From Flavisolibacter ginsengisoli DSM 18119 (GTDB lineage: Bacteria > Bacteroidota > Bacteroidia > Chitinophagales > Chitinophagaceae), in assembly GCF_900129295.1 (NCBI RefSeq), contig NZ_FQUU01000001.1:124001-188000 (forward strand): a DNA stretch of 64,000 nucleotides. Direction: 5' to 3'. The translations under genes and the position numbers were made by a program. The first letter of the stretch is position 1. Each line of letters opens with the position of its first letter. Shown in pieces: positions 1-64,000 of the stretch. The notes beneath the pieces are model-generated. The model was not told the DNA's origin. It saw only the letters and a program-made list of their open reading frames with translations, and did no database searches.

Positions 1-529
1 TTAAAGTGAACTCTTCCTTTAGTCAAAGCTAATGTGAAAGTAAAGTAAGAACACAGGCCATAAAGCCGGGAAGCTTAACAGGAAATACAGGATGAAAGAA
101 CGGAAATTACAACAAGCTGACTGTTCGGAAGGAATTGGTGTCAATCTTTTAATGGGGTAGGATTTTCCCAATTTCAAATCATAATGACAGTCTGAAGTTT
201 ACACTGCAAACTTCAGTTGTGTTTGGTCTGGTGTGATTACTTGAATCAAGGACTGGACAAAAATTGTACGTAAGTATTGAAAACTGGCAAGCGCTCTTAA
301 TGTAAACCAGGTGCAATCCATACTACATTCAGATTTCTTTCCAGTAAAACATGTAACACACTCCTATTTATGAAAAGTACATTGTTTTATTTTTCAATCT
401 CCATTCGTTTATTTTGATTGGGTTAATAGCTATGCTTTACACATTACAGTTGTCTCTATAAGTTTTTGCAATGTCTGGTCATTCTGATTTGCAAATACTA
501 AATAATAATTTGTTGTTTTCATATGGCAT
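1..529. other. Intergenic region with one strong hairpin
   Basis: No convincing coding frame is seen before the GH1-like gene. The only clear structure is a perfect 9-bp hairpin at 192-216, listed separately. The rest is AT-rich and unremarkable, and the left end may carry the 3' untranslated region of a gene outside the window. Confidence 0.5.
192..216. terminator. Perfect 9-bp stem hairpin, possible terminator
   Basis: CTGAAGTTT at 192-200 pairs perfectly with AAACTTCAG at 208-216 across a 7-nt loop. The right side continues TTGTGTTTGG, a weak T-rich tail. It could end transcription of a gene to the left of the window; the tail is poor, so an operator or an mRNA-end structure is also possible. 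Confidence 0.4.
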
Positions 530-550
530 ATGCTTTGTCACAGTTGTAGC

Positions 551-1867
551 ATGTACCGAAAATTTATGTTTGCCACAGGAATTGAGAACAGTGTTCCGGT
601 AGTAGGGCAAGCTAAAAGAAGAGTAGATGAACTTGAAAAATGTGGCCATTATAAATATTGGCAGAAGGATTTTGATCTCGTAAAGGAATTAGGAATCCAG
701 TTCTTGAGGTATGGTCCGCCAATCTATAAAACATTTCTTGGCCCTGGAAAATATGATTGGACATTTGCAGACTTAACCTTTGAATATTTAAAAAAGCAGG
801 AAATACTTCCTATAACAGATCTCTGTCATTTTGGTGTACCGGACTGGATAGGCGATTTTCAAAATCCGGATTTTCCTGAACTGTTTGCTCAGTACGCCGG
901 CGATTTTGCCAAACGTTTTCATTGGATACAGTTATATACACCTGTAAATGAAATGTACATTACCGCCCTTTTTTCTTCTTATTATGGATGGTGGAATGAA
1001 CAGCTTACAACGGATTATTCATTTGTAACTGCATTGAAGCATATTGTAAAGGCAAATGTACTGGCAATGAAGGCCATCATAAATGTAAGGCCAGACGCTA
1101 TTTTTATACAAAGCGAATCTTCTGAATACTACCATGCAGAAAACCCAAAAGCAATTAAACCAGCAGAATTAATGAATGCAAGAAGGTTTTTATCGCTTGA
1201 TCTGAATTATGGTAAACGTATCGATTCCGAAATGTATGAATACCTTATGGATAACGGGATGACCAGGAAAGAATACCATTTCTTTCTGAATAATCACCTG
1301 AAACGCCATTGCATAATGGGCAATGATTATTATATCACAAATGAGCACCGGGTATCCGCTAACGGTTCCACCAGGGCGGCAGGTGAAATATTTGGTTACC
1401 ATGTAATCACTTCGCAGTACTATGAACGTTATAAGCTCCCGGTAATGCATACAGAAACCAATCTTAAACAAGGACCAAATGGAGATGAAGCTATAAACTG
1501 GCTTTGGAAGGAATGGGCCAATGTCTTAAGAGTTAGAAATGATGGTGTTCCGATTGTCGGTTTTACGTGGTATTCTCTTACAGACCAGGTTGATTGGGAT
1601 TCTGCTCTCAGGGAAGATAATAATAATGTTAACCCACTTGGGTTATTTGATCTCGACAGGAATATCCGGCCTGTTGGAAAAGCCTATAAACAACTCATAA
1701 AAGACTGGAGGGAAGTATTACCAACGCATAGCGATTGTCTCAAAGTGCCAATCCAGGTACCATCCAATAATAAAGAAACCAAAGAGGATAATGCAAAGAA
1801 AGATGAGGATAATGAAAATAAAACAGATACAAAAACATTGCTTCAGGCAAGTAAAAATACAATATGA
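551..1867 (+). CDS. Glycoside hydrolase family 1-like protein
   Basis: A GH1-type (beta/alpha)8 hydrolase, about 438 residues from this start. Counting from here, the acid/base Glu is E134 in YTPVNEMY and the likely nucleophile is E302 in VMHTETN, both in the expected GH1 context; YSLTDQVDWDSAL near residue 345 resembles the GH1 aglycone-side segment. The C-terminal ~35 residues are a low-complexity Lys/Glu/Asp/Asn tail. No signal peptide is seen, so it is probably cytoplasmic. The frame is open from an ATG at 530, but the ATG at 551 places MYRKFMFATGIENS at the N-terminus, where GH1 proteins begin. Its stop overlaps the start of the next gene by 4 bp, so the two are translationally coupled. 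The substrate is unknown, and no sugar transporter sits beside it. Confidence 0.75.
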   Translation: MYRKFMFATGIENSVPVVGQAKRRVDELEKCGHYKYWQKDFDLVKELGIQFLRYGPPIYKTFLGPGKYDWTFADLTFEYLKKQEILPITDLCHFGVPDWIGDFQNPDFPELFAQYAGDFAKRFHWIQLYTPVNEMYITALFSSYYGWWNEQLTTDYSFVTALKHIVKANVLAMKAIINVRPDAIFIQSESSEYYHAENPKAIKPAELMNARRFLSLDLNYGKRIDSEMYEYLMDNGMTRKEYHFFLNNHLKRHCIMGNDYYITNEHRVSANGSTRAAGEIFGYHVITSQYYERYKLPVMHTETNLKQGPNGDEAINWLWKEWANVLRVRNDGVPIVGFTWYSLTDQVDWDSALREDNNNVNPLGLFDLDRNIRPVGKAYKQLIKDWREVLPTHSDCLKVPIQVPSNNKETKEDNAKKDEDNENKTDTKTLLQASKNTI

Positions 1868-2601
1868 GATTCAGTAATAAAACAGTGATAGTAACAGGTG
1901 GTGCAGGTGGCATTGGCCTGGCCATTGCTACAAGGTTTGCTTCAGAAGGCGCCAATATAGTATTGGCAGATATAAATATGGAACAATTGACCAAAGGAGC
2001 TGAAACTCTTAAATCTAATGGAGCCAGGAAAGTTTGGTTAAGTCAATGTGATGTAAGTAAGGAACCGCAGGTTGAAACCACAGTCAATGGGGCTATTGAA
2101 CAATTTGGTACATTAGATATAATAGTTAACAATGCAGGATTAATGATCTTCAAAAAACTACAGGAAACAACAGGGGAAGATTGGAATCGCATCCTTAATG
2201 TAGATCTTTTAGGCGCTTTCTATTTTACCAAGCATGGATTTCTTACAATGAAAAAAGGGGGTTCCATCATAAATATTTCGAGCATACACGCACTTGAAAC
2301 TACCCCTAATGTTACTACTTATGCAGCAGCGAAGGCCGCGTTGCTTTCTCTTACAAGGTCATCTTCAATAGAAGGCAAGCCAAAAGGTATCCGGGTGAAT
2401 GCCATTTTACCTGGCGCTATAGATACACCAATGCTTTGGGAAAATCCAAACATAAAAGCTGGCCTCGAAGAAATAAATAAAGACAGCGTAGGCAAACCTG
2501 AAGACATTGCAGGAGTTGTTGCATTTCTTGCTTCAGAAGATGCCGCTTTTGTGCAGGGAGCCATGATTGAAGTGGACGGAGGAAGGTTAGACAGGTTATA
2601 A
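1864..2601 (+). CDS. SDR family NAD(P)-dependent oxidoreductase
   Basis: A 245-residue classical short-chain dehydrogenase/reductase. The cofactor-binding motif TGGAGGIG is at residues 11-18, NNAG at 89-92, the catalytic Ser at 139-140, and the YxxxK pair at Y153/K157. The DGG motif near the C-terminus (VDGGRL) is typical of the glucose-dehydrogenase/3-oxoacyl-reductase-like group. An acidic residue after the second strand (LADIN, D36) suggests NAD preference; that is inference. It overlaps the GH1-like gene by 4 bp and is followed after 15 bp by the DUF1622 gene, so the three probably form one operon. The substrate cannot be read from the sequence. Confidence 0.85.
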   Translation: MRFSNKTVIVTGGAGGIGLAIATRFASEGANIVLADINMEQLTKGAETLKSNGARKVWLSQCDVSKEPQVETTVNGAIEQFGTLDIIVNNAGLMIFKKLQETTGEDWNRILNVDLLGAFYFTKHGFLTMKKGGSIINISSIHALETTPNVTTYAAAKAALLSLTRSSSIEGKPKGIRVNAILPGAIDTPMLWENPNIKAGLEEINKDSVGKPEDIAGVVAFLASEDAAFVQGAMIEVDGGRLDRL

Positions 2602-2616
2602 TTGAAATAATAAAAG

Positions 2617-2988
2617 ATGAAGGAAATAGCAGAAATTGTAACCAAACATTTAAGCAGCACTGTTGAGGTATTGGCAGCGTTTGTAATAGGTGTAGCCCTT
2701 TTAAAGTTTTTGTATAAATACCTAAGACATCTTTTCACTCCAAATGATGGTATTACTAACCAGACCATCAGAATACATTTTGGCAGCGCATTAACTGTAG
2801 CCTTAGAACTTTTGCTGGCCGCGGATATATTGGCTACAGCCATTGCACCTACCTGGGATGATATTGGAAAACTGGCTTCTATTGCCGTATTAAGAACTGC
2901 TTTAAACTATTTCCTTGAACGAGAGTTAAAGAATAATGAACCGAATGAAACAAGGATTGATAGCGGTAAGGAACTAGAGCAATCTTAA
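2617..2988 (+). CDS. DUF1622 family membrane protein
   Basis: A 123-residue protein with two or three hydrophobic segments (about residues 15-35, 52-72 and 75-95). It matches the DUF1622 pattern: RIHFGSALTVALELLLAADI followed by WDDIGKLASIAVLRTALNYFLERE. The family has no established function; the short motif with Arg, His and Glu near the membrane is its conserved core. It closes an apparent GH1-SDR-DUF1622 operon, and the start has a modest A-rich leader (taaaag). No terminator is evident after the stop. Confidence 0.75.
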   Translation: MKEIAEIVTKHLSSTVEVLAAFVIGVALLKFLYKYLRHLFTPNDGITNQTIRIHFGSALTVALELLLAADILATAIAPTWDDIGKLASIAVLRTALNYFLERELKNNEPNETRIDSGKELEQS

Positions 2989-3543
2989 AATAAAGCATTC
3001 CTGACTTATAGATTGAACCCAAAGTCGTCAATTACCCTTAATTAAAACCGGATAAATATTAACTACACTATTCATCGATCGGTTTGCTAAAATCTTAATA
3101 CGGCTTAATAATCAACTATAGTTTAGATATCCGTGATCAAAAAACAGCAATAGCATGGATTTTCGTCTTACTCATCTCTCGCTTATTAATTTCTGTGGTA
3201 GCTAAACATACGTTCGTCTCATTAATTAAAAAAAAGTAAATGGGGTAAATACCTTTACAAGCGGATAGCACTCTACTTTGTATGAATGATGACGATTGAT
3301 ATAACTAATGCAAAGATTTTCAACAAGAGAAAAAATGTCGTTTTTATACCACTTAGCCTTCTTGAGAATACAGAAATTTATATGAGTATCCAAATCAGAT
3401 TTCATTAAGCTATTTAAAGTGTTGGAATAGCATTCACTTAAAGGCTATTTGGATGCTCATATAGGCTGATAAAGCTTATTTCCTTAATCTAAATTTCGAT
3501 GATTATTATAAATAAAATTCTGATTCCTTAAATATCACTTGTT
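2989..3543. other. Intergenic region with long imperfect inverted repeat
   Basis: 555 bp without a plausible gene. It is AT-rich and holds an imperfect inverted repeat at 3379-3463. A small near-palindrome GGTAAATACC lies at about 3244-3253. No promoter could be assigned with confidence. Confidence 0.5.
3379..3463. repeat. 17-bp inverted repeat with 51-bp spacer
   Basis: TATATGAGTATCCAAAT at 3379-3395 is matched in reverse complement by 3447-3463 with one mismatch. Part of the spacer (aagctatttaaagtg against cacttaaaggct) is also partly complementary, so the whole segment could fold into a long interrupted hairpin. It lies 80 bp upstream of the first of two paralogous secreted-protein genes. 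It could be a remnant of a small mobile element or a regulatory structure. Confidence 0.55.
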
Positions 3544-4479
3544 ATGAAAATATTTATTCTTTCCCTTGTTTTATATTCAACCGTTACTGCCAAATTGAAT
3601 GCGCAAACCAATTCACCAGGCATCCGCATATACAGTGAATCGAAGCAGATCTTTGAAGAAGATGAAATGCTTAAAAAAGTTGTAGATGATGTGTATTTTG
3701 AAAAAATAGATCAATTAAAGAGTAAGATTATAGAACGTATTAAAACAGACATTAAATCGCTGACGAATCAGACATCTAGAGCTGAAAAGATAACCTTATC
3801 GATTCAAACGAATATGTCTGTTTATGAAAAAGATGGCAAACCATACTTAAGCTATACAATTCCTGGTAATAAAATTGATTTTAGTGTTACTACGCCGGAT
3901 CATCCATTAATTCCTGGCTTGGGAATGAGCAGGAGCTTGGATCCTGAGATCAGCCTCACTTTCGACGTTAGTGCTCAATTGCCATTGATTCAAAATGGCA
4001 CCGTTGAGTCATTGAAATTTACCAACCCTGTGTGGAATATTACTTTTACCCATTGGAAAGGTGAACGTTTAAATCCCATCTCTATTACAAAATCTGATAT
4101 CGAGTATTGGGTCAAAGGATTACTCGAAACATCTTTCTTCCCTATTTATGTTTCGCTAAATGATGCTTCTCGCAGGCTTACAGACTACATCAGCTCTGCT
4201 GTAATAAACAATGGAAACCTTGCAAAGGAACTGGCTCTTGATGAAACACGCCAACTTCAGGCAAAAGCTGACCAGGTTAGCCAGAAGATTATTTTTATCC
4301 ATAACTACAGCAAGGAAGGCATGGTAAAGCGTGTATCAACCAATAAGGCAGGAACTGCAGGGAACGAATCAAAAATAAATAGCGGTATTAAACCGGTATA
4401 TACCACTTCAGCTACTGAGGCATTAAAATCGTCAAAAATTAATGTCGGAAACAAAAAACAGATCAAACCTGTTCACTGA
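3544..4479 (+). CDS. Secreted protein of unknown function, paralogue A
   Basis: A 311-residue protein with an N-terminal signal peptide (hydrophobic core about residues 3-18, cleavage probably after LNAQ) and no lipobox. No known domain is recognised. The body is rich in beta-strand-like alternation and contains PGNKIDFSVTTPDHP near residue 109 and IHNYSKEGMVKRV near 252. Both are echoed in the next gene (PGNKVSYYITTPDY and KHDYSSAGILKRS), so the two are tandem paralogues. The C-terminal ~50 residues are low-complexity Ser/Thr/Lys/Asn. Probably periplasmic or exported. Confidence 0.7.
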   Translation: MKIFILSLVLYSTVTAKLNAQTNSPGIRIYSESKQIFEEDEMLKKVVDDVYFEKIDQLKSKIIERIKTDIKSLTNQTSRAEKITLSIQTNMSVYEKDGKPYLSYTIPGNKIDFSVTTPDHPLIPGLGMSRSLDPEISLTFDVSAQLPLIQNGTVESLKFTNPVWNITFTHWKGERLNPISITKSDIEYWVKGLLETSFFPIYVSLNDASRRLTDYISSAVINNGNLAKELALDETRQLQAKADQVSQKIIFIHNYSKEGMVKRVSTNKAGTAGNESKINSGIKPVYTTSATEALKSSKINVGNKKQIKPVH

Positions 4480-4555
4480 TTTTAACTATAATATCTAACC
4501 AGCTATTACTTCACTGAGACATATGTATCATTAAAATTAATCTGCAAAAAATAGT

Positions 4556-5521
4556 ATGAAAGTTTTGTCTTTATATACCATAGTTTTTTTCATTGGAATG
4601 TCTGCCTCAGCCCAATCTGGAAGTATTCAACTTAAAGTAATATCAGGTAATAAATTACTTTATATAGGTGAACAAGGAAAGCTTGAGGAAATCTTTCACG
4701 ACCATTTTTATATCAGGAAACGCGAGTTGGAAGACCGTATAACAGAGTCAATAGTTGAAAGTATGAAAGGCCGCACCAGTCAGGGCTTAAGAGATTTAAA
4801 TATCAGGTTTATGAATCCTATTTTTTCAGTTTTTCAAGTAGATTCTGATGTCTTAGTAAGTATTACCATTCCTGGCAATAAAGTCTCTTATTATATAACA
4901 ACCCCTGATTATATAGGCATTGGCAAAGACAGAAGCGAAGACCCTTTCATCTCTTTTAATTATACCATAAAAGGAATATTTAAAATTTCTCAACAAGGCG
5001 AGGCGGAAAGTATAGAGTTCCAATCTCCATATTGGTCATATAAGGTGGAAGAAAATAATTCAAAGAAATTGCAGAGTTTAAAATGGGGTAAATACCTCAA
5101 TGATGATATTAGAGGCCTGGTTTCGACAATAAAAGAACAATATAAACTATTAGATGAAGTGAAAGATAAATTCAACAATTATCTTGATAAAAAAATTATA
5201 GAAAATATAAGTCTCCAAAAAGAACTGCTGGTCGATGAAAATAATAAATTGTATGTAAGTACAGAAGGTGATAAAACATTAGTTTTTAAGCATGATTACA
5301 GTTCCGCTGGCATTCTAAAGAGAAGTGCGGGTACAGATGCTTCAGTCATCAATGAAAAAGTCAATACACACACAACTATTTCAACTTCGACAAATCCAAG
5401 TGATATTAATAAAAAAACTCCCAACACTAATGCACGTCCCAAGCTGCCTAATTCACCTAAACCCATAGATTTCAAAAAGGGATCGTCAGGAACAAAAAAG
5501 AATACTTCTCTCAAGCTATAA
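4556..5521 (+). CDS. Secreted protein of unknown function, paralogue B
   Basis: A 321-residue protein with a signal peptide (MKVLSLYTIVFFIGMSASAQ, cleavage after ASA or SAQ). It is similar in length and layout to the preceding gene, sharing the order PGNK...TTPDY, DPFISFNYTI and KHDYSSAGILKR, with a Ser/Thr/Asn/Lys-rich C-terminal tail. Identity looks low, so the duplication is old. The 76-bp gap between the genes suggests co-transcription. Function unknown. Confidence 0.7.
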   Translation: MKVLSLYTIVFFIGMSASAQSGSIQLKVISGNKLLYIGEQGKLEEIFHDHFYIRKRELEDRITESIVESMKGRTSQGLRDLNIRFMNPIFSVFQVDSDVLVSITIPGNKVSYYITTPDYIGIGKDRSEDPFISFNYTIKGIFKISQQGEAESIEFQSPYWSYKVEENNSKKLQSLKWGKYLNDDIRGLVSTIKEQYKLLDEVKDKFNNYLDKKIIENISLQKELLVDENNKLYVSTEGDKTLVFKHDYSSAGILKRSAGTDASVINEKVNTHTTISTSTNPSDINKKTPNTNARPKLPNSPKPIDFKKGSSGTKKNTSLKL

Positions 5522-5907
5522 GTAAAGTATTCTTGTTCTCAATAAATCTTCACTTAATGTTACTTTAAATAAAGGAAAGTTGATCAAAAACTCCTCAAAT
5601 TTCTTTTGTAATACTCCCTGGAGTAGATAAATATATACCCGGGCTTTTTTTATTGGGTTTCCCTATCAAGTGAAATTTTAAGAACTGAAAGACGTCACTA
5701 TCAGTTTTGCTTTTGGGTTTTGCAAAAATTTGAAACTTTGGAATGGACTCTTTATTCATAATATCAAAATCAAATTTCCTACATACCAGCTAAAGCTTCG
5801 GGGGGCGGACGGAGAGAGAGGGATTAGTTACACTGATCCCATAAAGTGGAGGCTACAAGCCAATGAATGTTCCGGCAAATAATTTAAGCCATAAATATTG
5901 AAAGGTC
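5522..5907. other. Intergenic region carrying a copy of the tRNA-Ser 3' end
   Basis: 386 bp between the secreted-protein gene and the GIY-YIG gene. The only recognisable structure is the segment 5791-5825, which repeats the sequence at the 3' end of tRNA-Ser (6268-6304). No gene is seen. Confidence 0.5.
5791..5825. repeat. Direct repeat, distal copy of tRNA-Ser 3' end
   Basis: This 35-bp segment matches 6268-6304 with one substitution near the left end and a small indel of 2-3 bases. It includes the 3' acceptor strand of tRNA-Ser and the start of its T arm (ggagagagagggatt), after which similarity stops. With the intact tRNA it brackets the GIY-YIG gene in a 477-bp unit, an arrangement like the att sites of tRNA-targeted elements. 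Confidence 0.7.
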
Positions 5908-6147
5908 CTAAACTATAAGTCTTTTCTTCATAAATGCCCTGCCTGAACCGAACTTTAAATATTTTTCAAATGCAAAAGCTTTGTATTTGTTCTTAAAAGC
6001 ACAGTAGAATATTATTTCAACGGGCAATCTTGAACTCGTTGCTGGAACATAACCATTTGAATGCCTTTGTAATATTTCTTTTAAATTTTCTGTACAACCT
6101 GTGTAGGATAAACCATCATTACATTGTAAAATATAAACATAATGCAT
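5908..6147 (-). CDS. Small GIY-YIG nuclease family protein
   Basis: A 79-residue single-domain GIY-YIG protein. YVYILQ (residues 3-8) and YTG (15-17) form the GIY...YIG pair. Arg at the usual helix position is seen in ILQRHSNG, the catalytic Glu is in AFEKYLK, and the closing GSGRAFMKK is typical. Family members are stand-alone putative endonucleases related to the UvrC N-terminal domain; cellular targets are mostly unknown. It lies behind tRNA-Ser on the same strand and is followed by a partial duplicate of the tRNA 3' end. GCTTCGGSGGGCGGAC-like sequence also occurs inverted on its two sides (5795-5810 and 6207-6219). Together this suggests that the gene moved here as a small cassette. Confidence 0.85.
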   Translation of the reverse strand: MHYVYILQCNDGLSYTGCTENLKEILQRHSNGYVPATSSRLPVEIIFYCAFKNKYKAFAFEKYLKFGSGRAFMKKRLIV

Positions 6148-6255
6148 GGATTAAATGTAGAACGCCTGGAAGGAAATTGCAAGAGTTCTAAATCTGTAGC
6201 TCACCTCGTCCGCCGAAGCCCGCGGGGAATTAAGACTGAAAGCTATAAAAGCAAA

Positions 6256-6283
6256 GCCCGCCTTCGCTAAAGCTTCGGCGGGC
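6256..6283 (-). terminator. Terminator-like hairpin after tRNA-Ser
   Basis: On the minus strand GCCCGCC (6283-6277) pairs with GGCGGGC (6262-6256) around a 14-nt loop that is itself partly self-complementary, followed by TTTGCTTTT. It lies immediately after the tRNA and probably ends its transcript. It also belongs to the repeat shared with 5791-5825. Confidence 0.6.
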
Positions 6284-6304
6284 GGAGGCGGAGAGAGAGG
6301 GATT
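6268..6304. repeat. Direct repeat, proximal copy overlapping tRNA-Ser 3' end
   Basis: Proximal partner of 5791-5825. Bases 6289-6304 lie inside the tRNA-Ser gene (discriminator, 3' acceptor strand, start of the T arm); the remainder is the GC-rich gcttcggcgggcgg flank. Confidence 0.7.
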
Positions 6305-6373
6305 CGAACCCCCGGACCTGTTACAGTCAACGGTTTTCAAGACCGCCGCATTCGACCGCTCTGCCATCTCTCC
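6289..6373 (-). tRNA. tRNA-Ser (anticodon UGA)
   Basis: Read on the minus strand, the 85-nt gene starts GGAGAGATGGCAGAGCGGTC and ends with the T arm GGTTCGAATCC and the acceptor strand TCTCTCC plus discriminator G. The acceptor pairs GGAGAGA/TCTCTCC perfectly. The anticodon loop CTTGAAA gives UGA, decoding UCA. A long variable arm (GTTGACTGTAACAGGTCC region) is diagnostic of class II tRNA-Ser. CCA is not encoded. The 3' end is duplicated 477 bp downstream, beyond a GIY-YIG gene. Confidence 0.95.
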
Positions 6374-6426
6374 GGCGCAAATATAGATGGCAGGCGGAAA
6401 CCAACAAAATCATTTTCAATAGTTTG

Positions 6427-8538
6427 CTATTTTTTTTCTTCGCCGTCTTTCTCTTTGATCAATACCAAACTTCCCAAATCTATCTGCATCGGCAACATAC
6501 CGATCTTCACAACAGCCTTCTTGCCTCGCAGCTCCAGCACCTCACCCACCTGCAAATTCTTTTTCATCTTCACCTTATCCCCCACCTTGATATCACCATT
6601 CACCTCTTCATATTTTGAATCCAATTGCTTCTGTTTTTTACTCACCACCTTCTGCTCATTCTTTTTAAATAGCAGCGAGGCCATCTCCCGCACCACCTTA
6701 TTTTTATCTTCTGTCTTTTTCCACTCTATCACTATCTGCCTCAGTTTGCGTTCCATATCCTTTAAATATGCTATGCGATCCTCTGTCACTTTATTCTGTT
6801 GCTGCAAAACCTCCACCTGCTGGCGGTGCCGCTCCTGGTCCATCACCAACTGCATTTCTTTTTTCAAGCGCTCATTTTCCTTCAACAGCCGATGCAGATC
6901 TCTTTCTTTTTGTTGCACCACCTGCAGATCCTGTTCGGTCCTGTTCAATAATTTATCCAGCCGAAAGTGATCCTCATCTACCAATGCTCTTGCTTTCTGT
7001 ATTAGTTTCCTATCAAGGCCAATCCTTTCTGCAATGGAAAATGTATAGGAACTCCCAGGTTTGCCAATCGCAAGTTTATACAGGGGCAAGAGATTCTTTT
7101 CATCAAAGGCCATAGCCCCATTGACAATGCCGGGTGTCTTGTTGGCCATTACCTTCAGGTTCAGGTAGTGTGTGGTCACAATTCCAATAGCATGCTTGCG
7201 TGCCAGCTCCTCCATGATCACTTCTGCAAAAGCACCTCCAAGGTTAGGATCACTACCGCTACCCAATTCGTCAATAAAGAATAAGGTTCTTCCATTGGCG
7301 TTCTCCATAAAGTACTTCATGCTCAGTAAATGGCTGCTATAAGTGCTTAACTCAAACTCTATGCTTTGCGTGTCACCAATATGTATCATTAGTTGCTTAA
7401 AGATGCCAAACTGGGAGGAGGGATTCACTGGAACCAGCAAACCACTCTGCACCATCATCTGCAACAAACCCACGGTTTTCATGGTAACCGTTTTGCCCCC
7501 GGCATTTGGACCGGAGATAACCAATACCCTGTTCTTTTCATCAAGCGTAAGGTCAACGGGGATTGTAGGCTTACCAGCTCTCAGGTTATATAAATACAAT
7601 AAGGGATGACAGGCTTTCACAAGGTGCACCAGCGCCTTATCACTTACCAACGGGTATTCCCCCTTTATATCAATGGCAAATGCCGCCTTGGCCCTGATAA
7701 AATCATATTCTCCAACAACAGTATGATAGACAGAAAGCAATGCAGAATAGGCAGAAAGTTGTTTGGTGAGTTGCTTCAGTATGCGATACACTTCCTTGCG
7801 CTCCGCATTTTCCAGTTCGTGCAACTGGTTATTAAGGTCAATTGTTTCTTCAGGCTCAATAAAAGCTGTACGCCTGCTATCGCTCTCACCATGAAGGATG
7901 CCTTTCACCATTCTTTTTTGTTCGGCAAATACAGCTACCACCCTCCGGCCACTCATAAAGCTTTCCTCAATATCTGCGAGGTAGCCCTGCTTGTTTAATT
8001 TGCTTATGATGCGTTCAAATGCCTTGCGTAACTCATTTCTCTTGCGGTAGAGACCCATCCGTATTGATGACAGTTCATCACTGGCATTGTCCTTCACAGT
8101 ACCTGTTTCATCTACCACATCATCAATCATTTTCAGTATGGCCTTTTCATAATAGGTGCCGGCAATTACTTCAAGAAGTCCAGGATATGCCTCCCGTCTT
8201 TCCGGATCGAACCACCGAAAAATGCTTTCCATGGTCAATGCCAGCTTGCGCAGGGCCACCAATTGCTCACCGGCAAGCACAGCTCCTTCTATTTGTAATA
8301 ACCTGATCTCTTTGGATAGATTTAAAATATAATCGTTTGGAAAATAAATTCCATTTTGTAACAACTGGCGAAACTCATGGGATTGCCTCAGTTCCCGGTC
8401 AATGAATTCTTTCCGGGTATGTATGCGCAGGTCATCTGCCCTGGATTTGGAATATTCAAAACGGCATTTCTCATGCAGCAATGATTTAATCTTGTCAAAC
8501 TCCAACTGTACCGATGCCGATTCTGGATATAGTTTCAT
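6427..8538 (-). CDS. mutS2: MutS2-family ATPase lacking the Smr domain
   Basis: A 703-residue MutS2-type protein: core/clamp region (about 1-330), then the ABC-type ATPase with Walker A GPNAGGKT at 343-350 and Walker B FFIDELGSGSDP with DE at 423-424, then a Lys/Glu/Gln-rich coiled coil at about 530-610. It ends with a small basic KOW-like stretch (VGDKVKMKKNLQVGEVLELRG, split over 645-668). Full-length MutS2 is about 780 residues and ends in an Smr nuclease domain; that domain is absent, and the stop follows a charged EKDGEEKK tail. The protein should act on branched DNA or stalled ribosomes rather than in mismatch repair. It is convergent with nothing close and is followed by tRNA-Ser on the same strand. 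Confidence 0.9.
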   Translation of the reverse strand: MKLYPESASVQLEFDKIKSLLHEKCRFEYSKSRADDLRIHTRKEFIDRELRQSHEFRQLLQNGIYFPNDYILNLSKEIRLLQIEGAVLAGEQLVALRKLALTMESIFRWFDPERREAYPGLLEVIAGTYYEKAILKMIDDVVDETGTVKDNASDELSSIRMGLYRKRNELRKAFERIISKLNKQGYLADIEESFMSGRRVVAVFAEQKRMVKGILHGESDSRRTAFIEPEETIDLNNQLHELENAERKEVYRILKQLTKQLSAYSALLSVYHTVVGEYDFIRAKAAFAIDIKGEYPLVSDKALVHLVKACHPLLYLYNLRAGKPTIPVDLTLDEKNRVLVISGPNAGGKTVTMKTVGLLQMMVQSGLLVPVNPSSQFGIFKQLMIHIGDTQSIEFELSTYSSHLLSMKYFMENANGRTLFFIDELGSGSDPNLGGAFAEVIMEELARKHAIGIVTTHYLNLKVMANKTPGIVNGAMAFDEKNLLPLYKLAIGKPGSSYTFSIAERIGLDRKLIQKARALVDEDHFRLDKLLNRTEQDLQVVQQKERDLHRLLKENERLKKEMQLVMDQERHRQQVEVLQQQNKVTEDRIAYLKDMERKLRQIVIEWKKTEDKNKVVREMASLLFKKNEQKVVSKKQKQLDSKYEEVNGDIKVGDKVKMKKNLQVGEVLELRGKKAVVKIGMLPMQIDLGSLVLIKEKDGEEKK

Positions 8539-8565
8539 GCAAATACGCTAATAAACAGGTTTTGT

Positions 8566-8573
8566 CAAAGGTA
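8566..8573 (-). promoter_or_regulatory. Putative -7 box for mutS2
   Basis: On the minus strand TACCTTTG fits the Bacteroidota -7 consensus TAnnTTTG and lies about 28 bp upstream of the mutS2 start. No good -33 TTTG is visible at the usual spacing, so the call is tentative. Confidence 0.4.
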
Positions 8574-8688
8574 AAGGCTCTATTTGTTCTAAAATTGGGT
8601 TAAAGCACCTCCAACCTTGTGTTAAAACTTTTTTGTTGGGATTTCATTATATACTTTCAGATGGAAATTTGTTCTCCCAAGTAATTGT

Positions 8689-9345
8689 ATGATATCTAAA
8701 ACCATTTTTTCTGTTCTTAGTTTCTGCACGTTATTTGCGTGTAACTCCGAAAAAAGCTATACAGCTATGAGCTCTTCCCTGATCAATTCCGTCGAAAGAA
8801 CAAATACAGATACTGCTACGTTTGGCACCGGTTGCTTCTGGTGTACTGAAGCTGTATTTGAACAACTCAATGGAGTATTAAGCGTTACTTCTGGTTATTC
8901 AGGCGGATCAGTAGTAAAACCTACCTACAAAGAAGTATGTACCGGGGAAACAGGTCATGCAGAGTGTGTACAGGTGGTGTATGAGCCAGCCAAGATATCA
9001 TACGAGGAATTACTTGAGGTATTCTTCCAGGTCCATGACCCAACTAGCCTGAACCGCCAGGGTGCAGATGTTGGCACGCAATACAGGAGTGCCATTTTCT
9101 ACCACAACGATGAGCAAAAAGAAAAAGCTCTTTTTTATAAAAAAGAACTGGACAAAAGCGGTGCCTACAATAAACCAATTGTAACAGAGGTAACTGCATT
9201 CACCAAATTTTATCCTGCAGAGAACTATCACCAGGAATACTACGAACTGAATAAGAATACGAATCCTTATTGCTCTGTAGTTATCCGGCCGAAACTGGAA
9301 AAGTTTGAAAAGGTCTTTTCCAAAAAATTAAAAAGCAATAACTAA
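8689..9345 (+). CDS. msrA: Peptide-methionine (S)-S-oxide reductase, lipoprotein
   Basis: A 218-residue MsrA. The signature GTGCFWC puts the catalytic Cys at 49. The substrate-site and recycling regions GVLSVTSGYSGG, YKEVCTGETGHAE and YEPAKISYEELL are all present, as is the C-terminal YHQEYYELN stretch. The N-terminus is a lipoprotein signal peptide with lipobox LFAC (C18), so this MsrA should sit in the envelope and repair oxidised methionine in exported proteins. It stands alone and is closed by a strong terminator 12 bp after the stop. A second catalytic MsrB domain is absent. Confidence 0.95.
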   Translation: MISKTIFSVLSFCTLFACNSEKSYTAMSSSLINSVERTNTDTATFGTGCFWCTEAVFEQLNGVLSVTSGYSGGSVVKPTYKEVCTGETGHAECVQVVYEPAKISYEELLEVFFQVHDPTSLNRQGADVGTQYRSAIFYHNDEQKEKALFYKKELDKSGAYNKPIVTEVTAFTKFYPAENYHQEYYELNKNTNPYCSVVIRPKLEKFEKVFSKKLKSNN

Positions 9346-9357
9346 GCATATTTATTA

Positions 9358-9380
9358 AGCCCTGGTTACAGGGCTTTTTC
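9358..9380 (+). terminator. Intrinsic terminator after msrA
   Basis: AGCCCTG (9358-9364) pairs with CAGGGCT (9369-9375) around a GTTA loop and is followed by TTTT. It is 12 bp beyond the msrA stop codon. Confidence 0.9.
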
Positions 9381-9542
9381 TTGCCCCAAACCTAAGGACG
9401 CCGGGAAAGGATATCTAACAGATAGACTTAATTATTTATAGTGCACCTCCCCGAAAGACCCTGCAGGCTTCTGTGTATTCCATTGAATTTTTAAAATGTC
9501 TTTCTGTGAAGTATATTGTTGAGCCAACATTAACTGGTATCA

Positions 9543-10586
9543 ATGAAAAAACTATTAGTATTTATTCTGCTCCTTCCTGCATGCTTTGTATCCTGGTCGC
9601 AAAAAGGTCTTCCTTCCTTGACCATACTTACCCAGGGTAATAAAATATCATTGCGTGGATTAAGCGTTGTCAATGACAACGTGGTCTGGGTCAGTGGAAG
9701 CAATGGCACAGTAGGAAGATCCACCAATGGAGGAAAAGACTGGCGTTGGCTGAAAGTTAAAGGTTTTGAAAAAACAGACTTCCGTGATATAGAAGCTTTT
9801 GATGGTAGCACTGCCATTATAATGGGTGTGGGAGAACCTGCCTACATATTAAGAACGGTTGATGGTGGTGACACCTGGAAGGTAGTGTATGAAAATAAAG
9901 CAAAAGGCATGTTCCTTGATGCCATGGAATTCTGGAACAGGGATGCAGGCATTGTGATCGGCGATCCTACTAACGGCAAATTCTTCATTGCCCGCACATT
10001 CGATGGTGGTAACACCTGGAAAGAGATTCCTGATCAATATAAACCAGTAGCAGACAGCGGGGAAGCCTGCTTTGCTGCCAGCGGCACCAATATCCGTGCC
10101 CTTAGTAATGACGAAGCGGTATTTGTAACCGGGGGATTGACCTCTCATATATTCATCAGGGATCAAAAGATCTCCCTGCCTATGATACATGGAAAAGAAA
10201 CTACCGGCCCCAATTCCATAGCCGTTTGGGATCGTTATCATAAAAAAGGTGGTGATAAATTAGTGATCGTGGGCGGAGATTTTTCAGCCGATACTTCTTC
10301 CCTTAAAAATTGCTTTTACAGCAACGACAGGGGCAAAACATGGAAAGCTTCTAAAACCCCTCCCAAAGGATACCACAGTTGCGTTGAGTTCCTCGCTAAA
10401 AAACAATTGGTTACATGCGGACTTACCGGGGTTGATTACACTTTCGATGGGGGTAATACCTGGATACCTATATCATCGGAGAGTTTCCACGTGGTGCGCA
10501 TCGCCAAATTTGGCACTACTGTTTACCTGGCTGGCACCAATGGCAAGATCGGGAAACTGGTGTATAGTGGCAAGGTCAGGAAGTAA
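9543..10586 (+). CDS. Secreted YCF48/sialidase-like beta-propeller protein
   Basis: A 347-residue exported protein (signal peptide MKKLLVFILLLPACFVSWSQ). It has repeated propeller blades carrying the Asp-box-like sequence STNGGKDW, TVDGGDTW, TFDGGNTW, SNDRGKTW and TFDGGNTW again, at intervals of about 45-100 residues. This is the WD40-like YCF48/BNR fold. Bacteroidota versions are often annotated as oxidoreductases or photosystem stability factors, without evidence for either activity. The catalytic residues of true sialidases (Arg triad, Tyr/Glu pair) are not evident, so a binding or scaffolding role is more likely. It appears to be a single-gene unit. Confidence 0.8.
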   Translation: MKKLLVFILLLPACFVSWSQKGLPSLTILTQGNKISLRGLSVVNDNVVWVSGSNGTVGRSTNGGKDWRWLKVKGFEKTDFRDIEAFDGSTAIIMGVGEPAYILRTVDGGDTWKVVYENKAKGMFLDAMEFWNRDAGIVIGDPTNGKFFIARTFDGGNTWKEIPDQYKPVADSGEACFAASGTNIRALSNDEAVFVTGGLTSHIFIRDQKISLPMIHGKETTGPNSIAVWDRYHKKGGDKLVIVGGDFSADTSSLKNCFYSNDRGKTWKASKTPPKGYHSCVEFLAKKQLVTCGLTGVDYTFDGGNTWIPISSESFHVVRIAKFGTTVYLAGTNGKIGKLVYSGKVRK

Positions 10587-11378
10587 TATAGAACTATGAT
10601 TTTTAGGATTAATAAGGATTATTGAGGAGGGGATAAAATATGGAACAATAGAACAAGGAATGTAAAGGTGGTTAATCCGGAGATGCATGTTATTGCTTTC
10701 CTATCTTAAAACGAGTATCAGGAATTTCCAGGATCTTCAAGATTAATATTCTGTATAATAATCAAATATCAAAAGGGATACTCTATAGTAGTTTTATTTT
10801 TTTCTGCGCTATCTGGCTTTACAAACAAGAATTAAATTACCACACCTTCTCTCACAACTTTTGCATGTGTGTATGTATACAGAACCATTGTTTTCTGCCC
10901 TAAGTTTTAAAATTCGAATAGTCTAAAAAAACAGACCCTAAAACAAGCCCTTTTGGCCTGGCACTTCAAAAATCCTCAAATTTTGGTCTTAAGGGGCATT
11001 GCCTGTTAGTACCAGAGGAGTCCTGTGCTAATATTCAAAATTTTTCCTGCCAAAATTCCAGATTCCTTTATTGTAAAAACCAACCCGGGCAGGAGATATC
11101 CCGAAGATATCCCGAGGATATCCCGAGGATAAGCCGACGATAAGCCGACTCTTATAGAGTCGGGATATCCTCGGCTCATCTATGGCTTATGTATAAGATA
11201 AAGTTGAGATAAGGTAGGAATAGGCCTATTCCTGGTTAGATCAAAAAGTAAATATTTGTAGCAATTATTCCATTGAATTATTGGAACTGGCTTAAGGTTA
11301 TAGCCCATAATGGAAGGTGATATCCTTAACATATGGGTCAAAGGCAATTTTCCGGGCTACAGACTCCCGGCTCCAGGC
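10587..11378. other. Intergenic region with 11-bp-period repeat element
   Basis: 792 bp with no plausible gene. Its right half holds the 11-bp repeat/palindrome element at 11094-11192. The first 100 bp (tatgatttttaggattaata...ttaatccgg) is reminiscent of dispersed Bacteroidota intergenic sequence, but I cannot show a second copy here. Confidence 0.5.
11094..11192. repeat. 11-bp-period tandem/inverted repeat element, copy 1
   Basis: Five consecutive 11-mers start at 11094, 11105, 11116, 11127 and 11138: AGATATCCCGA, the same again, GGATATCCCGA, GGATAAGCCGA and CGATAAGCCGA. They run into a palindrome CGACTCT-TAT-AGAGTCG at 11146-11162. Three 11-mers of the inverse orientation follow at 11160, 11171 and 11182 (TCGGGATATCC, TCGGCTCATCT, ATGGCTTATGT). 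The whole reads as a degenerate 11-bp array folded about a centre. A sister element with a different unit but the same plan lies at 63098-63178. Confidence 0.85.
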
Positions 11379-13265
11379 TCAACTCCTGCCCTTCACCTTT
11401 ATCTCCGCCAATCTTTTTTTTCCATGCAACAACACCTTTAGGGTTCTCCTTTTTAAGGAAATAGAAACACCTTCTTCATGTTCATCTATATGATGACGAT
11501 AGGCAGATAGAATATCTTTATATGATAACACCCCGGTTATTTTATTATCATCATGATCAACCACAGGCAATACATCTACATTCTCTTTTGCCATAACTTC
11601 CACGGCAGCCTTCAGTGAATCTTCATTGGTAATAGCTATAGGCTTTCTTTTGATCAGTGAACCGATAGTATTCTGTTCTTTTTGGTGCATACTGAAAAGG
11701 CTGGAAGAACTAATGATGCCATTAAACACACCTTCCTTGCTGACTACTATATAATAGTTGCGCTGCTGGTCCTTGTGTGATTGCAACCATTGACGTACTT
11801 CCTCAATAGTGGTATCAGCGCACAACACTGTGCCATTTTCCTTGGTCACCTGCTGCACAATCATTTTGTCCAATATATCAGGTTCATAGGAATGTGGCGT
11901 TTTCACGCCTCTTCTTGCGATCTTTTCTGTCATGATGGTATTTTCCATAAGCAGGAAGGAAACAAAATAGGCACCTATACAGGCTGCCAAAAGTGGAAGC
12001 AAGGCATTGGACTGTCCTGTAGATTCAATAGCAAAGATGATGGACGTAAGCAGGGCACGCGACGCGCCGGCAAACATGGCCGACATGCCTATCAACGCGG
12101 CCATAGGTAAGGTAACACCAGCATTGGGAAACATGTATATAATGAACGTACCTAATAATGCGCCTGTAGCCCCACCTATCGTTAACAATGGAGCAAGGGT
12201 ACCGCCGGAGGTTCCGCTTCCCAGGGCAATGGCCCAGGAAATGAACTTCATAAAGCAAAGGGAAGCTACGATCTGAAAGGTCATGGTTCCCGAAAGAATA
12301 TCAGTAATATTATCGTACCCTACCCCCAGTGTCCGTGGTGCGAAATATCCGACAATACCTACCAAAAGACCACCAATGGCTGGCCACCACATCCAGTGTA
12401 TGGGTAGCTTCTCAAAGGCATCCTCGATGAAGTAAACGATCTTGGTAACCCCGGCAGCTATGAGCCCTATAACGATACCTATAACACTGTAAATAGCTAA
12501 TGCTGTATTACCCGGCATTTCAAGTTGGGGCATAGGGAAGACAGGGCCGGCTTCAAATAATAGGTGATGCCCCGCAGAGCCGGTGATGCATGCCAATGCA
12601 ACAGGAAGTATGGATCGGGGTGAAAATTCAAACAACAATAATTCTATGGCCAGGAATATGGCTGCAATAGGGCTTCCAAATATGGCAGACATACCTGCTG
12701 TGGCACCAGCAGCCAATAAAACTTTTCTTTCGTAATGAGATATCTTTAAAAGCTGACCCAGCGTAGAACCCAGGGCGCCACCTGTAGCAATGATGGGTCC
12801 TTCTGCACCAAACGGTCCACCGGTACCAATAGAAACCGCCGAGGAAATAGGCTTAAGATAGGTAATGGATGGTCTTATCTTACTTTTATTGGTAAGAATC
12901 TGTTCCATAGCCTCGGGAATACCATGTCCCCTTATGGCCTTTGATCCATATAATGCCATCAAGCCAACAATTACTCCACCAATGGCAGGCACTAAAATCA
13001 CAAACAGGCCATACGTGTTAGTAGCAGGGCTGGAATGTGCAAATGAGAACTGGTGGTGGAAAGAAAGGTTTGTAATTAGGTTGATGAGGTAAACTAAAAA
13101 CTTTGCAATAAAACTGATGCAAATACCAATAGCTATGGCTAAGGCAGAAATATAGAGCAGCCTGGATTTATCTGCAGGTATTCTGAAAGAATTATCCTCT
13201 TTGAATGATTCATCAAAAGATATGGAAATGGGAATGCCATTGTGTGCTAAAGGTTTTTGTTTCAT
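11379..13265 (-). CDS. ClC-family chloride channel/transporter with CBS domains
   Basis: About 628 residues: a ClC membrane core of 10 or more helices, then two CBS domains (roughly the last 130 residues) and a basic tail. The ClC motifs GHGIPE, GTGGPFGAEGP and GSGTSGGTLAPL are present. The external gating Glu is there (E155 in GAEGP, counted from this start). The internal proton Glu found in CLC-ec1 is replaced: the aligned segment reads LAIELLLFEF, Leu in place of E203. That suggests a channel or altered coupling. I chose the ATG at 13265 because the longer frame from 13340 runs into the end of the upstream regulator gene. It sits 37 bp behind a Crp/Fnr gene and is probably its partner. Confidence 0.9.
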   Translation of the reverse strand: MKQKPLAHNGIPISISFDESFKEDNSFRIPADKSRLLYISALAIAIGICISFIAKFLVYLINLITNLSFHHQFSFAHSSPATNTYGLFVILVPAIGGVIVGLMALYGSKAIRGHGIPEAMEQILTNKSKIRPSITYLKPISSAVSIGTGGPFGAEGPIIATGGALGSTLGQLLKISHYERKVLLAAGATAGMSAIFGSPIAAIFLAIELLLFEFSPRSILPVALACITGSAGHHLLFEAGPVFPMPQLEMPGNTALAIYSVIGIVIGLIAAGVTKIVYFIEDAFEKLPIHWMWWPAIGGLLVGIVGYFAPRTLGVGYDNITDILSGTMTFQIVASLCFMKFISWAIALGSGTSGGTLAPLLTIGGATGALLGTFIIYMFPNAGVTLPMAALIGMSAMFAGASRALLTSIIFAIESTGQSNALLPLLAACIGAYFVSFLLMENTIMTEKIARRGVKTPHSYEPDILDKMIVQQVTKENGTVLCADTTIEEVRQWLQSHKDQQRNYYIVVSKEGVFNGIISSSSLFSMHQKEQNTIGSLIKRKPIAITNEDSLKAAVEVMAKENVDVLPVVDHDDNKITGVLSYKDILSAYRHHIDEHEEGVSISLKRRTLKVLLHGKKRLAEIKVKGRS

Positions 13266-13302
13266 CTGGTCTGTTATATAAAATGGTTGTTTACAATTGT
13301 TA

Positions 13303-13989
13303 TCAGGATTGTTTTTTACTGAATTGCTGAAGCCGATCACTATCGTTGATCTTTATAGATTTACCATTGGTAGTAATGATCTTCTCTTCGGCCAATTCAT
13401 TGAAGAACTTAAAAACCGTTTCATAGGTGGTACCCGCATAGGAAGCAATATCCTGCCTGGTGATGGTGGCTGCGATATGTTGATCATGATTCACCCCAAA
13501 TATGTTTCTCAATTCCAACAGGGCCTCTGCTACCCTGCCTTTTACTTCCATATGGGCAAGGTCACGCATACGCATTTCAGCTTTTTGCAATTCAGTGGCA
13601 TAAAAATGCATGAGCTTATAGGTTAGCTCATGGTTTGTTTTCAATGTTGCCTCCAGGAAATCATTGCTGATAAAACAGGCTTTGGAATCTTCAAGGGCAG
13701 TGGCGCCGATAGGATATTCTACTACTCCACCCAAGCCTCTGTGACCTAATATGTCGCCTGCTTTAGCAAACCTTAATATGAGTTGCTTCTGTTCGCCCCA
13801 TTGCTTGTATACCTTAACTGAACCGGTATATATAAAATAAATGCCTTTCACGGGGTCTCCTTCCCTGAATATGTCTTCCCCTTTTTTAAATTGATAGGTT
13901 TTTTTATGAAGTGCAATTGCCTCTTTCCAGGCGGGGATACAAAAACTGCATAAAAAACAACTGTTAACGTTGCACGCTGCCTCCTGCAT
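13303..13989 (-). CDS. Crp/Fnr-family regulator with N-terminal cysteine cluster
   Basis: About 228 residues: cyclic-nucleotide-binding-type beta-roll (YQFKKGEDIFREGDPVKGIYFIYTG region), a long dimer helix and a C-terminal winged helix (TRQDIASYAGTTYETVFKFFNELAEE). Counted from this start, the N-terminus carries four cysteines at 6, 11, 14 and 17 (C-x4-C-x2-C-x2-C). This resembles the iron-sulfur region of Fnr proteins and hints at redox sensing. The frame is open from 14034, but the ATG at 13989 puts the Cys cluster at the N-terminus as in relatives. The ClC gene follows on the same strand. Confidence 0.88.
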   Translation of the reverse strand: MQEAACNVNSCFLCSFCIPAWKEAIALHKKTYQFKKGEDIFREGDPVKGIYFIYTGSVKVYKQWGEQKQLILRFAKAGDILGHRGLGGVVEYPIGATALEDSKACFISNDFLEATLKTNHELTYKLMHFYATELQKAEMRMRDLAHMEVKGRVAEALLELRNIFGVNHDQHIAATITRQDIASYAGTTYETVFKFFNELAEEKIITTNGKSIKINDSDRLQQFSKKQS

Positions 13990-14202
13990 GCGCAAAAGTA
14001 CTGGTTTTATACAAAAAGAGCACATCCATAACAATGCTCAGCTCATGTTTTACCACAAGTTTTAGTTATTAACCTTCAATTTAATATTGCGCAGGCAAGC
14101 TTTTTGTATATTAAGTATTAAGTTTGCACACCATCCAATTATCACCCCGGGGCGCTATCGGATAACTATCCTTTAACTTTTATAAACTGATAAATCAATT
14201 AT

Positions 14203-14640
14203 ATGAATTACGATTATTTTCCTCAATCTGTTTTTTCCAGGACTTTACTCACTTCAGTATTTGCTGGTATCCTTGCAACACTGGGGTGCCTGATTTATGA
14301 TGTCATTTTTCGACAATCAACCCATTTTAACCTGAACCCATTAATCAACGTGTCTACACTGATATTTGCAGTAAACCTTATATTTTTAGTAATTGGGGCG
14401 TGTTACTATGCATTTAAAAAGATGTTCAATAAAGGTGACCTTGTGTTTTCCATTGTATTTATACTATTGACCTTATTCTGTGCATGGAGAGGCGAGGCTG
14501 CCCATAGAAGCGCAGATAAGGTATTAAATTCTGAATTTCACACGCTTTTGCTGGGTGTTATTTTAATAATGGGATTCACGGCTTCTATTATCATCCCGGT
14601 TTTGTTCAATAACAGGAAATTCAGGGATTTCGTAGTCTGA
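14203..14640 (+). CDS. Small membrane protein of unknown function
   Basis: A 145-residue protein with four predicted transmembrane helices (about 14-36, 47-69, 80-95 and 112-134). No known family is recognised. The N-terminus MNYDYFPQSVFSR is polar and the loop AWRGEAAHRSADK is charged. It is a single-gene unit, divergent from the Crp/Fnr gene, with a terminator just beyond its stop. Confidence 0.65.
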   Translation: MNYDYFPQSVFSRTLLTSVFAGILATLGCLIYDVIFRQSTHFNLNPLINVSTLIFAVNLIFLVIGACYYAFKKMFNKGDLVFSIVFILLTLFCAWRGEAAHRSADKVLNSEFHTLLLGVILIMGFTASIIIPVLFNNRKFRDFVV

Positions 14641-14672
14641 TTTTCATGCCGTAACTATAATAATAAGTTTGT

Positions 14673-14698
14673 AAATACCTGGCTCTGGCCGGGTATTT
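14673..14698. terminator. Bidirectional terminator between convergent genes
   Basis: AAATACCTGGC (14673-14683) pairs with GCCGGGTATTT (14688-14698) with one G-T wobble around a 4-nt loop, an 11-bp stem. It lies between the + strand membrane-protein gene and the - strand kinase gene, so it can serve both. Confidence 0.8.
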
Positions 14699-14722
14699 CC
14701 TTTATTACTCAATTACTTGTTT

Positions 14723-15811
14723 TTACAAAGCCAGGTTTTCTAACAAGGGTTGTTTTTTGATAAGCGCATCAAGTAGTGTTGCCTGGTTAAGTGCCCTGTT
14801 GAAGTTATGCCCGGGGTACTTAGCACCATAATAAATATCATTGTTCAGATGATCAGTGAGAAAGCGAAGTGCCTGCATATAGATCATGAACTCACCGGCA
14901 TAAAAGAAATGTTCTTTTTCCGTCCCCGTCAGATCTGCCTTCATTTCCTGGTAATATCCCTGAACAATAGCTTTATAAAACTCATCACGCACTTCTATTT
15001 TGGAAAGATCAGTTTCTTCTTCATTTACAGGTGACAGGTAAGTGCGCATCATATCACCCACATCACTTATAAAATAACCGGGCATTAAAGTATCCAGGTC
15101 AATAACGCAAATGCCTTTATCATCCTTATCAAACAATACGTTACTGATCTTTGTATCGTGGTGGGTAACCCGTAATTTAAACTCCGGATTCTGCCTGATG
15201 CTTTTATATTCATCTACAATGAATGAACGTAATTGCAATTGTTCTATTAATCTCTGCGAATTCCTTATCCGTTCCGTATTTCCATTTTTCAGCGCAAGCA
15301 GGAATTGATTATAACGCAGTTCCAGGTCATGAAATGAAGGAATAGTGAGCTTTAGCTGAGTGATATCCATGCCGGAAAGCAGTGATGTAAACCGGCCAAA
15401 TTGGAGTGCAGCTTCATATGCCTGTGCGGGCGTATGCACCACATCTATTGAATGTGAACCCGGCACAAAAGAGAACATCCTGTAAAAGCCCTTATCTTTT
15501 ACATAAATCATCTGGCTTCCTTCGGTGGAGGTTAACGGTGCAATAAAAGGATAGGAAGGATGATTTTGCTTTAGATAGGCAGCAACCAACTGTATGTTGA
15601 ATGCAATAGCTTCAGGATCCAGGAACACAGCATCATTTATTCTTTGTAAAATAAAGGAATCACCAGGTGTTGTTACCTTCCAGGTATTGTTGATCAATCC
15701 TGTACCAAATGGTTCCAATATTGAAGTTTCCTCCTTCAATCCGTATGCAGGCAAAACAAATTCAGGCATGTCCAATATATTATTACAATGAGGTTTAAAA
15801 TTAAAGTACAA
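14723..15811 (-). CDS. APH-family sugar kinase, N-acetylhexosamine kinase-like
   Basis: A 362-residue phosphotransferase of the APH/choline-kinase fold. The catalytic loop is HHDTKISNVLF (D219, N224) and the metal-binding stretch VIDLDTLMPG (D238/D240). The N-terminal lobe carries the nucleotide-binding loop FGTGLINNTWKV. Close relatives in Bacteroidota are annotated as N-acetylhexosamine 1-kinase; that substrate is inferred, not proven. An internal ATG (15769, MPEFVLPAYGL) is an alternative start. It is the last gene of a leftward CBM9-LacI-kinase unit, opposite an MFS sugar importer. A role in phosphorylating the imported sugar is therefore likely. Confidence 0.8.
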   Translation of the reverse strand: MYFNFKPHCNNILDMPEFVLPAYGLKEETSILEPFGTGLINNTWKVTTPGDSFILQRINDAVFLDPEAIAFNIQLVAAYLKQNHPSYPFIAPLTSTEGSQMIYVKDKGFYRMFSFVPGSHSIDVVHTPAQAYEAALQFGRFTSLLSGMDITQLKLTIPSFHDLELRYNQFLLALKNGNTERIRNSQRLIEQLQLRSFIVDEYKSIRQNPEFKLRVTHHDTKISNVLFDKDDKGICVIDLDTLMPGYFISDVGDMMRTYLSPVNEEETDLSKIEVRDEFYKAIVQGYYQEMKADLTGTEKEHFFYAGEFMIYMQALRFLTDHLNNDIYYGAKYPGHNFNRALNQATLLDALIKKQPLLENLAL

Positions 15812-15888
15812 AGATGCTGTGAAGTTGATCTAACGAAAGTTATAGCAAAGAAACGAACAGGAAAGGTGCAATCGAGTGCGCAAGATCA

Positions 15889-16920
15889 TTATACCCGTGC
15901 ATTGCCATGCATGACCAATGTTGCAGGCATTTCTTCTACATAGGTAGTGTCTATAAGATTATTCTCCGTTTTATCGTGGAGCAATTTGATCATGATCTCC
16001 ATAGCTCTTTCACCCTGACCATAAGGGTATTGTTCAATGGATACCAATGGTGGAAATGCAGTGTAATTAGTGATGGGCAGGTTGGCATAACTGACGAAGA
16101 TAATATCTTTATTGACCTGTATACCCTGCTGTTGCGCATATTGTACAGCATCCATATGCACGTAATCATTAAAAGTGATAATAGCCACAGGAGGATGTTT
16201 CAAAGCGAGGAGGCTCCTCATAGCTGCATAAGTACCTTCACGGGAAAGGTTTGTCTTTTCCACCATTTGCATATCAACCTTTAATTTTCTTTTGGATAAG
16301 CCTTCTATATAGCCATTGAGTCTTTCCTTGCTGGCTGCTAACTTATCAGGGCCATTAATCAGCGCTATGCGTTTATATCCCCTGCTGATCAGCCATCCCA
16401 CCATATCTATCGTCCCTTTGTATAGATTGCAATACACCTTGTTGACCTTCTCAAATGGTGGCACACGGTCAAAATACACTATGGGAATATTGTATTTTTC
16501 AAGTGCCGTCAAATGATCATATTTGTTGGTTTGCTTTGACAGTGAAATGATAAGGCCATCAACTCTTTGTTTTTTCATTGCTTCCACCACGTTCTTTTCC
16601 TTTTCAGGATCATCATAGCTTTGGCCAAAAAGTATGGTATAATTGTGCTCTGTAGCTGCTGATTCAATGCCGCTGATGGCTTCTGAAAAGAATTCTTCCC
16701 TAATAGAGGGAAGGATCACACCAATAACAAATGTCTTTTTCTGTTTAAAAAATATAGCCTGGGCATTGGGCTCATAATTAAGTTCTTTAGCAAGTTCCTG
16801 CACTCTTGTCTTGGTGCGGAGACCTATACGTGGATGATCACTCAAAGCCCTTGAAACAGTAGATACAGATACATTCAATCGCCTGGCAATCTCTTTTATA
16901 GTAGGAAGCTTTTTATCCAT
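15889..16920 (-). CDS. LacI-family transcriptional regulator
   Basis: A 343-residue LacI/GalR protein. The N-terminal HTH reads TIKEIARRLNVSVSTVSRALSDH and is followed by the hinge helix (LAKELNYEPNAQA). A periplasmic-binding-protein-like sensor domain runs from about residue 60 (FVIGVILPSI...) to the end. I prefer the ATG at 16920 (MDKKLPTIKE) over a GTG 12 bp upstream. LacI proteins bind palindromes with a central CG; such sites (consensus GCGCAAAC/GTTTGCGC) occur in the intergenic region 17655-17894 and before the second susC at 60194-60242. The regulator probably controls both its own neighbourhood and the distant locus. The effector is unknown. Confidence 0.92.
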   Translation of the reverse strand: MDKKLPTIKEIARRLNVSVSTVSRALSDHPRIGLRTKTRVQELAKELNYEPNAQAIFFKQKKTFVIGVILPSIREEFFSEAISGIESAATEHNYTILFGQSYDDPEKEKNVVEAMKKQRVDGLIISLSKQTNKYDHLTALEKYNIPIVYFDRVPPFEKVNKVYCNLYKGTIDMVGWLISRGYKRIALINGPDKLAASKERLNGYIEGLSKRKLKVDMQMVEKTNLSREGTYAAMRSLLALKHPPVAIITFNDYVHMDAVQYAQQQGIQVNKDIIFVSYANLPITNYTAFPPLVSIEQYPYGQGERAMEIMIKLLHDKTENNLIDTTYVEEMPATLVMHGNARV

Positions 16921-16976
16921 ATCAGGAATCACAATTTACACAAAAGAAAAACAGGCTAGCCTGGCAAATTATTATG

Positions 16977-17654
16977 CTATTTGAAATCGAGGATGCCAAA
17001 GCAATGTAGCAAGTGAAAATTAGGTTCAGCAGAATCAACATTCTTCCAGCATATAAAATGGGGCTCAGGCAAAAGATCGCCGCATTTATAAAAATTTGCA
17101 AGGCATTGACGTCCTTTCAGGTTATCAATGGAGGAATGTAAAAATACCTGCATTGGTATGCGCAATGTTAGTTCCCAATACTTGTTTTCATCTCCGGATT
17201 TATTCTGTATCAGGCAATAGGTACCAATGGTTTGAATAAGTGGCGCCGGCAACAAACGCCGTTCAGTTTTTGAACTGCCATAACCCACTAAAGCAGTACC
17301 TGTGCAATTGAATTCAAAATTATAATAGTACTTGCCGTCGAACGAAATAAAGAACTCTACGCATGAGTCTTGCCACACAGGACCATTTATCTCTGTAGCA
17401 GCAGCTCTTACATATCTTTCCTTCACATTGAATTTGATATAGATGGCAGATTGACTGTAGGCAATAGAGAAACTGACAACCGGCTGATAGGGATAAGAGT
17501 CTTTCCATGGTGCATATTGAAGGAAAGATGTTTCCATGGAATCCAGTGCCTGTGCAACTGATGCCATTGAATATCCTGCAGCATCTGCTATAAATTGTAT
17601 AGGTAATGGTTGCTTGGTATCAATGGCAGAAGACAACTGGTGGACTGTATTCAT
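16977..17654 (-). CDS. Carbohydrate-binding family 9-like protein
   Basis: A 225-residue protein of the CBM9-like beta-sandwich group. It contains IYIKFNVKERYVRA, VWQDSCVEFFISF and YYNFEFNCTG, which mark that family in Bacteroidota. No signal peptide is seen, so it appears cytoplasmic, unlike typical secreted CBM9. It is the first gene of a leftward unit with the LacI regulator (57 bp downstream) and the sugar kinase. Its function is unknown, and a sensor or sugar-handling role is only a guess. Confidence 0.75.
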   Translation of the reverse strand: MNTVHQLSSAIDTKQPLPIQFIADAAGYSMASVAQALDSMETSFLQYAPWKDSYPYQPVVSFSIAYSQSAIYIKFNVKERYVRAAATEINGPVWQDSCVEFFISFDGKYYYNFEFNCTGTALVGYGSSKTERRLLPAPLIQTIGTYCLIQNKSGDENKYWELTLRIPMQVFLHSSIDNLKGRQCLANFYKCGDLLPEPHFICWKNVDSAEPNFHLLHCFGILDFK

Positions 17655-17800
17655 AATAGAAAGTAAAAAAGGGCCGTAGTTAAAACAACAGCCCGCTAAA
17701 CGAATGCTTATTTCGAAAATTAAAACTCTGTTTGATCAATAACCTTAACTCCATAGGGAAGTTTGTCATCAAACTTAATCAAATTGTTTATTTTATAACT

Positions 17801-17816
17801 ATGCAAACGATTGAGC
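17801..17816. promoter_or_regulatory. LacI-type operator O1 (importer/CBM9 intergenic)
   Basis: ATGCAAAC/GATTGAGC, centred on CG at 17808-17809. The inner ten bases caaacgattg follow the LacI pattern. It is the weaker of two sites here, with four mismatches from perfect symmetry. Confidence 0.65.
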
Positions 17817-17828
17817 AAATTTGTGATT

Positions 17829-17844
17829 GCGCAACCGTTTGTGC
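17829..17844. promoter_or_regulatory. LacI-type operator O2 (importer/CBM9 intergenic)
   Basis: GCGCAACC/GTTTGTGC, centred on CG at 17836-17837, 28 bp from O1, with two mismatches from symmetry. It lies about 50 bp upstream of the MFS start and could block that promoter. The same half-site recurs at 60.2 kb. Confidence 0.75.
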
Positions 17845-17894
17845 TCTGAAACCAACAGGTCATTTACTATATTTAAAAACAGTAACAAGCTACT

Positions 17895-19223
17895 ATGAAT
17901 CAAATCAAGACCTCGAACCGTTCTGCGATAGTCATAATAGGCATTTTGTTTTTTGTATTTGGTTTTGTGACCTGGCTGAATGGTCCATTGATCACCTATG
18001 TAAAACTTGCTTTTGGACTTAATACAGACTCAAAGGCTTTTCTTGTAACTACTGCCTTTTACATGGCCTATTTTTTCCTTGCCTTACCCTCTTCCTGGAT
18101 ACTGGAAAGAACAGGTATGAAAAAAGGGATGGCTATAGGACTACTGGCAATGGCCGTAGGCACATTCCTGTTTGGCCAGTTTGCCACACACCGCAATTAT
18201 CCTGCATCATTAACAGGCTTATTTATAATTGGTAGCGGACTTTCTTTATTGCAAACAGCATCGAATCCTTATGTGAGCATATTAGGTCCCATTGAAAGTG
18301 CAGCGCAGCGCATCAGTATCATGGGAATATGTAATAAAGTGGCCGGTATCATCTCTCCTATCATTTTAAGCCTTGTAGTTTTAAAAGGGATCAACCAACT
18401 GGAAGATAAAGTGAAATCTGCCCCTGACCTGGTTACCAAAGAATCTATATTGAATGAATTTGCCTCCAAAGTATATGTGCCTTATGTGATCATGGCAGTG
18501 ATCCTGGTATTACTGGCCGTTTGGATAATTCGTTCATCATTACCCGAGATAAAGGCATCTGAGCAAAATGTACAACCAGGAGCTGAGAAAGGAGCTAAAG
18601 AAAAGACAAGTATTTACCAATTTCCACATTTATGGCTTGGCGCCTTATGCATTTTTGTTTATGTAGGTGTAGAGGTAATGGCAGGCGATGCTATTGGAAC
18701 TTATGGAAAAGGATTTCACATACCTACAGATGAAACTAAATACTTTACTTCCTTTACACTTGGAGCTATGCTGGTTGGCTATATTATTGGGCTGGCTACC
18801 ATACCAAAATTCATTTCGCAGCAAAAAGCATTGCGTATTTCAGCAATACTTGGCATCTTGTTTTCCACTGCAGCTTTTCTTACAAAAGGATATGTATCTG
18901 TGGCTTTTGTGGCAGCACTTGGATTGGCCAATGCAATGATGTGGCCCGCCATTTTTCCTTTAGCCATCAGCGGACTTGGAAGGTTTACAGAAAAAGGTTC
19001 TGCCCTGTTGATCATGGGCATAGCAGGAGGAGCTATCATTCCTAAGGTTTTTGCCAGCCTCAAGGAATCCTATAATTTCATGGCAGTGTTTTTTGCTTTA
19101 ATGGTACCCTGTTACTTATATATCCTGTATTATGCTATAAAAGGTTATACCGCAGGGAAACAAACGCCAAAGCTGACAGGCGACCTGGTTAATTCCAAAA
19201 GGCCTACTATGGATGTTGTATAA
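17895..19223 (+). CDS. MFS sugar transporter, FucP/NagP/GluP type
   Basis: A 442-residue 12-helix major facilitator protein of the FucP (sugar:proton symporter) group. The markers are FGFVTWLNGPLITYVK in helix 1, the TASNPYVSILGP motif in helix 4 and NAMMWPAIFPLAISGLG in helix 10. Bacteroidota members of this group carry glucose, galactose, fucose or N-acetylglucosamine across the inner membrane. The neighbouring N-acetylhexosamine-kinase-like gene makes an amino sugar or hexose plausible. It is divergent from the CBM9-LacI-kinase unit, with two LacI-type operators in between, and ends in a strong terminator. Confidence 0.88.
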   Translation: MNQIKTSNRSAIVIIGILFFVFGFVTWLNGPLITYVKLAFGLNTDSKAFLVTTAFYMAYFFLALPSSWILERTGMKKGMAIGLLAMAVGTFLFGQFATHRNYPASLTGLFIIGSGLSLLQTASNPYVSILGPIESAAQRISIMGICNKVAGIISPIILSLVVLKGINQLEDKVKSAPDLVTKESILNEFASKVYVPYVIMAVILVLLAVWIIRSSLPEIKASEQNVQPGAEKGAKEKTSIYQFPHLWLGALCIFVYVGVEVMAGDAIGTYGKGFHIPTDETKYFTSFTLGAMLVGYIIGLATIPKFISQQKALRISAILGILFSTAAFLTKGYVSVAFVAALGLANAMMWPAIFPLAISGLGRFTEKGSALLIMGIAGGAIIPKVFASLKESYNFMAVFFALMVPCYLYILYYAIKGYTAGKQTPKLTGDLVNSKRPTMDVV

Positions 19224-19248
19224 TAACTATGAATTCCTATACACAAAC

Positions 19249-19274
19249 CAGCCTCGCATGAGGCTGTTTTTTTT
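19249..19274 (+). terminator. Intrinsic terminator after the MFS transporter
   Basis: CAGCCTC (19249-19255) pairs with GAGGCTG (19260-19266) around a GCAT loop, followed by eight T. It separates the importer from the convergent end of the mannan operon. Confidence 0.92.
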
Positions 19275-19291
19275 AGATATAGGCACTGCAA

Positions 19292-20689
19292 TTATTCAGC
19301 GGCTGTATCAACAGGCAAATTATCTGTGCGGAAAGGAACTACCGGCAATCCTTCTTTACTAAAAAGGTTTCCGATAGCAGAATTGGAAAATGCATAGCGA
19401 ACATATACGGGCTCTTTTACTTTTTTATTCCATACAACTAATTTATCATTCTCCAGTTTCGATTCAGCCGGATAAAAGATGCCGTCTGTCCCGGCAATGA
19501 ATAATTCATTTACTTTCTTTCCTTTAACCTTCAAGCCAGTATATAAATTGGAAAAAAGGATATAGGCTTTCCCATTCTTTACTTTCATGGAATTATAAAC
19601 AGGAAACCTGCCTTTAACGTCTTTATGATAGGTAGCATCTAATGCAAGATTGGCAAGCCGAATGCCTACATCATACTTATTCTTTGGATGAATATCATTT
19701 ACATCCTTTACCAGGTCGTCTATTACAACCATGCCTGTATTTTGCAAGGACGTTGCTTTTAATTGTTGTTCCCTTAGCAGTGCACCAACATTCCGGTTGC
19801 CATATTTATAGGGTGCTATTTGCACCAGGTAGAATGGAAAGTTATGCTGCCACTGTTCGCGCCATGAAGTGATCATTGATTGTAATAAGGCGCTGTAAGT
19901 GTTGGGGGAAGCGGTATTACTTTCCCCCTGGTACCAGATGGCTCCTGCAATCGAGAAGGGCGTTACAGGTGAAATCATGGCATTATATGTAAGACCAGGT
20001 AATATAGGCCACCAGGGAGATGTGGTTTGTTTTGTTGATGCCTGCTTTAGCACTGTATCAGCATTTATTACTTGTGTGGGTGTCCATGCTTCCGCAGGTG
20101 TACCACTCCAACAGGCGCTGATCAACCCAATAGGAACATTGAGCTGTTTTTGTAAATGCCTGCCAAAATAATAACCTACTGCACTGAATGACTTCCATGT
20201 ATTACTGTCGCAGACTACCCAATTTGCCCGCACCTTTTCCTGTGGATATAGAGCAGTAGTTCGGGGAATATTAAAGAACCGGATATTGTTGTTTGCAGTA
20301 GTGGCAGTATCCTGTGCCTGGTGTTCCAGTCCCCAGTTATAATTGAATTCCATATTGGACTGGCCGGAACAAACCCAAACCTCTCCAATCAATACATTAT
20401 CCAGGATAATCGTATTATCCCCTTTAATTGTAATGGTATACGGACCGCCTGCAATTGGTGTGTCAAAATTCAACTGCCATTTTCCATTGCCATCAGTAAT
20501 GGTTGAATCTGTGCGGGCATTCCAGGATGGAGAAATGAATACCTTCTCACCTGGATTGCCCCAACCCCAGAACTTAGTGGAAGATTGTTGCTGCAGCACC
20601 ATATTGCTGCCAATAACTGCGGGCAATATTACATTGGCACTGGCTTTTAATTGCAAAAAGATAATTGACAAAAGCAGTATTCTGTTCAT
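19292..20689 (-). CDS. Sialate O-acetylesterase-type carbohydrate esterase
   Basis: A 465-residue secreted SGNH esterase of the sialate O-acetylesterase (SASA) family. It has a signal peptide (cleavage near KASA), the nucleophile block VWVCSGQSNMEF, and later WYQGESN and a DIHPKNK segment that supplies the catalytic Asp-His pair. It is the last gene of the leftward mannan operon, 32 bp from GH27. Plant and konjac mannans are acetylated, so removing acetyl groups from mannose is the natural role here; that substrate is inferred from context. Confidence 0.85.
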   Translation of the reverse strand: MNRILLLSIIFLQLKASANVILPAVIGSNMVLQQQSSTKFWGWGNPGEKVFISPSWNARTDSTITDGNGKWQLNFDTPIAGGPYTITIKGDNTIILDNVLIGEVWVCSGQSNMEFNYNWGLEHQAQDTATTANNNIRFFNIPRTTALYPQEKVRANWVVCDSNTWKSFSAVGYYFGRHLQKQLNVPIGLISACWSGTPAEAWTPTQVINADTVLKQASTKQTTSPWWPILPGLTYNAMISPVTPFSIAGAIWYQGESNTASPNTYSALLQSMITSWREQWQHNFPFYLVQIAPYKYGNRNVGALLREQQLKATSLQNTGMVVIDDLVKDVNDIHPKNKYDVGIRLANLALDATYHKDVKGRFPVYNSMKVKNGKAYILFSNLYTGLKVKGKKVNELFIAGTDGIFYPAESKLENDKLVVWNKKVKEPVYVRYAFSNSAIGNLFSKEGLPVVPFRTDNLPVDTAAE

Positions 20690-20721
20690 GAAATTTTATT
20701 TTGTTAATGCCGGGGCTCACA

Positions 20722-21921
20722 TTATTTGCGAAGGCGAAGTAATAAGATATCGTGAGCAGGTATGGAGACATTTAAAGGATCTTTAGTGGTACCCCTGTCC
20801 TTCTTCAACCACAAATCGCGCAATGAATAAGTCGCAATATTGGTATTGAGCGTTCTTTTAGCCACCGTATCTGTTACTACCATTTCCCCCCAATTGATAT
20901 TTACCATTTTAGGTGAAACACTCCTGTTTAAAAACCCTACAGACCAATCACCATTCTTCAAAGGCTTGATCCATGTTTGTACACTATCCTTCATATTATA
21001 TTTGAGTGCCTGGATACCTAACGGATCCTGGTTCACCGCTATCACTTCCTTATTGGCCAAAACTTTCCTGGTTTCCCGCGACATAGTACGCAGGTCATTA
21101 CCAGCAATCAAAGGCGCGCACAACATAGCCCACATGGAAAAGTGTGACCTGTCTTCTGCAGGTGTCATTTTACCATTTCCTATCTCCAGCATATCAGGAT
21201 CATTCCAGTGGCCGGGTCCAGCATAAGCACGCAAGGTATCCTGCATATCGAGGATCTGCATAGCTCCCAATGATTTCCAGGACCCATGATCTTCCAAACA
21301 ATCAAAGCAGTTGGATATGTCACCTGTTGTTCTCCACAAATGACCTACAGAAGGACCCCACAACCAAGGTTTATCTGTACCCCATTCACATATGCTCAAA
21401 ACTACCGGCCTGCCAGCTTTCCGGATGGCAGCTGACATAGTTTTGTAAGCACCTTCACCTTTCAGTCCATCTGTATTGCACCAATCGTATTTTAAATAAT
21501 CTATTCCCCAGCTGGCATAGGTGAGTGCATCCTGGTATTCATAGCCCCTGCTTCCAGGGCGGCCGCCGCAGGTTTGCCAGCCTGCATCTGAATATATACC
21601 CAATTTCAACCCCTTAGAATGTACATAGTCGGACAGTGCCTTCATGCCTGAAGGAAAGCGTTTAACATCAGGGTGTATGAAGCCAAGGCTGTCACGGGTG
21701 CCGTGCCAGCAATCATCAATATTGATATAGGTGTAACCCGCATCCTTCATACCCGAGGATACCATAGCATCAGCCATTTGCCTTATCATTGCTTCATCCA
21801 CATTGCAGGCGAATTTATTCCAGCTATTCCATCCCATAGGAGGTGTTAAAGCCAGTTCCTCAAATTTCTGCGCATAAGTACTATTTACAATAAAGAGTAT
21901 AAAGATCCAACAGTATTTCAT
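20722..21921 (-). CDS. GH27 alpha-galactosidase
   Basis: A 399-residue secreted enzyme (signal peptide to about residue 17, AQ). The GH27 opening PPMGWNSWNKFACN is at residues 27-40. The nucleophile is D146 in YLKYDWCN and the acid/base D201 in WRTTGDI. The remaining Cys residues (C71, C118, C148, C178) match the family. It should remove alpha-1,6-galactose side chains from galactomannan oligosaccharides in the periplasm. It sits between the GH3 and esterase genes of the mannan operon, and its presence is the main evidence that the substrate is a galactosylated mannan. Confidence 0.93.
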   Translation of the reverse strand: MKYCWIFILFIVNSTYAQKFEELALTPPMGWNSWNKFACNVDEAMIRQMADAMVSSGMKDAGYTYINIDDCWHGTRDSLGFIHPDVKRFPSGMKALSDYVHSKGLKLGIYSDAGWQTCGGRPGSRGYEYQDALTYASWGIDYLKYDWCNTDGLKGEGAYKTMSAAIRKAGRPVVLSICEWGTDKPWLWGPSVGHLWRTTGDISNCFDCLEDHGSWKSLGAMQILDMQDTLRAYAGPGHWNDPDMLEIGNGKMTPAEDRSHFSMWAMLCAPLIAGNDLRTMSRETRKVLANKEVIAVNQDPLGIQALKYNMKDSVQTWIKPLKNGDWSVGFLNRSVSPKMVNINWGEMVVTDTVAKRTLNTNIATYSLRDLWLKKDRGTTKDPLNVSIPAHDILLLRLRK

Positions 21922-21957
21922 TGCGATATGGTTAATATATCCTTTTAAAAGCAGGAA

Positions 21958-24237
21958 TTAAAAAGTTTTGGAACTGGTAACCACAAAGTTTGCAGAGAGG
22001 TTGCCCACCTGGACTTTGAATTCACCCTCTTCTACAACTTTTTTATTTTGCGGGTTTACAAAAGCCAGGTCTTTTATAGGGATTTGAAGCTGTATGGTTT
22101 TTGCAACTCCGGGTGCCAGGTCAATCTTTTCAAATCCACGCAACCTTTTTACATCCGGTGTAAATGAAGCAATAAGGTCTGAAATATAAACCTGCACGGT
22201 TTCCTTCCCTTCGCGGCTACCGGAATTTGTAATAGTAACCGAAACTGTTACTTTTTCATCTGGTTTAAAACTTGTTTTATTTAAAGAGAGGTTGCTATAA
22301 GTGAAATTGGTGTACGACAAACCAAATCCAAAAGGGTATTGAGGATTGGTGTTACCACCCTGGGGGTTGTCTGCACCTTCTGAAGGCTTATGAATGTACC
22401 CTGCAAGGTCATTCGTATACCTCGGGTAAGTTATAGGTAATTTACCACTGGGGTTTATATCCCCGGATAAGATATCAGCTAAGGCATCGCCACCAAAATT
22501 AGAAGGAAGGTAAATATCCAGCACAGCGGCAGCCCCAGTTTCTATCTTTCTGATAATGCGCGGGCGCCCTTCATTTAAAATGAGTATCACTGGCTTACCG
22601 GTTTTATACAGCGCTTCTGCCAATAGCAGCTGGTTATCTGACAAACTGAGGTCATTAAGATTGCCTGGAGTTTCTGTATAGCTATTCTCACCGAGGCACA
22701 ACAAAACATAATCCACATTTCTTGCTGCCTGCACAGCAGAATCAATATTGGTCACAGAATCTTCATAATACTGGCCTTTCATTTTATACACCACGCCTTC
22801 AACGTATTGAACATTTGCAGGACCAAATTCTTTCTGCACTGCCTTAAGGATAGTATTATAATTGCCAGTATATTCTTCTGTTCTTTCACCCTGCCATGTA
22901 TAACTCCAACCTCCGTTGAGAGTGCGCATGGAGTTGGCATTAGGTCCGGTTACCAGGAGTTTAGCTTCCTTGCGTAGAGGCAAGGTATTATTGTTATTCT
23001 TTAATAGCGTAATGGATTCGGCTGCCATATTATAGGCGGCTTTTCTGAATTCCAGGCTGCCGAATTTAGGATAATCCTTAACGTAAGTCACTGGTGTGTT
23101 AAAGAGATCAAGTTCATATTTAACTCTTAATATACGGCGTACAGCATCATCAATTCTTGACTGGCTTACTTTTCCTTCTTTAACCAGGGCAATAAGGTCA
23201 CGTGTAAAGCCTTTATAGTCATAGGGGATCATTGACATATCTATGCCCGCATTGATAGAAAGCATAATGGCTTCTTTGATGTTTTTTGTGATCCTGTCGC
23301 GGCGGTAAACGTTTTCTATGTCCTGCCAATCAGTAACAATAAAACCTGTAAAGCCTAATTCATTTTTTAATATATCGGTAAGAATATGTTTGTTGACATG
23401 CGTGGGTATTCCATTGATCAATGCTGAATTTACCATTACATTTCTTGCACCCGCTTTTACAGCTGCGGCAAATGGGGGCAAATGATATTCGCGCAGGTAT
23501 TGCTCGGGTATCCATGCATCTGTACGGTCCTTTCCTGATTTAGGATCAGAATAAGCCATGTAGTGCTTCAGGCTCACGGCTAATTTTTCCTTACTGCCCA
23601 AAGGATCCTGGATGCCTTTGACAAACTGTACACCCATTTCGGAAATAAGGTAAGGGTCTTCGCCATAACCTTCCCATATTCGTGGCCATTGGGGGTTGGT
23701 GCCAAGATCTAAAACCGGAGAAAATGTCCATGGCACACCAGCTGCTCTTGACTCATAAGCGGTAATAACAGCACCCTCATGAACGAGTTGCCTGTTCCAG
23801 GTTGCAGCCTGTCCTATCTCCTGGGGAAACAAGGTAGTGCCATTGACATAGTTAACTCCATGGACATTATCCAATCCATAAAGAACCGGGATCTTCAACC
23901 TTGTTTTTTGTGCCTGTACCTGTATATCAGCTATCATACGGTTCCAATCCTCTACAGATTGAACCCCTGGTGTATTTAAAATAGATCCCACCTTATAATT
24001 CACTACCGCGTCCGCCATTTTATCCGAGAAGCTGAACACGCCATTTTTGGATCCCCCTAATGATTCTATGGAAACCTGCGCCATCTGCCCTACTTTCTCC
24101 TCCAGTGTCATTTGCTTTAAAAGCCTGTCAATTTTTGTTTCAATAGAAGGATTAAGTTGTGCCTTAACCGTGAGATTTAATGACAATAATGAAAATGTGC
24201 CAATCATCATTACTTTCTGAAAACCATTATTAGCCAT
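21958..24237 (-). CDS. GH3 beta-glucosidase/beta-glycosidase
   Basis: About 759 residues, secreted. It has an N-terminal GH3 TIM barrel, a C-terminal alpha/beta domain and a fibronectin-III-like domain (last ~70 residues). The nucleophile Asp is in GFIVTDWQDIE (D303 from this start, 319 from the upstream ATG at 24285). SLKHYMAYS carries the KH motif. I chose 24237 because it puts a clean signal peptide (MANNGFQKVMMIGTF...KAQ) at the N-terminus. In this operon it should trim glucose or mannose from the ends of (gluco)manno-oligosaccharides. Specificity cannot be read directly. Confidence 0.9.
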   Translation of the reverse strand: MANNGFQKVMMIGTFSLLSLNLTVKAQLNPSIETKIDRLLKQMTLEEKVGQMAQVSIESLGGSKNGVFSFSDKMADAVVNYKVGSILNTPGVQSVEDWNRMIADIQVQAQKTRLKIPVLYGLDNVHGVNYVNGTTLFPQEIGQAATWNRQLVHEGAVITAYESRAAGVPWTFSPVLDLGTNPQWPRIWEGYGEDPYLISEMGVQFVKGIQDPLGSKEKLAVSLKHYMAYSDPKSGKDRTDAWIPEQYLREYHLPPFAAAVKAGARNVMVNSALINGIPTHVNKHILTDILKNELGFTGFIVTDWQDIENVYRRDRITKNIKEAIMLSINAGIDMSMIPYDYKGFTRDLIALVKEGKVSQSRIDDAVRRILRVKYELDLFNTPVTYVKDYPKFGSLEFRKAAYNMAAESITLLKNNNNTLPLRKEAKLLVTGPNANSMRTLNGGWSYTWQGERTEEYTGNYNTILKAVQKEFGPANVQYVEGVVYKMKGQYYEDSVTNIDSAVQAARNVDYVLLCLGENSYTETPGNLNDLSLSDNQLLLAEALYKTGKPVILILNEGRPRIIRKIETGAAAVLDIYLPSNFGGDALADILSGDINPSGKLPITYPRYTNDLAGYIHKPSEGADNPQGGNTNPQYPFGFGLSYTNFTYSNLSLNKTSFKPDEKVTVSVTITNSGSREGKETVQVYISDLIASFTPDVKRLRGFEKIDLAPGVAKTIQLQIPIKDLAFVNPQNKKVVEEGEFKVQVGNLSANFVVTSSKTF

Positions 24238-24374
24238 GACCCTTTTATTTTTTTGTATTGAATCAGAATTGTTCATAAAACGCATTTAAGTTACGCACTA
24301 TCAAGAGGATGTATGAAACGGATCCGAGTGTTTCCATAGAGAGCCATAAACTTCTCAATGAATTATGGCGTATT

Positions 24375-25574
24375 TCATTTTAAAGATGCAATACGCCTTA
24401 TCACTTCAATGCACGCACGGCTATTATGATAGGGACATTTCCAAATGCCTACCTTATCTTCCCGGGTCATAGGAGCATAATCTTTCTCTACACCCCAGTA
24501 CCATTCACCCCCCTTTTTATCGAGTATATGATCCTTAACGAATTGCCAGCTTTTCAATGAGTGTTGCAGATAAACATCCTCACCTGAGATCTGCCAGGCA
24601 TTCAGAAATCCTACCATTGCTTCAGCCTGGGGCCATGAATGTTTTTGACGGATCCAGTGATTATTAACAGGATCGTATTCATACCAAAGACCTCCATCAT
24701 CATCCAAACCTTCACAGGCGGCTTCTGTCAATAGAATTGTTTGGTATTTGACTTCTTCAAGTAAAGATTTATTGCCTACCAGTTCGGCAGCCTCCTGGAC
24801 CAGCCATGCAGCTTCAATATCATGTCCGTAAGAGATTACTTCTGACCTTTTGTTCCAACTGTCATCGAAGAATAGTACCAGGTGATGGGTATCCGGAGAG
24901 ATAATATGGTCTAGAAATAATTGAATAAGTTCCTCTACTTGTTGTTTAAGTTTCTCATCCGGCCATATGGTGTACAAATTGGCAAAGGCTTCCAGTACAT
25001 GGAGGTGGGTATTCATGGATTTTCTCTCATTGGCATCTTTTGCACTGAGCCTTAAATCACCTAATTCTTTCCAATCACGGGAAAGGGCCTCAATATACCC
25101 TCCATATTTACTATCATAGCTATGGTTTACAATATCCCGATAAAGACCGATAGCTGTTTGCTTCAGTGCTTCATCTGGCCATATCTTATACAATTCAGAC
25201 ATACCATAGACTGCAAAGGCAAGCGCATAGACCTGCATTTTTGTATCCAGTGGTGTGCCATTATAATCAACGGTCCAGTAAATACCTCCATACTCTTTAT
25301 CAAGGAAATAAGTTTGAATGTAATCGTAGGCTCTTTTAGCAATATCCAGATGCTCCTTGTTGTGTGTAACCTGGAAGGCCGCGGAAAAGGCCCAAAGAAT
25401 GCGGCTATTAAGAACAGAACCTTTTGGAGCTTCAGGATAAGGTTTATTATCATGGTCTATCTTACCAATGAAACCTCCATTCGTTATGTCGGGTGCATTT
25501 TGCTTCCAGTAAGAAAGAATGCTTTCCAACTGATCTTGCATTTCCCGGCTATATTCCATCAATATATTTTCCAT
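24375..25574 (-). CDS. Cellobiose/mannobiose 2-epimerase (AGE family)
   Basis: A 399-residue N-acylglucosamine 2-epimerase-fold enzyme without a signal peptide, so cytoplasmic. It has the (alpha/alpha)6 barrel signatures NSRILWAFS, GGIYW, MNTHLHVLEAFANLY, YGHDIEAAWL and KHSWPQAEAMVGF, and the C-terminal KCPYHNSRACIEV. The His residues in HLHVLEA and YGHDIE are the expected catalytic pair. Next to a GH130 gene this combination is the known mannan pathway. There it turns beta-1,4-mannobiose into 4-O-beta-mannosyl-glucose, the GH130 substrate. The stop lies 137 bp before the chosen GH3 start, and the next gene upstream in the operon is GH130. Confidence 0.9.
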   Translation of the reverse strand: MENILMEYSREMQDQLESILSYWKQNAPDITNGGFIGKIDHDNKPYPEAPKGSVLNSRILWAFSAAFQVTHNKEHLDIAKRAYDYIQTYFLDKEYGGIYWTVDYNGTPLDTKMQVYALAFAVYGMSELYKIWPDEALKQTAIGLYRDIVNHSYDSKYGGYIEALSRDWKELGDLRLSAKDANERKSMNTHLHVLEAFANLYTIWPDEKLKQQVEELIQLFLDHIISPDTHHLVLFFDDSWNKRSEVISYGHDIEAAWLVQEAAELVGNKSLLEEVKYQTILLTEAACEGLDDDGGLWYEYDPVNNHWIRQKHSWPQAEAMVGFLNAWQISGEDVYLQHSLKSWQFVKDHILDKKGGEWYWGVEKDYAPMTREDKVGIWKCPYHNSRACIEVIRRIASLK

Positions 25575-25616
25575 AAATAATCAGGTTCCTGATTTGCCAA
25601 TGACCTTAAACATGTT

Positions 25617-26831
25617 CTATGAATTTACATGAGAAATGGAATGCCCATTCAAGACAGTTCCGGATGATAAATTCGACTCAATAATACCATTCAATACCTG
25701 CACTGATGATGCCGAAGAATATCCGTCTTCAGGTGTATTCATTACATAATCAAGCAATTTTTCTATTGTTGTGGTGGCTACATGCTGACGGGTATCGGAG
25801 GAAGCATAATAAATAAATACTTTCCCATCTTCATCTGCGATCCAGCCATTACTGAACACTACATTTGATACGTCGCCTATTCTTTCTTCCCCTTCAGGTG
25901 CCATAAAATAACCTGCTGGCTTATGCGTAATCATTGTGAGATCATGCAGATCTGTCATGAACATATACAGTACATAACGCAAACCAGCAGCTGTATTGCG
26001 TACACCATGTGCAAGGTGCAACCAACCCTTATTGGTTTTGATGGGCGCAGGTCCTAATCCATTCTTGGCCTCATATACGGTATGGTATTTCTTGGGATCA
26101 ATAACGATCTCTTTGTCTATAACTGCATTTTCAATAGTATCACAAACCCCAAAGCCTACACCCCCACCTTTTCCAGTGTTAATAAAGCCATCCTGTGGCC
26201 TGGTATAAAAAGCATATTTCCCATTGACGAACTCAGGATGAAGCACAACGTTACGCTGCTGAGGGGATGGGGTTTTCAGGTCAGGCAAACGTTCCCATTG
26301 TTTCAGGTCTTTGGTACGTGCTATGCCGCATTGTGCAATGGCAGAAGACTGATCCCCTTCAGCTGCTGCGGGGTCCTTGCGTTCAGTACAAAATATACCA
26401 TAGATCCATCCATCTTCGTGCTGCACCAGGCGCATATCATAGATATTACCATCTGGCTCCTTGTTCTCAGGCATATTGATAGGATAATCCCAAAACCTGA
26501 AATTGTCCACCCCGTTATCACTTTCAGCAACTGCAAAAAATGATTTCCTGTCCCAACCTTCTACCCTGCCTACAATGATATACTTACCTCCAAACCTGAT
26601 TGCCCCTGAATTAAATACTGCATTAATACCAAACCTTTCCATCAAATGCGGATTAGTCAAAGGATTTAGATCATATCTCCAAAATAAAGGCGTGTGCTGA
26701 GCGGTGAGAATAGGGTATTCATACCGGTCATATATACCATTACCTATCCCTTGCTGTATGTTTTTTCTTTGGACCAACTCTTCATGAGCTTTTTCAAGTG
26801 CCTTCCAACGCTTTTCAAATTGTGTACTCAT
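25617..26831 (-). CDS. GH130 4-O-beta-D-mannosyl-D-glucose phosphorylase
   Basis: About 404 residues, no signal peptide, cytoplasmic. It matches the mannosylglucose phosphorylase branch of GH130 closely: YPVLTA-like [73 protein letters not shown] and YYASSDTR. The general-acid Asp is in NIYDMRL, residue 132 from this start, close to residue 131 of the characterised Bacteroides enzyme. The frame is open to 26999, overlapping the transporter gene. ATGs at 26870 and 26831 are both possible, and similarity to relatives favours 26831. It releases mannose-1-phosphate and glucose from the epimerase product. Confidence 0.92.
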
Positions 26832-26872
26832 ATGCTTATTTTTTTCAGCCTTAGGCTGTTTCAAATTCATAG

Positions 26873-28702
26873 TTAATTTTCCAGTTTGTTCCACCATGTT
26901 CTTTTTAATATTATAATGACTACAACCAGGATAAGAACAGTTATTAAAAGTGGAAGCTTCATCCACAATACCAGGTACATTGGAAATATCGTCAGGCATA
27001 ATTGTGCGATCATGCCAAGTAAAACATTGAACATATCCAGTTTAAAACGCTTGTTGGGTTCAAATGAGGGATCATCCTGTATAACCTGTACATGAATAGG
27101 TTTCCAGAATCCCCATGGCCTGACAGTGCTGTAGAATCTTTTTAATACATCTGTATCGGTTGGTGGTGCAGTAAAAGTACCTACAAGGCATCCAGCTATA
27201 GACAGCAGAAAAAGTACTGGGAAATAATAAAGAAACTCTACGCCCGAGAAGAACCTGGAAAAGATCAATGCCCCGGCAATGCCAGTGAGCATTCCATAAT
27301 AAAATCCGTTCGCATTGAAACGCCACCAATACCACTTCAATACATTCGCGGCAATATAACCACCATAGAGGCCTGAAACTATCCATTGCAATATGCTGTT
27401 TACATCCCTGGCAAAGAACCCCAACGTTACACCAATACTTACAACGATGACACCTGTTATATAGTTCATGGTCATAACCCGTTTATTGGAAGCACCGGGA
27501 TTAACATATTTCAGGTATATATCATTAACTATATATGCCTGCGCAGCGTTAAGTGTACCGGAAAAAGTGCCCATGAATGCACCTAACAAACCTGTAAGCA
27601 CCAGGCCCAATATACCTACTGGTAAAAAATTATTGATGGTTGCAGGCAGCACCTTTTCAAAGTCAGCTCCACCGGTGCCATTTGATACATTCAATTGCTG
27701 ATAATACAATAAGCCAAGTACTGTTAAACCAATTACCATGGAATACCTGACAGGTAACAGAACAATGGATACAAAGCCTGTCATTTTAGAAGCTTCCTTT
27801 GGCGATCTTGTAGATAGAATCTTTTGCATGTCATAGTTAGGCGCAGGCCCTGCCAGGGATGCAAATACACCTTTAAAAAGCATCATCATAAAAAACAATC
27901 CAAATATTCCATATCCATCATCCGCAATCTTTTTATTGGCATCGTTGATGATACCACGCCAGTCCATTTTCAGGTTCCATCCAAAGAATGGATCACCCCA
28001 GCCATGTGGTACATTCAAAGTCTTTCCTTGCAAATGGATAACTGCTATAATGGCTATTGCGATGCAACCAACGGTCATGATCAGGTATTTGATCAGGTCA
28101 CCCAAAACAATACTGTGCATGCCTCCTAGGATAGAATAGAACATGGCAAAAAGCGTGAAGATGATCCCATAAAAATGGGCAACATATTCAGGAGCTACAT
28201 GAAAAGGCACATAAGGTTGCACCAGGTTCCACGGTACAAATATCTCTATGAACTTTCCTAACCCAACAAAACCATAAGCCAGGAAACCCAGGCATCCAAT
28301 CAGTGCGAAAGCCACAACGATCTTATAGGAACCTTGAACTCCTTTACCTTTAATTCCAAAACGCGTAGCCAACCATTCTGCCCCCGTATTGGCATTGGAA
28401 CGTCTGAGCCATTTTGCAAGGAACATCATATTAAACACCTGGTTGAAAACAGGCCACAACCATGGTATCCAAATGCTTTTCATGCCATAAACAAAACAGA
28501 GAGATACCATCCACATAGTGCCACTGATATCAAACATGTCTGAGGCATCGCTTAATCCCAGGAGATACCAAGGCAGTTGTTTACCTCCCAATAAATAGCT
28601 TTCCTGGTTTTGTCTTGCCTTCTTTCTCAAAAACCAGCCTATCATAACCATCAACACCAGGTAGGAAACAATTATGGCTATATCTATCAGTTGTAGTTTC
28701 AT
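26873..28702 (-). CDS. Sodium:solute symporter, predicted mannobiose importer
   Basis: A 609-residue SSS-family symporter with about 14 membrane helices, starting [19 protein letters not shown]. It carries the family features [34 protein letters not shown] and [24 protein letters not shown]. It is placed between GH26 and GH130, so it most likely carries mannobiose or short manno-oligosaccharides into the cytoplasm for the epimerase and phosphorylase. The best-known Bacteroides mannobiose operon is described with an MFS-type or symporter carrier; the substrate here is inferred from context. Confidence 0.85.
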
Positions 28703-28738
28703 TTAGTACTTCTATTAGTTCATGTATAGTGCAAGCCA

Positions 28739-29977
28739 CTATTGGATTTTGTAAACATTTGGTAGTTTATCATTAAATATTATGTAGGGGTTGGATTTAA
28801 ATTGCTGGAAGTCACCAACTGCAGCATGCCCTGGATACGGTGTCCAAAAAGCATTAGTTGTATTAGCCCACACAAGTACATATGCCAGATCAATATTTTG
28901 ATACTGAAGGATCTTCAGTAGCTTTTGTGTATACCAGTTGGTCATGGAAAGGTTTTGTAAACCTGTTTCAGTTAAGGCTGCTACTTTTTTCTTTGCAATG
29001 GCATAATCGGAAACCAACTTTAATTTTTGGGCAGCTATGGATAGGTCTGATCCACTAGTAACATCACCATAATTATCTGTGCCTACCACATCCACATATG
29101 CATCACCAGGATATCGCTGCAGGTATTGTCCTTCGGTGGTAAAGTTTTTATCAGGCGACCATGCATATAGAAAATTATGTACACCAAGGCTATCACGCAA
29201 ATAAGTAACCGTAAACTGGTATAACGCCTTATACTGATCCGGGGTACAATGCGATGCTCCCCACCAGAACCAATCTCCATCAAATTCATGGAAGGGACGG
29301 AAAATTACAGGTATTAACTTCCCATCAGCTCCAATCAATCCTTTGGCAAAATCTGCCACTTCTTTTAAAGAGTTTTTATATGTAGCATTATAACTTCCTC
29401 CCGGAATGATCTGGCTAACAGCCTCTACTGGTGAATCATTCCAATAGAAACCTCCCTTAGATACAGGATTTGCATAATGCCAGGCATAGGTATTGATTCC
29501 TCCCCTGTTGTATGCATCTACAGTTAGATCATGTGCTACCTGTTTTTCATAATCATACCAGGCACCATCAGCAAAATTGGCTATGTGCAGAAAATCATGG
29601 CCATAGACAGCAGGATAAGCCCCTGTCACTTCCTTTACATCAGACCTTTCCCTGGAAACTCCAGGATACTGTTGTTCATTGGCCCATCCATAACCTCTTT
29701 TGGTATCATCCTGGTGCCCAAAAAGAATATTTGATTTAGATATCTTTTTCAGGTTGTAGAACAGTGCTGCAGTTTCGTCACTACTATTCTTATCAACAAG
29801 CATATCCTTTACAGCTGATAGAGTAGGCGGTGCTTCAGGTACTATAACTACCGGCGGCTGTTGTATGGGCGCAGGATCTGTAAATACACCTTTACTTTTT
29901 TTGCATGCAAGATTTACCATGCAGAGTACCAAAAGTGTAATAGAGTTCAGGTAAATTGTTTTTGATCCCATTTTCAT
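28739..29977 (-). CDS. GH26 endo-beta-mannanase, lipoprotein
   Basis: A 412-residue GH26 enzyme with a lipoprotein signal (lipobox LAC, C25) and a proline-rich linker at about 35-52 that would hold it away from the membrane. The acid/base is E231 in RPFHEFDGDWFWWG and the nucleophile E337 in AALTETG. ILFGHQDDTKRGYGW near residue 84 is the GH26 start motif. It is probably a surface or periplasmic mannanase or mannobiohydrolase. It lies 7 bp after the GH5-GH26 gene and shares its GH26 domain architecture, so the two GH26 domains may divide endo and exo work. Confidence 0.93.
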   Translation of the reverse strand: MKMGSKTIYLNSITLLVLCMVNLACKKSKGVFTDPAPIQQPPVVIVPEAPPTLSAVKDMLVDKNSSDETAALFYNLKKISKSNILFGHQDDTKRGYGWANEQQYPGVSRERSDVKEVTGAYPAVYGHDFLHIANFADGAWYDYEKQVAHDLTVDAYNRGGINTYAWHYANPVSKGGFYWNDSPVEAVSQIIPGGSYNATYKNSLKEVADFAKGLIGADGKLIPVIFRPFHEFDGDWFWWGASHCTPDQYKALYQFTVTYLRDSLGVHNFLYAWSPDKNFTTEGQYLQRYPGDAYVDVVGTDNYGDVTSGSDLSIAAQKLKLVSDYAIAKKKVAALTETGLQNLSMTNWYTQKLLKILQYQNIDLAYVLVWANTTNAFWTPYPGHAAVGDFQQFKSNPYIIFNDKLPNVYKIQ

Positions 29978-29984
29978 AAACTCC

Positions 29985-32351
29985 TTATTTATAGAGGTTT
30001 TGTTTTGTTATATCTGACTGGAATAATGTGCGTTTCAGCTTGAAAAATTCCTGGAAATCTTTTGCAGAGACCTGCCCCCTGAATGGTGCATAATAATGCA
30101 TATGACCTCCTGGTTGCAAACCATGATTTCGCCATGCAAGCACATAGGATATCTTGTGATCACCAATTGCTTTCCAAAGTGTGTTTGTCCACCATTCTGC
30201 ATAAGGAATGGCTTCATATCCCGTTTCTGCAAGAGCTGGTATCTTATTTTTTTCCCGGGCTATTTCTTCAAGAATAGTTAACCGCCTGTCAACATTTTTC
30301 AAAAAAGATGAATCATTCCGGGGATCTCCATATTGATATGCATCGAAGCTTATTATATCCACCACATCATCACCAGGATATCTTTCAAGGTAACTTTCCC
30401 TGGAATCAAAATCTGCGGTATTATATACATATATCAGGTTATTTACTTTCCTGGTATTACGCAGGTAATCAATTGTAAATCGCCAAAGCAGTTTATACTC
30501 AACCGGTGTGCAGGTATTCCGGCACCACCAAAACCAGTTACCTGTCAATTCATGAAAAGGCCTGAACAAAACAGGTATTAATTCTCCATTTTTGCCCTTT
30601 AAAGAGAGCATAAAATCAGCTATCTTATCAAGCCAGCTTTGATACAACTCATGTCTGTTGCCTCCCGGTAAAATAGATTGAACAGCTCCATGTGTTGTAT
30701 CCCAGGCTGATTCGCCGTTGACAGGATTGTCTGCATGCCAGCTAAGCGTAATGACGCCTCCTCTGTCATATCCCTGCCTGATATATTTCCGAATTTTATC
30801 AAAAGGAACACTGTCAAGATTATAAGGCAGCTCGTGTTCAATATTACCAAGTTCCCAACCATATACAGCCGGATAATCATTGGTAACTTCTTTAATATCA
30901 CTTTTGCCATCAATATATTTCCATCCAACACCATAGGCCAGATCGTCCTGGTGTCCAAATAAAATACCACTTACTAATAATTTTTTCAGGTTAGCATACA
31001 GGTTCCTGGTTTCCTTTGTGGCCCTGGTATCCGCAGTAATATTTATTTTATTCTGTGGATGCATCAACTCACTTGTATAATGATAAATAAGATTCCAGGT
31101 TGTACTGTCCCTGTCAAATACTGAATTCAAACCTTGTTCCTCCATAGGTGGATCACCCATAAAATCATCGCCCTTTTTCCAGAATACGTGGCCTTTAACG
31201 GGCCTGGCAATGCCAGCAAAAGCCCAAAAATTAACTCCACCTATTACTCCCCCTGTATCTGCACTATTTTTTAAATAGGAGAATATCGTGTTATAGTATT
31301 GATCCCTTAAAACAGTTTTACTATTAACATCAAAGGAGTGACCATCACGTGGTAAACCAAATTCTTCAACAACCAACGGCTTTTGCAGCTTTTGTGCAAC
31401 AGCCATATGCCTGGTGATATAATCTTTTGTCTTGCTGATCACCATTGAAAAATCAGCTTCCATAGAAGCCTCTTTAAACCAACCCCAGTTCTTTGGCCAA
31501 ATATGAATGGTCAGGTAGTCAATATTTGAATCAGCATGAACTGATTCAAAAAGTTGCATGCTTTCTGTTCCAACTTCTCCTTCATGACCCGTAGTAATTA
31601 AATGGTTTTTATCCTTTGATTTAATAAATGCTGCAACAGAAGAAACCCATGCCTGGTATGCATCATTTGATGCGGACCTCATAGGCCTTGGCTCATTAGC
31701 CAGTTCCCAGGCCATAATAGCTGGTTCATTCATATATTTTCTGCCGTTGACACTATTTACATGATCCAATATATAGCGCACCTGTTTTAAATAATCTTCT
31801 TTGCATGGTGGGCACGTATAAAAACGACTTACATAATCACGTTGTTCATCCCAGCTTAACTTTCTTCTTAATACAGAGTCTTGTAATAGACCATTCCAGT
31901 TCAGGTATTGCAAAAAGCCTCCCGTCCACTCCCAATTATTACTCAGGAATAAAACGGCTTTCATGTTTCGCTTATCCAACTCAACTAATAATATATCCAA
32001 CCCTTTTAATACACTGGCATCAAACTTTCCTTTTGAGGCTTGTAAAGGAGGATTTACCCTTGGAACCCCGCTTATTTGTCCACTACCTTCAGCGCCAGCC
32101 ATTACTCTTACGTTTGTGATGCCTTTTGACCTTAAAAAATCTAATTCTATACGAAGTCTTTCAATTCCATTATGGTCTGCTGCTGGTAATGCCAACAATC
32201 CTCCATACCAATAATTGGCACCTGTATAATAGTAAGGTTGACCTTTCAAATAGAACTGGTGCCCTTTACGTTGCACAAAGTCTTGTCCGTAAACATTTGC
32301 AAAAGAGATCCAGCAAAAGACAAGAGTAATAACCTGTTTAAAAAATCGCAT
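29985..32351 (-). CDS. GH5-GH26 two-domain beta-mannanase
   Basis: About 788 residues, secreted (signal peptide MRFFKQVITLVFCWISFANVYG). The N-terminal half is a GH5 mannanase with acid/base in AWELANEPRPM (E220 from this start) and nucleophile in VVEEFGLP (E330). The C-terminal half is a complete GH26 domain: GILFGHQDDLAYGVGW, acid/base in RPFHELTGNWFWW (E601) and nucleophile in ALAETGYE (E709). Both catalytic pairs are intact, so one chain carries two mannan-cutting folds. The longest frame starts at 32417, but that ATG lies inside a terminator hairpin whose T-tract would encode its first residues. The ATG at 32351, followed directly by the signal peptide, is therefore the real start. Confidence 0.9.
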   Translation of the reverse strand: MRFFKQVITLVFCWISFANVYGQDFVQRKGHQFYLKGQPYYYTGANYWYGGLLALPAADHNGIERLRIELDFLRSKGITNVRVMAGAEGSGQISGVPRVNPPLQASKGKFDASVLKGLDILLVELDKRNMKAVLFLSNNWEWTGGFLQYLNWNGLLQDSVLRRKLSWDEQRDYVSRFYTCPPCKEDYLKQVRYILDHVNSVNGRKYMNEPAIMAWELANEPRPMRSASNDAYQAWVSSVAAFIKSKDKNHLITTGHEGEVGTESMQLFESVHADSNIDYLTIHIWPKNWGWFKEASMEADFSMVISKTKDYITRHMAVAQKLQKPLVVEEFGLPRDGHSFDVNSKTVLRDQYYNTIFSYLKNSADTGGVIGGVNFWAFAGIARPVKGHVFWKKGDDFMGDPPMEEQGLNSVFDRDSTTWNLIYHYTSELMHPQNKINITADTRATKETRNLYANLKKLLVSGILFGHQDDLAYGVGWKYIDGKSDIKEVTNDYPAVYGWELGNIEHELPYNLDSVPFDKIRKYIRQGYDRGGVITLSWHADNPVNGESAWDTTHGAVQSILPGGNRHELYQSWLDKIADFMLSLKGKNGELIPVLFRPFHELTGNWFWWCRNTCTPVEYKLLWRFTIDYLRNTRKVNNLIYVYNTADFDSRESYLERYPGDDVVDIISFDAYQYGDPRNDSSFLKNVDRRLTILEEIAREKNKIPALAETGYEAIPYAEWWTNTLWKAIGDHKISYVLAWRNHGLQPGGHMHYYAPFRGQVSAKDFQEFFKLKRTLFQSDITKQNLYK

Positions 32352-32400
32352 CACCTGCTGTATTATTTCACCCTTACGGACCAATGAAAAGAAATGGATT

Positions 32401-32443
32401 AAAAAAAACTGGTTCATTTACAATTAACATTGTAATGAACCAG
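32401..32443 (-). terminator. Terminator/attenuator between surface binding protein and enzymes
   Basis: On the minus strand CTGGTTCATTACAAT pairs with ATTGTAAATGAACCAG (15 bp, one bulged base, loop GTTA), followed immediately by eight T (plus-strand A run 32401-32408). It is 28 bp beyond the stop of the surface glycan-binding protein gene and 50 bp before the GH5-GH26 start. It would keep susC-susD-SGBP transcripts abundant relative to the enzyme genes downstream, with partial read-through. Confidence 0.85.
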
Positions 32444-32470
32444 CAACTGAACACTGCTTATGAAAAAGAA

Positions 32471-33532
32471 CTATTTAATAAGTATAACATCATCGAAGTA
32501 AAAAGTTTCATCCTGCGGGTCTGGTCCTTTGATCCACCAGCCTAATTGTTTCAACACAGGGCCCTTGCTCCAAAGATCGAGAGAAGAAAGAGGTATCTTG
32601 AAATAGGTCCATACATTAGCAGGAACCGTGATAGGTGCTGATTGGTCAGAGTTGCCGTACCCACCGGCACGTGAATCACCTGTTATATAAAGTGTGTAGG
32701 TTTGAGAACCGCCCTTGACCCAAAATGACAGGTATTTATATTCCGGGGAATAACTCATTCCAGGCCACCAATTTGCCAATCCGTTCGCCCACCAGTTGCC
32801 TTTGGCATAGGTAGCTTTAAATGATTTCGATCCTGATTTAGATACATCGGTAGCGATACCTGCAGGCCCCCATGAACCATTGTCAAACCCATTCATATAT
32901 CCTTCCGTAAAAATGGCATATGCATTATCCATATTTACAAATTCCTGTGAAGTAGTAATGGTACCCGAAGCATTCGTTATATCAAGCTTTGCACTGTTCA
33001 CGGTTGCAGCAGGCATTGATATAACCAGGGATTTCTTCGATTTGGAAACAATAGTTGCTTCTGTATTAGTTCCACTTAATACCACCTTGCTTACATCACC
33101 AAGGTTGTTTCCTGTGATTGTGATCTCAGTGCCTTGTGTAAAGTTATAGTTGGATACATCAGAAATGGTTGCCAGTGCTATTACACTGAAGGGGATAGAA
33201 AACTCTTTCCCAATGCTATTGGTAAAAACTATATGCTGAGGCCCACCATTGGCAGTATCTGGAACACGGAACACAATTGCTTTGTCCGTATTGAAGTTGG
33301 GATTGAAAGTAACTGGTACGTTTCCTTTATCAAATACAATTCGGGTGATTTGACCAAGGCCACTACCGGTTACAGTAAGGACTGCATTGCCGGGTCCTTC
33401 CCCTGGATCGATAGCATCTGCTTTAGGGCTTGAAGAAGCTTCAGGTGTGTTATTTTTTTCCTTTGTACAGGAAGTAAAGGTTCCTGAAGAAAGAATTGTT
33501 ATAAAGAGCAATAAGATTGATATTTTTTTCAT
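32471..33532 (-). CDS. IPT/TIG-domain surface glycan-binding lipoprotein
   Basis: A 353-residue lipoprotein (C22 in FTSCTKEK). Two IPT/TIG immunoglobulin-like domains cover about 38-115 and 116-200 (GNAVLTVTGSGLGQITRIVF; QGTEITITGNNLGDVSKVVL). They are followed by a C-terminal jelly-roll-like domain rich in Trp (GNWWANGLANWWPGMSY, LGWWIKGPDP) that should bind the glycan. The gene lies directly after susD, the usual place of a SusE/F-like or SGBP gene. It would hold mannan on the cell surface. It is the last gene before the operon's internal terminator. Confidence 0.85.
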   Translation of the reverse strand: MKKISILLLFITILSSGTFTSCTKEKNNTPEASSSPKADAIDPGEGPGNAVLTVTGSGLGQITRIVFDKGNVPVTFNPNFNTDKAIVFRVPDTANGGPQHIVFTNSIGKEFSIPFSVIALATISDVSNYNFTQGTEITITGNNLGDVSKVVLSGTNTEATIVSKSKKSLVISMPAATVNSAKLDITNASGTITTSQEFVNMDNAYAIFTEGYMNGFDNGSWGPAGIATDVSKSGSKSFKATYAKGNWWANGLANWWPGMSYSPEYKYLSFWVKGGSQTYTLYITGDSRAGGYGNSDQSAPITVPANVWTYFKIPLSSLDLWSKGPVLKQLGWWIKGPDPQDETFYFDDVILIK

Positions 33533-33564
33533 AATCTTTTTTTTGAATGGTTCGACATTCCAGA

Positions 33565-35163
33565 TTAATAATATGCTACCGCAGGTTCTGATTTTAATAA
33601 TTTAGGATTGATGACTGTTTCGGCCTGAGGTATAGGCAGGAACAGTTGGTCAGGAGAGGTTAATGTGGCCCTGAAACTTGCCAGTTCTTTATTACCACTA
33701 TAAGTTCCTCTCTCCTGGGCTTCTATCATTTGTTTGGCTTTTTCAAAACCCTGGCGTTGAATATCGAACCAGTAATCTCCTTCAAAAGCAAATTCCACTT
33801 TACGTTCATGTAAAATATCATCCCTGGTTATAGATGAAACCGGATCCAAACCTGCACGGGTATGAACTGCATTATATGCAGCTACTGCAGCCGCGTCACT
33901 GGTAGAAGAACTACTACCCATCACAGATTCGGCGTAGATCAACAATACATCTGCATAGCGAAGGATGAATGTTGGCATACTGCTATGCGAACTTGAATTC
34001 ACAGGTTCTTCTGCCCTATTGGGTCCTACAACATATTTCAGGATACTAGACCTGGTTCCGGTTTTAATATGGAAATCATCTGTGTTCCCGGTGGTATCAT
34101 AAGTAAATCCATTAGGAAAATTTACATTTATCCAATCTGCCCTGTGAAATCCTTGTTCCATTACCGACCAGTCTCTTCTTTTATCACCAGGTGCATAACC
34201 TGTTGCAGGATTAAGCATATCAATAGAAGGCACAGCAGCTGAATATCCATTACCAAAAGTTGGTGCAGGTTTGAGAAGGGGTTGTGGTCCTACATATAAC
34301 TGGAAACGATTTCCTCCGTTCCATCCCATGGCAGTAAGCCACTGCAATGCAAACAGAGATTCTTTATTGCCTATGGCCCTGGTACTGCTTGTAAATAACT
34401 TACCATAATCAGGATCTAAACCAATAGTACCTTTTGCGTTGGCATAATCTATCACTTCCTTTGCCTTGGCTTTGGCATTGTCGTAATCCTTCATATATAA
34501 ATAGATCTTAGCCATCAGGCCCTTGGCAGAATAACGGGTAACTCTTCCTGGCTGGTAAGATTCTTCAGGCAGGTTGGCTTCAGCAAATTTCAGATCTTCA
34601 ATAGCAAATCGCAATACATCCTTTTGAAAGTATTTGGGCACCAATGCTCCACCAGGTTCTGTAAGTTTTAATGGATTATCTACAATGGGTGCATCCCCAA
34701 AAGTGCGACCTATATAGAAATAGGCAAACCCACGTATGAACTTAGCTTCAGCAATACCCAGGGTTAGAAATGGCTGATCGCCTAACTGGGTTTTCTTTTT
34801 TTCAAAAGCCTGTATCAATACTGCAGCATTTCCAGCAGCTTTATAACATGACTTCCATGTTTGTGCTATCAGGCCATCTGTACTTTGAATATTGAAATTG
34901 TAGAATGAGTTGTATTGGTCATTTCCTGCCACGCCTGTTACCGTCCCGCCTAATACATCACCTATCGAAATAAAGGCTTTGTCAAACCAATCTGTCCAAA
35001 CAGCGTTGTACAACAGACCGGTAGCACCGTTTACCTGGGAGGCATTCGTATAATAATTATCAACAGTGGGGGTTGTTTGAGAAGGTGTATCTAAAAAGTT
35101 CTTCTTACATGAAACGCCCGCAGTTAGTGTTGCACAGATCAATAATATATTTCTGAGTTTCAT
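33565..35163 (-). CDS. SusD-like mannan-binding outer-membrane lipoprotein
   Basis: A 532-residue SusD/RagB protein with lipobox VSC (C19) and N-terminal CKKNFLDTPSQT. TPR-like helices follow (KFIRGFAYFYIGRTFGDAPIVDNP) and the conserved C-terminal block (LRYADVLLIYAES, HERKVEFAFEGDYWFDIQRQG, LFLPIPQAE). It forms the lid on the SusC channel encoded just upstream (19-bp gap) and captures oligosaccharide at the surface. The mannan specificity comes from the operon, not from the protein itself. Confidence 0.93.
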   Translation of the reverse strand: MKLRNILLICATLTAGVSCKKNFLDTPSQTTPTVDNYYTNASQVNGATGLLYNAVWTDWFDKAFISIGDVLGGTVTGVAGNDQYNSFYNFNIQSTDGLIAQTWKSCYKAAGNAAVLIQAFEKKKTQLGDQPFLTLGIAEAKFIRGFAYFYIGRTFGDAPIVDNPLKLTEPGGALVPKYFQKDVLRFAIEDLKFAEANLPEESYQPGRVTRYSAKGLMAKIYLYMKDYDNAKAKAKEVIDYANAKGTIGLDPDYGKLFTSSTRAIGNKESLFALQWLTAMGWNGGNRFQLYVGPQPLLKPAPTFGNGYSAAVPSIDMLNPATGYAPGDKRRDWSVMEQGFHRADWINVNFPNGFTYDTTGNTDDFHIKTGTRSSILKYVVGPNRAEEPVNSSSHSSMPTFILRYADVLLIYAESVMGSSSSTSDAAAVAAYNAVHTRAGLDPVSSITRDDILHERKVEFAFEGDYWFDIQRQGFEKAKQMIEAQERGTYSGNKELASFRATLTSPDQLFLPIPQAETVINPKLLKSEPAVAYY

Positions 35164-35182
35164 TGTCTAGTTTTTGCAGTGA

Positions 35183-38100
35183 TCAAAATTCAATATTGGC
35201 ACCAACAGTATAGGTACGTGGATTAGGATAGTGACCCATATCTACGTTTACAAATGTTGCCTGGTTATTATAGGCCCCTAATTCCGGATCATAACCTGAA
35301 TAGCCAGTAAACGTTTTCAGGTTCTGAACAGAAACATATATTCTTGCATTGGTCAACTTCGCCTTGCTGATCAGCGTTTTTGGTAGATTATAACCCAGGG
35401 AAACATTTTGAATTCTAAAGAAGGAACCATCCTCTATAAACCTGTCTGATATCCTGTAGTTATTGCCATGCCATTGGTTAAATCTTGGTAATGTTCCATT
35501 AGGATTTGCAGGGGTGTATCTATCCAATACGGTAACCAGCTGATTATTGTATGGGCTGCTCAATCTTTCAGTATACATTCTTGTATAGTTAAAAATATCT
35601 GCACCATAACTACCGTAAACAAATACTGAGAAGTCGAAATTTTTAAAATTCACTGTATTGGTCATACCATAAGTGAACTTTGGATTGGGATCACCGATAA
35701 CTGTAACATCTTTATCATCTATGATCTTGTCCCCATTCAGGTCTTTGAAACGTACATCACCCAGCCACAATTTCCTGGGATCTACCGGTAAGCCATAGTT
35801 GATGCCATTGTTCAATTCGTCGGGCGATCTGAACAAACCATCTGTCACATATCCATAGAAAGTTCCCATGGCTCTTCCAGGTTGTGTCAGGGTTACAAGA
35901 TTGATAGCTCCATATTCATTCACTTCACCTTTTAATGTTGCCTTATCGTCATTTAGCCTGTCCAGGTTATTTTTATAATGGCTAAAAGTTGCAGTGGTTT
36001 TCCAGCTTAGATCTTGTCCCTGGATATTATAACTGGTGAGTGAAACATCAATTCCCTTATTGGTCATTTGACCTGCATTTGTAACAGGCGTCTGGATATC
36101 ATTCCATTCTGTACCCAATCCAGAATAATTACCTAACTGGTTTGGCAGTATAAAATCGGAAGAAATCTTTTTAAAATAGTCTACTGAAATATCCAGTCTT
36201 TTATTGAGTATGGAAGCGTCTATTCCTGCGTTATAAGTGATGGTACGGGACCAGGCAAGGTTTGGATTTTCCACATTGCGTGGCAGACCGCCAGGTCCAA
36301 ATGGCGCTTGTCCATATAATACAATATTTGAACTATACAAGTTTGCACCATTGGCATTTTGAGCACCTACTTCACCAACACCTAACCGCAACTTCAGGTA
36401 ACTGAGATTTTTAATGCTTTTAGCAAAAGATTCATTTGTAATGGTCCATGATGCAGAAGCTGCAGGAAAATAGCCCCATCGTTTTCCGGGCCCGAAGGTG
36501 CTTGATCCATCCGCCCTGATAGATGCACTTAAAGCATAGCGGTTGTCAAAGGAATAATTAACGCGACCGAAATATGACTCCATTCTCCAGTCTCCCGCAC
36601 CTGCAGCAGTTCCTTCACCATTATCTGATCCTGCCTGGCCCGCATTAATAGAAGGCAGGTTCAATGTCAGGTTATCCCTTGTCAATTGCACATAGTCGTA
36701 ATGAGATGATTGGGCCTCATGACCAACTGTGGCATTGAACCAATGTTTTCCAAATCCACCACTATAATTGAAATAGTTATTGACCGCCCAGTAAAGGCTG
36801 TTATTCCTTTCTTCCCTTAAACGGCTTGGACTTAATATAATAGCCTTTGTACTGTCATTTTGAATAAAAGGCTGGAATGCTTTATTATCCCCCAGGTTAA
36901 AGTTGAAGTTGAATTCGTTACGTAACGTCAACCCTTTAAAAAATCCGATCTCACCATATAATGCGCCAAATGCCCTGGTACTTACTGCCCTTACATCTCT
37001 TAAGCGGGCGAGGGCCACAGGATTGTTAGGATTACCGAATTGGTTTCCTGCTACATTTATGGTGGAAATGTAATTACCATAAATATCTTTTACCGGGGTT
37101 GCTGGACTATTATAAAGAACCACACTGGTTACCGCATCAAAACCATCTGAAAGACCAATCTTTTGATTACTGCGGGATAGGTTGGCACTGATACCGGTTT
37201 TAAACCAGCTTTTTATCTGGTGGTCCAGGTTGAATTTAAGGTTATACCTTTTGAATTTTGTTTCTACAAGGGTACCAACCTGGTCGAAATAATTGCCTGA
37301 GAAATAATAATTGGTTTTACCTTGTCCACCGGAAAAAGATAACTGGTGATTCTGCATCAAACCAGTTTGATAAATCTCATCCTGCCAGTCTGTACCAGGT
37401 CCTAACACAGAAGGATTCTTAAATTCTCCTACACTATCCATTCCGCTTCCTGCTGCTCTTACCTCTCCTACTAATGAATTAAGATAAGTAGCATACTGGC
37501 TCAGGTTCATTACATCCAGTTTCTTAGGTATCTGTTGCCATCCAAAATAAGTGTCATAAGCTATTTTTCCTTCACCTCCACGTCCTCTTTTCGTAGTAAT
37601 AAGGATCACACCATTTGCTCCCTTGGAACCATAAATAGCTTGTGCGGATGCATCTTTAAGAATGTCTATTGAGGCTATATCCGATGGATTGATCATGGCA
37701 AGGGCACTTTGCGTGGTAGAACCTGACCCACCCCCTAATGCATTTTGTTGGAGTGAATTATTTTCACCACCCATCTGAACGCCGTCAATTACATATAAAG
37801 GTTCATTACTTCCGGTAGCATTAGTGATACCACGAATACGCACTGATACCCCTCCACCTGGCTGACCACCGTTGTTAGTCACGGTAACTCCTGCAACCTT
37901 ACCTTGTATAGCCTGGTCTGCACCTGCAACGGGCAAGTTTTTAATGTCTTTTTCATTTACGGAAGAAATGGAAGTAGTTACGTTAGAACGGCGGGCTGTA
38001 CCATAACCTATCACTACGACTTCTCCCAACGATGTGCTGTTGGCTTTTAAATTTACATCCACCAGGCCTCTACCCTGGATCGGCACCTCTTTTTGTTCCA

Positions 38101-38341
38101 TTCCTATGTAGGAGATCACCAATATGTTCCCTGCATCAGGAACACTGATAGTGTATTGGCCCTTTGCCCCTGTAGTCGTGGCCATACGTGTGCCTTTTAC
38201 TGTAACAGTTGCTCCGGTTAACGGAAGTCCATTTTCATCGGAAACTGTACCTGAGACTTGTTTGTTTTGTGCAAATAAGATTGAAAATGACAGCGTACAA
38301 AAAAGAAGTACTACCGCCCGGAAGAATTTGTATTTCCTCAT
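35183..38341 (-). CDS. SusC/RagA TonB-dependent mannan transporter
   Basis: A 1052-residue outer-membrane transporter: signal peptide, CarboxypepD-regulatory-like domain (VSGTVSDENGLPLTGATVTVKG), plug with VVVIGYGTARRSNVTTSI and VRIRGITNATGSNEPLYVIDG, and a 22-strand barrel ending in the aromatic TVGANIEF. The long plug loop GSGSTTQSALAM is ordinary for the family. It is the first gene of the mannan operon and divergent from the AraC regulator. A TACTTTTG box lies 17 bp upstream of its start. Confidence 0.95.
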   Translation of the reverse strand: MRKYKFFRAVVLLFCTLSFSILFAQNKQVSGTVSDENGLPLTGATVTVKGTRMATTTGAKGQYTISVPDAGNILVISYIGMEQKEVPIQGRGLVDVNLKANSTSLGEVVVIGYGTARRSNVTTSISSVNEKDIKNLPVAGADQAIQGKVAGVTVTNNGGQPGGGVSVRIRGITNATGSNEPLYVIDGVQMGGENNSLQQNALGGGSGSTTQSALAMINPSDIASIDILKDASAQAIYGSKGANGVILITTKRGRGGEGKIAYDTYFGWQQIPKKLDVMNLSQYATYLNSLVGEVRAAGSGMDSVGEFKNPSVLGPGTDWQDEIYQTGLMQNHQLSFSGGQGKTNYYFSGNYFDQVGTLVETKFKRYNLKFNLDHQIKSWFKTGISANLSRSNQKIGLSDGFDAVTSVVLYNSPATPVKDIYGNYISTINVAGNQFGNPNNPVALARLRDVRAVSTRAFGALYGEIGFFKGLTLRNEFNFNFNLGDNKAFQPFIQNDSTKAIILSPSRLREERNNSLYWAVNNYFNYSGGFGKHWFNATVGHEAQSSHYDYVQLTRDNLTLNLPSINAGQAGSDNGEGTAAGAGDWRMESYFGRVNYSFDNRYALSASIRADGSSTFGPGKRWGYFPAASASWTITNESFAKSIKNLSYLKLRLGVGEVGAQNANGANLYSSNIVLYGQAPFGPGGLPRNVENPNLAWSRTITYNAGIDASILNKRLDISVDYFKKISSDFILPNQLGNYSGLGTEWNDIQTPVTNAGQMTNKGIDVSLTSYNIQGQDLSWKTTATFSHYKNNLDRLNDDKATLKGEVNEYGAINLVTLTQPGRAMGTFYGYVTDGLFRSPDELNNGINYGLPVDPRKLWLGDVRFKDLNGDKIIDDKDVTVIGDPNPKFTYGMTNTVNFKNFDFSVFVYGSYGADIFNYTRMYTERLSSPYNNQLVTVLDRYTPANPNGTLPRFNQWHGNNYRISDRFIEDGSFFRIQNVSLGYNLPKTLISKAKLTNARIYVSVQNLKTFTGYSGYDPELGAYNNQATFVNVDMGHYPNPRTYTVGANIEF

Positions 38342-38357
38342 ATAGCAAGTGTTTGTC

Positions 38358-38365
38358 CAAAAGTA
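38358..38365 (-). promoter_or_regulatory. Putative -7 promoter box of the mannan operon
   Basis: TACTTTTG on the minus strand fits TAnnTTTG. A TTG at 38383-38381, 15 bp further upstream, could be a weak -33. If real, the 5' leader is only about 10 nt. The divergent AraC gene starts about 200 bp away, leaving room for activator sites. Confidence 0.4.
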
Positions 38366-38557
38366 TTTCTAATTTAACCTCAACCTTAATACTATTTTAG
38401 CTATTAAATATATTTTTTCTTAAGCTTATACCTTTTTATAAAACTGAAATTCATGAAATACTTACCTGACCTATGTTTCAGAAGATTCTCAGCATTAATT
38501 GTATTGTGATACTTTATTAATATTGAATAATATTTTTTTTAACCTTTGTAATGCAAT

Positions 38558-39457
38558 TTGAACTATGACAACATGAAATCAAAGCTTTTAAGGGAGATAA
38601 CCCCTTTAACCCAAAGTGACTGCTTTACTGTTTTTTCGAGAATAAAACAGGAGTTCGACTTTCCCCTTCATTATCATGAAGAGTTTGAATTGAACTTTAT
38701 CCAGAATGCTAAGGGTGCAAAAAGAGTTATAGGCGATCATATGGAAGAGATCGATGACCTGGAACTTGTGCTCGTAGGGCCAAACCTGCAGCATGGATGG
38801 TTTACAAACAAATTACAGGGAAAGGAAGTCAAGGAGATTACAATTCAATTTCATCGCGACCTGATAGATGAGAAATTTCTGCAGCGTAACCAAATGAGCT
38901 TTGTGAGGATCATGTTCGAACATTCACTAAGGGGGATCTTATTTTCACAGGAAACTATAACCGCAATTATGCCCCGCCTCAAAGAACTTCCTCAAAAAAG
39001 GGGATTTGATTCTGTTTTGGAATTGCTGTCTATTCTGCACGACCTTTCCACTTCCAGGAATATGAAGACTCTTTCAGATTCTTCTTTTAGTAATGCTGAA
39101 ACAATTTCCTATAACAGCCGCAGGGTTACTACCGTTATGGATTACCTGAATAAGAATTTTGAAAAAAATGTATCTCTTAGCGAAGCTGCAAAGCTTGTAG
39201 CCATGTCTGAGGTGGCGTTCAGCCGATTTTTTAAACTTAGGACGGGAAAAACTTTTGTAGATACTTTAAACGAAGTGAGACTGGGTCATGCATCCCGCAT
39301 GCTTATAGAAACAACGCAAAGCATAAATGAAGTTGCCTACAAATGTGGATTTAATAATATGTCCAATTTCAACAGGACATTTAAAAAGAAAAAGGATTGC
39401 ACGCCAAAAGAGTTCAGGCATGAATATACCTCATCTGGGGTGAGAACATTCATTTAG
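38558..39457 (+). CDS. AraC-family regulator with N-terminal cupin
   Basis: A 299-residue regulator. The N-terminal cupin-type sensing domain (FPLHYHEEFELNFIQ, GPNLQHGWFTNKL) is followed by a two-HTH AraC DNA-binding domain at about 190-290 (SLSEAAKLVAMSEVAFSRFFKLRTGKTF; SINEVAYKCGFNNMSNFNRTFKKKKDCTPKEFR). It is divergent from the mannan susC and is the only regulator next to that operon, so it likely activates it in response to a mannan-derived sugar. Mannan loci often use a hybrid two-component sensor instead. The start could be the ATG at 38573 (MKSKLL). Confidence 0.88.
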   Translation: MNYDNMKSKLLREITPLTQSDCFTVFSRIKQEFDFPLHYHEEFELNFIQNAKGAKRVIGDHMEEIDDLELVLVGPNLQHGWFTNKLQGKEVKEITIQFHRDLIDEKFLQRNQMSFVRIMFEHSLRGILFSQETITAIMPRLKELPQKRGFDSVLELLSILHDLSTSRNMKTLSDSSFSNAETISYNSRRVTTVMDYLNKNFEKNVSLSEAAKLVAMSEVAFSRFFKLRTGKTFVDTLNEVRLGHASRMLIETTQSINEVAYKCGFNNMSNFNRTFKKKKDCTPKEFRHEYTSSGVRTFI

Positions 39458-39735
39458 TATATGTTATGAATTAAGCAAGTCCTTATCAATCATTCGCTTG
39501 GTAAAGAATTATAATTTAAGTAATTACCTATAATTGAATTCAAACTAAAGCCGGCAATTTGAAGCAGTTTTTCCCCAATTGATAAATTCCATTGTAAAGA
39601 ATCGATTATTATAACCTGACTTACAGGCCTTAATGGTGTTTAATTTCAGGCATACTTTTTTGCTATACTCTACTACAAGGATATCATCATTAAAGGAATT
39701 TTTGAATTAAAGATCAACAGTTAAACAGTTATACC

Positions 39736-40701
39736 ATGAAAACCAGGATTGGGATTCTTTCCATTGTTCTTAGTTTAATGACCATTACCAGCTATGCACA
39801 AAAAACGGATACATTGGCTAAAAAGCTTGACAGCCTAAGTAACAAAACTGATTCGGCAGGAGGGCAAAAGAATGTTACTAACCCTGCAGCTTATACACAA
39901 AAGACCCAACTGACGCCTAAAACATATTTTATATTACTTGGAAGTGACGTAAAGCAGGCATTCACCAAACCGTTCCACATGAAGGCCCGGGATTGGAAAT
40001 ACCTGGGGGCAGCCGCTGTTGTAACCGGCGGGTTGTTGTTTGCCGATAAACCTGTTCAGCAATTTGCCTTACGATTTAGAAATGACCACCCTGGATTACA
40101 AAATACCAGTAAATACATAACGAATTTTGGAGGATTATATGAATTGTACACGCTTTCTGCCTTTGGTGCTTATGGGTTCATATTTAAGAATGAAAAAATG
40201 AAAAATACAACCCTACTGGCATCTCAAGCCTATATTACAGGTGCAGCCGTTCAAAGTGTTATGAAGCTCTTGTCAGGCCGTACAAGGCCCTCATCTTATG
40301 ATCCAAACACAATAGCCCAACCAACTTTTAAAGGGCCATTTTCCAAGGTCAGTACAAATTATGGCGGAGGTAAAACCACAAGTTCTTTTCCTTCAGGTCA
40401 TACAACTGTGGCTTTTGCTGCCGCCACTGTATTTGCCATGGAATATAAAAACCGTCCCTGGATCCCCATATTTGCATATAGTGCAGCCAGTTTAATTGGA
40501 CTTAGTCGAATCACGGAGAACAAACACTGGACAACCGATGTGGTAGTAGGTGCTGCTTTAGGTTATCTTACAGGAAGACAGGTAGTGAATAATTACCACC
40601 GGTATGCTGAATTGAAAGCACCCAAACAGCAAAAGTCCCTTTCAGTGAACCTGCAATACAATTTCGGCCATATTATGCCAGGATTGGTTTACAAGTTTTA
40701 A
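39736..40701 (+). CDS. PAP2-family phosphatase, exported
   Basis: A 321-residue protein with a signal peptide (to SYAQ) and a PAP2 phosphatase domain. The three catalytic motifs are seen in order: KLLSGRTRPSS (motif 1), SFPSGHTTVAF (motif 2, His) and SRITENKHWTTDVVVG (motif 3, His/Asp). It probably dephosphorylates lipid pyrophosphates or phospholipids at the outer face of the inner membrane. The C-terminus (LSVNLQYNFGHIMPGLVYKF) looks like a beta-barrel terminal strand, a feature of Bacteroidota PAP2 proteins. The next PAP2 gene starts 1 bp after its stop. Confidence 0.88.
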   Translation: MKTRIGILSIVLSLMTITSYAQKTDTLAKKLDSLSNKTDSAGGQKNVTNPAAYTQKTQLTPKTYFILLGSDVKQAFTKPFHMKARDWKYLGAAAVVTGGLLFADKPVQQFALRFRNDHPGLQNTSKYITNFGGLYELYTLSAFGAYGFIFKNEKMKNTTLLASQAYITGAAVQSVMKLLSGRTRPSSYDPNTIAQPTFKGPFSKVSTNYGGGKTTSSFPSGHTTVAFAAATVFAMEYKNRPWIPIFAYSAASLIGLSRITENKHWTTDVVVGAALGYLTGRQVVNNYHRYAELKAPKQQKSLSVNLQYNFGHIMPGLVYKF

Positions 40702-40702
40702 T

Positions 40703-41392
40703 ATGAACAGTTCAACATCAGCTGTTACCCAAAAAGCAAAAGGATTATCCGTAAGGTTTCTCATTGTAGCAGGAATATTTCTTGCAGCATTATTCATTTT
40801 CATTTTTATTGCCAATGAAATGGTACTGGAGAATGAGAACCACCTGGACCATATTGCATTTACTGATTTAAAGTCCATTACCAATCCTTCTACTACCTAT
40901 TGGATGACCTTTATTACTTTTTTCGGCTCCTCATATTTCCTTTTGCCAGCCTATATTTTTTTAATACTGTACTTTCTTGTCTTTAAAAAGAACAGGAAAT
41001 TATCATTGGATGTGGCCTCCATAGGCATTACAAGCGGTATCATTTTATTCTCCTTAAAAGCTATATTTCACCGGCATCGACCACTTGACCCCCTTGTTCA
41101 AAATGTCAATGGATTCAGTTTCCCCAGCGGCCATTCATTTTCTTCCTTTACTTTTTTTGGGCTTCTCATTTTTATTCTCTGGAACCATAATATGAACCCT
41201 ATTGTGCGATGGATCTTTACCATTTTCTTTTTTCTATTTGCCTGCGCCATTGCATTTAGCAGGGTGTACCTGCATGTTCATTATGCCAGTGATGTCATAG
41301 CAGGCCTTTGTTTATGTATTGTCTGGCTGGGTGCCTCATTATGGCTGCTGAAGAAATATGGGAAAAAAGCAAATGAAAATATCCCTGCCTAA
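40703..41392 (+). CDS. PAP2-family membrane phosphatase
   Basis: A 229-residue integral membrane phosphatase with six hydrophobic segments and the full PAP2 motif set: KAIFHRHRPLDP, SFPSGHSFSS and SRVYLHVHYASDVIAG. It is of the type that hydrolyses undecaprenyl or phosphatidyl phosphates (BacA/PgpB-like). It lies 1 bp after another PAP2 gene and 45 bp before an EamA gene, suggesting an envelope-lipid operon. Confidence 0.88.
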   Translation: MNSSTSAVTQKAKGLSVRFLIVAGIFLAALFIFIFIANEMVLENENHLDHIAFTDLKSITNPSTTYWMTFITFFGSSYFLLPAYIFLILYFLVFKKNRKLSLDVASIGITSGIILFSLKAIFHRHRPLDPLVQNVNGFSFPSGHSFSSFTFFGLLIFILWNHNMNPIVRWIFTIFFFLFACAIAFSRVYLHVHYASDVIAGLCLCIVWLGASLWLLKKYGKKANENIPA

Positions 41393-41437
41393 TCATATAA
41401 CATTCATTAATTGTATAAATTCTTTTAACCTAAGATC

Positions 41438-41851
41438 ATGTGGTGGATATACGCTTTATTTTCTGCCTTCTTTGCAGCCCTGACAGCCATATTTGCGAAA
41501 GTGGGTATAAAAGGAGTTGATACAGACCTGGCTACAGCTATTAGAACCGTTGTCATCCTGGTCATTGCGTGGGCAATTGCTTTTGCAAGGGGTGGTGTAG
41601 CCACCATTCAAACCCTGTCAAGGCAAAACATCTTATTTCTGTGTTTATCAGGAATTGCCACGGGTCTCTCCTGGATATTTTATTTTAAAGCCTTACAGTT
41701 AGGAAAGGTGTCCCAGGTTGCACCCGTTGACAAATTAAGCGTAGCACTGGCTATTATCCTATCCATTCTTTTCCTGGGTGAAGCATTGACCTGGAAAACC
41801 GGAGTTGGTGCATTACTTATTATCTCAGGCACCCTGGTCTTGATCCTTTAA
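41438..41851 (+). CDS. EamA/DMT-superfamily small transporter
   Basis: A 137-residue protein with four or five helices, equal to a single EamA half. It starts WWIYALFSAFFAALTAIFAKVGIKGVD and ends in the typical LGEALTWKTGVGALLIISGTLVLI. Short DMT proteins of this type work as dimers; the substrate is unknown. It is the last gene of the PAP2 unit and is convergent with a GH3 gene across a terminator. Confidence 0.85.
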   Translation: MWWIYALFSAFFAALTAIFAKVGIKGVDTDLATAIRTVVILVIAWAIAFARGGVATIQTLSRQNILFLCLSGIATGLSWIFYFKALQLGKVSQVAPVDKLSVALAIILSILFLGEALTWKTGVGALLIISGTLVLIL

Positions 41852-41864
41852 TAACAGTAATAAA

Positions 41865-41889
41865 AAAACCCTGGACATCACAGGGTTTT
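41865..41889. terminator. Bidirectional terminator between EamA and GH3 genes
   Basis: AAACCCTG (41866-41873) pairs with CAGGGTTT (41881-41888) around a 7-nt loop. The A run on the left and T run on the right allow termination in both directions. It separates the convergent EamA and GH3 genes. Confidence 0.88.
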
Positions 41890-41913
41890 AAAATGAAATA
41901 CTTGTAAGTTTTA

Positions 41914-44157
41914 TCAAGGTATTAATTCAAATATATCCTTCAACCGAATATCATTAGATGAAGAACCGATCATCAGATCAAATTGACCAGGTTGTGTGAT
42001 CCATTGCAGTTTTTCATTGTAAAAAGAAAGCTTCTCCTTATCTATAACGAATTGTACTACCTTACTTTCTCCTGGTTGCAATAATATCTTTTTAAAATCC
42101 TTTAATTCCTTAACTGGTCTTACCGGTTGTGCCACTTTATCTCTAATGTATAACTGTACCACTTCTTCACCAGCCAACTTCCCTGAATTGGTAATGGTGC
42201 AATTCACTGTTATTTTACCCGTACTCTTCATTTTATTGGAACTTAGCTTTAGAGCTGAATAGCTGAAACTGGTATAGCTTAGTCCATATCCAAACTCATA
42301 TTGAGGATAAATGGAAAGATCGGTATAAGCTGATCGATAGAACCTGTCACTATCATTTAGTGCAGGCCGGCCTGTATTGAAATGACTATAATAAATGGGT
42401 ATCTGGCCTTCAGTTCTTGGAAAACTGATAGGTAGTTTTGCAGAAGGATTGTAATCTCCAAAAAGAACATCAGCAATGGCATTACCTGCTTCACTTCCCA
42501 ACCACCAGGTATAGAGAATGGCAGGCACATGTTCTGCTGTCCAGTTAAATACCAGGGGTCTACCGGCATTGATCAGGACCACCACAGGTTTTCCGGTGCC
42601 CTGGATGGCTTTAACCAATTCTTCCTGTACACCAGGCAAATGAATATTTGAACGGCTTTTAGCTTCACCACTCATATCTCTTTTTTCCCCAATACTCATG
42701 ATTACCACATCTGCCTGTTGTGCCGTGGCTACAGCTTCTGCAAATCCAGCACGGCTGGTATCTTCAATTCCACACCCCCGGGCATATAGCAATCTGGCAG
42801 AAGAACCCAGTTTATTTTGGATACCCTGCCATTGAGAAACAATATAATTGGAATCAGGAAATTCAATAGACCAGAATCCAAGGTTTTCACGCACGCTTTG
42901 GCCAATAGGACCAATTACAGCGATGGTCCTGGTATCTTTCTTTAAGGGCAGCAAACCACCTTCATTCTTTAGCAATACAATACTCTTCTTTGCCATGTCC
43001 CGGGCAGCTGCAGTGTGAGCAGGGTCATTCATATTCTGCTTTTCTCTTTCAGCATTGCTATACCTGAACGGATCCTCAAATAAACCCAATTCAAACTTTT
43101 TTCTTAATATTCTTCTAACTGCATCATTTACCACAGAGAGCGGAACTTTTCCTTCCTTAACAAGTCTTGGCAGGTTATTAATGTAGCTGCGGCTTTCCAT
43201 GTCCATGTCACTACCTGCCAATGAGGCTTTCCATGCTGCCTCGTAATTGTCTTTCACAAAACCATGAGGTATCATTTCACCGATAGATCCCCAATCACTT
43301 ACTATAAATCCCTGGAACTTCCATTTACCTTTTAGTATGTCTCTTTGAAGCATTTTACTCGCGGAGGCTGGAATTCCATTGAGGTCATTAAAGGAATTCA
43401 TAAATGTAGCAGCTCCTGCTTCTGCAGCCGCCTTAAATGGTGGAAGGTACACTTCCCACAACATCCTGTCACTCATATCAACTGAGTTATAATCGCGGCC
43501 ACCAACAGCTGCACCATAAGCTGCAAAATGTTTGGCACACGCCATTACAGCATCAAGATTTCCCAATCCTTTACCCTGGAATCCTTTAACCCTTGCAGCG
43601 GCAATCAATGAACCCAGGTAAGGATCCTCACCTGCCCCCTCCATCACACGGCCCCATCTTGGATCCCTTGCAATGTCTACCATAGGCGCAAATGTCCAGT
43701 GAATACCGGCAGCAGCAGCTTCTGTGGCTGCTACACGAGCTGAAAGTTCTATTGCCGTCATATCCCAGCTTGCTGCCTCCCCCAGTGGGATAGGAAATGT
43801 GGTACGGTAACCATGGATCACATCCTGTCCAAATAATAGAGGGATCTTCAACCTGGTTTTCATGGCCAGTTCCTGCAACTCCCTGGTGTGTGCTACACCG
43901 TTAATATTCAGCATAGACCCCACTTTTCCTTCCCGTATCTGTCCTAATAAATTATTTTCCTCAGTTATAGGTCCTGTATGTTCCCAAACTCCTGAATACT
44001 GGTTCATCTGGCCAACTTTCTCTTCAAGGGTCATCAATTTCATTACAGAATCAATTCTTTGCTCTATTGATTTCTTTTGTGCAAAAGCGCTAGGTGTTAT
44101 CACCAGGAAGGATATGAATAGTAATAGCGATACCCATCTTAACTTTCTTAGCATCAT
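41914..44157 (-). CDS. GH3 beta-glucosidase, secreted
   Basis: A 747-residue GH3 enzyme with a signal peptide (to SAFAQ), three-domain GH3 layout and C-terminal fibronectin-III-like domain. The nucleophile is D288 in GFIVSDWGSIG, and KH at 209-210 (CAKHFAAYGAA) with the GRDYNSVDMSD loop fits the family. This branch resembles BglX-type periplasmic beta-glucosidases. It is the last gene of a GMC-DUF1080-GH3 unit, 2 bp after DUF1080, so it may act on a glycoside also handled by those genes. It is distinct from the mannan-locus GH3. Confidence 0.92.
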   Translation of the reverse strand: MMLRKLRWVSLLLFISFLVITPSAFAQKKSIEQRIDSVMKLMTLEEKVGQMNQYSGVWEHTGPITEENNLLGQIREGKVGSMLNINGVAHTRELQELAMKTRLKIPLLFGQDVIHGYRTTFPIPLGEAASWDMTAIELSARVAATEAAAAGIHWTFAPMVDIARDPRWGRVMEGAGEDPYLGSLIAAARVKGFQGKGLGNLDAVMACAKHFAAYGAAVGGRDYNSVDMSDRMLWEVYLPPFKAAAEAGAATFMNSFNDLNGIPASASKMLQRDILKGKWKFQGFIVSDWGSIGEMIPHGFVKDNYEAAWKASLAGSDMDMESRSYINNLPRLVKEGKVPLSVVNDAVRRILRKKFELGLFEDPFRYSNAEREKQNMNDPAHTAAARDMAKKSIVLLKNEGGLLPLKKDTRTIAVIGPIGQSVRENLGFWSIEFPDSNYIVSQWQGIQNKLGSSARLLYARGCGIEDTSRAGFAEAVATAQQADVVIMSIGEKRDMSGEAKSRSNIHLPGVQEELVKAIQGTGKPVVVLINAGRPLVFNWTAEHVPAILYTWWLGSEAGNAIADVLFGDYNPSAKLPISFPRTEGQIPIYYSHFNTGRPALNDSDRFYRSAYTDLSIYPQYEFGYGLSYTSFSYSALKLSSNKMKSTGKITVNCTITNSGKLAGEEVVQLYIRDKVAQPVRPVKELKDFKKILLQPGESKVVQFVIDKEKLSFYNEKLQWITQPGQFDLMIGSSSNDIRLKDIFELIP

Positions 44158-44159
44158 GC

Positions 44160-44903
44160 TTATAATCTTTTAATTTTAATATTCCTGAACCACACGTCTG
44201 CACCGTGGTCCTGCAATGAAATACGTCCTTTTTTGAATGTTCCGAAATCAGGCATGGTTGCAAACTTGCTCCCGGCTATTAACTTCCTCCATGCATCATC
44301 CCACAAAGTGGTTGAAATGACATGTTCATTATTAAGGTAAAGATCCAGTTTGCCATGATCTGCAATGATCTCTACAGCATTCCATTCACCTGCGGGCTTT
44401 ACGGAATTTTTACTGACAGGAATAAGGTCGTATAAGGATCCGGCACTTGTAAGCGGAGACTTTCCATCAGGATGGCCTACATTGTCCACCACCTGCATTT
44501 CAGGACCGGTTTCCCATGGATATTTATATTTTGCAGTATCCTCTTTCACGTAAAACATGATACCACTATTGCCTCCTTTGGATATCTTCCAGTCAAGTTT
44601 TAAATGAAAGTTCTCATACTCTTTATCTGTAACAATATCTCCACCATTCTTTGTCTGCCAATCGCTTTTTACTGATGCATCAAGATGCAGGGCACTATCT
44701 TCCATTTTCCAGGCCTTTCCCAGGCTATCTTTTCCGTAACTATGCCATCCTGATGAGGTAACACCATCAAACAGCGATTCCCATTCAGCATCTTTCTGGG
44801 TAATGGCGGTTGATTTTGCATCTTTCCGGCCAGTATCAGAAGAATTACAGGCAGATAACATGGTGAAGGCAACTGCCATTGGTAAAAGAATTCTCTTAAT
44901 CAT
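44160..44903 (-). CDS. DUF1080 (3-keto-disaccharide hydrolase-like) lipoprotein
   Basis: A 247-residue lipoprotein (lipobox LSAC, C19) with a single concanavalin-like DUF1080 domain: EWESLFDGVTSSGWHSYGK, LKLDWKISKGGNSGIMFYV, GPEMQVVDN, GEWNAVEIIADHGKLDLYLNNEHV and FKKGRISLQDHGADVWFRNIKIK. The family is now called 3-keto-disaccharide hydrolase after work on Bacteroides members that cleave 3-keto-glycosides. It is transcribed with a GMC oxidoreductase, which could supply a 3-keto sugar, and precedes GH3 by 2 bp. Activity on a specific glycoside is inferred. Confidence 0.85.
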   Translation of the reverse strand: MIKRILLPMAVAFTMLSACNSSDTGRKDAKSTAITQKDAEWESLFDGVTSSGWHSYGKDSLGKAWKMEDSALHLDASVKSDWQTKNGGDIVTDKEYENFHLKLDWKISKGGNSGIMFYVKEDTAKYKYPWETGPEMQVVDNVGHPDGKSPLTSAGSLYDLIPVSKNSVKPAGEWNAVEIIADHGKLDLYLNNEHVISTTLWDDAWRKLIAGSKFATMPDFGTFKKGRISLQDHGADVWFRNIKIKRL

Positions 44904-44918
44904 ATGAATGAATGTATT

Positions 44919-46697
44919 TTATAGATTTCCTTTCTTCATTTCGCTCACTGCAAAATTGGCTGCTCTTGCGGTCAGGGCCATGTATAATAACGAAGGACTT
45001 TGATTGCCTGTACTTGTCATACAGGCACCGTCTGTTACAAATACATTCTGGCAATGATGCATCTGGTTATGCTTGTTTAACAAAGATGTCTTAGGGTCTT
45101 TGCCCATGCGACAACCTCCCATTTCATGGATATCAAGGCCGGGAGCCTGGTGGTTATCATATTGATTGATATTCTTTACACCCGCCTTCTCCAGCATTTC
45201 TGCACTTTGTTGCAGAAAATCCTTGATCATCTTTTCATCATTGTCATCGTAATCCACAGACATTACCAGTAATGGAATTCCCCATTGGTCTTTCTGATCC
45301 TTACTCAGTCTTACATGATTTGTTTCCTTAGGAATGGTTTCACCCTGCATGTACATATAGGTACCCCACCCACCCGGTTCCGACATGGCATCCTTATATG
45401 CACCACCAATGGTCTCTGGCAATGTTTCTTCGTTTACTGACCCCCGGTATGCCCCCATGAATGTGGTAAAGCCCCCTACATAATCCATATCATGCTTATA
45501 CAGGTTGCGGTAATTAGCTAAAATGGGCTCCGTGGGGTTTTTACCATAGAAATATTTATCCTCCATGCCCTCCAATTGTCCATTTACAGATGCCCGGTAG
45601 TTATGGTGAGCTACAAACTTTCCTAAAAGACCACTATCGTTACCCAATCCATTAGGAAATCTTGTTGAAGTAGAATTCAAAAGTACAAGGTTGCTGTTCA
45701 AGGCAGAAGCGTTCACAAATATCACCCTGGCAAAGAAGTCCGTTGATTCCTTTGTATTGCTATCTATTATACGAACGCCAACAGCTTTCTGTTTTTTCTC
45801 ATCGTATATAATTGAATGCACCACAGAAAACGGGCGTACCGTTAATTTCCCTGTGGCTTTTGCCCACGGAATTGTAGAAGAAACCGAACTGAAATATCCA
45901 CCGAACGGACAACCTCTCATGCATAAATTCCTGGCCTGGCACTTGGCCCTCCCCTGTTTATAATGTACTTCCGTAGGGGCTGTAAGATGTGCCCAGCGTG
46001 CATGAACCAGGTGCCTGTCTTTATAATTACTACTGACAGACTTTTGTATTTTATCTTCAGCACAATTGAAATCAAATGGAGGCATAAACTCTCCATCTGG
46101 CATTGCTTCTATACCATCCCTGGTGCCACATACCCCGATGAACTTCTCCACATGAGAATACCATGGCGCTATTTCCTGGTAATTGATAGGCCATTCAATG
46201 CCATAGCCCAAACGGGCACCCGAAGTAAACTCATTTTCACTCCAGCGTTGGCAGGCCCTCCCCCAGGTTAATGATTTCCCACCTACCTGGTAACCCCTGA
46301 TCCAATCAAAAGGTTTTTCCTGTATATAGGGATGGTCTTTATCCTTAATGAAGAAATGTGCTGTATCTTCTCCAAATCCTGCTGCCTTACTGATCAATGG
46401 ATTTTCCTGTAAGAATTCCTTTGTCATACGTCCGCGATGGACAAATTCCCATGGAGCTTTTGTGGCTGTAGGATAATCTTTATTATGCTCAACATTTCTA
46501 CCTCTTTCGAGAACCAGTGTTTTTAAACCATGGTCACACAATTCCTTGGCAGCCCATCCCCCACTGATTCCGGAACCGATTACTATGGCATCATAACTAT
46601 TTTGCTGGTTGCCTTTTGAGGAGATATTTATAGATAAAGAATCACCGGGCATAAGATGGATATTTAATGATTGGGATTGGTTTTGGAAGGTAAACAT
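44919..46697 (-). CDS. GMC-family FAD oxidoreductase
   Basis: A 592-residue GMC oxidoreductase: FAD-binding YDAIVIGSGISGGWAAKELCDHG (GxGxxGG at 41-47), RGYQVGGKSLTWGRACQRW, CMRGCPFGGYFSS with a Cys cluster, and the C-terminal catalytic region HEMGGCRMG...TGNQSPSLLYMALTARAA. Bacteroidota homologues are glucose or glycoside dehydrogenases acting on C3, with an electron-acceptor partner. A separate small subunit is not seen here. An ATG at 46652 (MPGDSLSIN) is an alternative start. It heads a leftward unit and is divergent from a Gfo/Idh/MocA gene, a pairing that fits a C3-oxidation pathway. Confidence 0.9.
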   Translation of the reverse strand: MFTFQNQSQSLNIHLMPGDSLSINISSKGNQQNSYDAIVIGSGISGGWAAKELCDHGLKTLVLERGRNVEHNKDYPTATKAPWEFVHRGRMTKEFLQENPLISKAAGFGEDTAHFFIKDKDHPYIQEKPFDWIRGYQVGGKSLTWGRACQRWSENEFTSGARLGYGIEWPINYQEIAPWYSHVEKFIGVCGTRDGIEAMPDGEFMPPFDFNCAEDKIQKSVSSNYKDRHLVHARWAHLTAPTEVHYKQGRAKCQARNLCMRGCPFGGYFSSVSSTIPWAKATGKLTVRPFSVVHSIIYDEKKQKAVGVRIIDSNTKESTDFFARVIFVNASALNSNLVLLNSTSTRFPNGLGNDSGLLGKFVAHHNYRASVNGQLEGMEDKYFYGKNPTEPILANYRNLYKHDMDYVGGFTTFMGAYRGSVNEETLPETIGGAYKDAMSEPGGWGTYMYMQGETIPKETNHVRLSKDQKDQWGIPLLVMSVDYDDNDEKMIKDFLQQSAEMLEKAGVKNINQYDNHQAPGLDIHEMGGCRMGKDPKTSLLNKHNQMHHCQNVFVTDGACMTSTGNQSPSLLYMALTARAANFAVSEMKKGNL

Positions 46698-46772
46698 TTT
46701 TGATTGTGCAAGTGCTGATTTTTCTATTAATACGAAATGCCTTTATTTTATCTTCTCACACAATCTTTAATT

Positions 46773-47867
46773 ATGCCTCCAATTAAAATTGCTATACTGG
46801 GAGCAGGTTTCATTAGTGAAATTCACTGTGAAAGCTACCATCGCTTTGTTCCTAATGCTGAAGTTGTTGCGGTTTACACACGCAATGCTGAAAAGGCGCA
46901 ATCGTTTGCACAAAAACACAATATAGCTCAATGGTTTGACGACCTTGATGCCATAATAAAACTTTCAGGTGCTGATGTGATAGATATATGCCTGCCCAAT
47001 TTTTTACATGCTGAGGCTACACTGAAGGCGGCGGCTGCAGGTAAACACATTATTATTGAAAAACCCCTCGCTGTAACACTGGAGGAAGCTGATGCCATGA
47101 TCAGCGCCTGTAATAAAGCAGGTGTTAAATTAATGTATGCCGAGGAACTATGCTTTGCTCCCAAATATGAAAGGGTCAGGCAAATGGTAAATGAAGGAGC
47201 TATAGGAGATATTTATATGCTGAAGCAATCTGAAAAACATTCCGGGCCACACTCTGACTGGTTTTATGATATCAACCTTTCAGGTGGGGGTGTTTTAATG
47301 GATATGGGATGCCATGGCATTGCATGGTTCAGGTGGATGCTAAAAAATGCAAAGGCAAAAACTGTTTATGCCACCATGTCTACCGTGTATCATAAACAAC
47401 GTACAAAAGCCGAAGATAATTCAGTAGTAATCATTGAATTTGAAAATGGCGTAACGGGTGTAGTAGAAAACAGTTGGGCTAAACACGGAGGCATGGACGA
47501 CCGCAGCGAAGTATATGGTACTGGTGGTGTTGTCTATGCTGATTTATTTATGGGTAATGCTGCAATCGCCTATAGCAAGAATGGTTATGGGTATGCCATG
47601 GAAAAAGCAGATACCACTGTTGGCTGGACCTTTACAATTTTTGAAGAAGCTTTCAACCAGGGTTATCCGCAGGAATTAAAACACTTTATTGACTGCGTTG
47701 AAAATGATAAGGAACCGCTGGTTTCCGGAGAAGACGGGAGGGCCGTCCTGGAGATCATCTATGCTGCCTATGCTTCTGCAGCACAGGGAAAAAAGATAGC
47801 ATTACCGTTCTCACCTAATGTAAAAAAACCTATTGATCTTTGGCTGGAGGCAGCTCCTGCACAATAA
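46773..47867 (+). CDS. Gfo/Idh/MocA-family oxidoreductase
   Basis: About 364 residues from the ATG at 46773 (MPPIKIAILGAGF). The Rossmann motif GAGFISEIH is followed by EKPLAVTLEEADAM, the family hallmark with the catalytic Lys, and a C-terminal alpha/beta domain with MDMGCHGIAWFRW. It is NAD(P)-dependent on a sugar or inositol. The frame extends to 46737, but that start lies in a poorly conserved stretch. It begins a rightward unit with NagB-like and ROK genes (15-bp gap), divergent from the GMC oxidoreductase. Confidence 0.9.
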   Translation: MPPIKIAILGAGFISEIHCESYHRFVPNAEVVAVYTRNAEKAQSFAQKHNIAQWFDDLDAIIKLSGADVIDICLPNFLHAEATLKAAAAGKHIIIEKPLAVTLEEADAMISACNKAGVKLMYAEELCFAPKYERVRQMVNEGAIGDIYMLKQSEKHSGPHSDWFYDINLSGGGVLMDMGCHGIAWFRWMLKNAKAKTVYATMSTVYHKQRTKAEDNSVVIIEFENGVTGVVENSWAKHGGMDDRSEVYGTGGVVYADLFMGNAAIAYSKNGYGYAMEKADTTVGWTFTIFEEAFNQGYPQELKHFIDCVENDKEPLVSGEDGRAVLEIIYAAYASAAQGKKIALPFSPNVKKPIDLWLEAAPAQ

Positions 47868-47882
47868 ACAACAACATTTATA

Positions 47883-48617
47883 ATGAATATCGTCATCAAT
47901 GAAAGCTATAAAGCTATGTCTGAAAAGGCTGCTACTGACTTGATCAATCTAATGGAGCATTCAGCGTCTAAGCTGGTTTGTCTTGCTTCAGGAGATACAC
48001 CATCCGGATTATTTACAGAATTGGTGACCAGGCAAAAGAATGGCAGCATAAATATAAACCAATGGAAGTTTGTTGGGCTTGATGAATGGGGAGGAATGAA
48101 TGGTGCTGACGAGGGTAGCTGCAGGTATCATATCAATAAACAATTCTTTACTCCCCTGCAGATTCCAGAAAACAACATCTGTTTTTTTGACGGCCGTGCC
48201 AACCTGTTAGATGAATGCCGACGCACAGAGGAGTTTATTAAAAAACACAATGGAATAGATGTTGTGATACTTGGGTTAGGATTAAATGGACATGTAGGCA
48301 TGAATGAGCCGGGGGCATCCATAATGGAGCATTCTCATGTGGCTGCAATAGATGAAGAAACACAGCGTGTAGGTCAAAAGTATTTTACTTCACCCCATGA
48401 CATTTCACAGGGTATTACACTAGGCCTGGGTAATATTTTAGAAGCCAGGCATGTTATTCTTCTGGTAAGTGGTGCCCACAAAGCAAATATTGTTAAATGC
48501 ATTATTGAAGAAGAACCCAATGATAAAATACCAGCAAGCCTTTTACAATCGCACCCTTCTTTGACCATTTATCTTGATAAGGAAGCAGCTCAACTTTTGA
48601 ATAAACCTGCCATATGA
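47883..48617 (+). CDS. nagB: Glucosamine-6-phosphate deaminase-like protein
   Basis: A 244-residue NagB/6-phosphogluconolactonase-fold enzyme. The markers are CLASGDTPSGLFTELV (phosphate-binding loop), FVGLDEWGG and the active-site block GLGLNGHVGMNEPG with His and Glu. The NGH spelling, where some enzymes have DGH, is common in Gram-positive NagB, so activity is plausible. It would turn glucosamine-6-phosphate into fructose-6-phosphate plus ammonia. It overlaps the ROK kinase by 4 bp, so the pair probably processes an amino sugar or hexose made by the neighbouring loci. Confidence 0.82.
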   Translation: MNIVINESYKAMSEKAATDLINLMEHSASKLVCLASGDTPSGLFTELVTRQKNGSININQWKFVGLDEWGGMNGADEGSCRYHINKQFFTPLQIPENNICFFDGRANLLDECRRTEEFIKKHNGIDVVILGLGLNGHVGMNEPGASIMEHSHVAAIDEETQRVGQKYFTSPHDISQGITLGLGNILEARHVILLVSGAHKANIVKCIIEEEPNDKIPASLLQSHPSLTIYLDKEAAQLLNKPAI

Positions 48618-49480
48618 AGCAGGGTTCAATCATTGGATTAGACCTTGGAGGTACTAATATTCGCGGAGGTCGTATAGAAGATACGGCTCTGGAAGGTGTT
48701 CTTTCAAAAAAGCTCACTGCTCATCATGATGCTAACGAAGTTTTACAACAACTTTTTGACATTACAGACGCGCTTATTACACCTCCAACAACAGCAATAG
48801 GCATTGGTGTACCAGGGTTAGTGGACCTTAAGACAGGAACTGTTTTTGATGTGGTGAATATTCCCTCCTGGAAAAAGATCGCCTTACAGCAGATCATGGA
48901 AGAACGATATCACCTTCCTGTTCTTATTAACAATGATGCAAATTGTTTTGCATTGGGCGAATATTATTTTGGCAAGGGCCGGGGCGCAGGTTCTATGGTC
49001 GGACTTACCATAGGTACGGGACTTGGTTCGGGATTAATACTCAATAAACAATTATTTACAGGTAGCCATTGTGGTGCAGGTGAATTCGGTATGATACCAT
49101 ATATGGACCAATGCATTGAATATTACGCAAGTGGACAGTTCTTCAGGAATGTTTACGGAATAGAAGGTGAAGTTGCTTTCCAGAGAGCCCTCAATGGTGT
49201 CACCGAAGCCATTGATATATATGCCGTATTCGGAACACACCTTGGGAATGCTATCAAGACCATATTGTTTGCTTTGGACGTGGAACTCATCATATTGGGC
49301 GGATCTGTAAGTAAAGCATTTACGCTTTTCGAAAAAACAATGTGGAACTCTATTATGGAATTCCCCTATAAAGAGACCGCCAATAGTTTAAAGATCGAAG
49401 TTTCAGATTTAGAAAACAGTGGTATAGTTGGAGCAGCGGCCTTACATTATAACCTCAATGTTATAGAGCATTCTTCTTAA
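48614..49480 (+). CDS. ROK-family sugar kinase without canonical zinc motif
   Basis: A 288-residue ROK kinase: ATP loop IGLDLGGTNIRGG (8-20), catalytic NNDAN (D108) and GLTIGTGLGSGLI (131-143). In typical ROK proteins ExGH is followed by the zinc site CxCGxxGC. Here the sequence is GAGEFGMIPYMDQCIEYYASG: Met160 replaces the metal-ligand His and only one Cys (C167) remains. It therefore probably works without structural zinc. It overlaps NagB by 4 bp and converges on the GH97 gene 9 bp away. Substrate: glucose, mannose or an amino sugar, not decidable here. Confidence 0.85.
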   Translation: MKQGSIIGLDLGGTNIRGGRIEDTALEGVLSKKLTAHHDANEVLQQLFDITDALITPPTTAIGIGVPGLVDLKTGTVFDVVNIPSWKKIALQQIMEERYHLPVLINNDANCFALGEYYFGKGRGAGSMVGLTIGTGLGSGLILNKQLFTGSHCGAGEFGMIPYMDQCIEYYASGQFFRNVYGIEGEVAFQRALNGVTEAIDIYAVFGTHLGNAIKTILFALDVELIILGGSVSKAFTLFEKTMWNSIMEFPYKETANSLKIEVSDLENSGIVGAAALHYNLNVIEHSS

Positions 49481-49489
49481 GCCTTGTAT

Positions 49490-51469
49490 TTACTGTTTAT
49501 CTATCCTGGTCAATTTTAATACAAATCCACCACCCGGTGCCATGAAAACTTTCAAAGGCTGGCCTTTTTGCCATTTAAAATTTTCAATGATATAATCTGA
49601 AGGATACTTATCTGCATTAATACCATCCCTGCACAACACGGCATTATACGTACCAGGATCGATCCTATCAGTGGCAAGTTCTATTTCTCTAGGGGTCCAG
49701 TTTGTCATACCACCTATATACCAATCCTTTCCATTTTTCCTTGCTGTAACAATAAACTCACCGATGCTTCCTTCCAATATATTTGTTTCATCCCAGGTAG
49801 TGGGAAAACTTCCCAGCAATTGCATGAACTCAGGTTCCATTAATCCCTGGGAGGGATTACCGGAAAATACCTGCAAAGGACTGTCGTATACAATAAACAT
49901 AGCCATTTGATGACAACGGGTGCCCTGGCTCATTACTTTTTGATTGATAGCCCTGAATTGTTCGCGGGTTGCATTATCCAATATACCTGGCTCATAATCT
50001 AACGAACCAGCCAGCATCCTGGTAAATGGTAATGTGACATCATAACCTGGGGTAGGCTTGTCGCTCCAGATATTATATTCCGATCCTAATACGCCTTCCC
50101 TGGTGATAGCATTTGGCCAGGTACGGTTAAATCCCTTTGGAGCGAAAGCTCCATGATACATGATCATTATATGGTGGTCGGCACATGCTTTGGCAATGCG
50201 GTGATAAAAATTCACCATTAGCTGATCATCCCTGTCCATAAAATCTGTCATGATAAAATCAACTCCCCATTTATTGAACTGTTTCAAGGCACTATCCAGT
50301 TGGCGATTAAGTGTAGCGGCAAGTGTCCACATGCTTATTTTCACGCCCCTGTTCCTGGCATAGGTCGATAAGGCATCCATATTGATATCAGGGTTGATAT
50401 CAAACAAGTCGTTATTATTGCTCCACCCTGCATCCATCATAATGCGATCCAATCCAAACTTCTTGGCAAAGTCAATATAGTATTTATAAGTGGCCGTATT
50501 CACACCGCTTTTGAAAGGAATATTGAACAGGTTGATACCAATGATCCATTCATCAGTGCACTTGCCCGGATGTATCCAGGTTAGATCTTTTAAAGAAGTA
50601 GGAGACCCCAGCCGGTAAACCAGGTCATTGCCCGGTAGATCCTTATCATTCCTGGCTAAGATCAGCACTCTCCAGGGAAACGCCCTGGCACCGCGTGTCC
50701 TGGCAATATACCCTGCCCTTTTAGTAACCAAATACTGGCTGTATAATCCTGATTTGAGCTTTTCTTCCAGTGGATAAGGAGCAAAAACACCTTTTAGCGA
50801 CCTGCCACCTGTGCCACTAATGAACATTCCCGGGTAATCAACCAAAGCTGATTCTGTAATCCCCAGCTTAACCTCATTGCCTGTACCAGTTAAAACAGGG
50901 TTGTATGCCATAGCTGAATCCGTAAGGCTGTCAATGGCTTTAAGCTGGTAGAGTTCTTCAAAACTAGTATGGTACCTGTCTGATCCTTCCCTTGGTGACA
51001 AAAGCGGTAGTCTTACTTTTTTGCCTGCTGGAAATACAAATTCTGCTAGTTCATTGATTACTGTTATTGAATCTCTGAACGATGTTGCCCACCTATAAGC
51101 TACACCATCATTATAAACCCTGAATAGTAAGCTGTAAGGCAGCTTAAAATCTATTCTTAATTCAGTATAATGATCAGGAATTTCTTTTCTTTTCTCTGGC
51201 ACTGGTGAAATGATCACCTCATTAACAACATGCAAAAAGGACCTGCGTATTTGCAGGTCCCCGGTAAGATCTTTTTTATTGGCCAACAGTAAATTTATTG
51301 CTGATGGTTCAAGTATATATTTTCCTTCAAACTTAACCGAATACTCAATTTTATTAGATAGTTGTATGTTTACTTCAATCCTTTTATCAGGTGAGCTCAC
51401 CATCAAACTATCTTTTGCACTACCCTGGAAGTATAACAGGCAAGAAAAGAAGAATACTAAAGTCCTCAT
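49490..51469 (-). CDS. GH97 glycoside hydrolase, retaining alpha-galactosidase type
   Basis: A 659-residue secreted GH97 enzyme: N-terminal beta-supersandwich, (beta/alpha)8 barrel from about 300, and C-terminal beta domain. The candidate nucleophile is D409 in FIMTDFMDRDDQ and the acid/base E464 in GVLGSEYN. They are 55 residues apart, the same spacing I recall for Asp415/Glu470 of the characterised retaining alpha-galactosidase BtGH97b. The inverting SusB-type enzymes lack that Asp, so this should be the retaining kind. It is the last gene of the second polysaccharide locus and follows DUF5107. Confidence 0.9.
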   Translation of the reverse strand: MRTLVFFFSCLLYFQGSAKDSLMVSSPDKRIEVNIQLSNKIEYSVKFEGKYILEPSAINLLLANKKDLTGDLQIRRSFLHVVNEVIISPVPEKRKEIPDHYTELRIDFKLPYSLLFRVYNDGVAYRWATSFRDSITVINELAEFVFPAGKKVRLPLLSPREGSDRYHTSFEELYQLKAIDSLTDSAMAYNPVLTGTGNEVKLGITESALVDYPGMFISGTGGRSLKGVFAPYPLEEKLKSGLYSQYLVTKRAGYIARTRGARAFPWRVLILARNDKDLPGNDLVYRLGSPTSLKDLTWIHPGKCTDEWIIGINLFNIPFKSGVNTATYKYYIDFAKKFGLDRIMMDAGWSNNNDLFDINPDINMDALSTYARNRGVKISMWTLAATLNRQLDSALKQFNKWGVDFIMTDFMDRDDQLMVNFYHRIAKACADHHIMIMYHGAFAPKGFNRTWPNAITREGVLGSEYNIWSDKPTPGYDVTLPFTRMLAGSLDYEPGILDNATREQFRAINQKVMSQGTRCHQMAMFIVYDSPLQVFSGNPSQGLMEPEFMQLLGSFPTTWDETNILEGSIGEFIVTARKNGKDWYIGGMTNWTPREIELATDRIDPGTYNAVLCRDGINADKYPSDYIIENFKWQKGQPLKVFMAPGGGFVLKLTRIDKQ

Positions 51470-51489
51470 ATAACAAAATACAAAACTTA

Positions 51490-53298
51490 TTATTCATATT
51501 CCCGGTAAGCTCCAAAAGTCGCCAGCCTGTCCTCCCCCAGTTGGGTTGGAATATTTTCGCAATCCAGGTTTAGTTTTTTACACAGCTGCAACCAAAGCCC
51601 GGTACGTGTATAAGTTTGATGTACTTTCTGAAATTCGGTAGAAAGCAATAAATCTTTTGCTGTTGCATATTCGCCTTTATCTATCAGTAACTGTATCCTT
51701 CTTTCAATAACCCATTCATCTTTCAGGGCAGCTACTGCAGATAACCATTTTTCTCTTTCAGGAATGGTTTGCTGTCCTATGGCTCTTAATAATTTATCTC
51801 TTTCCACTATCACCTGAGGGTGTATTTGCAACCATTTCTCCTGTATGCTTTCAAAGGCCTTCTGCGCACCCGTTAAATCGCCGTTGATTTTAAGCAAACG
51901 TGCTAAAAGCACTTTGGCAACACCTTGCTTTGATAAGTTTAATTGTTGAATGGCAGCATCTTTTTCACCTCTTCCTGCTAACCAGGCTCCATAATAATAT
52001 TTCCACAGTTCATTGTTCTCTCCTTTGCTCTTATTTATGGCATAGGTAAAGGCATTGCCCAAATCTTCCATGCCTGAAGGAGCCCATAGATTCTTATCGA
52101 TACCTGGTGGCAAGGGTACGGCTGTTCTTTGCTGATATGCTGTACGAAGAGCATTCCAAATGCTTACTTCTTCATTCCTTGCCCATCCAAATAATGGTAT
52201 TTCTTTCAATGGTCTTAACTGTTGCAGGGGAACTTTGAGTTGATAAATATTTGCTGGCGCATCCGTTGGCATCCAATATTCTATATGCCATCTTGTTTGG
52301 CCAGGTTCCATTTGAAGCTTTATAGACTGGTCACCTATTGGTCCCCCCTGAATCTCAAGGTAGGTCTGGTGTTTGGCTGTACTTAACACGGACCAGGCAC
52401 TGTCACTACCCACCCCATAGCTCCATAATTTTATTCCTGAAGCAATCTTATCATCCGCTATGTGGTACAATCCGGTTCCATAGGATGGTGTATAGGCACC
52501 AAAAGCATTAACATCCTTTGTTTTCCAGAAGTAACCGGTCATTTCCTTAATATCTCCTTCTACTCTTGGTCCCTGTTTCACCCAATCAATGGTATCAATA
52601 TGTGATGCGTGAGATAAGACCCTTCCCTTTGGAAAATCAAATCTTGTGTCAGGTGCAGAAGGCATGGCCGCATTAGACCATGACATCCATGGATAGGCAT
52701 TCTTACCAGGGTTATGAAATACCACTCTTTCTGTAAGGTATTTATCATCGGGTCCCAATGAATACTCTACTGACCATTGCATACCAAAGCGCAATTCCCT
52801 TTCACCGCAGGTAACATACGTACGGTTGTTAATTTTATCTACCCTATAATTTACTTTCTCGTTCTGAGAAGGGGAATGAGAAATAGGAAAACTTACTTCA
52901 ATACCTCCCGCCACAAAATAAAACCTGGGTAGTATCCTTGTATACCTGATAACATCCGGCACATATAGCACCTCTTTGCCTGAAGGCTTCTGGATCATGG
53001 AAAATACCTTTCCACCCAGGTCAGGGCAGATAGTTACTTTCATATGTTCATTTTCCAATTCCACAAACCTGTAACTTTTAGGCACAGGCCTGTTAGATGT
53101 TTCAGAATAACTCTGGTAGGGATACACACCATTGGGATCAAACGCTGTTGGTATAGGGCCAGAGGGTGTTAAAAGATGCGTAAGCACCACCTGTTCATAA
53201 ACCTTGTAAGTAACAGGCTTTGGTCCCGGTAAGGCAAACAGTTTTTGAAAACTGAAACTACACACCAATACCAATAAGATAGTTTTAAAAGAATGCAT
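51490..53298 (-). CDS. DUF5107-domain secreted protein with helical repeats
   Basis: A 602-residue exported protein (signal peptide to about residue 22, LFA). The first ~380 residues are a beta-rich, mutarotase-like DUF5107 domain (VELENEHMKVTICPDLGGKVFSM; GGIEVSFPISHSPSQNEKVNYRVD). The last ~220 are helical repeats of TPR type (ELWKYYYGAWLAGRGEKDAAIQQL). DUF5107 proteins are frequent in Bacteroidota polysaccharide loci and have no established activity that I can name with confidence. Its place between DUF4091 and GH97 suggests a catalytic or sugar-handling role. Confidence 0.75.
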   Translation of the reverse strand: MHSFKTILLVLVCSFSFQKLFALPGPKPVTYKVYEQVVLTHLLTPSGPIPTAFDPNGVYPYQSYSETSNRPVPKSYRFVELENEHMKVTICPDLGGKVFSMIQKPSGKEVLYVPDVIRYTRILPRFYFVAGGIEVSFPISHSPSQNEKVNYRVDKINNRTYVTCGERELRFGMQWSVEYSLGPDDKYLTERVVFHNPGKNAYPWMSWSNAAMPSAPDTRFDFPKGRVLSHASHIDTIDWVKQGPRVEGDIKEMTGYFWKTKDVNAFGAYTPSYGTGLYHIADDKIASGIKLWSYGVGSDSAWSVLSTAKHQTYLEIQGGPIGDQSIKLQMEPGQTRWHIEYWMPTDAPANIYQLKVPLQQLRPLKEIPLFGWARNEEVSIWNALRTAYQQRTAVPLPPGIDKNLWAPSGMEDLGNAFTYAINKSKGENNELWKYYYGAWLAGRGEKDAAIQQLNLSKQGVAKVLLARLLKINGDLTGAQKAFESIQEKWLQIHPQVIVERDKLLRAIGQQTIPEREKWLSAVAALKDEWVIERRIQLLIDKGEYATAKDLLLSTEFQKVHQTYTRTGLWLQLCKKLNLDCENIPTQLGEDRLATFGAYREYE

Positions 53299-53303
53299 AG
53301 AAT

Positions 53304-55127
53304 TTAAAAAGGTTTTGTGGCCAGCTTTTCTGATAATTGGTCTACAAGATCACGGCCTTTTTGTACATCTGCCGTAATTTTCTTAGAGTCAAAATCCTTT
53401 TCGGTTAAAAAAGTTTGCAGGTGATTGTTAAGCTGGGCTATCAAATTCTTAACAGCAGGATCTTTTGAAACAGCAGCTTTTTCTTTTATGATGCGTAACT
53501 TTTCAAAATCCACAATCCCCTCTCTTAGTTTTTCAAAACGGATACAGCTATTGCCACCGGGGTAAACCAGGAAGCAGTCACCGGCAGGCCATATCTCATG
53601 CCTGGCATCACGCATAGGATCATTAGGCCATGCATCATAGGCCCATCTCAAAAATCCATCATAATTATGCGCAGCGGTGTACCAACTGATCCATCTTCCT
53701 TCCACCGGAGGTGAAAAAACAAAATTGTTTGGCACAGGAGGGTTACAGCAAACATAATAAGTTGTTGTTTGTCCTCTTTTAGACCTTTGATTCACCACAT
53801 CAACATTTGATTCATTGCCATAGAGAAAGCAATAATCGTCAAGTAAAGTATCTAGCTCTTTATGCCAGTTGCCAGCATAGGTAATCTTCCATTTCTTTGA
53901 ATGCTCCTTGATCACTTTAATGGCAGCCAGGGTTTGCTCCATTTCATTCTCATTTATACCGAGGTAAGTTTTTTCAAACCACCCTTTCTGGTCAAGATGC
54001 TTTCTCAGATCCGTGAGGAATATATTCCAGAAAGACTTGAACTCCTTTGATTCCGGAGGCCAGGAAACGTACACATAATTACCTGTTTTTTCGTCCATAT
54101 AGCGGAACCTGAAACCCCATGGTACAGGAGTGTAAATAGTAATGGCTTTATCTATTCCAAGGTCCATACACATTTGAACATATTCATCAAATATGTTGTA
54201 ATCGAATTTCCATGCACCATCCTTTTTTTTGACCCACTCAATCATTGAACCCTCGATCATATAGGAATTATCAGCCCAGGGGGAATGTACGCCATAGGTA
54301 GTGATGAATTTCCCACCAGCATCAGCATATAATTTTAAATGCTTCTTCAATAATATTTTATGTTCTTCTGACCATGGCTTCACATTGTTCTTCCATGCAA
54401 TCACCCATGGGTTTTGCCATAGATCCAGGCGGTGTTTCCACTCAGTGGGCTTTGGCAATAGCTGGTTTTGAACATTTAATTTCAGGTTAAGGGTAGTGGA
54501 ATATTTTTCAGACTTCACTTCCACAGTTCCCTTGTAAACTCCTGCTGCAGTTCCCGCTGGAATGTCTATGGAAATCCAAACCGGCCTGGTAGTTTTACCT
54601 GGAAGCTCAAACCTGTCAAAATTTTCAAATCTGTCAGGCATCAGGTACAGGTCTTTATAGGGACTGGCACCACAGGTAACGTCTTTAGCACCATATGGAT
54701 AGTTGCTAACAACATAGTGCACCATGTTAACCTGGAAATTGTTTTTGGATATGGATTGTCCACGGCTATTCTTCAAATCATTTAATACAAATCGAACCTG
54801 GTTTAAAGTATCTGTTGACCAAATAAGTACCTGGGAGTTGATGCGTTCTCCTTTCCAGCCTGTGGCTTGCCAGGAAACAGGTTCACTTGGCAATTCAGGT
54901 ACTTCACTTCTGAAATAGAGCTGGTCAGTTGATCCAAATGCAACATGCATACCTTTTTCCTGTGCTTTCCAGGCTGCAGTATTCACTGTAGTATCAAAAT
55001 GATATTCATCCTGGTAGTGACCTGGAGGTACGGGAATTTTAGTAAGATCCATCTGCCCCTTATACACCTGTCCAAAGGAAACAAAAGCAAGGTTTAGTAA
55101 ACCAACGATAAATAAGGCTTTCTTCAT
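53304..55127 (-). CDS. DUF4091/GH123-like secreted protein
   Basis: A 607-residue exported protein (signal peptide to SFGQ). An N-terminal beta-sandwich (to about 225) precedes a TIM-barrel-like domain resembling DUF4091 and GH123: DLWQNPWVIAWKNNVKPWSEEH, MDLGIDKAITIYTPVPWG and the barrel-strand end YLGINENEMEQ. In GH123 N-acetylgalactosaminidases the equivalent strand ends in an Asp-Glu pair; here Asn-Glu (N392-E393 or N394-E395) is seen. Catalysis on an N-acetyl sugar is uncertain. It is the first enzyme gene after susD and a hairpin, with the DUF5107 gene 5 bp downstream. Confidence 0.7.
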   Translation of the reverse strand: MKKALFIVGLLNLAFVSFGQVYKGQMDLTKIPVPPGHYQDEYHFDTTVNTAAWKAQEKGMHVAFGSTDQLYFRSEVPELPSEPVSWQATGWKGERINSQVLIWSTDTLNQVRFVLNDLKNSRGQSISKNNFQVNMVHYVVSNYPYGAKDVTCGASPYKDLYLMPDRFENFDRFELPGKTTRPVWISIDIPAGTAAGVYKGTVEVKSEKYSTTLNLKLNVQNQLLPKPTEWKHRLDLWQNPWVIAWKNNVKPWSEEHKILLKKHLKLYADAGGKFITTYGVHSPWADNSYMIEGSMIEWVKKKDGAWKFDYNIFDEYVQMCMDLGIDKAITIYTPVPWGFRFRYMDEKTGNYVYVSWPPESKEFKSFWNIFLTDLRKHLDQKGWFEKTYLGINENEMEQTLAAIKVIKEHSKKWKITYAGNWHKELDTLLDDYCFLYGNESNVDVVNQRSKRGQTTTYYVCCNPPVPNNFVFSPPVEGRWISWYTAAHNYDGFLRWAYDAWPNDPMRDARHEIWPAGDCFLVYPGGNSCIRFEKLREGIVDFEKLRIIKEKAAVSKDPAVKNLIAQLNNHLQTFLTEKDFDSKKITADVQKGRDLVDQLSEKLATKPF

Positions 55128-55152
55128 AATATATTTTCTTTAAAAAGGAATA

Positions 55153-55177
55153 AGGATAGGCCACAGTAGCCTATCCT
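55153..55177 (-). terminator. Hairpin between susD and enzyme genes, locus 2
   Basis: GGATAGGC (minus strand 55176-55169) pairs with GCCTATCC (55161-55154), extended by one A-T pair, with a 7-nt loop and a downstream TTATTCCTTTTT. It stands between the susD stop and the DUF4091 start, the same relative place as the clear terminator in the mannan locus. It may be an attenuator or a transcript-stabilising 3' end. Confidence 0.65.
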
Positions 55178-55209
55178 CTATCTTATTAACTACAACTATT
55201 AAGATCTGC

Positions 55210-56883
55210 TTACCAACCTGGGTTCTGCTCTAATGTACCATGAGACAATTGCACTTGTTGCAATGGTATAGGATCAAGGTAATGTTTTGGCTGGAAACTG
55301 CGTGCAGATGCAGGTTCCGCAATGATAAATCCATTGGCATCAACCTGTATGTCTACTCCAATCTGCAGATCAGGATATTTGGTCTGGTATTCTGTGCCTA
55401 CAAATTTAACTCCTTTTAAGGCCTGCGGCATAATGGTTTCAGCGGTCTTCCAGCGTCGCAAGTCTTCACGCCTGAAACCTTCGAAAGCCAGTTCCACAGT
55501 TCTTTCTCTCCTGATCTCATCAAGCATATTCAACCCATTGGCATTTACTAATGCATTCGTCAAATGAGGCATAACAGCCCTATCCCGGATCAGGTTAATA
55601 GTACGATCCAAATCACCATCAGATATAGAACCATTCTTTTCATACAGTGCTTCTGCTAGTATGAGCAACACTTCTGCATAACGGAATTCCTTGAAATCGT
55701 ATTCGCCCCGGAACTGTGCAGCATCTATTGTTTCATCAAGGAACTTACGAAGCATATATCCTGTGCGTGTGGCATTACTTCCATTGAAACCCGGGAAGGT
55801 AGGCTGCCAGATTCCACCTTCAAAAAATATGGAGGATCCTGGTTCAATAAATGTCATTGACATTCTTGGGTCCCTGTCCTGGAACTCGCTCGTTAATGTA
55901 CCATAACCTTTAAACAAAGGTGATTTAGTTATAGGAAGACCATCCTTTGCCAGGTATTGGTCAGCAAGGTTCTTAGTTGGTACCATAAAGTTGAACCACA
56001 ATTCCCTGGTCCAGTTATGTGTTGCCCTGTTGGCATAATATCTTTTAGCCAGAATTACCTCTTTGCTGTCATCACCTTGCAGAATAAACAGGTATTTATA
56101 ACTGTCTGCACCCTTATCTGTATATAATGCATATTCACCTGAAGCAATCATTTTTTCTGATGCATCAATTGCAAGCGTGAGGTATTTTGCAGCATCTCCC
56201 TGTCCATGGTATTTTGCCCATGTACCCTGGTATAATGCAGCCCTTGCCTTTAGAGCTAATGCAGCTCCCTGTGTTACCCTTCCCAACTCATCTCCGCTTA
56301 ACTGGCTTTGTAAAGGCAACCTGGAAATGGCATTATCCAGGTCACTGATGATAAAGTCAATGATATCAGATTGAGAAGATTTGGCAGTGTATAACTCCGG
56401 CGAGGTTACATCCAACACTTTTTCAAGCTTGGGAACACCACCATAATTCTTCACCAGGTTCCAGTAATTGTATGCCCTGAAAAATAAAGCTTCACCTTTC
56501 CAGCGGTCAATTCCTGCACCCAATGTAGATTCCTCTGCCTTTTGCAGCAGGTAGTTGGTAGCCCTGATGTATTTATAGGAGTTATCCCACAATGGTGCAT
56601 TTGCCTGTGGCAAATAGGAACCATTGCTTTTGCTCCTGTTATCAACATTAGCCGCAGCATCGGTGCCGGAACCATAGGCTATATCAGAATTATTGTCTGT
56701 GTAATTATGTGCCCCCTGCAAACCATTATAAAAGTCATTGGTGAACAGCTTGAAATCATCTGGAGTTTTCCAATATGAGGCATCAGAGATCTTATCCAGA
56801 GGATTAAGATCCAGGTTTTTTTTACACCCTGTGGATATTGCCACAAGAAGTACAAAAAAGGATAAATATTTAAAGCGGGTCAT
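55210..56883 (-). CDS. SusD-like lipoprotein, locus 2
   Basis: A 557-residue SusD/RagB protein (lipobox TGC, C20; CKKNLDLNPLDKISDASYW). Its family features are FFRAYNYWNLVKNYGGVPKLEK, RYAEVLLILAEALYEKNG, RRERTVELAFEGFRREDLRRWK and the closing DPIPLQQVQLSHGTLEQNPGW. It pairs with the SusC gene 11 bp upstream. Ligand unknown; downstream GH97 and DUF4091 genes suggest a galactose- or N-acetylhexosamine-containing glycan. Confidence 0.93.
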   Translation of the reverse strand: MTRFKYLSFFVLLVAISTGCKKNLDLNPLDKISDASYWKTPDDFKLFTNDFYNGLQGAHNYTDNNSDIAYGSGTDAAANVDNRSKSNGSYLPQANAPLWDNSYKYIRATNYLLQKAEESTLGAGIDRWKGEALFFRAYNYWNLVKNYGGVPKLEKVLDVTSPELYTAKSSQSDIIDFIISDLDNAISRLPLQSQLSGDELGRVTQGAALALKARAALYQGTWAKYHGQGDAAKYLTLAIDASEKMIASGEYALYTDKGADSYKYLFILQGDDSKEVILAKRYYANRATHNWTRELWFNFMVPTKNLADQYLAKDGLPITKSPLFKGYGTLTSEFQDRDPRMSMTFIEPGSSIFFEGGIWQPTFPGFNGSNATRTGYMLRKFLDETIDAAQFRGEYDFKEFRYAEVLLILAEALYEKNGSISDGDLDRTINLIRDRAVMPHLTNALVNANGLNMLDEIRRERTVELAFEGFRREDLRRWKTAETIMPQALKGVKFVGTEYQTKYPDLQIGVDIQVDANGFIIAEPASARSFQPKHYLDPIPLQQVQLSHGTLEQNPGW

Positions 56884-56894
56884 TTCAATAATTT

Positions 56895-59800
56895 TTAAAA
56901 GGTGATATCAATACCAAAAGAATAATAACGCTGGAACGGATAGTTACCACCCCAATCTGCAGATTCAGTATCCCATCCTCCCAGCACATGATGCTTTTCC
57001 CAGAGGTCTTGTCCGCTTACATAGATCCTTGCATTGGTAAGCGCCACCTTGCGGATAAGATTTGCCGGTAATGAATACCCTAGCTGTAGATTTTTTAAGC
57101 GTACATAAGCGGCATTGATCTTTTGCATTGTCGAAGGCTGGTAGTTCCACCAACGGATATCCCCGAATGACAAGCGTGGATATTCCGCATTTGGCCTGTC
57201 TTCATTCCATGTTTTACCATAATAAAATGCAGGCGGCTGTCTCCACCAATCACTCCATGGCATGGAATACTCACCCACCCTGAATAAAGTGCGCTTACCT
57301 ACACCCTGGAAAAAAACACCGAAGTCAAAGCCTTTATATTTTGCACCAAGGTTAATGCCATAGCTATAACGGGGAGCTGTGTTTCCAACATAGGTTACGT
57401 CTCCATCCGTGCCTGCCTTATCACTATACAGGCTTATTTTGCCATCACCATTCAAATCCTTGAAGCGGGCATCACCAATGCCAATTCCTGAAGGAACACC
57501 TTCAAGTTTTTTGTAATCATCCAATTCTTTCTGGGTTCTGATGATACCATCAAAAACGTAAGCGAAATAACTGTTAATAGGATAACCTTCACGCGTATTG
57601 TTCATTCCAAGCGTATAGGTATTGGCTCCACCAAGATTTACCAATTTATTCTCTGCGTCACTCAAAATTACTCTTGCGGAGTATTGAAAGTCACCTACAT
57701 TATCCTTCCAGCCCAGGGAAGTCTCAAAACCCCATGTTTTTAATTCACCTGCATTGGAAGATGGAGGTGTGGCTCCCAGCATGCTTGGATAGGTTACATT
57801 GATCAACATATCATTGTTGATCTTATTAAAATAATCAAATGAGAAGGTTATCTTATTTCTTAATAAGGTTGCATCAACACCCACATTCTTGTTTACTACA
57901 GTTTCCCATGTCCGGTTATAGGCAACCATTCCCTGTAGTGTAGCGGCCGGATCTTGTCTGCCTGCACCAAATGGATACACACCACCCAGGTTGATCTGTT
58001 GTATAAAATCATACAATCCAATTCCGTCCTGGTTTCCTACTTTGCCATAAGAACCCCTGAGCTTTAGTTCATTGATCCAGCTAATGTCCTGCATAAATGA
58101 TTCCTTAGATAAACGCCAGCCCACAGAAACACCAGGGAACATTCCCCATCTTTTATCAGATAATTGAAAGCGTGAACTTCCGTCAAAACGAAGATTCGCT
58201 TCCAGCATGTACTTATCATCAAGTACATAACCCAACCGTGAAAAATAAGAACCAATAGCCCAATGATTAGCACCGCCCTTGGAATACATATCACCAACCC
58301 CAAGGTTAAGATCCCATACATTATCACTAACGATATTATACCTGCCCGCAGTTGTGTTTTTTAATTCATTCTTTTCATAGGACCCACCTACCATGAAATC
58401 AATGTCATGACGACCTGCAAACTTTTTATTGTATTGCAGGTAGCTGTTATAATTCTGGTAGTTTACTGTTCCATTTTGCTCTTCCAGCCAGCTTTGACCT
58501 GGATTAGCTATGCTGTAATAAGCCAACGTTCCGTCCCACTGATACAGCGGAACAGGTTTACCCATATCTGTGCTGTTCTTTGCTGTATAGTTGGTTCCAG
58601 CCTGCACATTCAACTTAAGTCCACTTACGATATCGGCTATCAATTTAAAATTGGCATTGATGTTCCTGGTATTGTAAGAAGATGTTGGAGCTTCTTTAGC
58701 AAAAGCAACTGCATTGCTCCAGCCTCCCTGTGCAAAGAATTTTCCATCTTTTGTATACACCGGGTGGTTGGGCATTCCAAAAATAGCCTCGCCTATAACC
58801 CAGTTACCTACACCTGCAATATCAGATCTGTGCTGGTGATCAAATGAAAGTTTAGATTCAAGCCTTATACCTTTGGTAAGATTGTAATCATAGTTCATTC
58901 GCAGGTTATACAGTTTATTATTATCATTGGCATATTTCACTACACCACGCTGATCACTGTAACTTCCAGATAAGTAATAGCTTGAATTAGGGCTGCTACC
59001 GGACACACTGATGGCATGTCTTTGTTGCTTACCATTCTCCAGTAATTCTTTGATCCAGTCCGTTGAAGTAAAGAACAACATCCATCCGCCATATATAGGG
59101 TGAGGTATGGGGTTGGGATCATTATTCAGGATCTTTTGGAGCAGCTCAGGCGTGTACATTGGAGCCGCTCCGTTGTGAATATTGGCCTCATTCTCCATTA
59201 TAGCAAACTGGTAAGTTGTTGGACTTTCCATCATGCCACTCATTTTTGTAATGGCGAAATTGTTATTATAGGTAATCTTTGTGCTACCGCTTTTACCTCT
59301 TTTAGTAGTCACAAGGAAAACGCCACCCGCACCTCTGGCACCATAGATTGAAGCCTGTGCATCTTTCAATACAGAAATGGATTCAATATCAGAAGGGTTC
59401 AGTAAGTTAAGGTTGCCCTCAATTCCATCTATCAACACCAGCGGTGAAGCTGCGCCATTGATAGAAGAAGCACCCCTGACATTTAAATTAAAATCTTCCG
59501 AGCCAGGCTGGCCGGAATAACGTTGAATATAAGTACCGGGTACTTCACCCTGCAATGCTGCAAATGCATTGGTAATAGGTCTTGATTGAAATACTTCTGC
59601 GTTCACAGTAGATACAGAACCTGTTAAGAATTGTTTTCTACGCGTTCCATAACCCACAACAACTACATCTTCCAGTGCCCTGGCATTACCGCTTAGTGTA
59701 ACAGAATAATAAGACTGGTCTCCCACTACCACTTCCTGTGGTGCAAACCCGGTATAAGTAAATACCAGTGTATCCCTTGAATTGGCACGAATACTAAAAT

Positions 59801-59969
59801 TGCCCAGTACATCAGTGGTAACTCCTCTTGTAGTATGCTTCAGAATCACAGACACACCCTGTAGTGGCCCTTTCTCATCCCTGACCGTACCTTTTATTTC
59901 ACTCTGCGCAAAGGCAGCATGACCATAAAGCAATAGCAGGAATAGAAACGCAGTAACTGCTTTTTTCAT
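56895..59969 (-). CDS. SusC/RagA TonB-dependent transporter, locus 2
   Basis: A 1024-residue outer-membrane transporter: signal peptide (to AAFAQ), CarboxypepD-regulatory-like domain (IKGTVRDEKGPLQGVSVILKH), plug (DVVVVGYGTRRKQFLTGSVST; NVRGASSINGAASPLVLIDG) and beta-barrel ending YSFGIDITF. It begins the second locus. Two LacI-type operators lie 225-275 bp upstream of its start, which distinguishes it from the AraC-linked mannan locus and ties it to the MFS/LacI region at 15-19 kb. Confidence 0.95.
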   Translation of the reverse strand: MKKAVTAFLFLLLLYGHAAFAQSEIKGTVRDEKGPLQGVSVILKHTTRGVTTDVLGNFSIRANSRDTLVFTYTGFAPQEVVVGDQSYYSVTLSGNARALEDVVVVGYGTRRKQFLTGSVSTVNAEVFQSRPITNAFAALQGEVPGTYIQRYSGQPGSEDFNLNVRGASSINGAASPLVLIDGIEGNLNLLNPSDIESISVLKDAQASIYGARGAGGVFLVTTKRGKSGSTKITYNNNFAITKMSGMMESPTTYQFAIMENEANIHNGAAPMYTPELLQKILNNDPNPIPHPIYGGWMLFFTSTDWIKELLENGKQQRHAISVSGSSPNSSYYLSGSYSDQRGVVKYANDNNKLYNLRMNYDYNLTKGIRLESKLSFDHQHRSDIAGVGNWVIGEAIFGMPNHPVYTKDGKFFAQGGWSNAVAFAKEAPTSSYNTRNINANFKLIADIVSGLKLNVQAGTNYTAKNSTDMGKPVPLYQWDGTLAYYSIANPGQSWLEEQNGTVNYQNYNSYLQYNKKFAGRHDIDFMVGGSYEKNELKNTTAGRYNIVSDNVWDLNLGVGDMYSKGGANHWAIGSYFSRLGYVLDDKYMLEANLRFDGSSRFQLSDKRWGMFPGVSVGWRLSKESFMQDISWINELKLRGSYGKVGNQDGIGLYDFIQQINLGGVYPFGAGRQDPAATLQGMVAYNRTWETVVNKNVGVDATLLRNKITFSFDYFNKINNDMLINVTYPSMLGATPPSSNAGELKTWGFETSLGWKDNVGDFQYSARVILSDAENKLVNLGGANTYTLGMNNTREGYPINSYFAYVFDGIIRTQKELDDYKKLEGVPSGIGIGDARFKDLNGDGKISLYSDKAGTDGDVTYVGNTAPRYSYGINLGAKYKGFDFGVFFQGVGKRTLFRVGEYSMPWSDWWRQPPAFYYGKTWNEDRPNAEYPRLSFGDIRWWNYQPSTMQKINAAYVRLKNLQLGYSLPANLIRKVALTNARIYVSGQDLWEKHHVLGGWDTESADWGGNYPFQRYYSFGIDITF

Positions 59970-60193
59970 ATCAGACTGTTTGGTTTTATAAATAATTATT
60001 AATGATTAAAGAAAAGTCTTCGGGCTGTTGAAGAAATAATACGGCTGCAGGATGAAAATCATTCACCTGTCCTCATTGCTAAGAATGCAGCAATCGCTAT
60101 ATCTATCAGCAGCAGCATGTCAAATTCTTTAAGAGAATTCTAACATATACAGCAATATAGCATGAAAGGTTAATTGAAAAATTCATTTAGGGC

Positions 60194-60209
60194 GGTCAAA
60201 CGTTTGCGC
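60194..60209. promoter_or_regulatory. LacI-type operator O3 (susC-2 upstream)
   Basis: GGTCAAAC/GTTTGCGC, centred on CG at 60201-60202, with a perfect inner decamer caaacgtttg and two mismatches from full symmetry. The right half-site is identical to that of O4. Confidence 0.78.
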
Positions 60210-60226
60210 AAAATTCATTGAAGAAA

Positions 60227-60242
60227 ATACAATCGTTTGCGC
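60227..60242. promoter_or_regulatory. LacI-type operator O4 (susC-2 upstream)
   Basis: ATACAATC/GTTTGCGC, centred on CG at 60234-60235, exactly 33 bp (about three helical turns) from the centre of O3. The right half-site GTTTGCGC matches O3; the left half is weaker. Confidence 0.68.
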
Positions 60243-60413
60243 AGACTGGCATTAATTATAATACCTCGTCTTTAAGATCAGATGCTTACACCTTAAGAGT
60301 TAACAGGGAGCAAGGAAATACAGGATATCAAGGTCCTCAATTGTTTTTGAAATTTTGTGTCCACCCGGGACAAAAGTTCTGCAGGCGCAAACAGTCTCAA
60401 AGAGAGATCCCGG

Positions 60414-61577
60414 TTATACCTTTTTTAAAGCACTAAGTATGTCGCTTAAAATATCTTCCTTCTTTTCCAGCCCGGCAGAGATACGAATCAATCCCGGGGT
60501 AATATTCACTTCCTGCCGCTCTGCTTCACTCAATTTTGCATGCGTGGTGCTTGCAGGATGGGAGGCAATACTTCGCGTATCGCCAAGATTCGCAGTAAGA
60601 GAGAGCATTTCTAAATTATCCAGGAAGCGCCTTCCGGCATCCAGTCCTCCTTTCAATTCAAAACAAATGATCCCTCCACCATTGATCATTTGCTTTTTAG
60701 CAATTGCATATTGAGGATGGGTGTCCAGGAATGGGTATTTCAACCTACTGATCTTTTCATGTCCTTTCAGGTGATCAGCCAGGAAGTAGGCGTTAGAAGC
60801 ATGCCTTTCCATTCTTACTTCAAGCGTATCAAGGCTTTTGCTTAAAATCCATGCATTGAAAGGCGAAAGCGCAGGTCCTGTGCTGCGGCAGAATAAATAA
60901 ATATCCTTTATAAGGTCTTTGCGGCCAAGGACAATGCCCCCTAAAACCCGGCCTTGTCCATCTATCCATTTTGTAGCTGAGTGAGTAACCAGGTCAACGC
61001 CATACTTTATGGGTAATTGCGCAATGGGGGTTGCAAAACAGTTATCAACATTAAGAATAAGGCCATGCTTTTTTGACAATTTGCCAGCTATTTCCAGGTC
61101 AATTATATCCAGCCCGGGATTAGTAGGTGTTTCCAGGAATATCATTTTGGTATTAGGCCTGATGGCCTTTTCCCATTCTTCAGGCTTATCTGCCGGAACG
61201 TATGTATATTCTATGCCGTACTTCGGTAAATACTTTGTAATAACAGTATGCGTGCTTCCAAAGATGGCCTTACAACACAACAAATGATCCCCGGCCTTTA
61301 GCACAGACATAAAACTTGCAAAGACAGCACTCATACCCGAGGAAGTGGCATACCCTGCCTCCGCCCCTTCCAGGATACACATCTTATCTACAAATTCCTG
61401 CACGTTGGGATTAGAGAAGCGGCTGTAAATATTATTATCATTTTCATCTGCAAAAGCAGCCCGCATCTCCTCTGCATCATCAAAACAAAAACTACTTGTC
61501 AGGAACAATGGGGAGGCATGTTCTTTTTCACCAGTTCTTTCAATTTGTGTACGTATAGCTTTTGAGATCCTGTCCAT
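60414..61577 (-). CDS. metZ: O-succinyl/O-acetylhomoserine sulfhydrylase (Cys/Met PLP family)
   Basis: A 387-residue PLP enzyme of the trans-sulfuration family. YSRFSNPNVQEFVDKMCILEGAE, the ATSSGMSAVFA phosphate site, LETPTNPGLDIIDL, and the PLP lysine K203 in THSATKW are all present. The next residues IDGQGRVLGGIVLG favour the MetZ/sulfhydrylase group over cystathionine gamma-synthase. It makes homocysteine from activated homoserine and sulfide. It follows metX on the same strand with a 45-bp gap, so in this organism the donor is probably O-acetylhomoserine. Confidence 0.9.
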   Translation of the reverse strand: MDRISKAIRTQIERTGEKEHASPLFLTSSFCFDDAEEMRAAFADENDNNIYSRFSNPNVQEFVDKMCILEGAEAGYATSSGMSAVFASFMSVLKAGDHLLCCKAIFGSTHTVITKYLPKYGIEYTYVPADKPEEWEKAIRPNTKMIFLETPTNPGLDIIDLEIAGKLSKKHGLILNVDNCFATPIAQLPIKYGVDLVTHSATKWIDGQGRVLGGIVLGRKDLIKDIYLFCRSTGPALSPFNAWILSKSLDTLEVRMERHASNAYFLADHLKGHEKISRLKYPFLDTHPQYAIAKKQMINGGGIICFELKGGLDAGRRFLDNLEMLSLTANLGDTRSIASHPASTTHAKLSEAERQEVNITPGLIRISAGLEKKEDILSDILSALKKV

Positions 61578-61622
61578 GATTCGAAATTAAAATAATAAAA
61601 AGGGAAAGAGATTATAATTGCT

Positions 61623-62678
61623 TTAGCCCTTCCTGGTTACAAACTGGTCATCCGTTTCGATCAATTGAAGCCATTCCTTTAAATGTGCACTTATGATGGC
61701 TGTTTCCACCAAAAAGCCGTCGTGACCATAACGGGAATCAAATTCCAGGTAGCTGGAGCAAGAGAAATTTTGAGCAATGAGCTTTTGTTCATCCACGGGA
61801 CATAGAAGGTCACTGGTGATGCCCATTACCAGGGTTGGCTGTTTAATAGATTGCAAAACTGTTTCAACACTAACCGACCTGCTCCTGGCAATATTGTGCG
61901 TATCCAATGCTTTGGAAAGTATATAGTAACTAAAAGCATTAAACCTCCGGGTTAATTTGTCACCCTGGTATTTGATATACGAAGAAGCTTTAAAGTCATC
62001 CAGTTTTTCATTTCCCGGTTCGGATTGAGTGGCCATAAAAGAATCGTAACTTCTATAGGTGATCATTCCAATGGCCCTTGCTGCAGCTAATCCTTTTGCG
62101 CCGGCGCCACGGTCTCTTTTCTGCCATGTATTATCTGCTTCAATGGCCAGCCGCTGGGCAGTGTGAATAGCAATGCCCCATGGAGTTTCTCTTGCCGAAG
62201 TGGCAATCAGGAACTGCCTTTCGATCAATTGAGGTTGCATCAATGTCCATTCCAGCACCTGGTAGCCACCCATGCTCCCTCCAGCCAAAAGAAAGATCTT
62301 ATCAATACCAAGATGCTTCCTCAGCAATTCATGTGCATTCACCATATCCCTGATAGTTATCAGCGGAAACTGATGGTAATATGGTTGCTTTGTAACCGGA
62401 TCTATGTCTATTGGGCCTGTGGTGCCATAGGCTGAGCCCAGGATATTGGCACATATAACGAAATAATGATCGGTATCAAAGGCAAGCCCCGGGCCAATCA
62501 TCCCTTTCCACCAGTCGGCGACATTAGAGTTGGCAGTAAGCGCATGGCAAACCCAGATGACATTATCTTTCTGATGATTTAGTTTTCCCCAGGTGTTGTA
62601 AGCTATAGTTATGGCTGGCAGTGTGTCACCAGCTTCTAAGGCAAAAGGTAAATTATGATGATATAACTGTGGTTTCAT
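61623..62678 (-). CDS. metX: Homoserine O-acetyltransferase
   Basis: A 351-residue alpha/beta-hydrolase-fold acyltransferase. The nucleophile is S135 in LLAGGSMGGYQ, with the Asp in GITSDLLCPVDEQ and the His in RYGHDGFLVE. AYNTWGKLNHQKDNVIWVCHALTAN and GSAYGTTGPIDIDP mark the MetX family. It activates homoserine for the sulfhydrylase encoded downstream. No S-box riboswitch core is apparent in the 200 bp upstream, where a SAM riboswitch might be expected. Confidence 0.93.
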   Translation of the reverse strand: MKPQLYHHNLPFALEAGDTLPAITIAYNTWGKLNHQKDNVIWVCHALTANSNVADWWKGMIGPGLAFDTDHYFVICANILGSAYGTTGPIDIDPVTKQPYYHQFPLITIRDMVNAHELLRKHLGIDKIFLLAGGSMGGYQVLEWTLMQPQLIERQFLIATSARETPWGIAIHTAQRLAIEADNTWQKRDRGAGAKGLAAARAIGMITYRSYDSFMATQSEPGNEKLDDFKASSYIKYQGDKLTRRFNAFSYYILSKALDTHNIARSRSVSVETVLQSIKQPTLVMGITSDLLCPVDEQKLIAQNFSCSSYLEFDSRYGHDGFLVETAIISAHLKEWLQLIETDDQFVTRKG

Positions 62679-63383
62679 TGTACAACTTCATTGATCCTAT
62701 CCAGGCATCAGGTCTCTTTCGAATAACAAACCGGGAATACCGGCCAAATAAAGCAATCGTTATACAATTATTAATCCCCAAAAATAAGGGAAGCCAGACC
62801 TTGGCAAAGAATAAGTTTGTGTTGAAATTACCTTATTGCCCTTCTAGGTAATGAACATTCATACAAGGTTTATATTTAGTTGGTAAAGCCATGGCTCCGC
62901 TGCCAGCCTGTTTTCATAGGCCCCATAAACTGAAATAAACAGGAATTCAGACATTACCAGGGCATTCCATTCATTAGACTGTTATTCAATAAAATAGAAT
63001 CATTAAGATAAGACAGGTCCTTTTATTAACGCTGGTAACAGGAAATTATGGCAAGGATTATATATCCTTACCTCTTCCCTGCCTTTCTTTTGGGTACTTA
63101 TCGCCTTTGTACCGCCTCTTTAAAGAGCCGTTACAGAGCCGTTACATAGCCGTTACATAGGCGGCACAAAGGCGTTGCATAATAGAAGGAGCTTCCTCTC
63201 TTGCATGGGAAATACATTTTATTTGTTGGTTTTGATCAAAGTTTTGCTATATCTGAATTTTATTGTGCTACAGATTTAGTGTTCTCCGAAAGATTGGCCC
63301 CGGTGTGCGTTTGGTTATTTATAAACTTCCTCTTTAAACAATGTATATTTTCTGTTAGGTTTGCCGCTAAAACGTATCGAATA
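62679..63383. other. Divergent promoter region with 11-bp-period repeat element
   Basis: 705 bp between metX and an SDR gene. It contains the second 11-bp-period repeat/palindrome element at 63098-63178 and otherwise AT-rich sequence with no credible gene. Confidence 0.55.
63098..63178. repeat. 11-bp-period tandem/inverted repeat element, copy 2
   Basis: Two inverse-orientation 11-mers (TTATCGCCTTT at 63098, GTACCGCCTCT at 63109) lead into the perfect 12-bp palindrome CTCTTTAAAGAG at 63116-63127. Five forward 11-mers then start at 63124, 63135, 63146, 63157 and 63168: AGAGCCGTTAC, the same again, ATAGCCGTTAC, ATAGGCGGCAC and AAAGGCGTTGC. The plan (array, CTCTT..AAGAG-like palindrome, inverted array) is the same as at 11094-11192, with a different unit sequence. 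Confidence 0.85.
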
Positions 63384-64000
63384 ATGGCTGGTTATTTTGC
63401 TAATAAGGTAGTTGTGGTTACCGGGGGCACAGACGGAATAGGAAAGGCACTGGTGGATCAATTATTGTCCGAGGGGGCGAAAGTATCTACCTGTGGACGC
63501 AATCATGATAAGTTATACAGTTTACAATCAGAATATCCATCCTATCACCTGCATACAGTGGTGGCAGATGTGAGCAATGAGAACGATTGCAGGCACTTTA
63601 TAGAATCTACTATCAAGGTATTTGGAGGAATTGATATTCTGATCAATAATGCGGGAATTTCCATGAGGGCCTTATTGAAAGAAACCTCAGTGGATGTGAT
63701 ACGCAGGGTAATGGAGGTGAACTTTTTTGGAGCTGTTTACTGCACAAAATATGCTCTGGATGCTATTATTGAGAGAAAAGGCACTGTTGTAGGTGTGTCT
63801 TCAATTGCCGGTTATCGTGGCCTTCCGGGCCGTAGTGGATATTCTGCTTCAAAATTTGCCTTACAGGGGTGGCTGGAAGCCATTCGTACTGAACTGGTAG
63901 ATGATGGTGTACATGTAATGTGGGTTTGCCCGGGCTTTACAGCTTCCAATATCAGGAATGCAGCTTTGAACAAGAAAGGCGAGGCCCAGGGAGAAACTCC
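63384..64000 (+). CDS. SDR family oxidoreductase (3' end beyond window)
   Basis: The first 205 residues of a short-chain dehydrogenase, open to the window edge. TGGTDGIG at residues 13-20, NNAG, the VSS catalytic Ser and YSASK (Tyr/Lys pair) are present, and VCPGFTASNIR follows, typical of the DltE/SDR7-type subgroup. The cofactor should be NADP or NAD. The start MAGYFANKVVVVTGG is supported by the motif position. Substrate unknown. Confidence 0.88.
   Translation, partial: MAGYFANKVVVVTGGTDGIGKALVDQLLSEGAKVSTCGRNHDKLYSLQSEYPSYHLHTVVADVSNENDCRHFIESTIKVFGGIDILINNAGISMRALLKETSVDVIRRVMEVNFFGAVYCTKYALDAIIERKGTVVGVSSIAGYRGLPGRSGYSASKFALQGWLEAIRTELVDDGVHVMWVCPGFTASNIRNAALNKKGEAQGET

Follow-up and report, generated by a model that had tools for sequence, protein, structure and literature searches.

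The window, a stretch of 64,000 nucleotides from Flavisolibacter ginsengisoli DSM 18119 (contig NZ_FQUU01000001.1, positions 124,001 to 188,000), carries a Sus-type polysaccharide utilisation locus, in which a SusC gene adjoins a SusD gene and the carbohydrate-active genes are co-directional (Table 1). The five reading frames that the first-pass annotation had described here (SusC, SusD, DUF4091/GH123, DUF5107 and GH97) are all intact and lie on the minus strand where it had placed them; the Pfam matches of SusD, GH123, DUF5107 and GH97 score well beyond their cut-offs. SusD has a lipobox (..STGC, identified by eye) and the GH123 protein has a signal peptide and no lipobox; indeed, in this window the lipobox is absent from all three enzymes of the SusCD operon, and a surface enzyme thus seems not to be needed. 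An operon convergent with these genes encodes a Gfo/Idh/MocA oxidoreductase, a NagB-type deaminase and a ROK kinase. ROK proteins usually display an ExGH site and a Cys-rich zinc motif; in the alignment, the ROK protein of the window has EFGM at the former and lacks the latter.

Table 1. Features of the locus and of the linked sugar genes (positions within the window).
Feature	Position	Strand	Evidence
SusC TonB-dependent outer-membrane transporter	56895..59969	-	TIGR04056 861 bits (cut-off 368)
SusD surface glycan-binding lipoprotein	55210..56883	-	PF07980 (SusD_RagB) 168 bits; SusD-like_3 83 bits
GH123, Asn-Glu branch, 607 aa	53304..55127	-	GH123_cat PF13320 353 bits (cut-off 23); Glyco_hydro_123_N_2 141 bits
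DUF5107 with BDI_1685-like helical C-terminal domain, 602 aa, signal peptide	51490..53298	-	PF17128 324 bits; PF22256 319 bits
GH97, retaining alpha-galactosidase kind	49490..51469	-	PF10566; three Pfam domains 312, 164 and 99 bits
ROK sugar kinase	48614..49480	+	PF00480 151 bits
NagB-type hexosamine-6-phosphate deaminase	47883..48617	+	PF01182 83 bits; glucosamine-6-phosphate deaminase 2bkv 142 bits
Gfo/Idh/MocA oxidoreductase, first gene of convergent operon	46737..47867	+	PF01408; best solved relatives 6nor, 6jw6
GMC sugar dehydrogenase	44919..46697	-	PF05199; nearest solved relative fructose dehydrogenase 8k6k, 123 bits
DUF1080 3-keto-disaccharide hydrolase, lipobox by eye	44160..44903	-	PF06439 169 bits
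GH3, BglX kind	41914..44157	-	PRK15098 BglX 807 bits (cut-off 666)
MFS sugar transporter (GluP/NagP kind)	17895..19223	+	TIGR01272 378 bits (cut-off 203)
LacI-type regulator adjoining kinase	15889..16932	-	PF00356, PF00532
NahK-like hexosamine kinase (APH fold), predicted	14723..15811	-	PF01636; NahK 4ocj 186 bits, E 1.1e-53

Relatives of the GH123 protein were collected in two ways. The named loci were found through two peptide patterns of its branch, DLWQNPW and LRWAYD[AS]W, and represent the best 80 of 188 relatives, at 79 distinct loci. The less biased family draw gave matches at E <= 1e-20 in 58 of 294 genomes, with 20 branch loci including that of the window, and 20 of the remaining loci were read; some genomes occur in both collections. 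The locus L097 was removed by the overlap filter and read separately, revealing the motif GINEN, while the pairs L083/L152 and L131/L153 look like identical proteins among the aligned rows.

The first-pass annotation had regarded DUF4091 of this branch as having no clear activity. At the level of the family this must be rejected, as PF13320, formerly named DUF4091, is GH123 itself, with known beta-N-acetylgalactosaminidase activity, and the window protein is a GH123 by Pfam score, by its sequence match to BvGH123 of Bacteroides vulgatus (456 bits; PDB 5L7R/5L7U/5L7V) and by the nearly whole-length likeness of its model to 5l7u (Z 38.5, rmsd 2.5, 544 aligned residues, 38% identity). For the branch, the earlier statement is justified: in place of the catalytic Asp-Glu motif the protein carries Asn392-Glu393. 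We thus describe it as a GH123-fold member of a separate branch, with exo-beta-N-acetylgalactosaminidase activity as a candidate rather than a claim. In DUF4091 enzymes the catalytic Asp holds the acetamido group, and ordinary members mutated from Asp to Asn or Glu display little to no activity, even with 10- to 100-fold more enzyme (PMC11087588). Of the 734 DUF4091 sequences in the same work, 94% were reported to have the DE motif, so that the remaining 6% may include the Asn-Glu branch.

Among 110 aligned rows, positions 392-393 read Asn-Glu in 78 and Asp-Glu in 30, and two rows are misaligned. Since these two sets were chosen by the motif itself, their 78/78 and 30/30 counts at positions 392 and 393 carry no information; independent tests come from sorting by identity and from the tree. 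All rows with at least 45% identity to the window GH123 outside the motif are Asn-Glu (n = 77); the 30 Asp-Glu rows range from 30% to 41%, with a single Asn-Glu row among them at 40%. In a tree of 101 rows the motif label changes once, with support of 99, and two changes are needed when the six rows left out of this tree are included. Within the family genomes, 20 of the 20 rows chosen by an identity of at least 55% are Asn-Glu and the other 23 are Asp-Glu (one column off in two of them, L067 and L068), which led us to reject chance or misalignment at the motif. The named rows, from the best 80 of 188 relatives, are Asn-Glu in 75 of 79 cases, a figure that is not a prevalence because these loci were chosen via the branch's own peptide patterns. 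The Asn-Glu proteins form a separate branch with covarying positions. It is not restricted to the family of the window, as it was found in many other Bacteroidota, including Parabacteroides distasonis, as well as in metagenome-assembled genomes labelled as several other phyla, where mis-binning may be at play. No mention of an Asn-Glu GH123 variant was found in the accessible parts of the literature, and a search for work on GH123 in P. distasonis returned none.

Comparison with BvGH123 indicates what is kept and what is changed around the motif. BvGH123 Trp206, 253, 306 and 482 (numbering of PMC11087588), which form the pocket that holds GalNAc, correspond, by letter count on the sequence alignment, to W237, W284, W337 and W513 in the window protein. 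W237, W284 and Y458 are unchanged in all 78 Asn-Glu rows, and W337 and W513 are present in 69 and 74 of them, respectively (with three gaps for W513). Y278 and H263 are found in 78/78 Asn-Glu rows versus 1/30 and 2/30 Asp-Glu rows, respectively. The acid/base Glu is shared as well: Glu393 is present in 108 of 110 rows and the other two are the misaligned ones, so that no aligned row is without it. Differences between the two proteins, with BvGH123 numbers obtained by letter count on the alignment, are Asp361 to Asn392, Arg214 to Trp245, Gln256 to Asn287 and Gly255 to Asp286. Arg occupies position 245 in 26 of 30 ordinary rows and persists in 3 of 78 in the branch, where Gln287 has become Asn in 72 of 78; with both positions altered, the sugar-binding site is changed. 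Arg394 is also lost in the branch, which has gained acidic residues in its catalytic domain: D286 (73/78, with Glu in two more) and E292 (74/78, with Asp in three more), both adjoining pocket Trp284, and D498 (74 of 75 branch rows; 24 of 30 ordinary rows have Asn there). A residue treated as essential in the GH123 literature consulted is swapped throughout the branch, which keeps the acid/base Glu and most of the aromatic pocket.

A known precedent for an Asn in this role is GH85 Endo-A, in which, according to the accessible part of PMC2646837, Asn171 orients the 2-acetamido group and works with Glu173 in substrate-assisted catalysis, the N171A mutant being dead. Asn is therefore capable of the polariser's job. 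Endo-A shares with the window protein an Asn and Glu catalytic pair in a TIM barrel, but belongs to another family, has Asn-x-Glu spacing instead of adjacent residues and is endo-acting on N-glycans. We tentatively favour, at somewhat less than even probability, the uptake of a beta-HexNAc oligosaccharide that is cut by a GH123 with Asn-type substrate-assisted catalysis, as in GH85.

That the substrate or the mechanism has changed is almost equally probable, though in itself doubtful. The Asn-Glu GH123 would then work without 2-acetamido participation and cleave another beta-glycoside, with D286, E292 or D498 as residues that could substitute for the lost Asp through a different mechanism. Candidate substrates would be a free-amine hexosamine, a plain hexoside or a 3-keto sugar that the linked GMC and Gfo proteins would produce. 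That the swap strikes the very position responsible for holding the acetamido group (PMC11087588), and that Arg245 and Arg394 are lost while three acidic residues are gained, argues for such a change; retention of the tryptophans of the BvGH123 GalNAc pocket argues against it. A third reading would make DUF5107 the actual enzyme and leave the Asn-Glu GH123 as a relic that binds sugar but has lost catalysis; this reading appears very improbable to us. It draws on the near loss of activity upon Asp-to-Asn substitution in other DUF4091 enzymes (PMC11087588) and on the high conservation of DUF5107, where at least 97% of 37 rows agree at each of 175 positions, but it is at odds with the presence of Glu393 in every aligned row. 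In addition, the kept aromatics and the branch's own conserved changes fit selection for a pocket function over decay.

The DUF5107 protein, which the first-pass annotation also described as lacking a clear activity, has its two Pfam domains in the order DUF5107, BDI_1685-like. Indeed, no function was found in the accessible literature for DUF5107, 5CD6 or BDI_1683-1687, but a structure has already been solved: BDI_1685 of P. distasonis ATCC 8503 (PDB 5CD6), deposited without a named function, has the same two domains and is approximately 61% identical to the window protein (850 bits, Z 44.6). It consists of a mutarotase fold and a helical domain, and a gene with the BDI_1685 letters adjoins an Asn-Glu GH123 in another P. 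distasonis strain. Taken alone, the DUF5107 domain superposes on 3mwx with a Z of 23.1 (rmsd 2.9, 252 aligned residues), corresponding to the galactose-mutarotase fold. Identity to galactose mutarotase/aldose 1-epimerase is nevertheless at most 14% in the rows compared, and an hhalign comparison of the DUF5107 profile with 25 mutarotases gave a probability of 0.7%, with no reliable match from which counterparts of the catalytic His and Glu residues of GalM could be assigned. By eye alone, the 'YLEIQ' stretch around E315 is similar to the C-terminal Glu region of GalM. As such comparisons give the fold and not the function, DUF5107 may or may not be a plain mutarotase. Elsewhere, accessible portions of work on MAST protists contain a mention of DUF5107.

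Several genes of the locus recur beside the branch, in flanks whose lengths differ among loci. Among the named loci (best 80 of 188 relatives), SusC relatives with 57-77% identity stand beside the same GH123 branch in 18, and a SusD relative of at least 55% identity lies directly upstream in 19 of the 67 loci with a sufficient left flank (21 of 75 overall). In the same set, DUF5107 is carried by 41/76 loci, P. distasonis included; GH3 of the BglX kind (at least 60% identity) and the GMC dehydrogenase (at least 55%) are each found in 12/76, Gfo/Idh/MocA relatives at 74-82% identity in seven, and a close relative of DUF1080 in 1/75. For DUF1080, the accessible part of PMC9007349 served as background only. 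The recurrence of GMC with Gluconate_2-dh3 and of Gfo in some loci is in line with a change of substrate or mechanism.

The first-pass annotation had suggested an alpha-galactosylated, amino-sugar-containing glycan, and the two halves of this proposal fared differently. GH97 has its three domains, and the Asp and Glu of BtGH97b (3a24, 476 bits) that we take to be nucleophile and acid/base, respectively, have D409 and E464 as aligned counterparts; a 5e1q chain in the same comparison is without the Asp. The score against the NCBIfam 'retaining alpha-galactosidase' model NF053844, 655 bits, is below the curated cut-off of 800, so that the protein is likely an alpha-galactosidase by kinship and is not assigned as one. 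A glycan with alpha-galactose as target of the locus would agree with the position of this GH97, which adjoins DUF5107 and is co-directional with it, and with the Gb4 and GA2 substrates of characterised GH123 enzymes given in the accessible part of PMC7531118. Yet only 3/19 family branch loci and 5/76 named loci (best 80 of 188) have a linked GH97 of this kind, and frequent encounters with globosides are presumably unlikely for soil hosts. We consider this target unlikely, and, GH97 being only occasionally linked, alpha-galactose is rejected as a core trait of the branch.

The amino-sugar half is supported, although not proved. The N-acetylhexosamine-kinase-like, NagB and ROK genes that had been described as linked all exist, but the kinase lies approximately 34 kb away in the window and is assigned to the locus purely on comparative evidence. 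It has an APH fold with NahK, an N-acetylhexosamine 1-kinase, as its nearest solved relative, and is thus a predicted hexosamine kinase; BT4240 of B. thetaiotaomicron, an APH-family kinase, is a GalNAc kinase according to the accessible part of PMC11992087, and is likened here by description, not by sequence. In the comparison of gene neighbourhoods proposed with the first-pass annotation, all three genes recur near the branch. NagB is found in 4/19 family branch loci versus 0/20 other GH123 loci (p 0.047), ROK in 3/19 versus 0/20, and NahK-like homologues of at least 45% identity, within approximately 10 kb, in 5/19 versus 2/20 (p 0.235), where these Fisher p-values treat related loci as independent; in the named loci (best 80 of 188) the counts are 12/76, 11/76 and 7/76, respectively. 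Their presence near the branch in several genera supports an amino sugar. The kinase, being also located beside ordinary GH123 genes (L063 and L070, and at 41% in L052), is not special to the branch; it suggests that both kinds of GH123 release the same kind of sugar, which speaks against a change of substrate or mechanism. A LacI gene adjoins it in L052, L063 and L070, whereas a LacI relative of at least 40% was detected near the branch in 0/19 family and 0/76 named loci (best 80 of 188). The linkage of NagB and ROK does not extend to NagA: a relative with at least 35% identity to the genome's own NagA, which sits on another contig, is linked in 0/115 loci. A free-amine or non-acetylated sugar is therefore possible, as a change of substrate would have it. 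The MFS transporter, a possible monosaccharide importer, occurs near the branch in 3/76 named (best 80 of 188) and 2/19 family loci.

Under the favoured beta-HexNAc reading, a small oligosaccharide with a beta-linked N-acetylhexosamine, most likely GalNAc, would be bound and imported by SusD/SusC and broken down in the periplasm. GH123 would remove the hexosamine with the help of the 2-acetamido group of the substrate itself, which Asn392 would orient in the way Asn171 does in Endo-A, with Glu393 as the acid/base and the branch-specific Tyr278 and His263 as putative compensating pocket residues. DUF5107, made with GH123, would share its glycan target, working perhaps at the reducing end of that glycan or on the sugar once released, and GH97 and GH3 would here finish the remaining alpha- and beta-hexoses. 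The amino sugar would then be imported, phosphorylated by the NahK-like or the ROK kinase and deaminated by NagB.

It is conceivable, if still less than an even prospect, that the branch is a functionally new GH123 subfamily, in which either a GH85-like Asn polariser was reinvented or the carboxylate moved to D286, E292 or D498 and the substrate away from beta-GalNAc. Together with DUF5107, which would be an enzyme with a mutarotase fold and a novel type of catalysis, the branch would form a two-enzyme system present in gut Parabacteroides and soil bacteria, for a glycan that, to our knowledge, no characterised locus serves. We know of the Asp versus Asn polariser difference otherwise only between families, as in GH85. 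The substrate and cutting mode of the branch are easily testable: should it prove active, modest bench work would reveal the way in which a glycosidase with substrate assistance exchanges its Asp for Asn, or relocates its carboxylate, and the orphan structure 5CD6 would be given a partner, a locus and, in a gut species, a class of substrates to test. Lastly, six Chitinophagaceae loci among the best 80 of 188 relatives carry GH16, three of them with the GH3 kind of the window, which points to a beta-glucan setting in place of the favoured beta-HexNAc one.

The five-gene run proposed in the first-pass annotation (SusC, SusD, GH123, DUF5107 and GH97) is indeed present on the minus strand, with all members intact and far over their family cut-offs; surrounding features are listed in the table. 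The GH123 gene product carries PF13320, formerly DUF4091 and now the GH123 catalytic domain. Alignment with solved GH123 enzymes places its GINENEM segment against AMDERPM of the Bacteroides vulgatus enzyme (BvGH123), so that an Asn-Glu pair (N392-E393) replaces Asp-Glu. For GH123/DUF4091 enzymes, PMC11087588 assigns the acid/base role to Glu and stabilization of the substrate 2-acetamido group to Asp. The predicted structure (mean pLDDT 82.9; residues 285-288 below 50) matched GalNAc-bound BvGH123 with a Z score of 38.5.

Features of the window and of a relative genome
Feature	Coordinates	Strand	Remarks
Kinase/LacI pair	14723-16932
Mannan-type locus	19292-32417	-	separate locus
810-aa GH26 protein	29985-32417	-
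TIG protein	32471-33532		upstream of mannan-type locus
Two large ORFs	33565-38341		upstream of mannan-type locus
GMC, DUF1080, GH3	41914-46697		left of convergent trio
Gfo/Idh/MocA, NagB, ROK trio		+	converges with five-gene run at 49480
ROK	48614-49480	+
Galactose mutarotase homologue	G269:C6:244348-245358		Flavisolibacter relative G269, ~5 kb from its Asn-Glu GH123

In 294 host-family genomes, identities of GH123 matches to the window protein were distributed in two humps, the closest match (75%) coming from the same-genus genome G269. The upper hump comprised 20 loci, all Asn-Glu, at 58-75% identity or being the window itself; the lower lay at 41% or less, save two short fragments at 46% and 56%, and all 20 loci fetched from it carried Asp-Glu, two of these one column off. 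A named-genome scan with a 15-protein branch alignment yielded 79 loci among the best 80 of 188 matches, 75 with Asn-Glu and 4 with Asp-Glu, in a set collected with patterns derived from the branch. All locus counts, here and below, include related and partly overlapping loci. These best 80 of 188 came from Bacteroidota and from MAGs labelled Acidobacteria, Gemmatimonadetes, Planctomycetes orders, Calditrichaeota and Chloroflexi. Phylum-wide, 12 of 395 genomes had a match at E <= 1e-100, and four of those 12 were Asn-Glu.

The separation also holds outside the motif region, where all 77 rows with at least 45% identity were Asn-Glu, and all 30 Asp-Glu rows fell at 30-41%, together with one Asn-Glu row at 40%. 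A tree of 101 rows required a single label change (support 99), or two once six long or distant rows were added. Since 94% of DUF4091 sequences carry Asp-Glu, we infer that Asn-Glu is the derived state; the tree itself fits either state as ancestral.

When 78 Asn-Glu rows were compared with 30 Asp-Glu rows, W237, W284 and Y458 were invariant across the former. Tyr278 and His263 occurred in all 78 Asn-Glu rows versus one (Ser in 23) and two Asp-Glu rows, respectively, and Tyr417 in 77 versus one. Position 394 was Asn or Ser in all 78, whereas 29 of the 30 Asp-Glu rows have Arg or Lys there. Arg245, found in 26 of 30 Asp-Glu rows, was retained in three Asn-Glu rows. Within the catalytic domain, the branch has given up acidic residues at positions 290, 392 and 463 and acquired new ones at 286, 292, 439 and 498; the new acids at 286 and 292 come shortly after pocket Trp284 (Trp253 in BvGH123). 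Judged from these alignments, the branch site is coherent and its own, not a product of decay.

An amino-sugar link was sought in neighboring genes, the named loci again being from the best 80 of 188. NagB lay near the branch in 4/19 family and 12/76 named loci, ROK in 3/19 and 11/76, and a NahK-like kinase in 5/19 and 7/76, the last also in 2/20 loci of other GH123s. NagA was found in none of 115 branch and other GH123 loci, and LacI (at least 40% identity) in none of the 19 family or 76 named branch loci; counterparts of the window kinase/LacI pair lie near ordinary GH123 genes in three loci (L052, L063, L070). Flavihumibacter soli carries a co-directional row of SusC, SusD, GH123, DUF5107, GMC, APH kinase (33%), CBM9, MFS, GH3 and Gfo, and Melioribacter has the order GH123, GH3, NagB, an MFS-looking ORF and ROK. 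Because NahK-like kinases are linked to both kinds of GH123, and BT4240, an APH-family kinase of B. thetaiotaomicron, is a GalNAc kinase according to PMC11992087, the hexosamine that the two enzyme kinds set free is probably of the same type.

This probable sharing of a hexosamine, together with the Asn and Glu described for GH85 Endo-A in PMC2646837, leads us to prefer slightly, and tentatively, that the branch would be an Asn-type substrate-assisted enzyme. Asp-to-Glu and Asp-to-Asn mutants have little to no activity in PMC11087588. That the branch has changed its substrate or mechanism is nearly as likely a reading.

ROK enzymes usually combine ExGH with a Cys-rich zinc motif. The window ROK and most ROK relatives from compared loci have EFGM or EFGI at the ExGH position, without the zinc motif, and by sequence form a sugar-kinase subgroup.

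DUF5107 (at least 50% identity) accompanied 7/19 family branch loci versus 0/20 other GH123 loci. Among the best 80 of 188 named matches it occurred in 41/76 branch loci. In 33 of the 65 named loci whose right flank was long enough, it immediately follows GH123, and in 19 of the 67 with a sufficient left flank a SusD relative immediately precedes GH123. The Parabacteroides distasonis run reads ECF-sigma-like, anti-sigma-like (both named by eye), SusC, GH123 and DUF5107, with no ORF recognizable as SusD. Its DUF5107 contains a 30-letter stretch of 5CD6, named BDI_1685 in the structure search, which the window DUF5107 model (pLDDT 83.9) matched with Z 44.6; galactose mutarotases and relatives followed (Z up to 23.1), over the N-terminal domain. 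Remote DUF5107 proteins (26-27%) stand near GH123 genes outside the branch in L052 and L067; as far as these sequences indicate, the pairing extends beyond the branch, and the partnership may thus be older than it. PF17128 (DUF5107) also matched in the Escherichia coli control genome, presumably YphG of the uncharacterized yph sugar operon.

A simple signal pattern gave a lipoprotein-like reading for one of 64 branch GH123 rows, with 20 ambiguous, and for two of 43 DUF5107 rows, with 12 ambiguous. With so few such rows, the core enzymes seem to reside mainly in the periplasm; the imported glycan is probably small.

The window GH97 aligned to 3a24 with 476 bits. Both carboxylates needed for catalysis are conserved in it (D409, E464), and it may well therefore be an active alpha-galactosidase. 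Few of the compared loci contain GH97, six Chitinophagaceae loci have GH16, and a few others DUF2961 or GDSL; the enzymes that supplement the shared core thus seem to differ between species. The six GH16-carrying Asn-Glu loci (L073 and, in Chitinophaga, L076, L079, L081, L084 and L088), with a different SusD in 5/6 and Gluconate_2-dh3 in 4/6, suggest a beta-glucan-linked locus variant.

The mannan-type locus holds two GH26, a GH130-like phosphorylase, a GlcNAc 2-epimerase-like protein, melibiase, GH3, a SASA esterase and an SSF symporter. Its 810-aa protein has the GH26 domain in the C-terminal half, and the N-terminal half weakly matches cellulase/GH2-like TIM barrels; it possibly combines two catalytic barrels in one chain.
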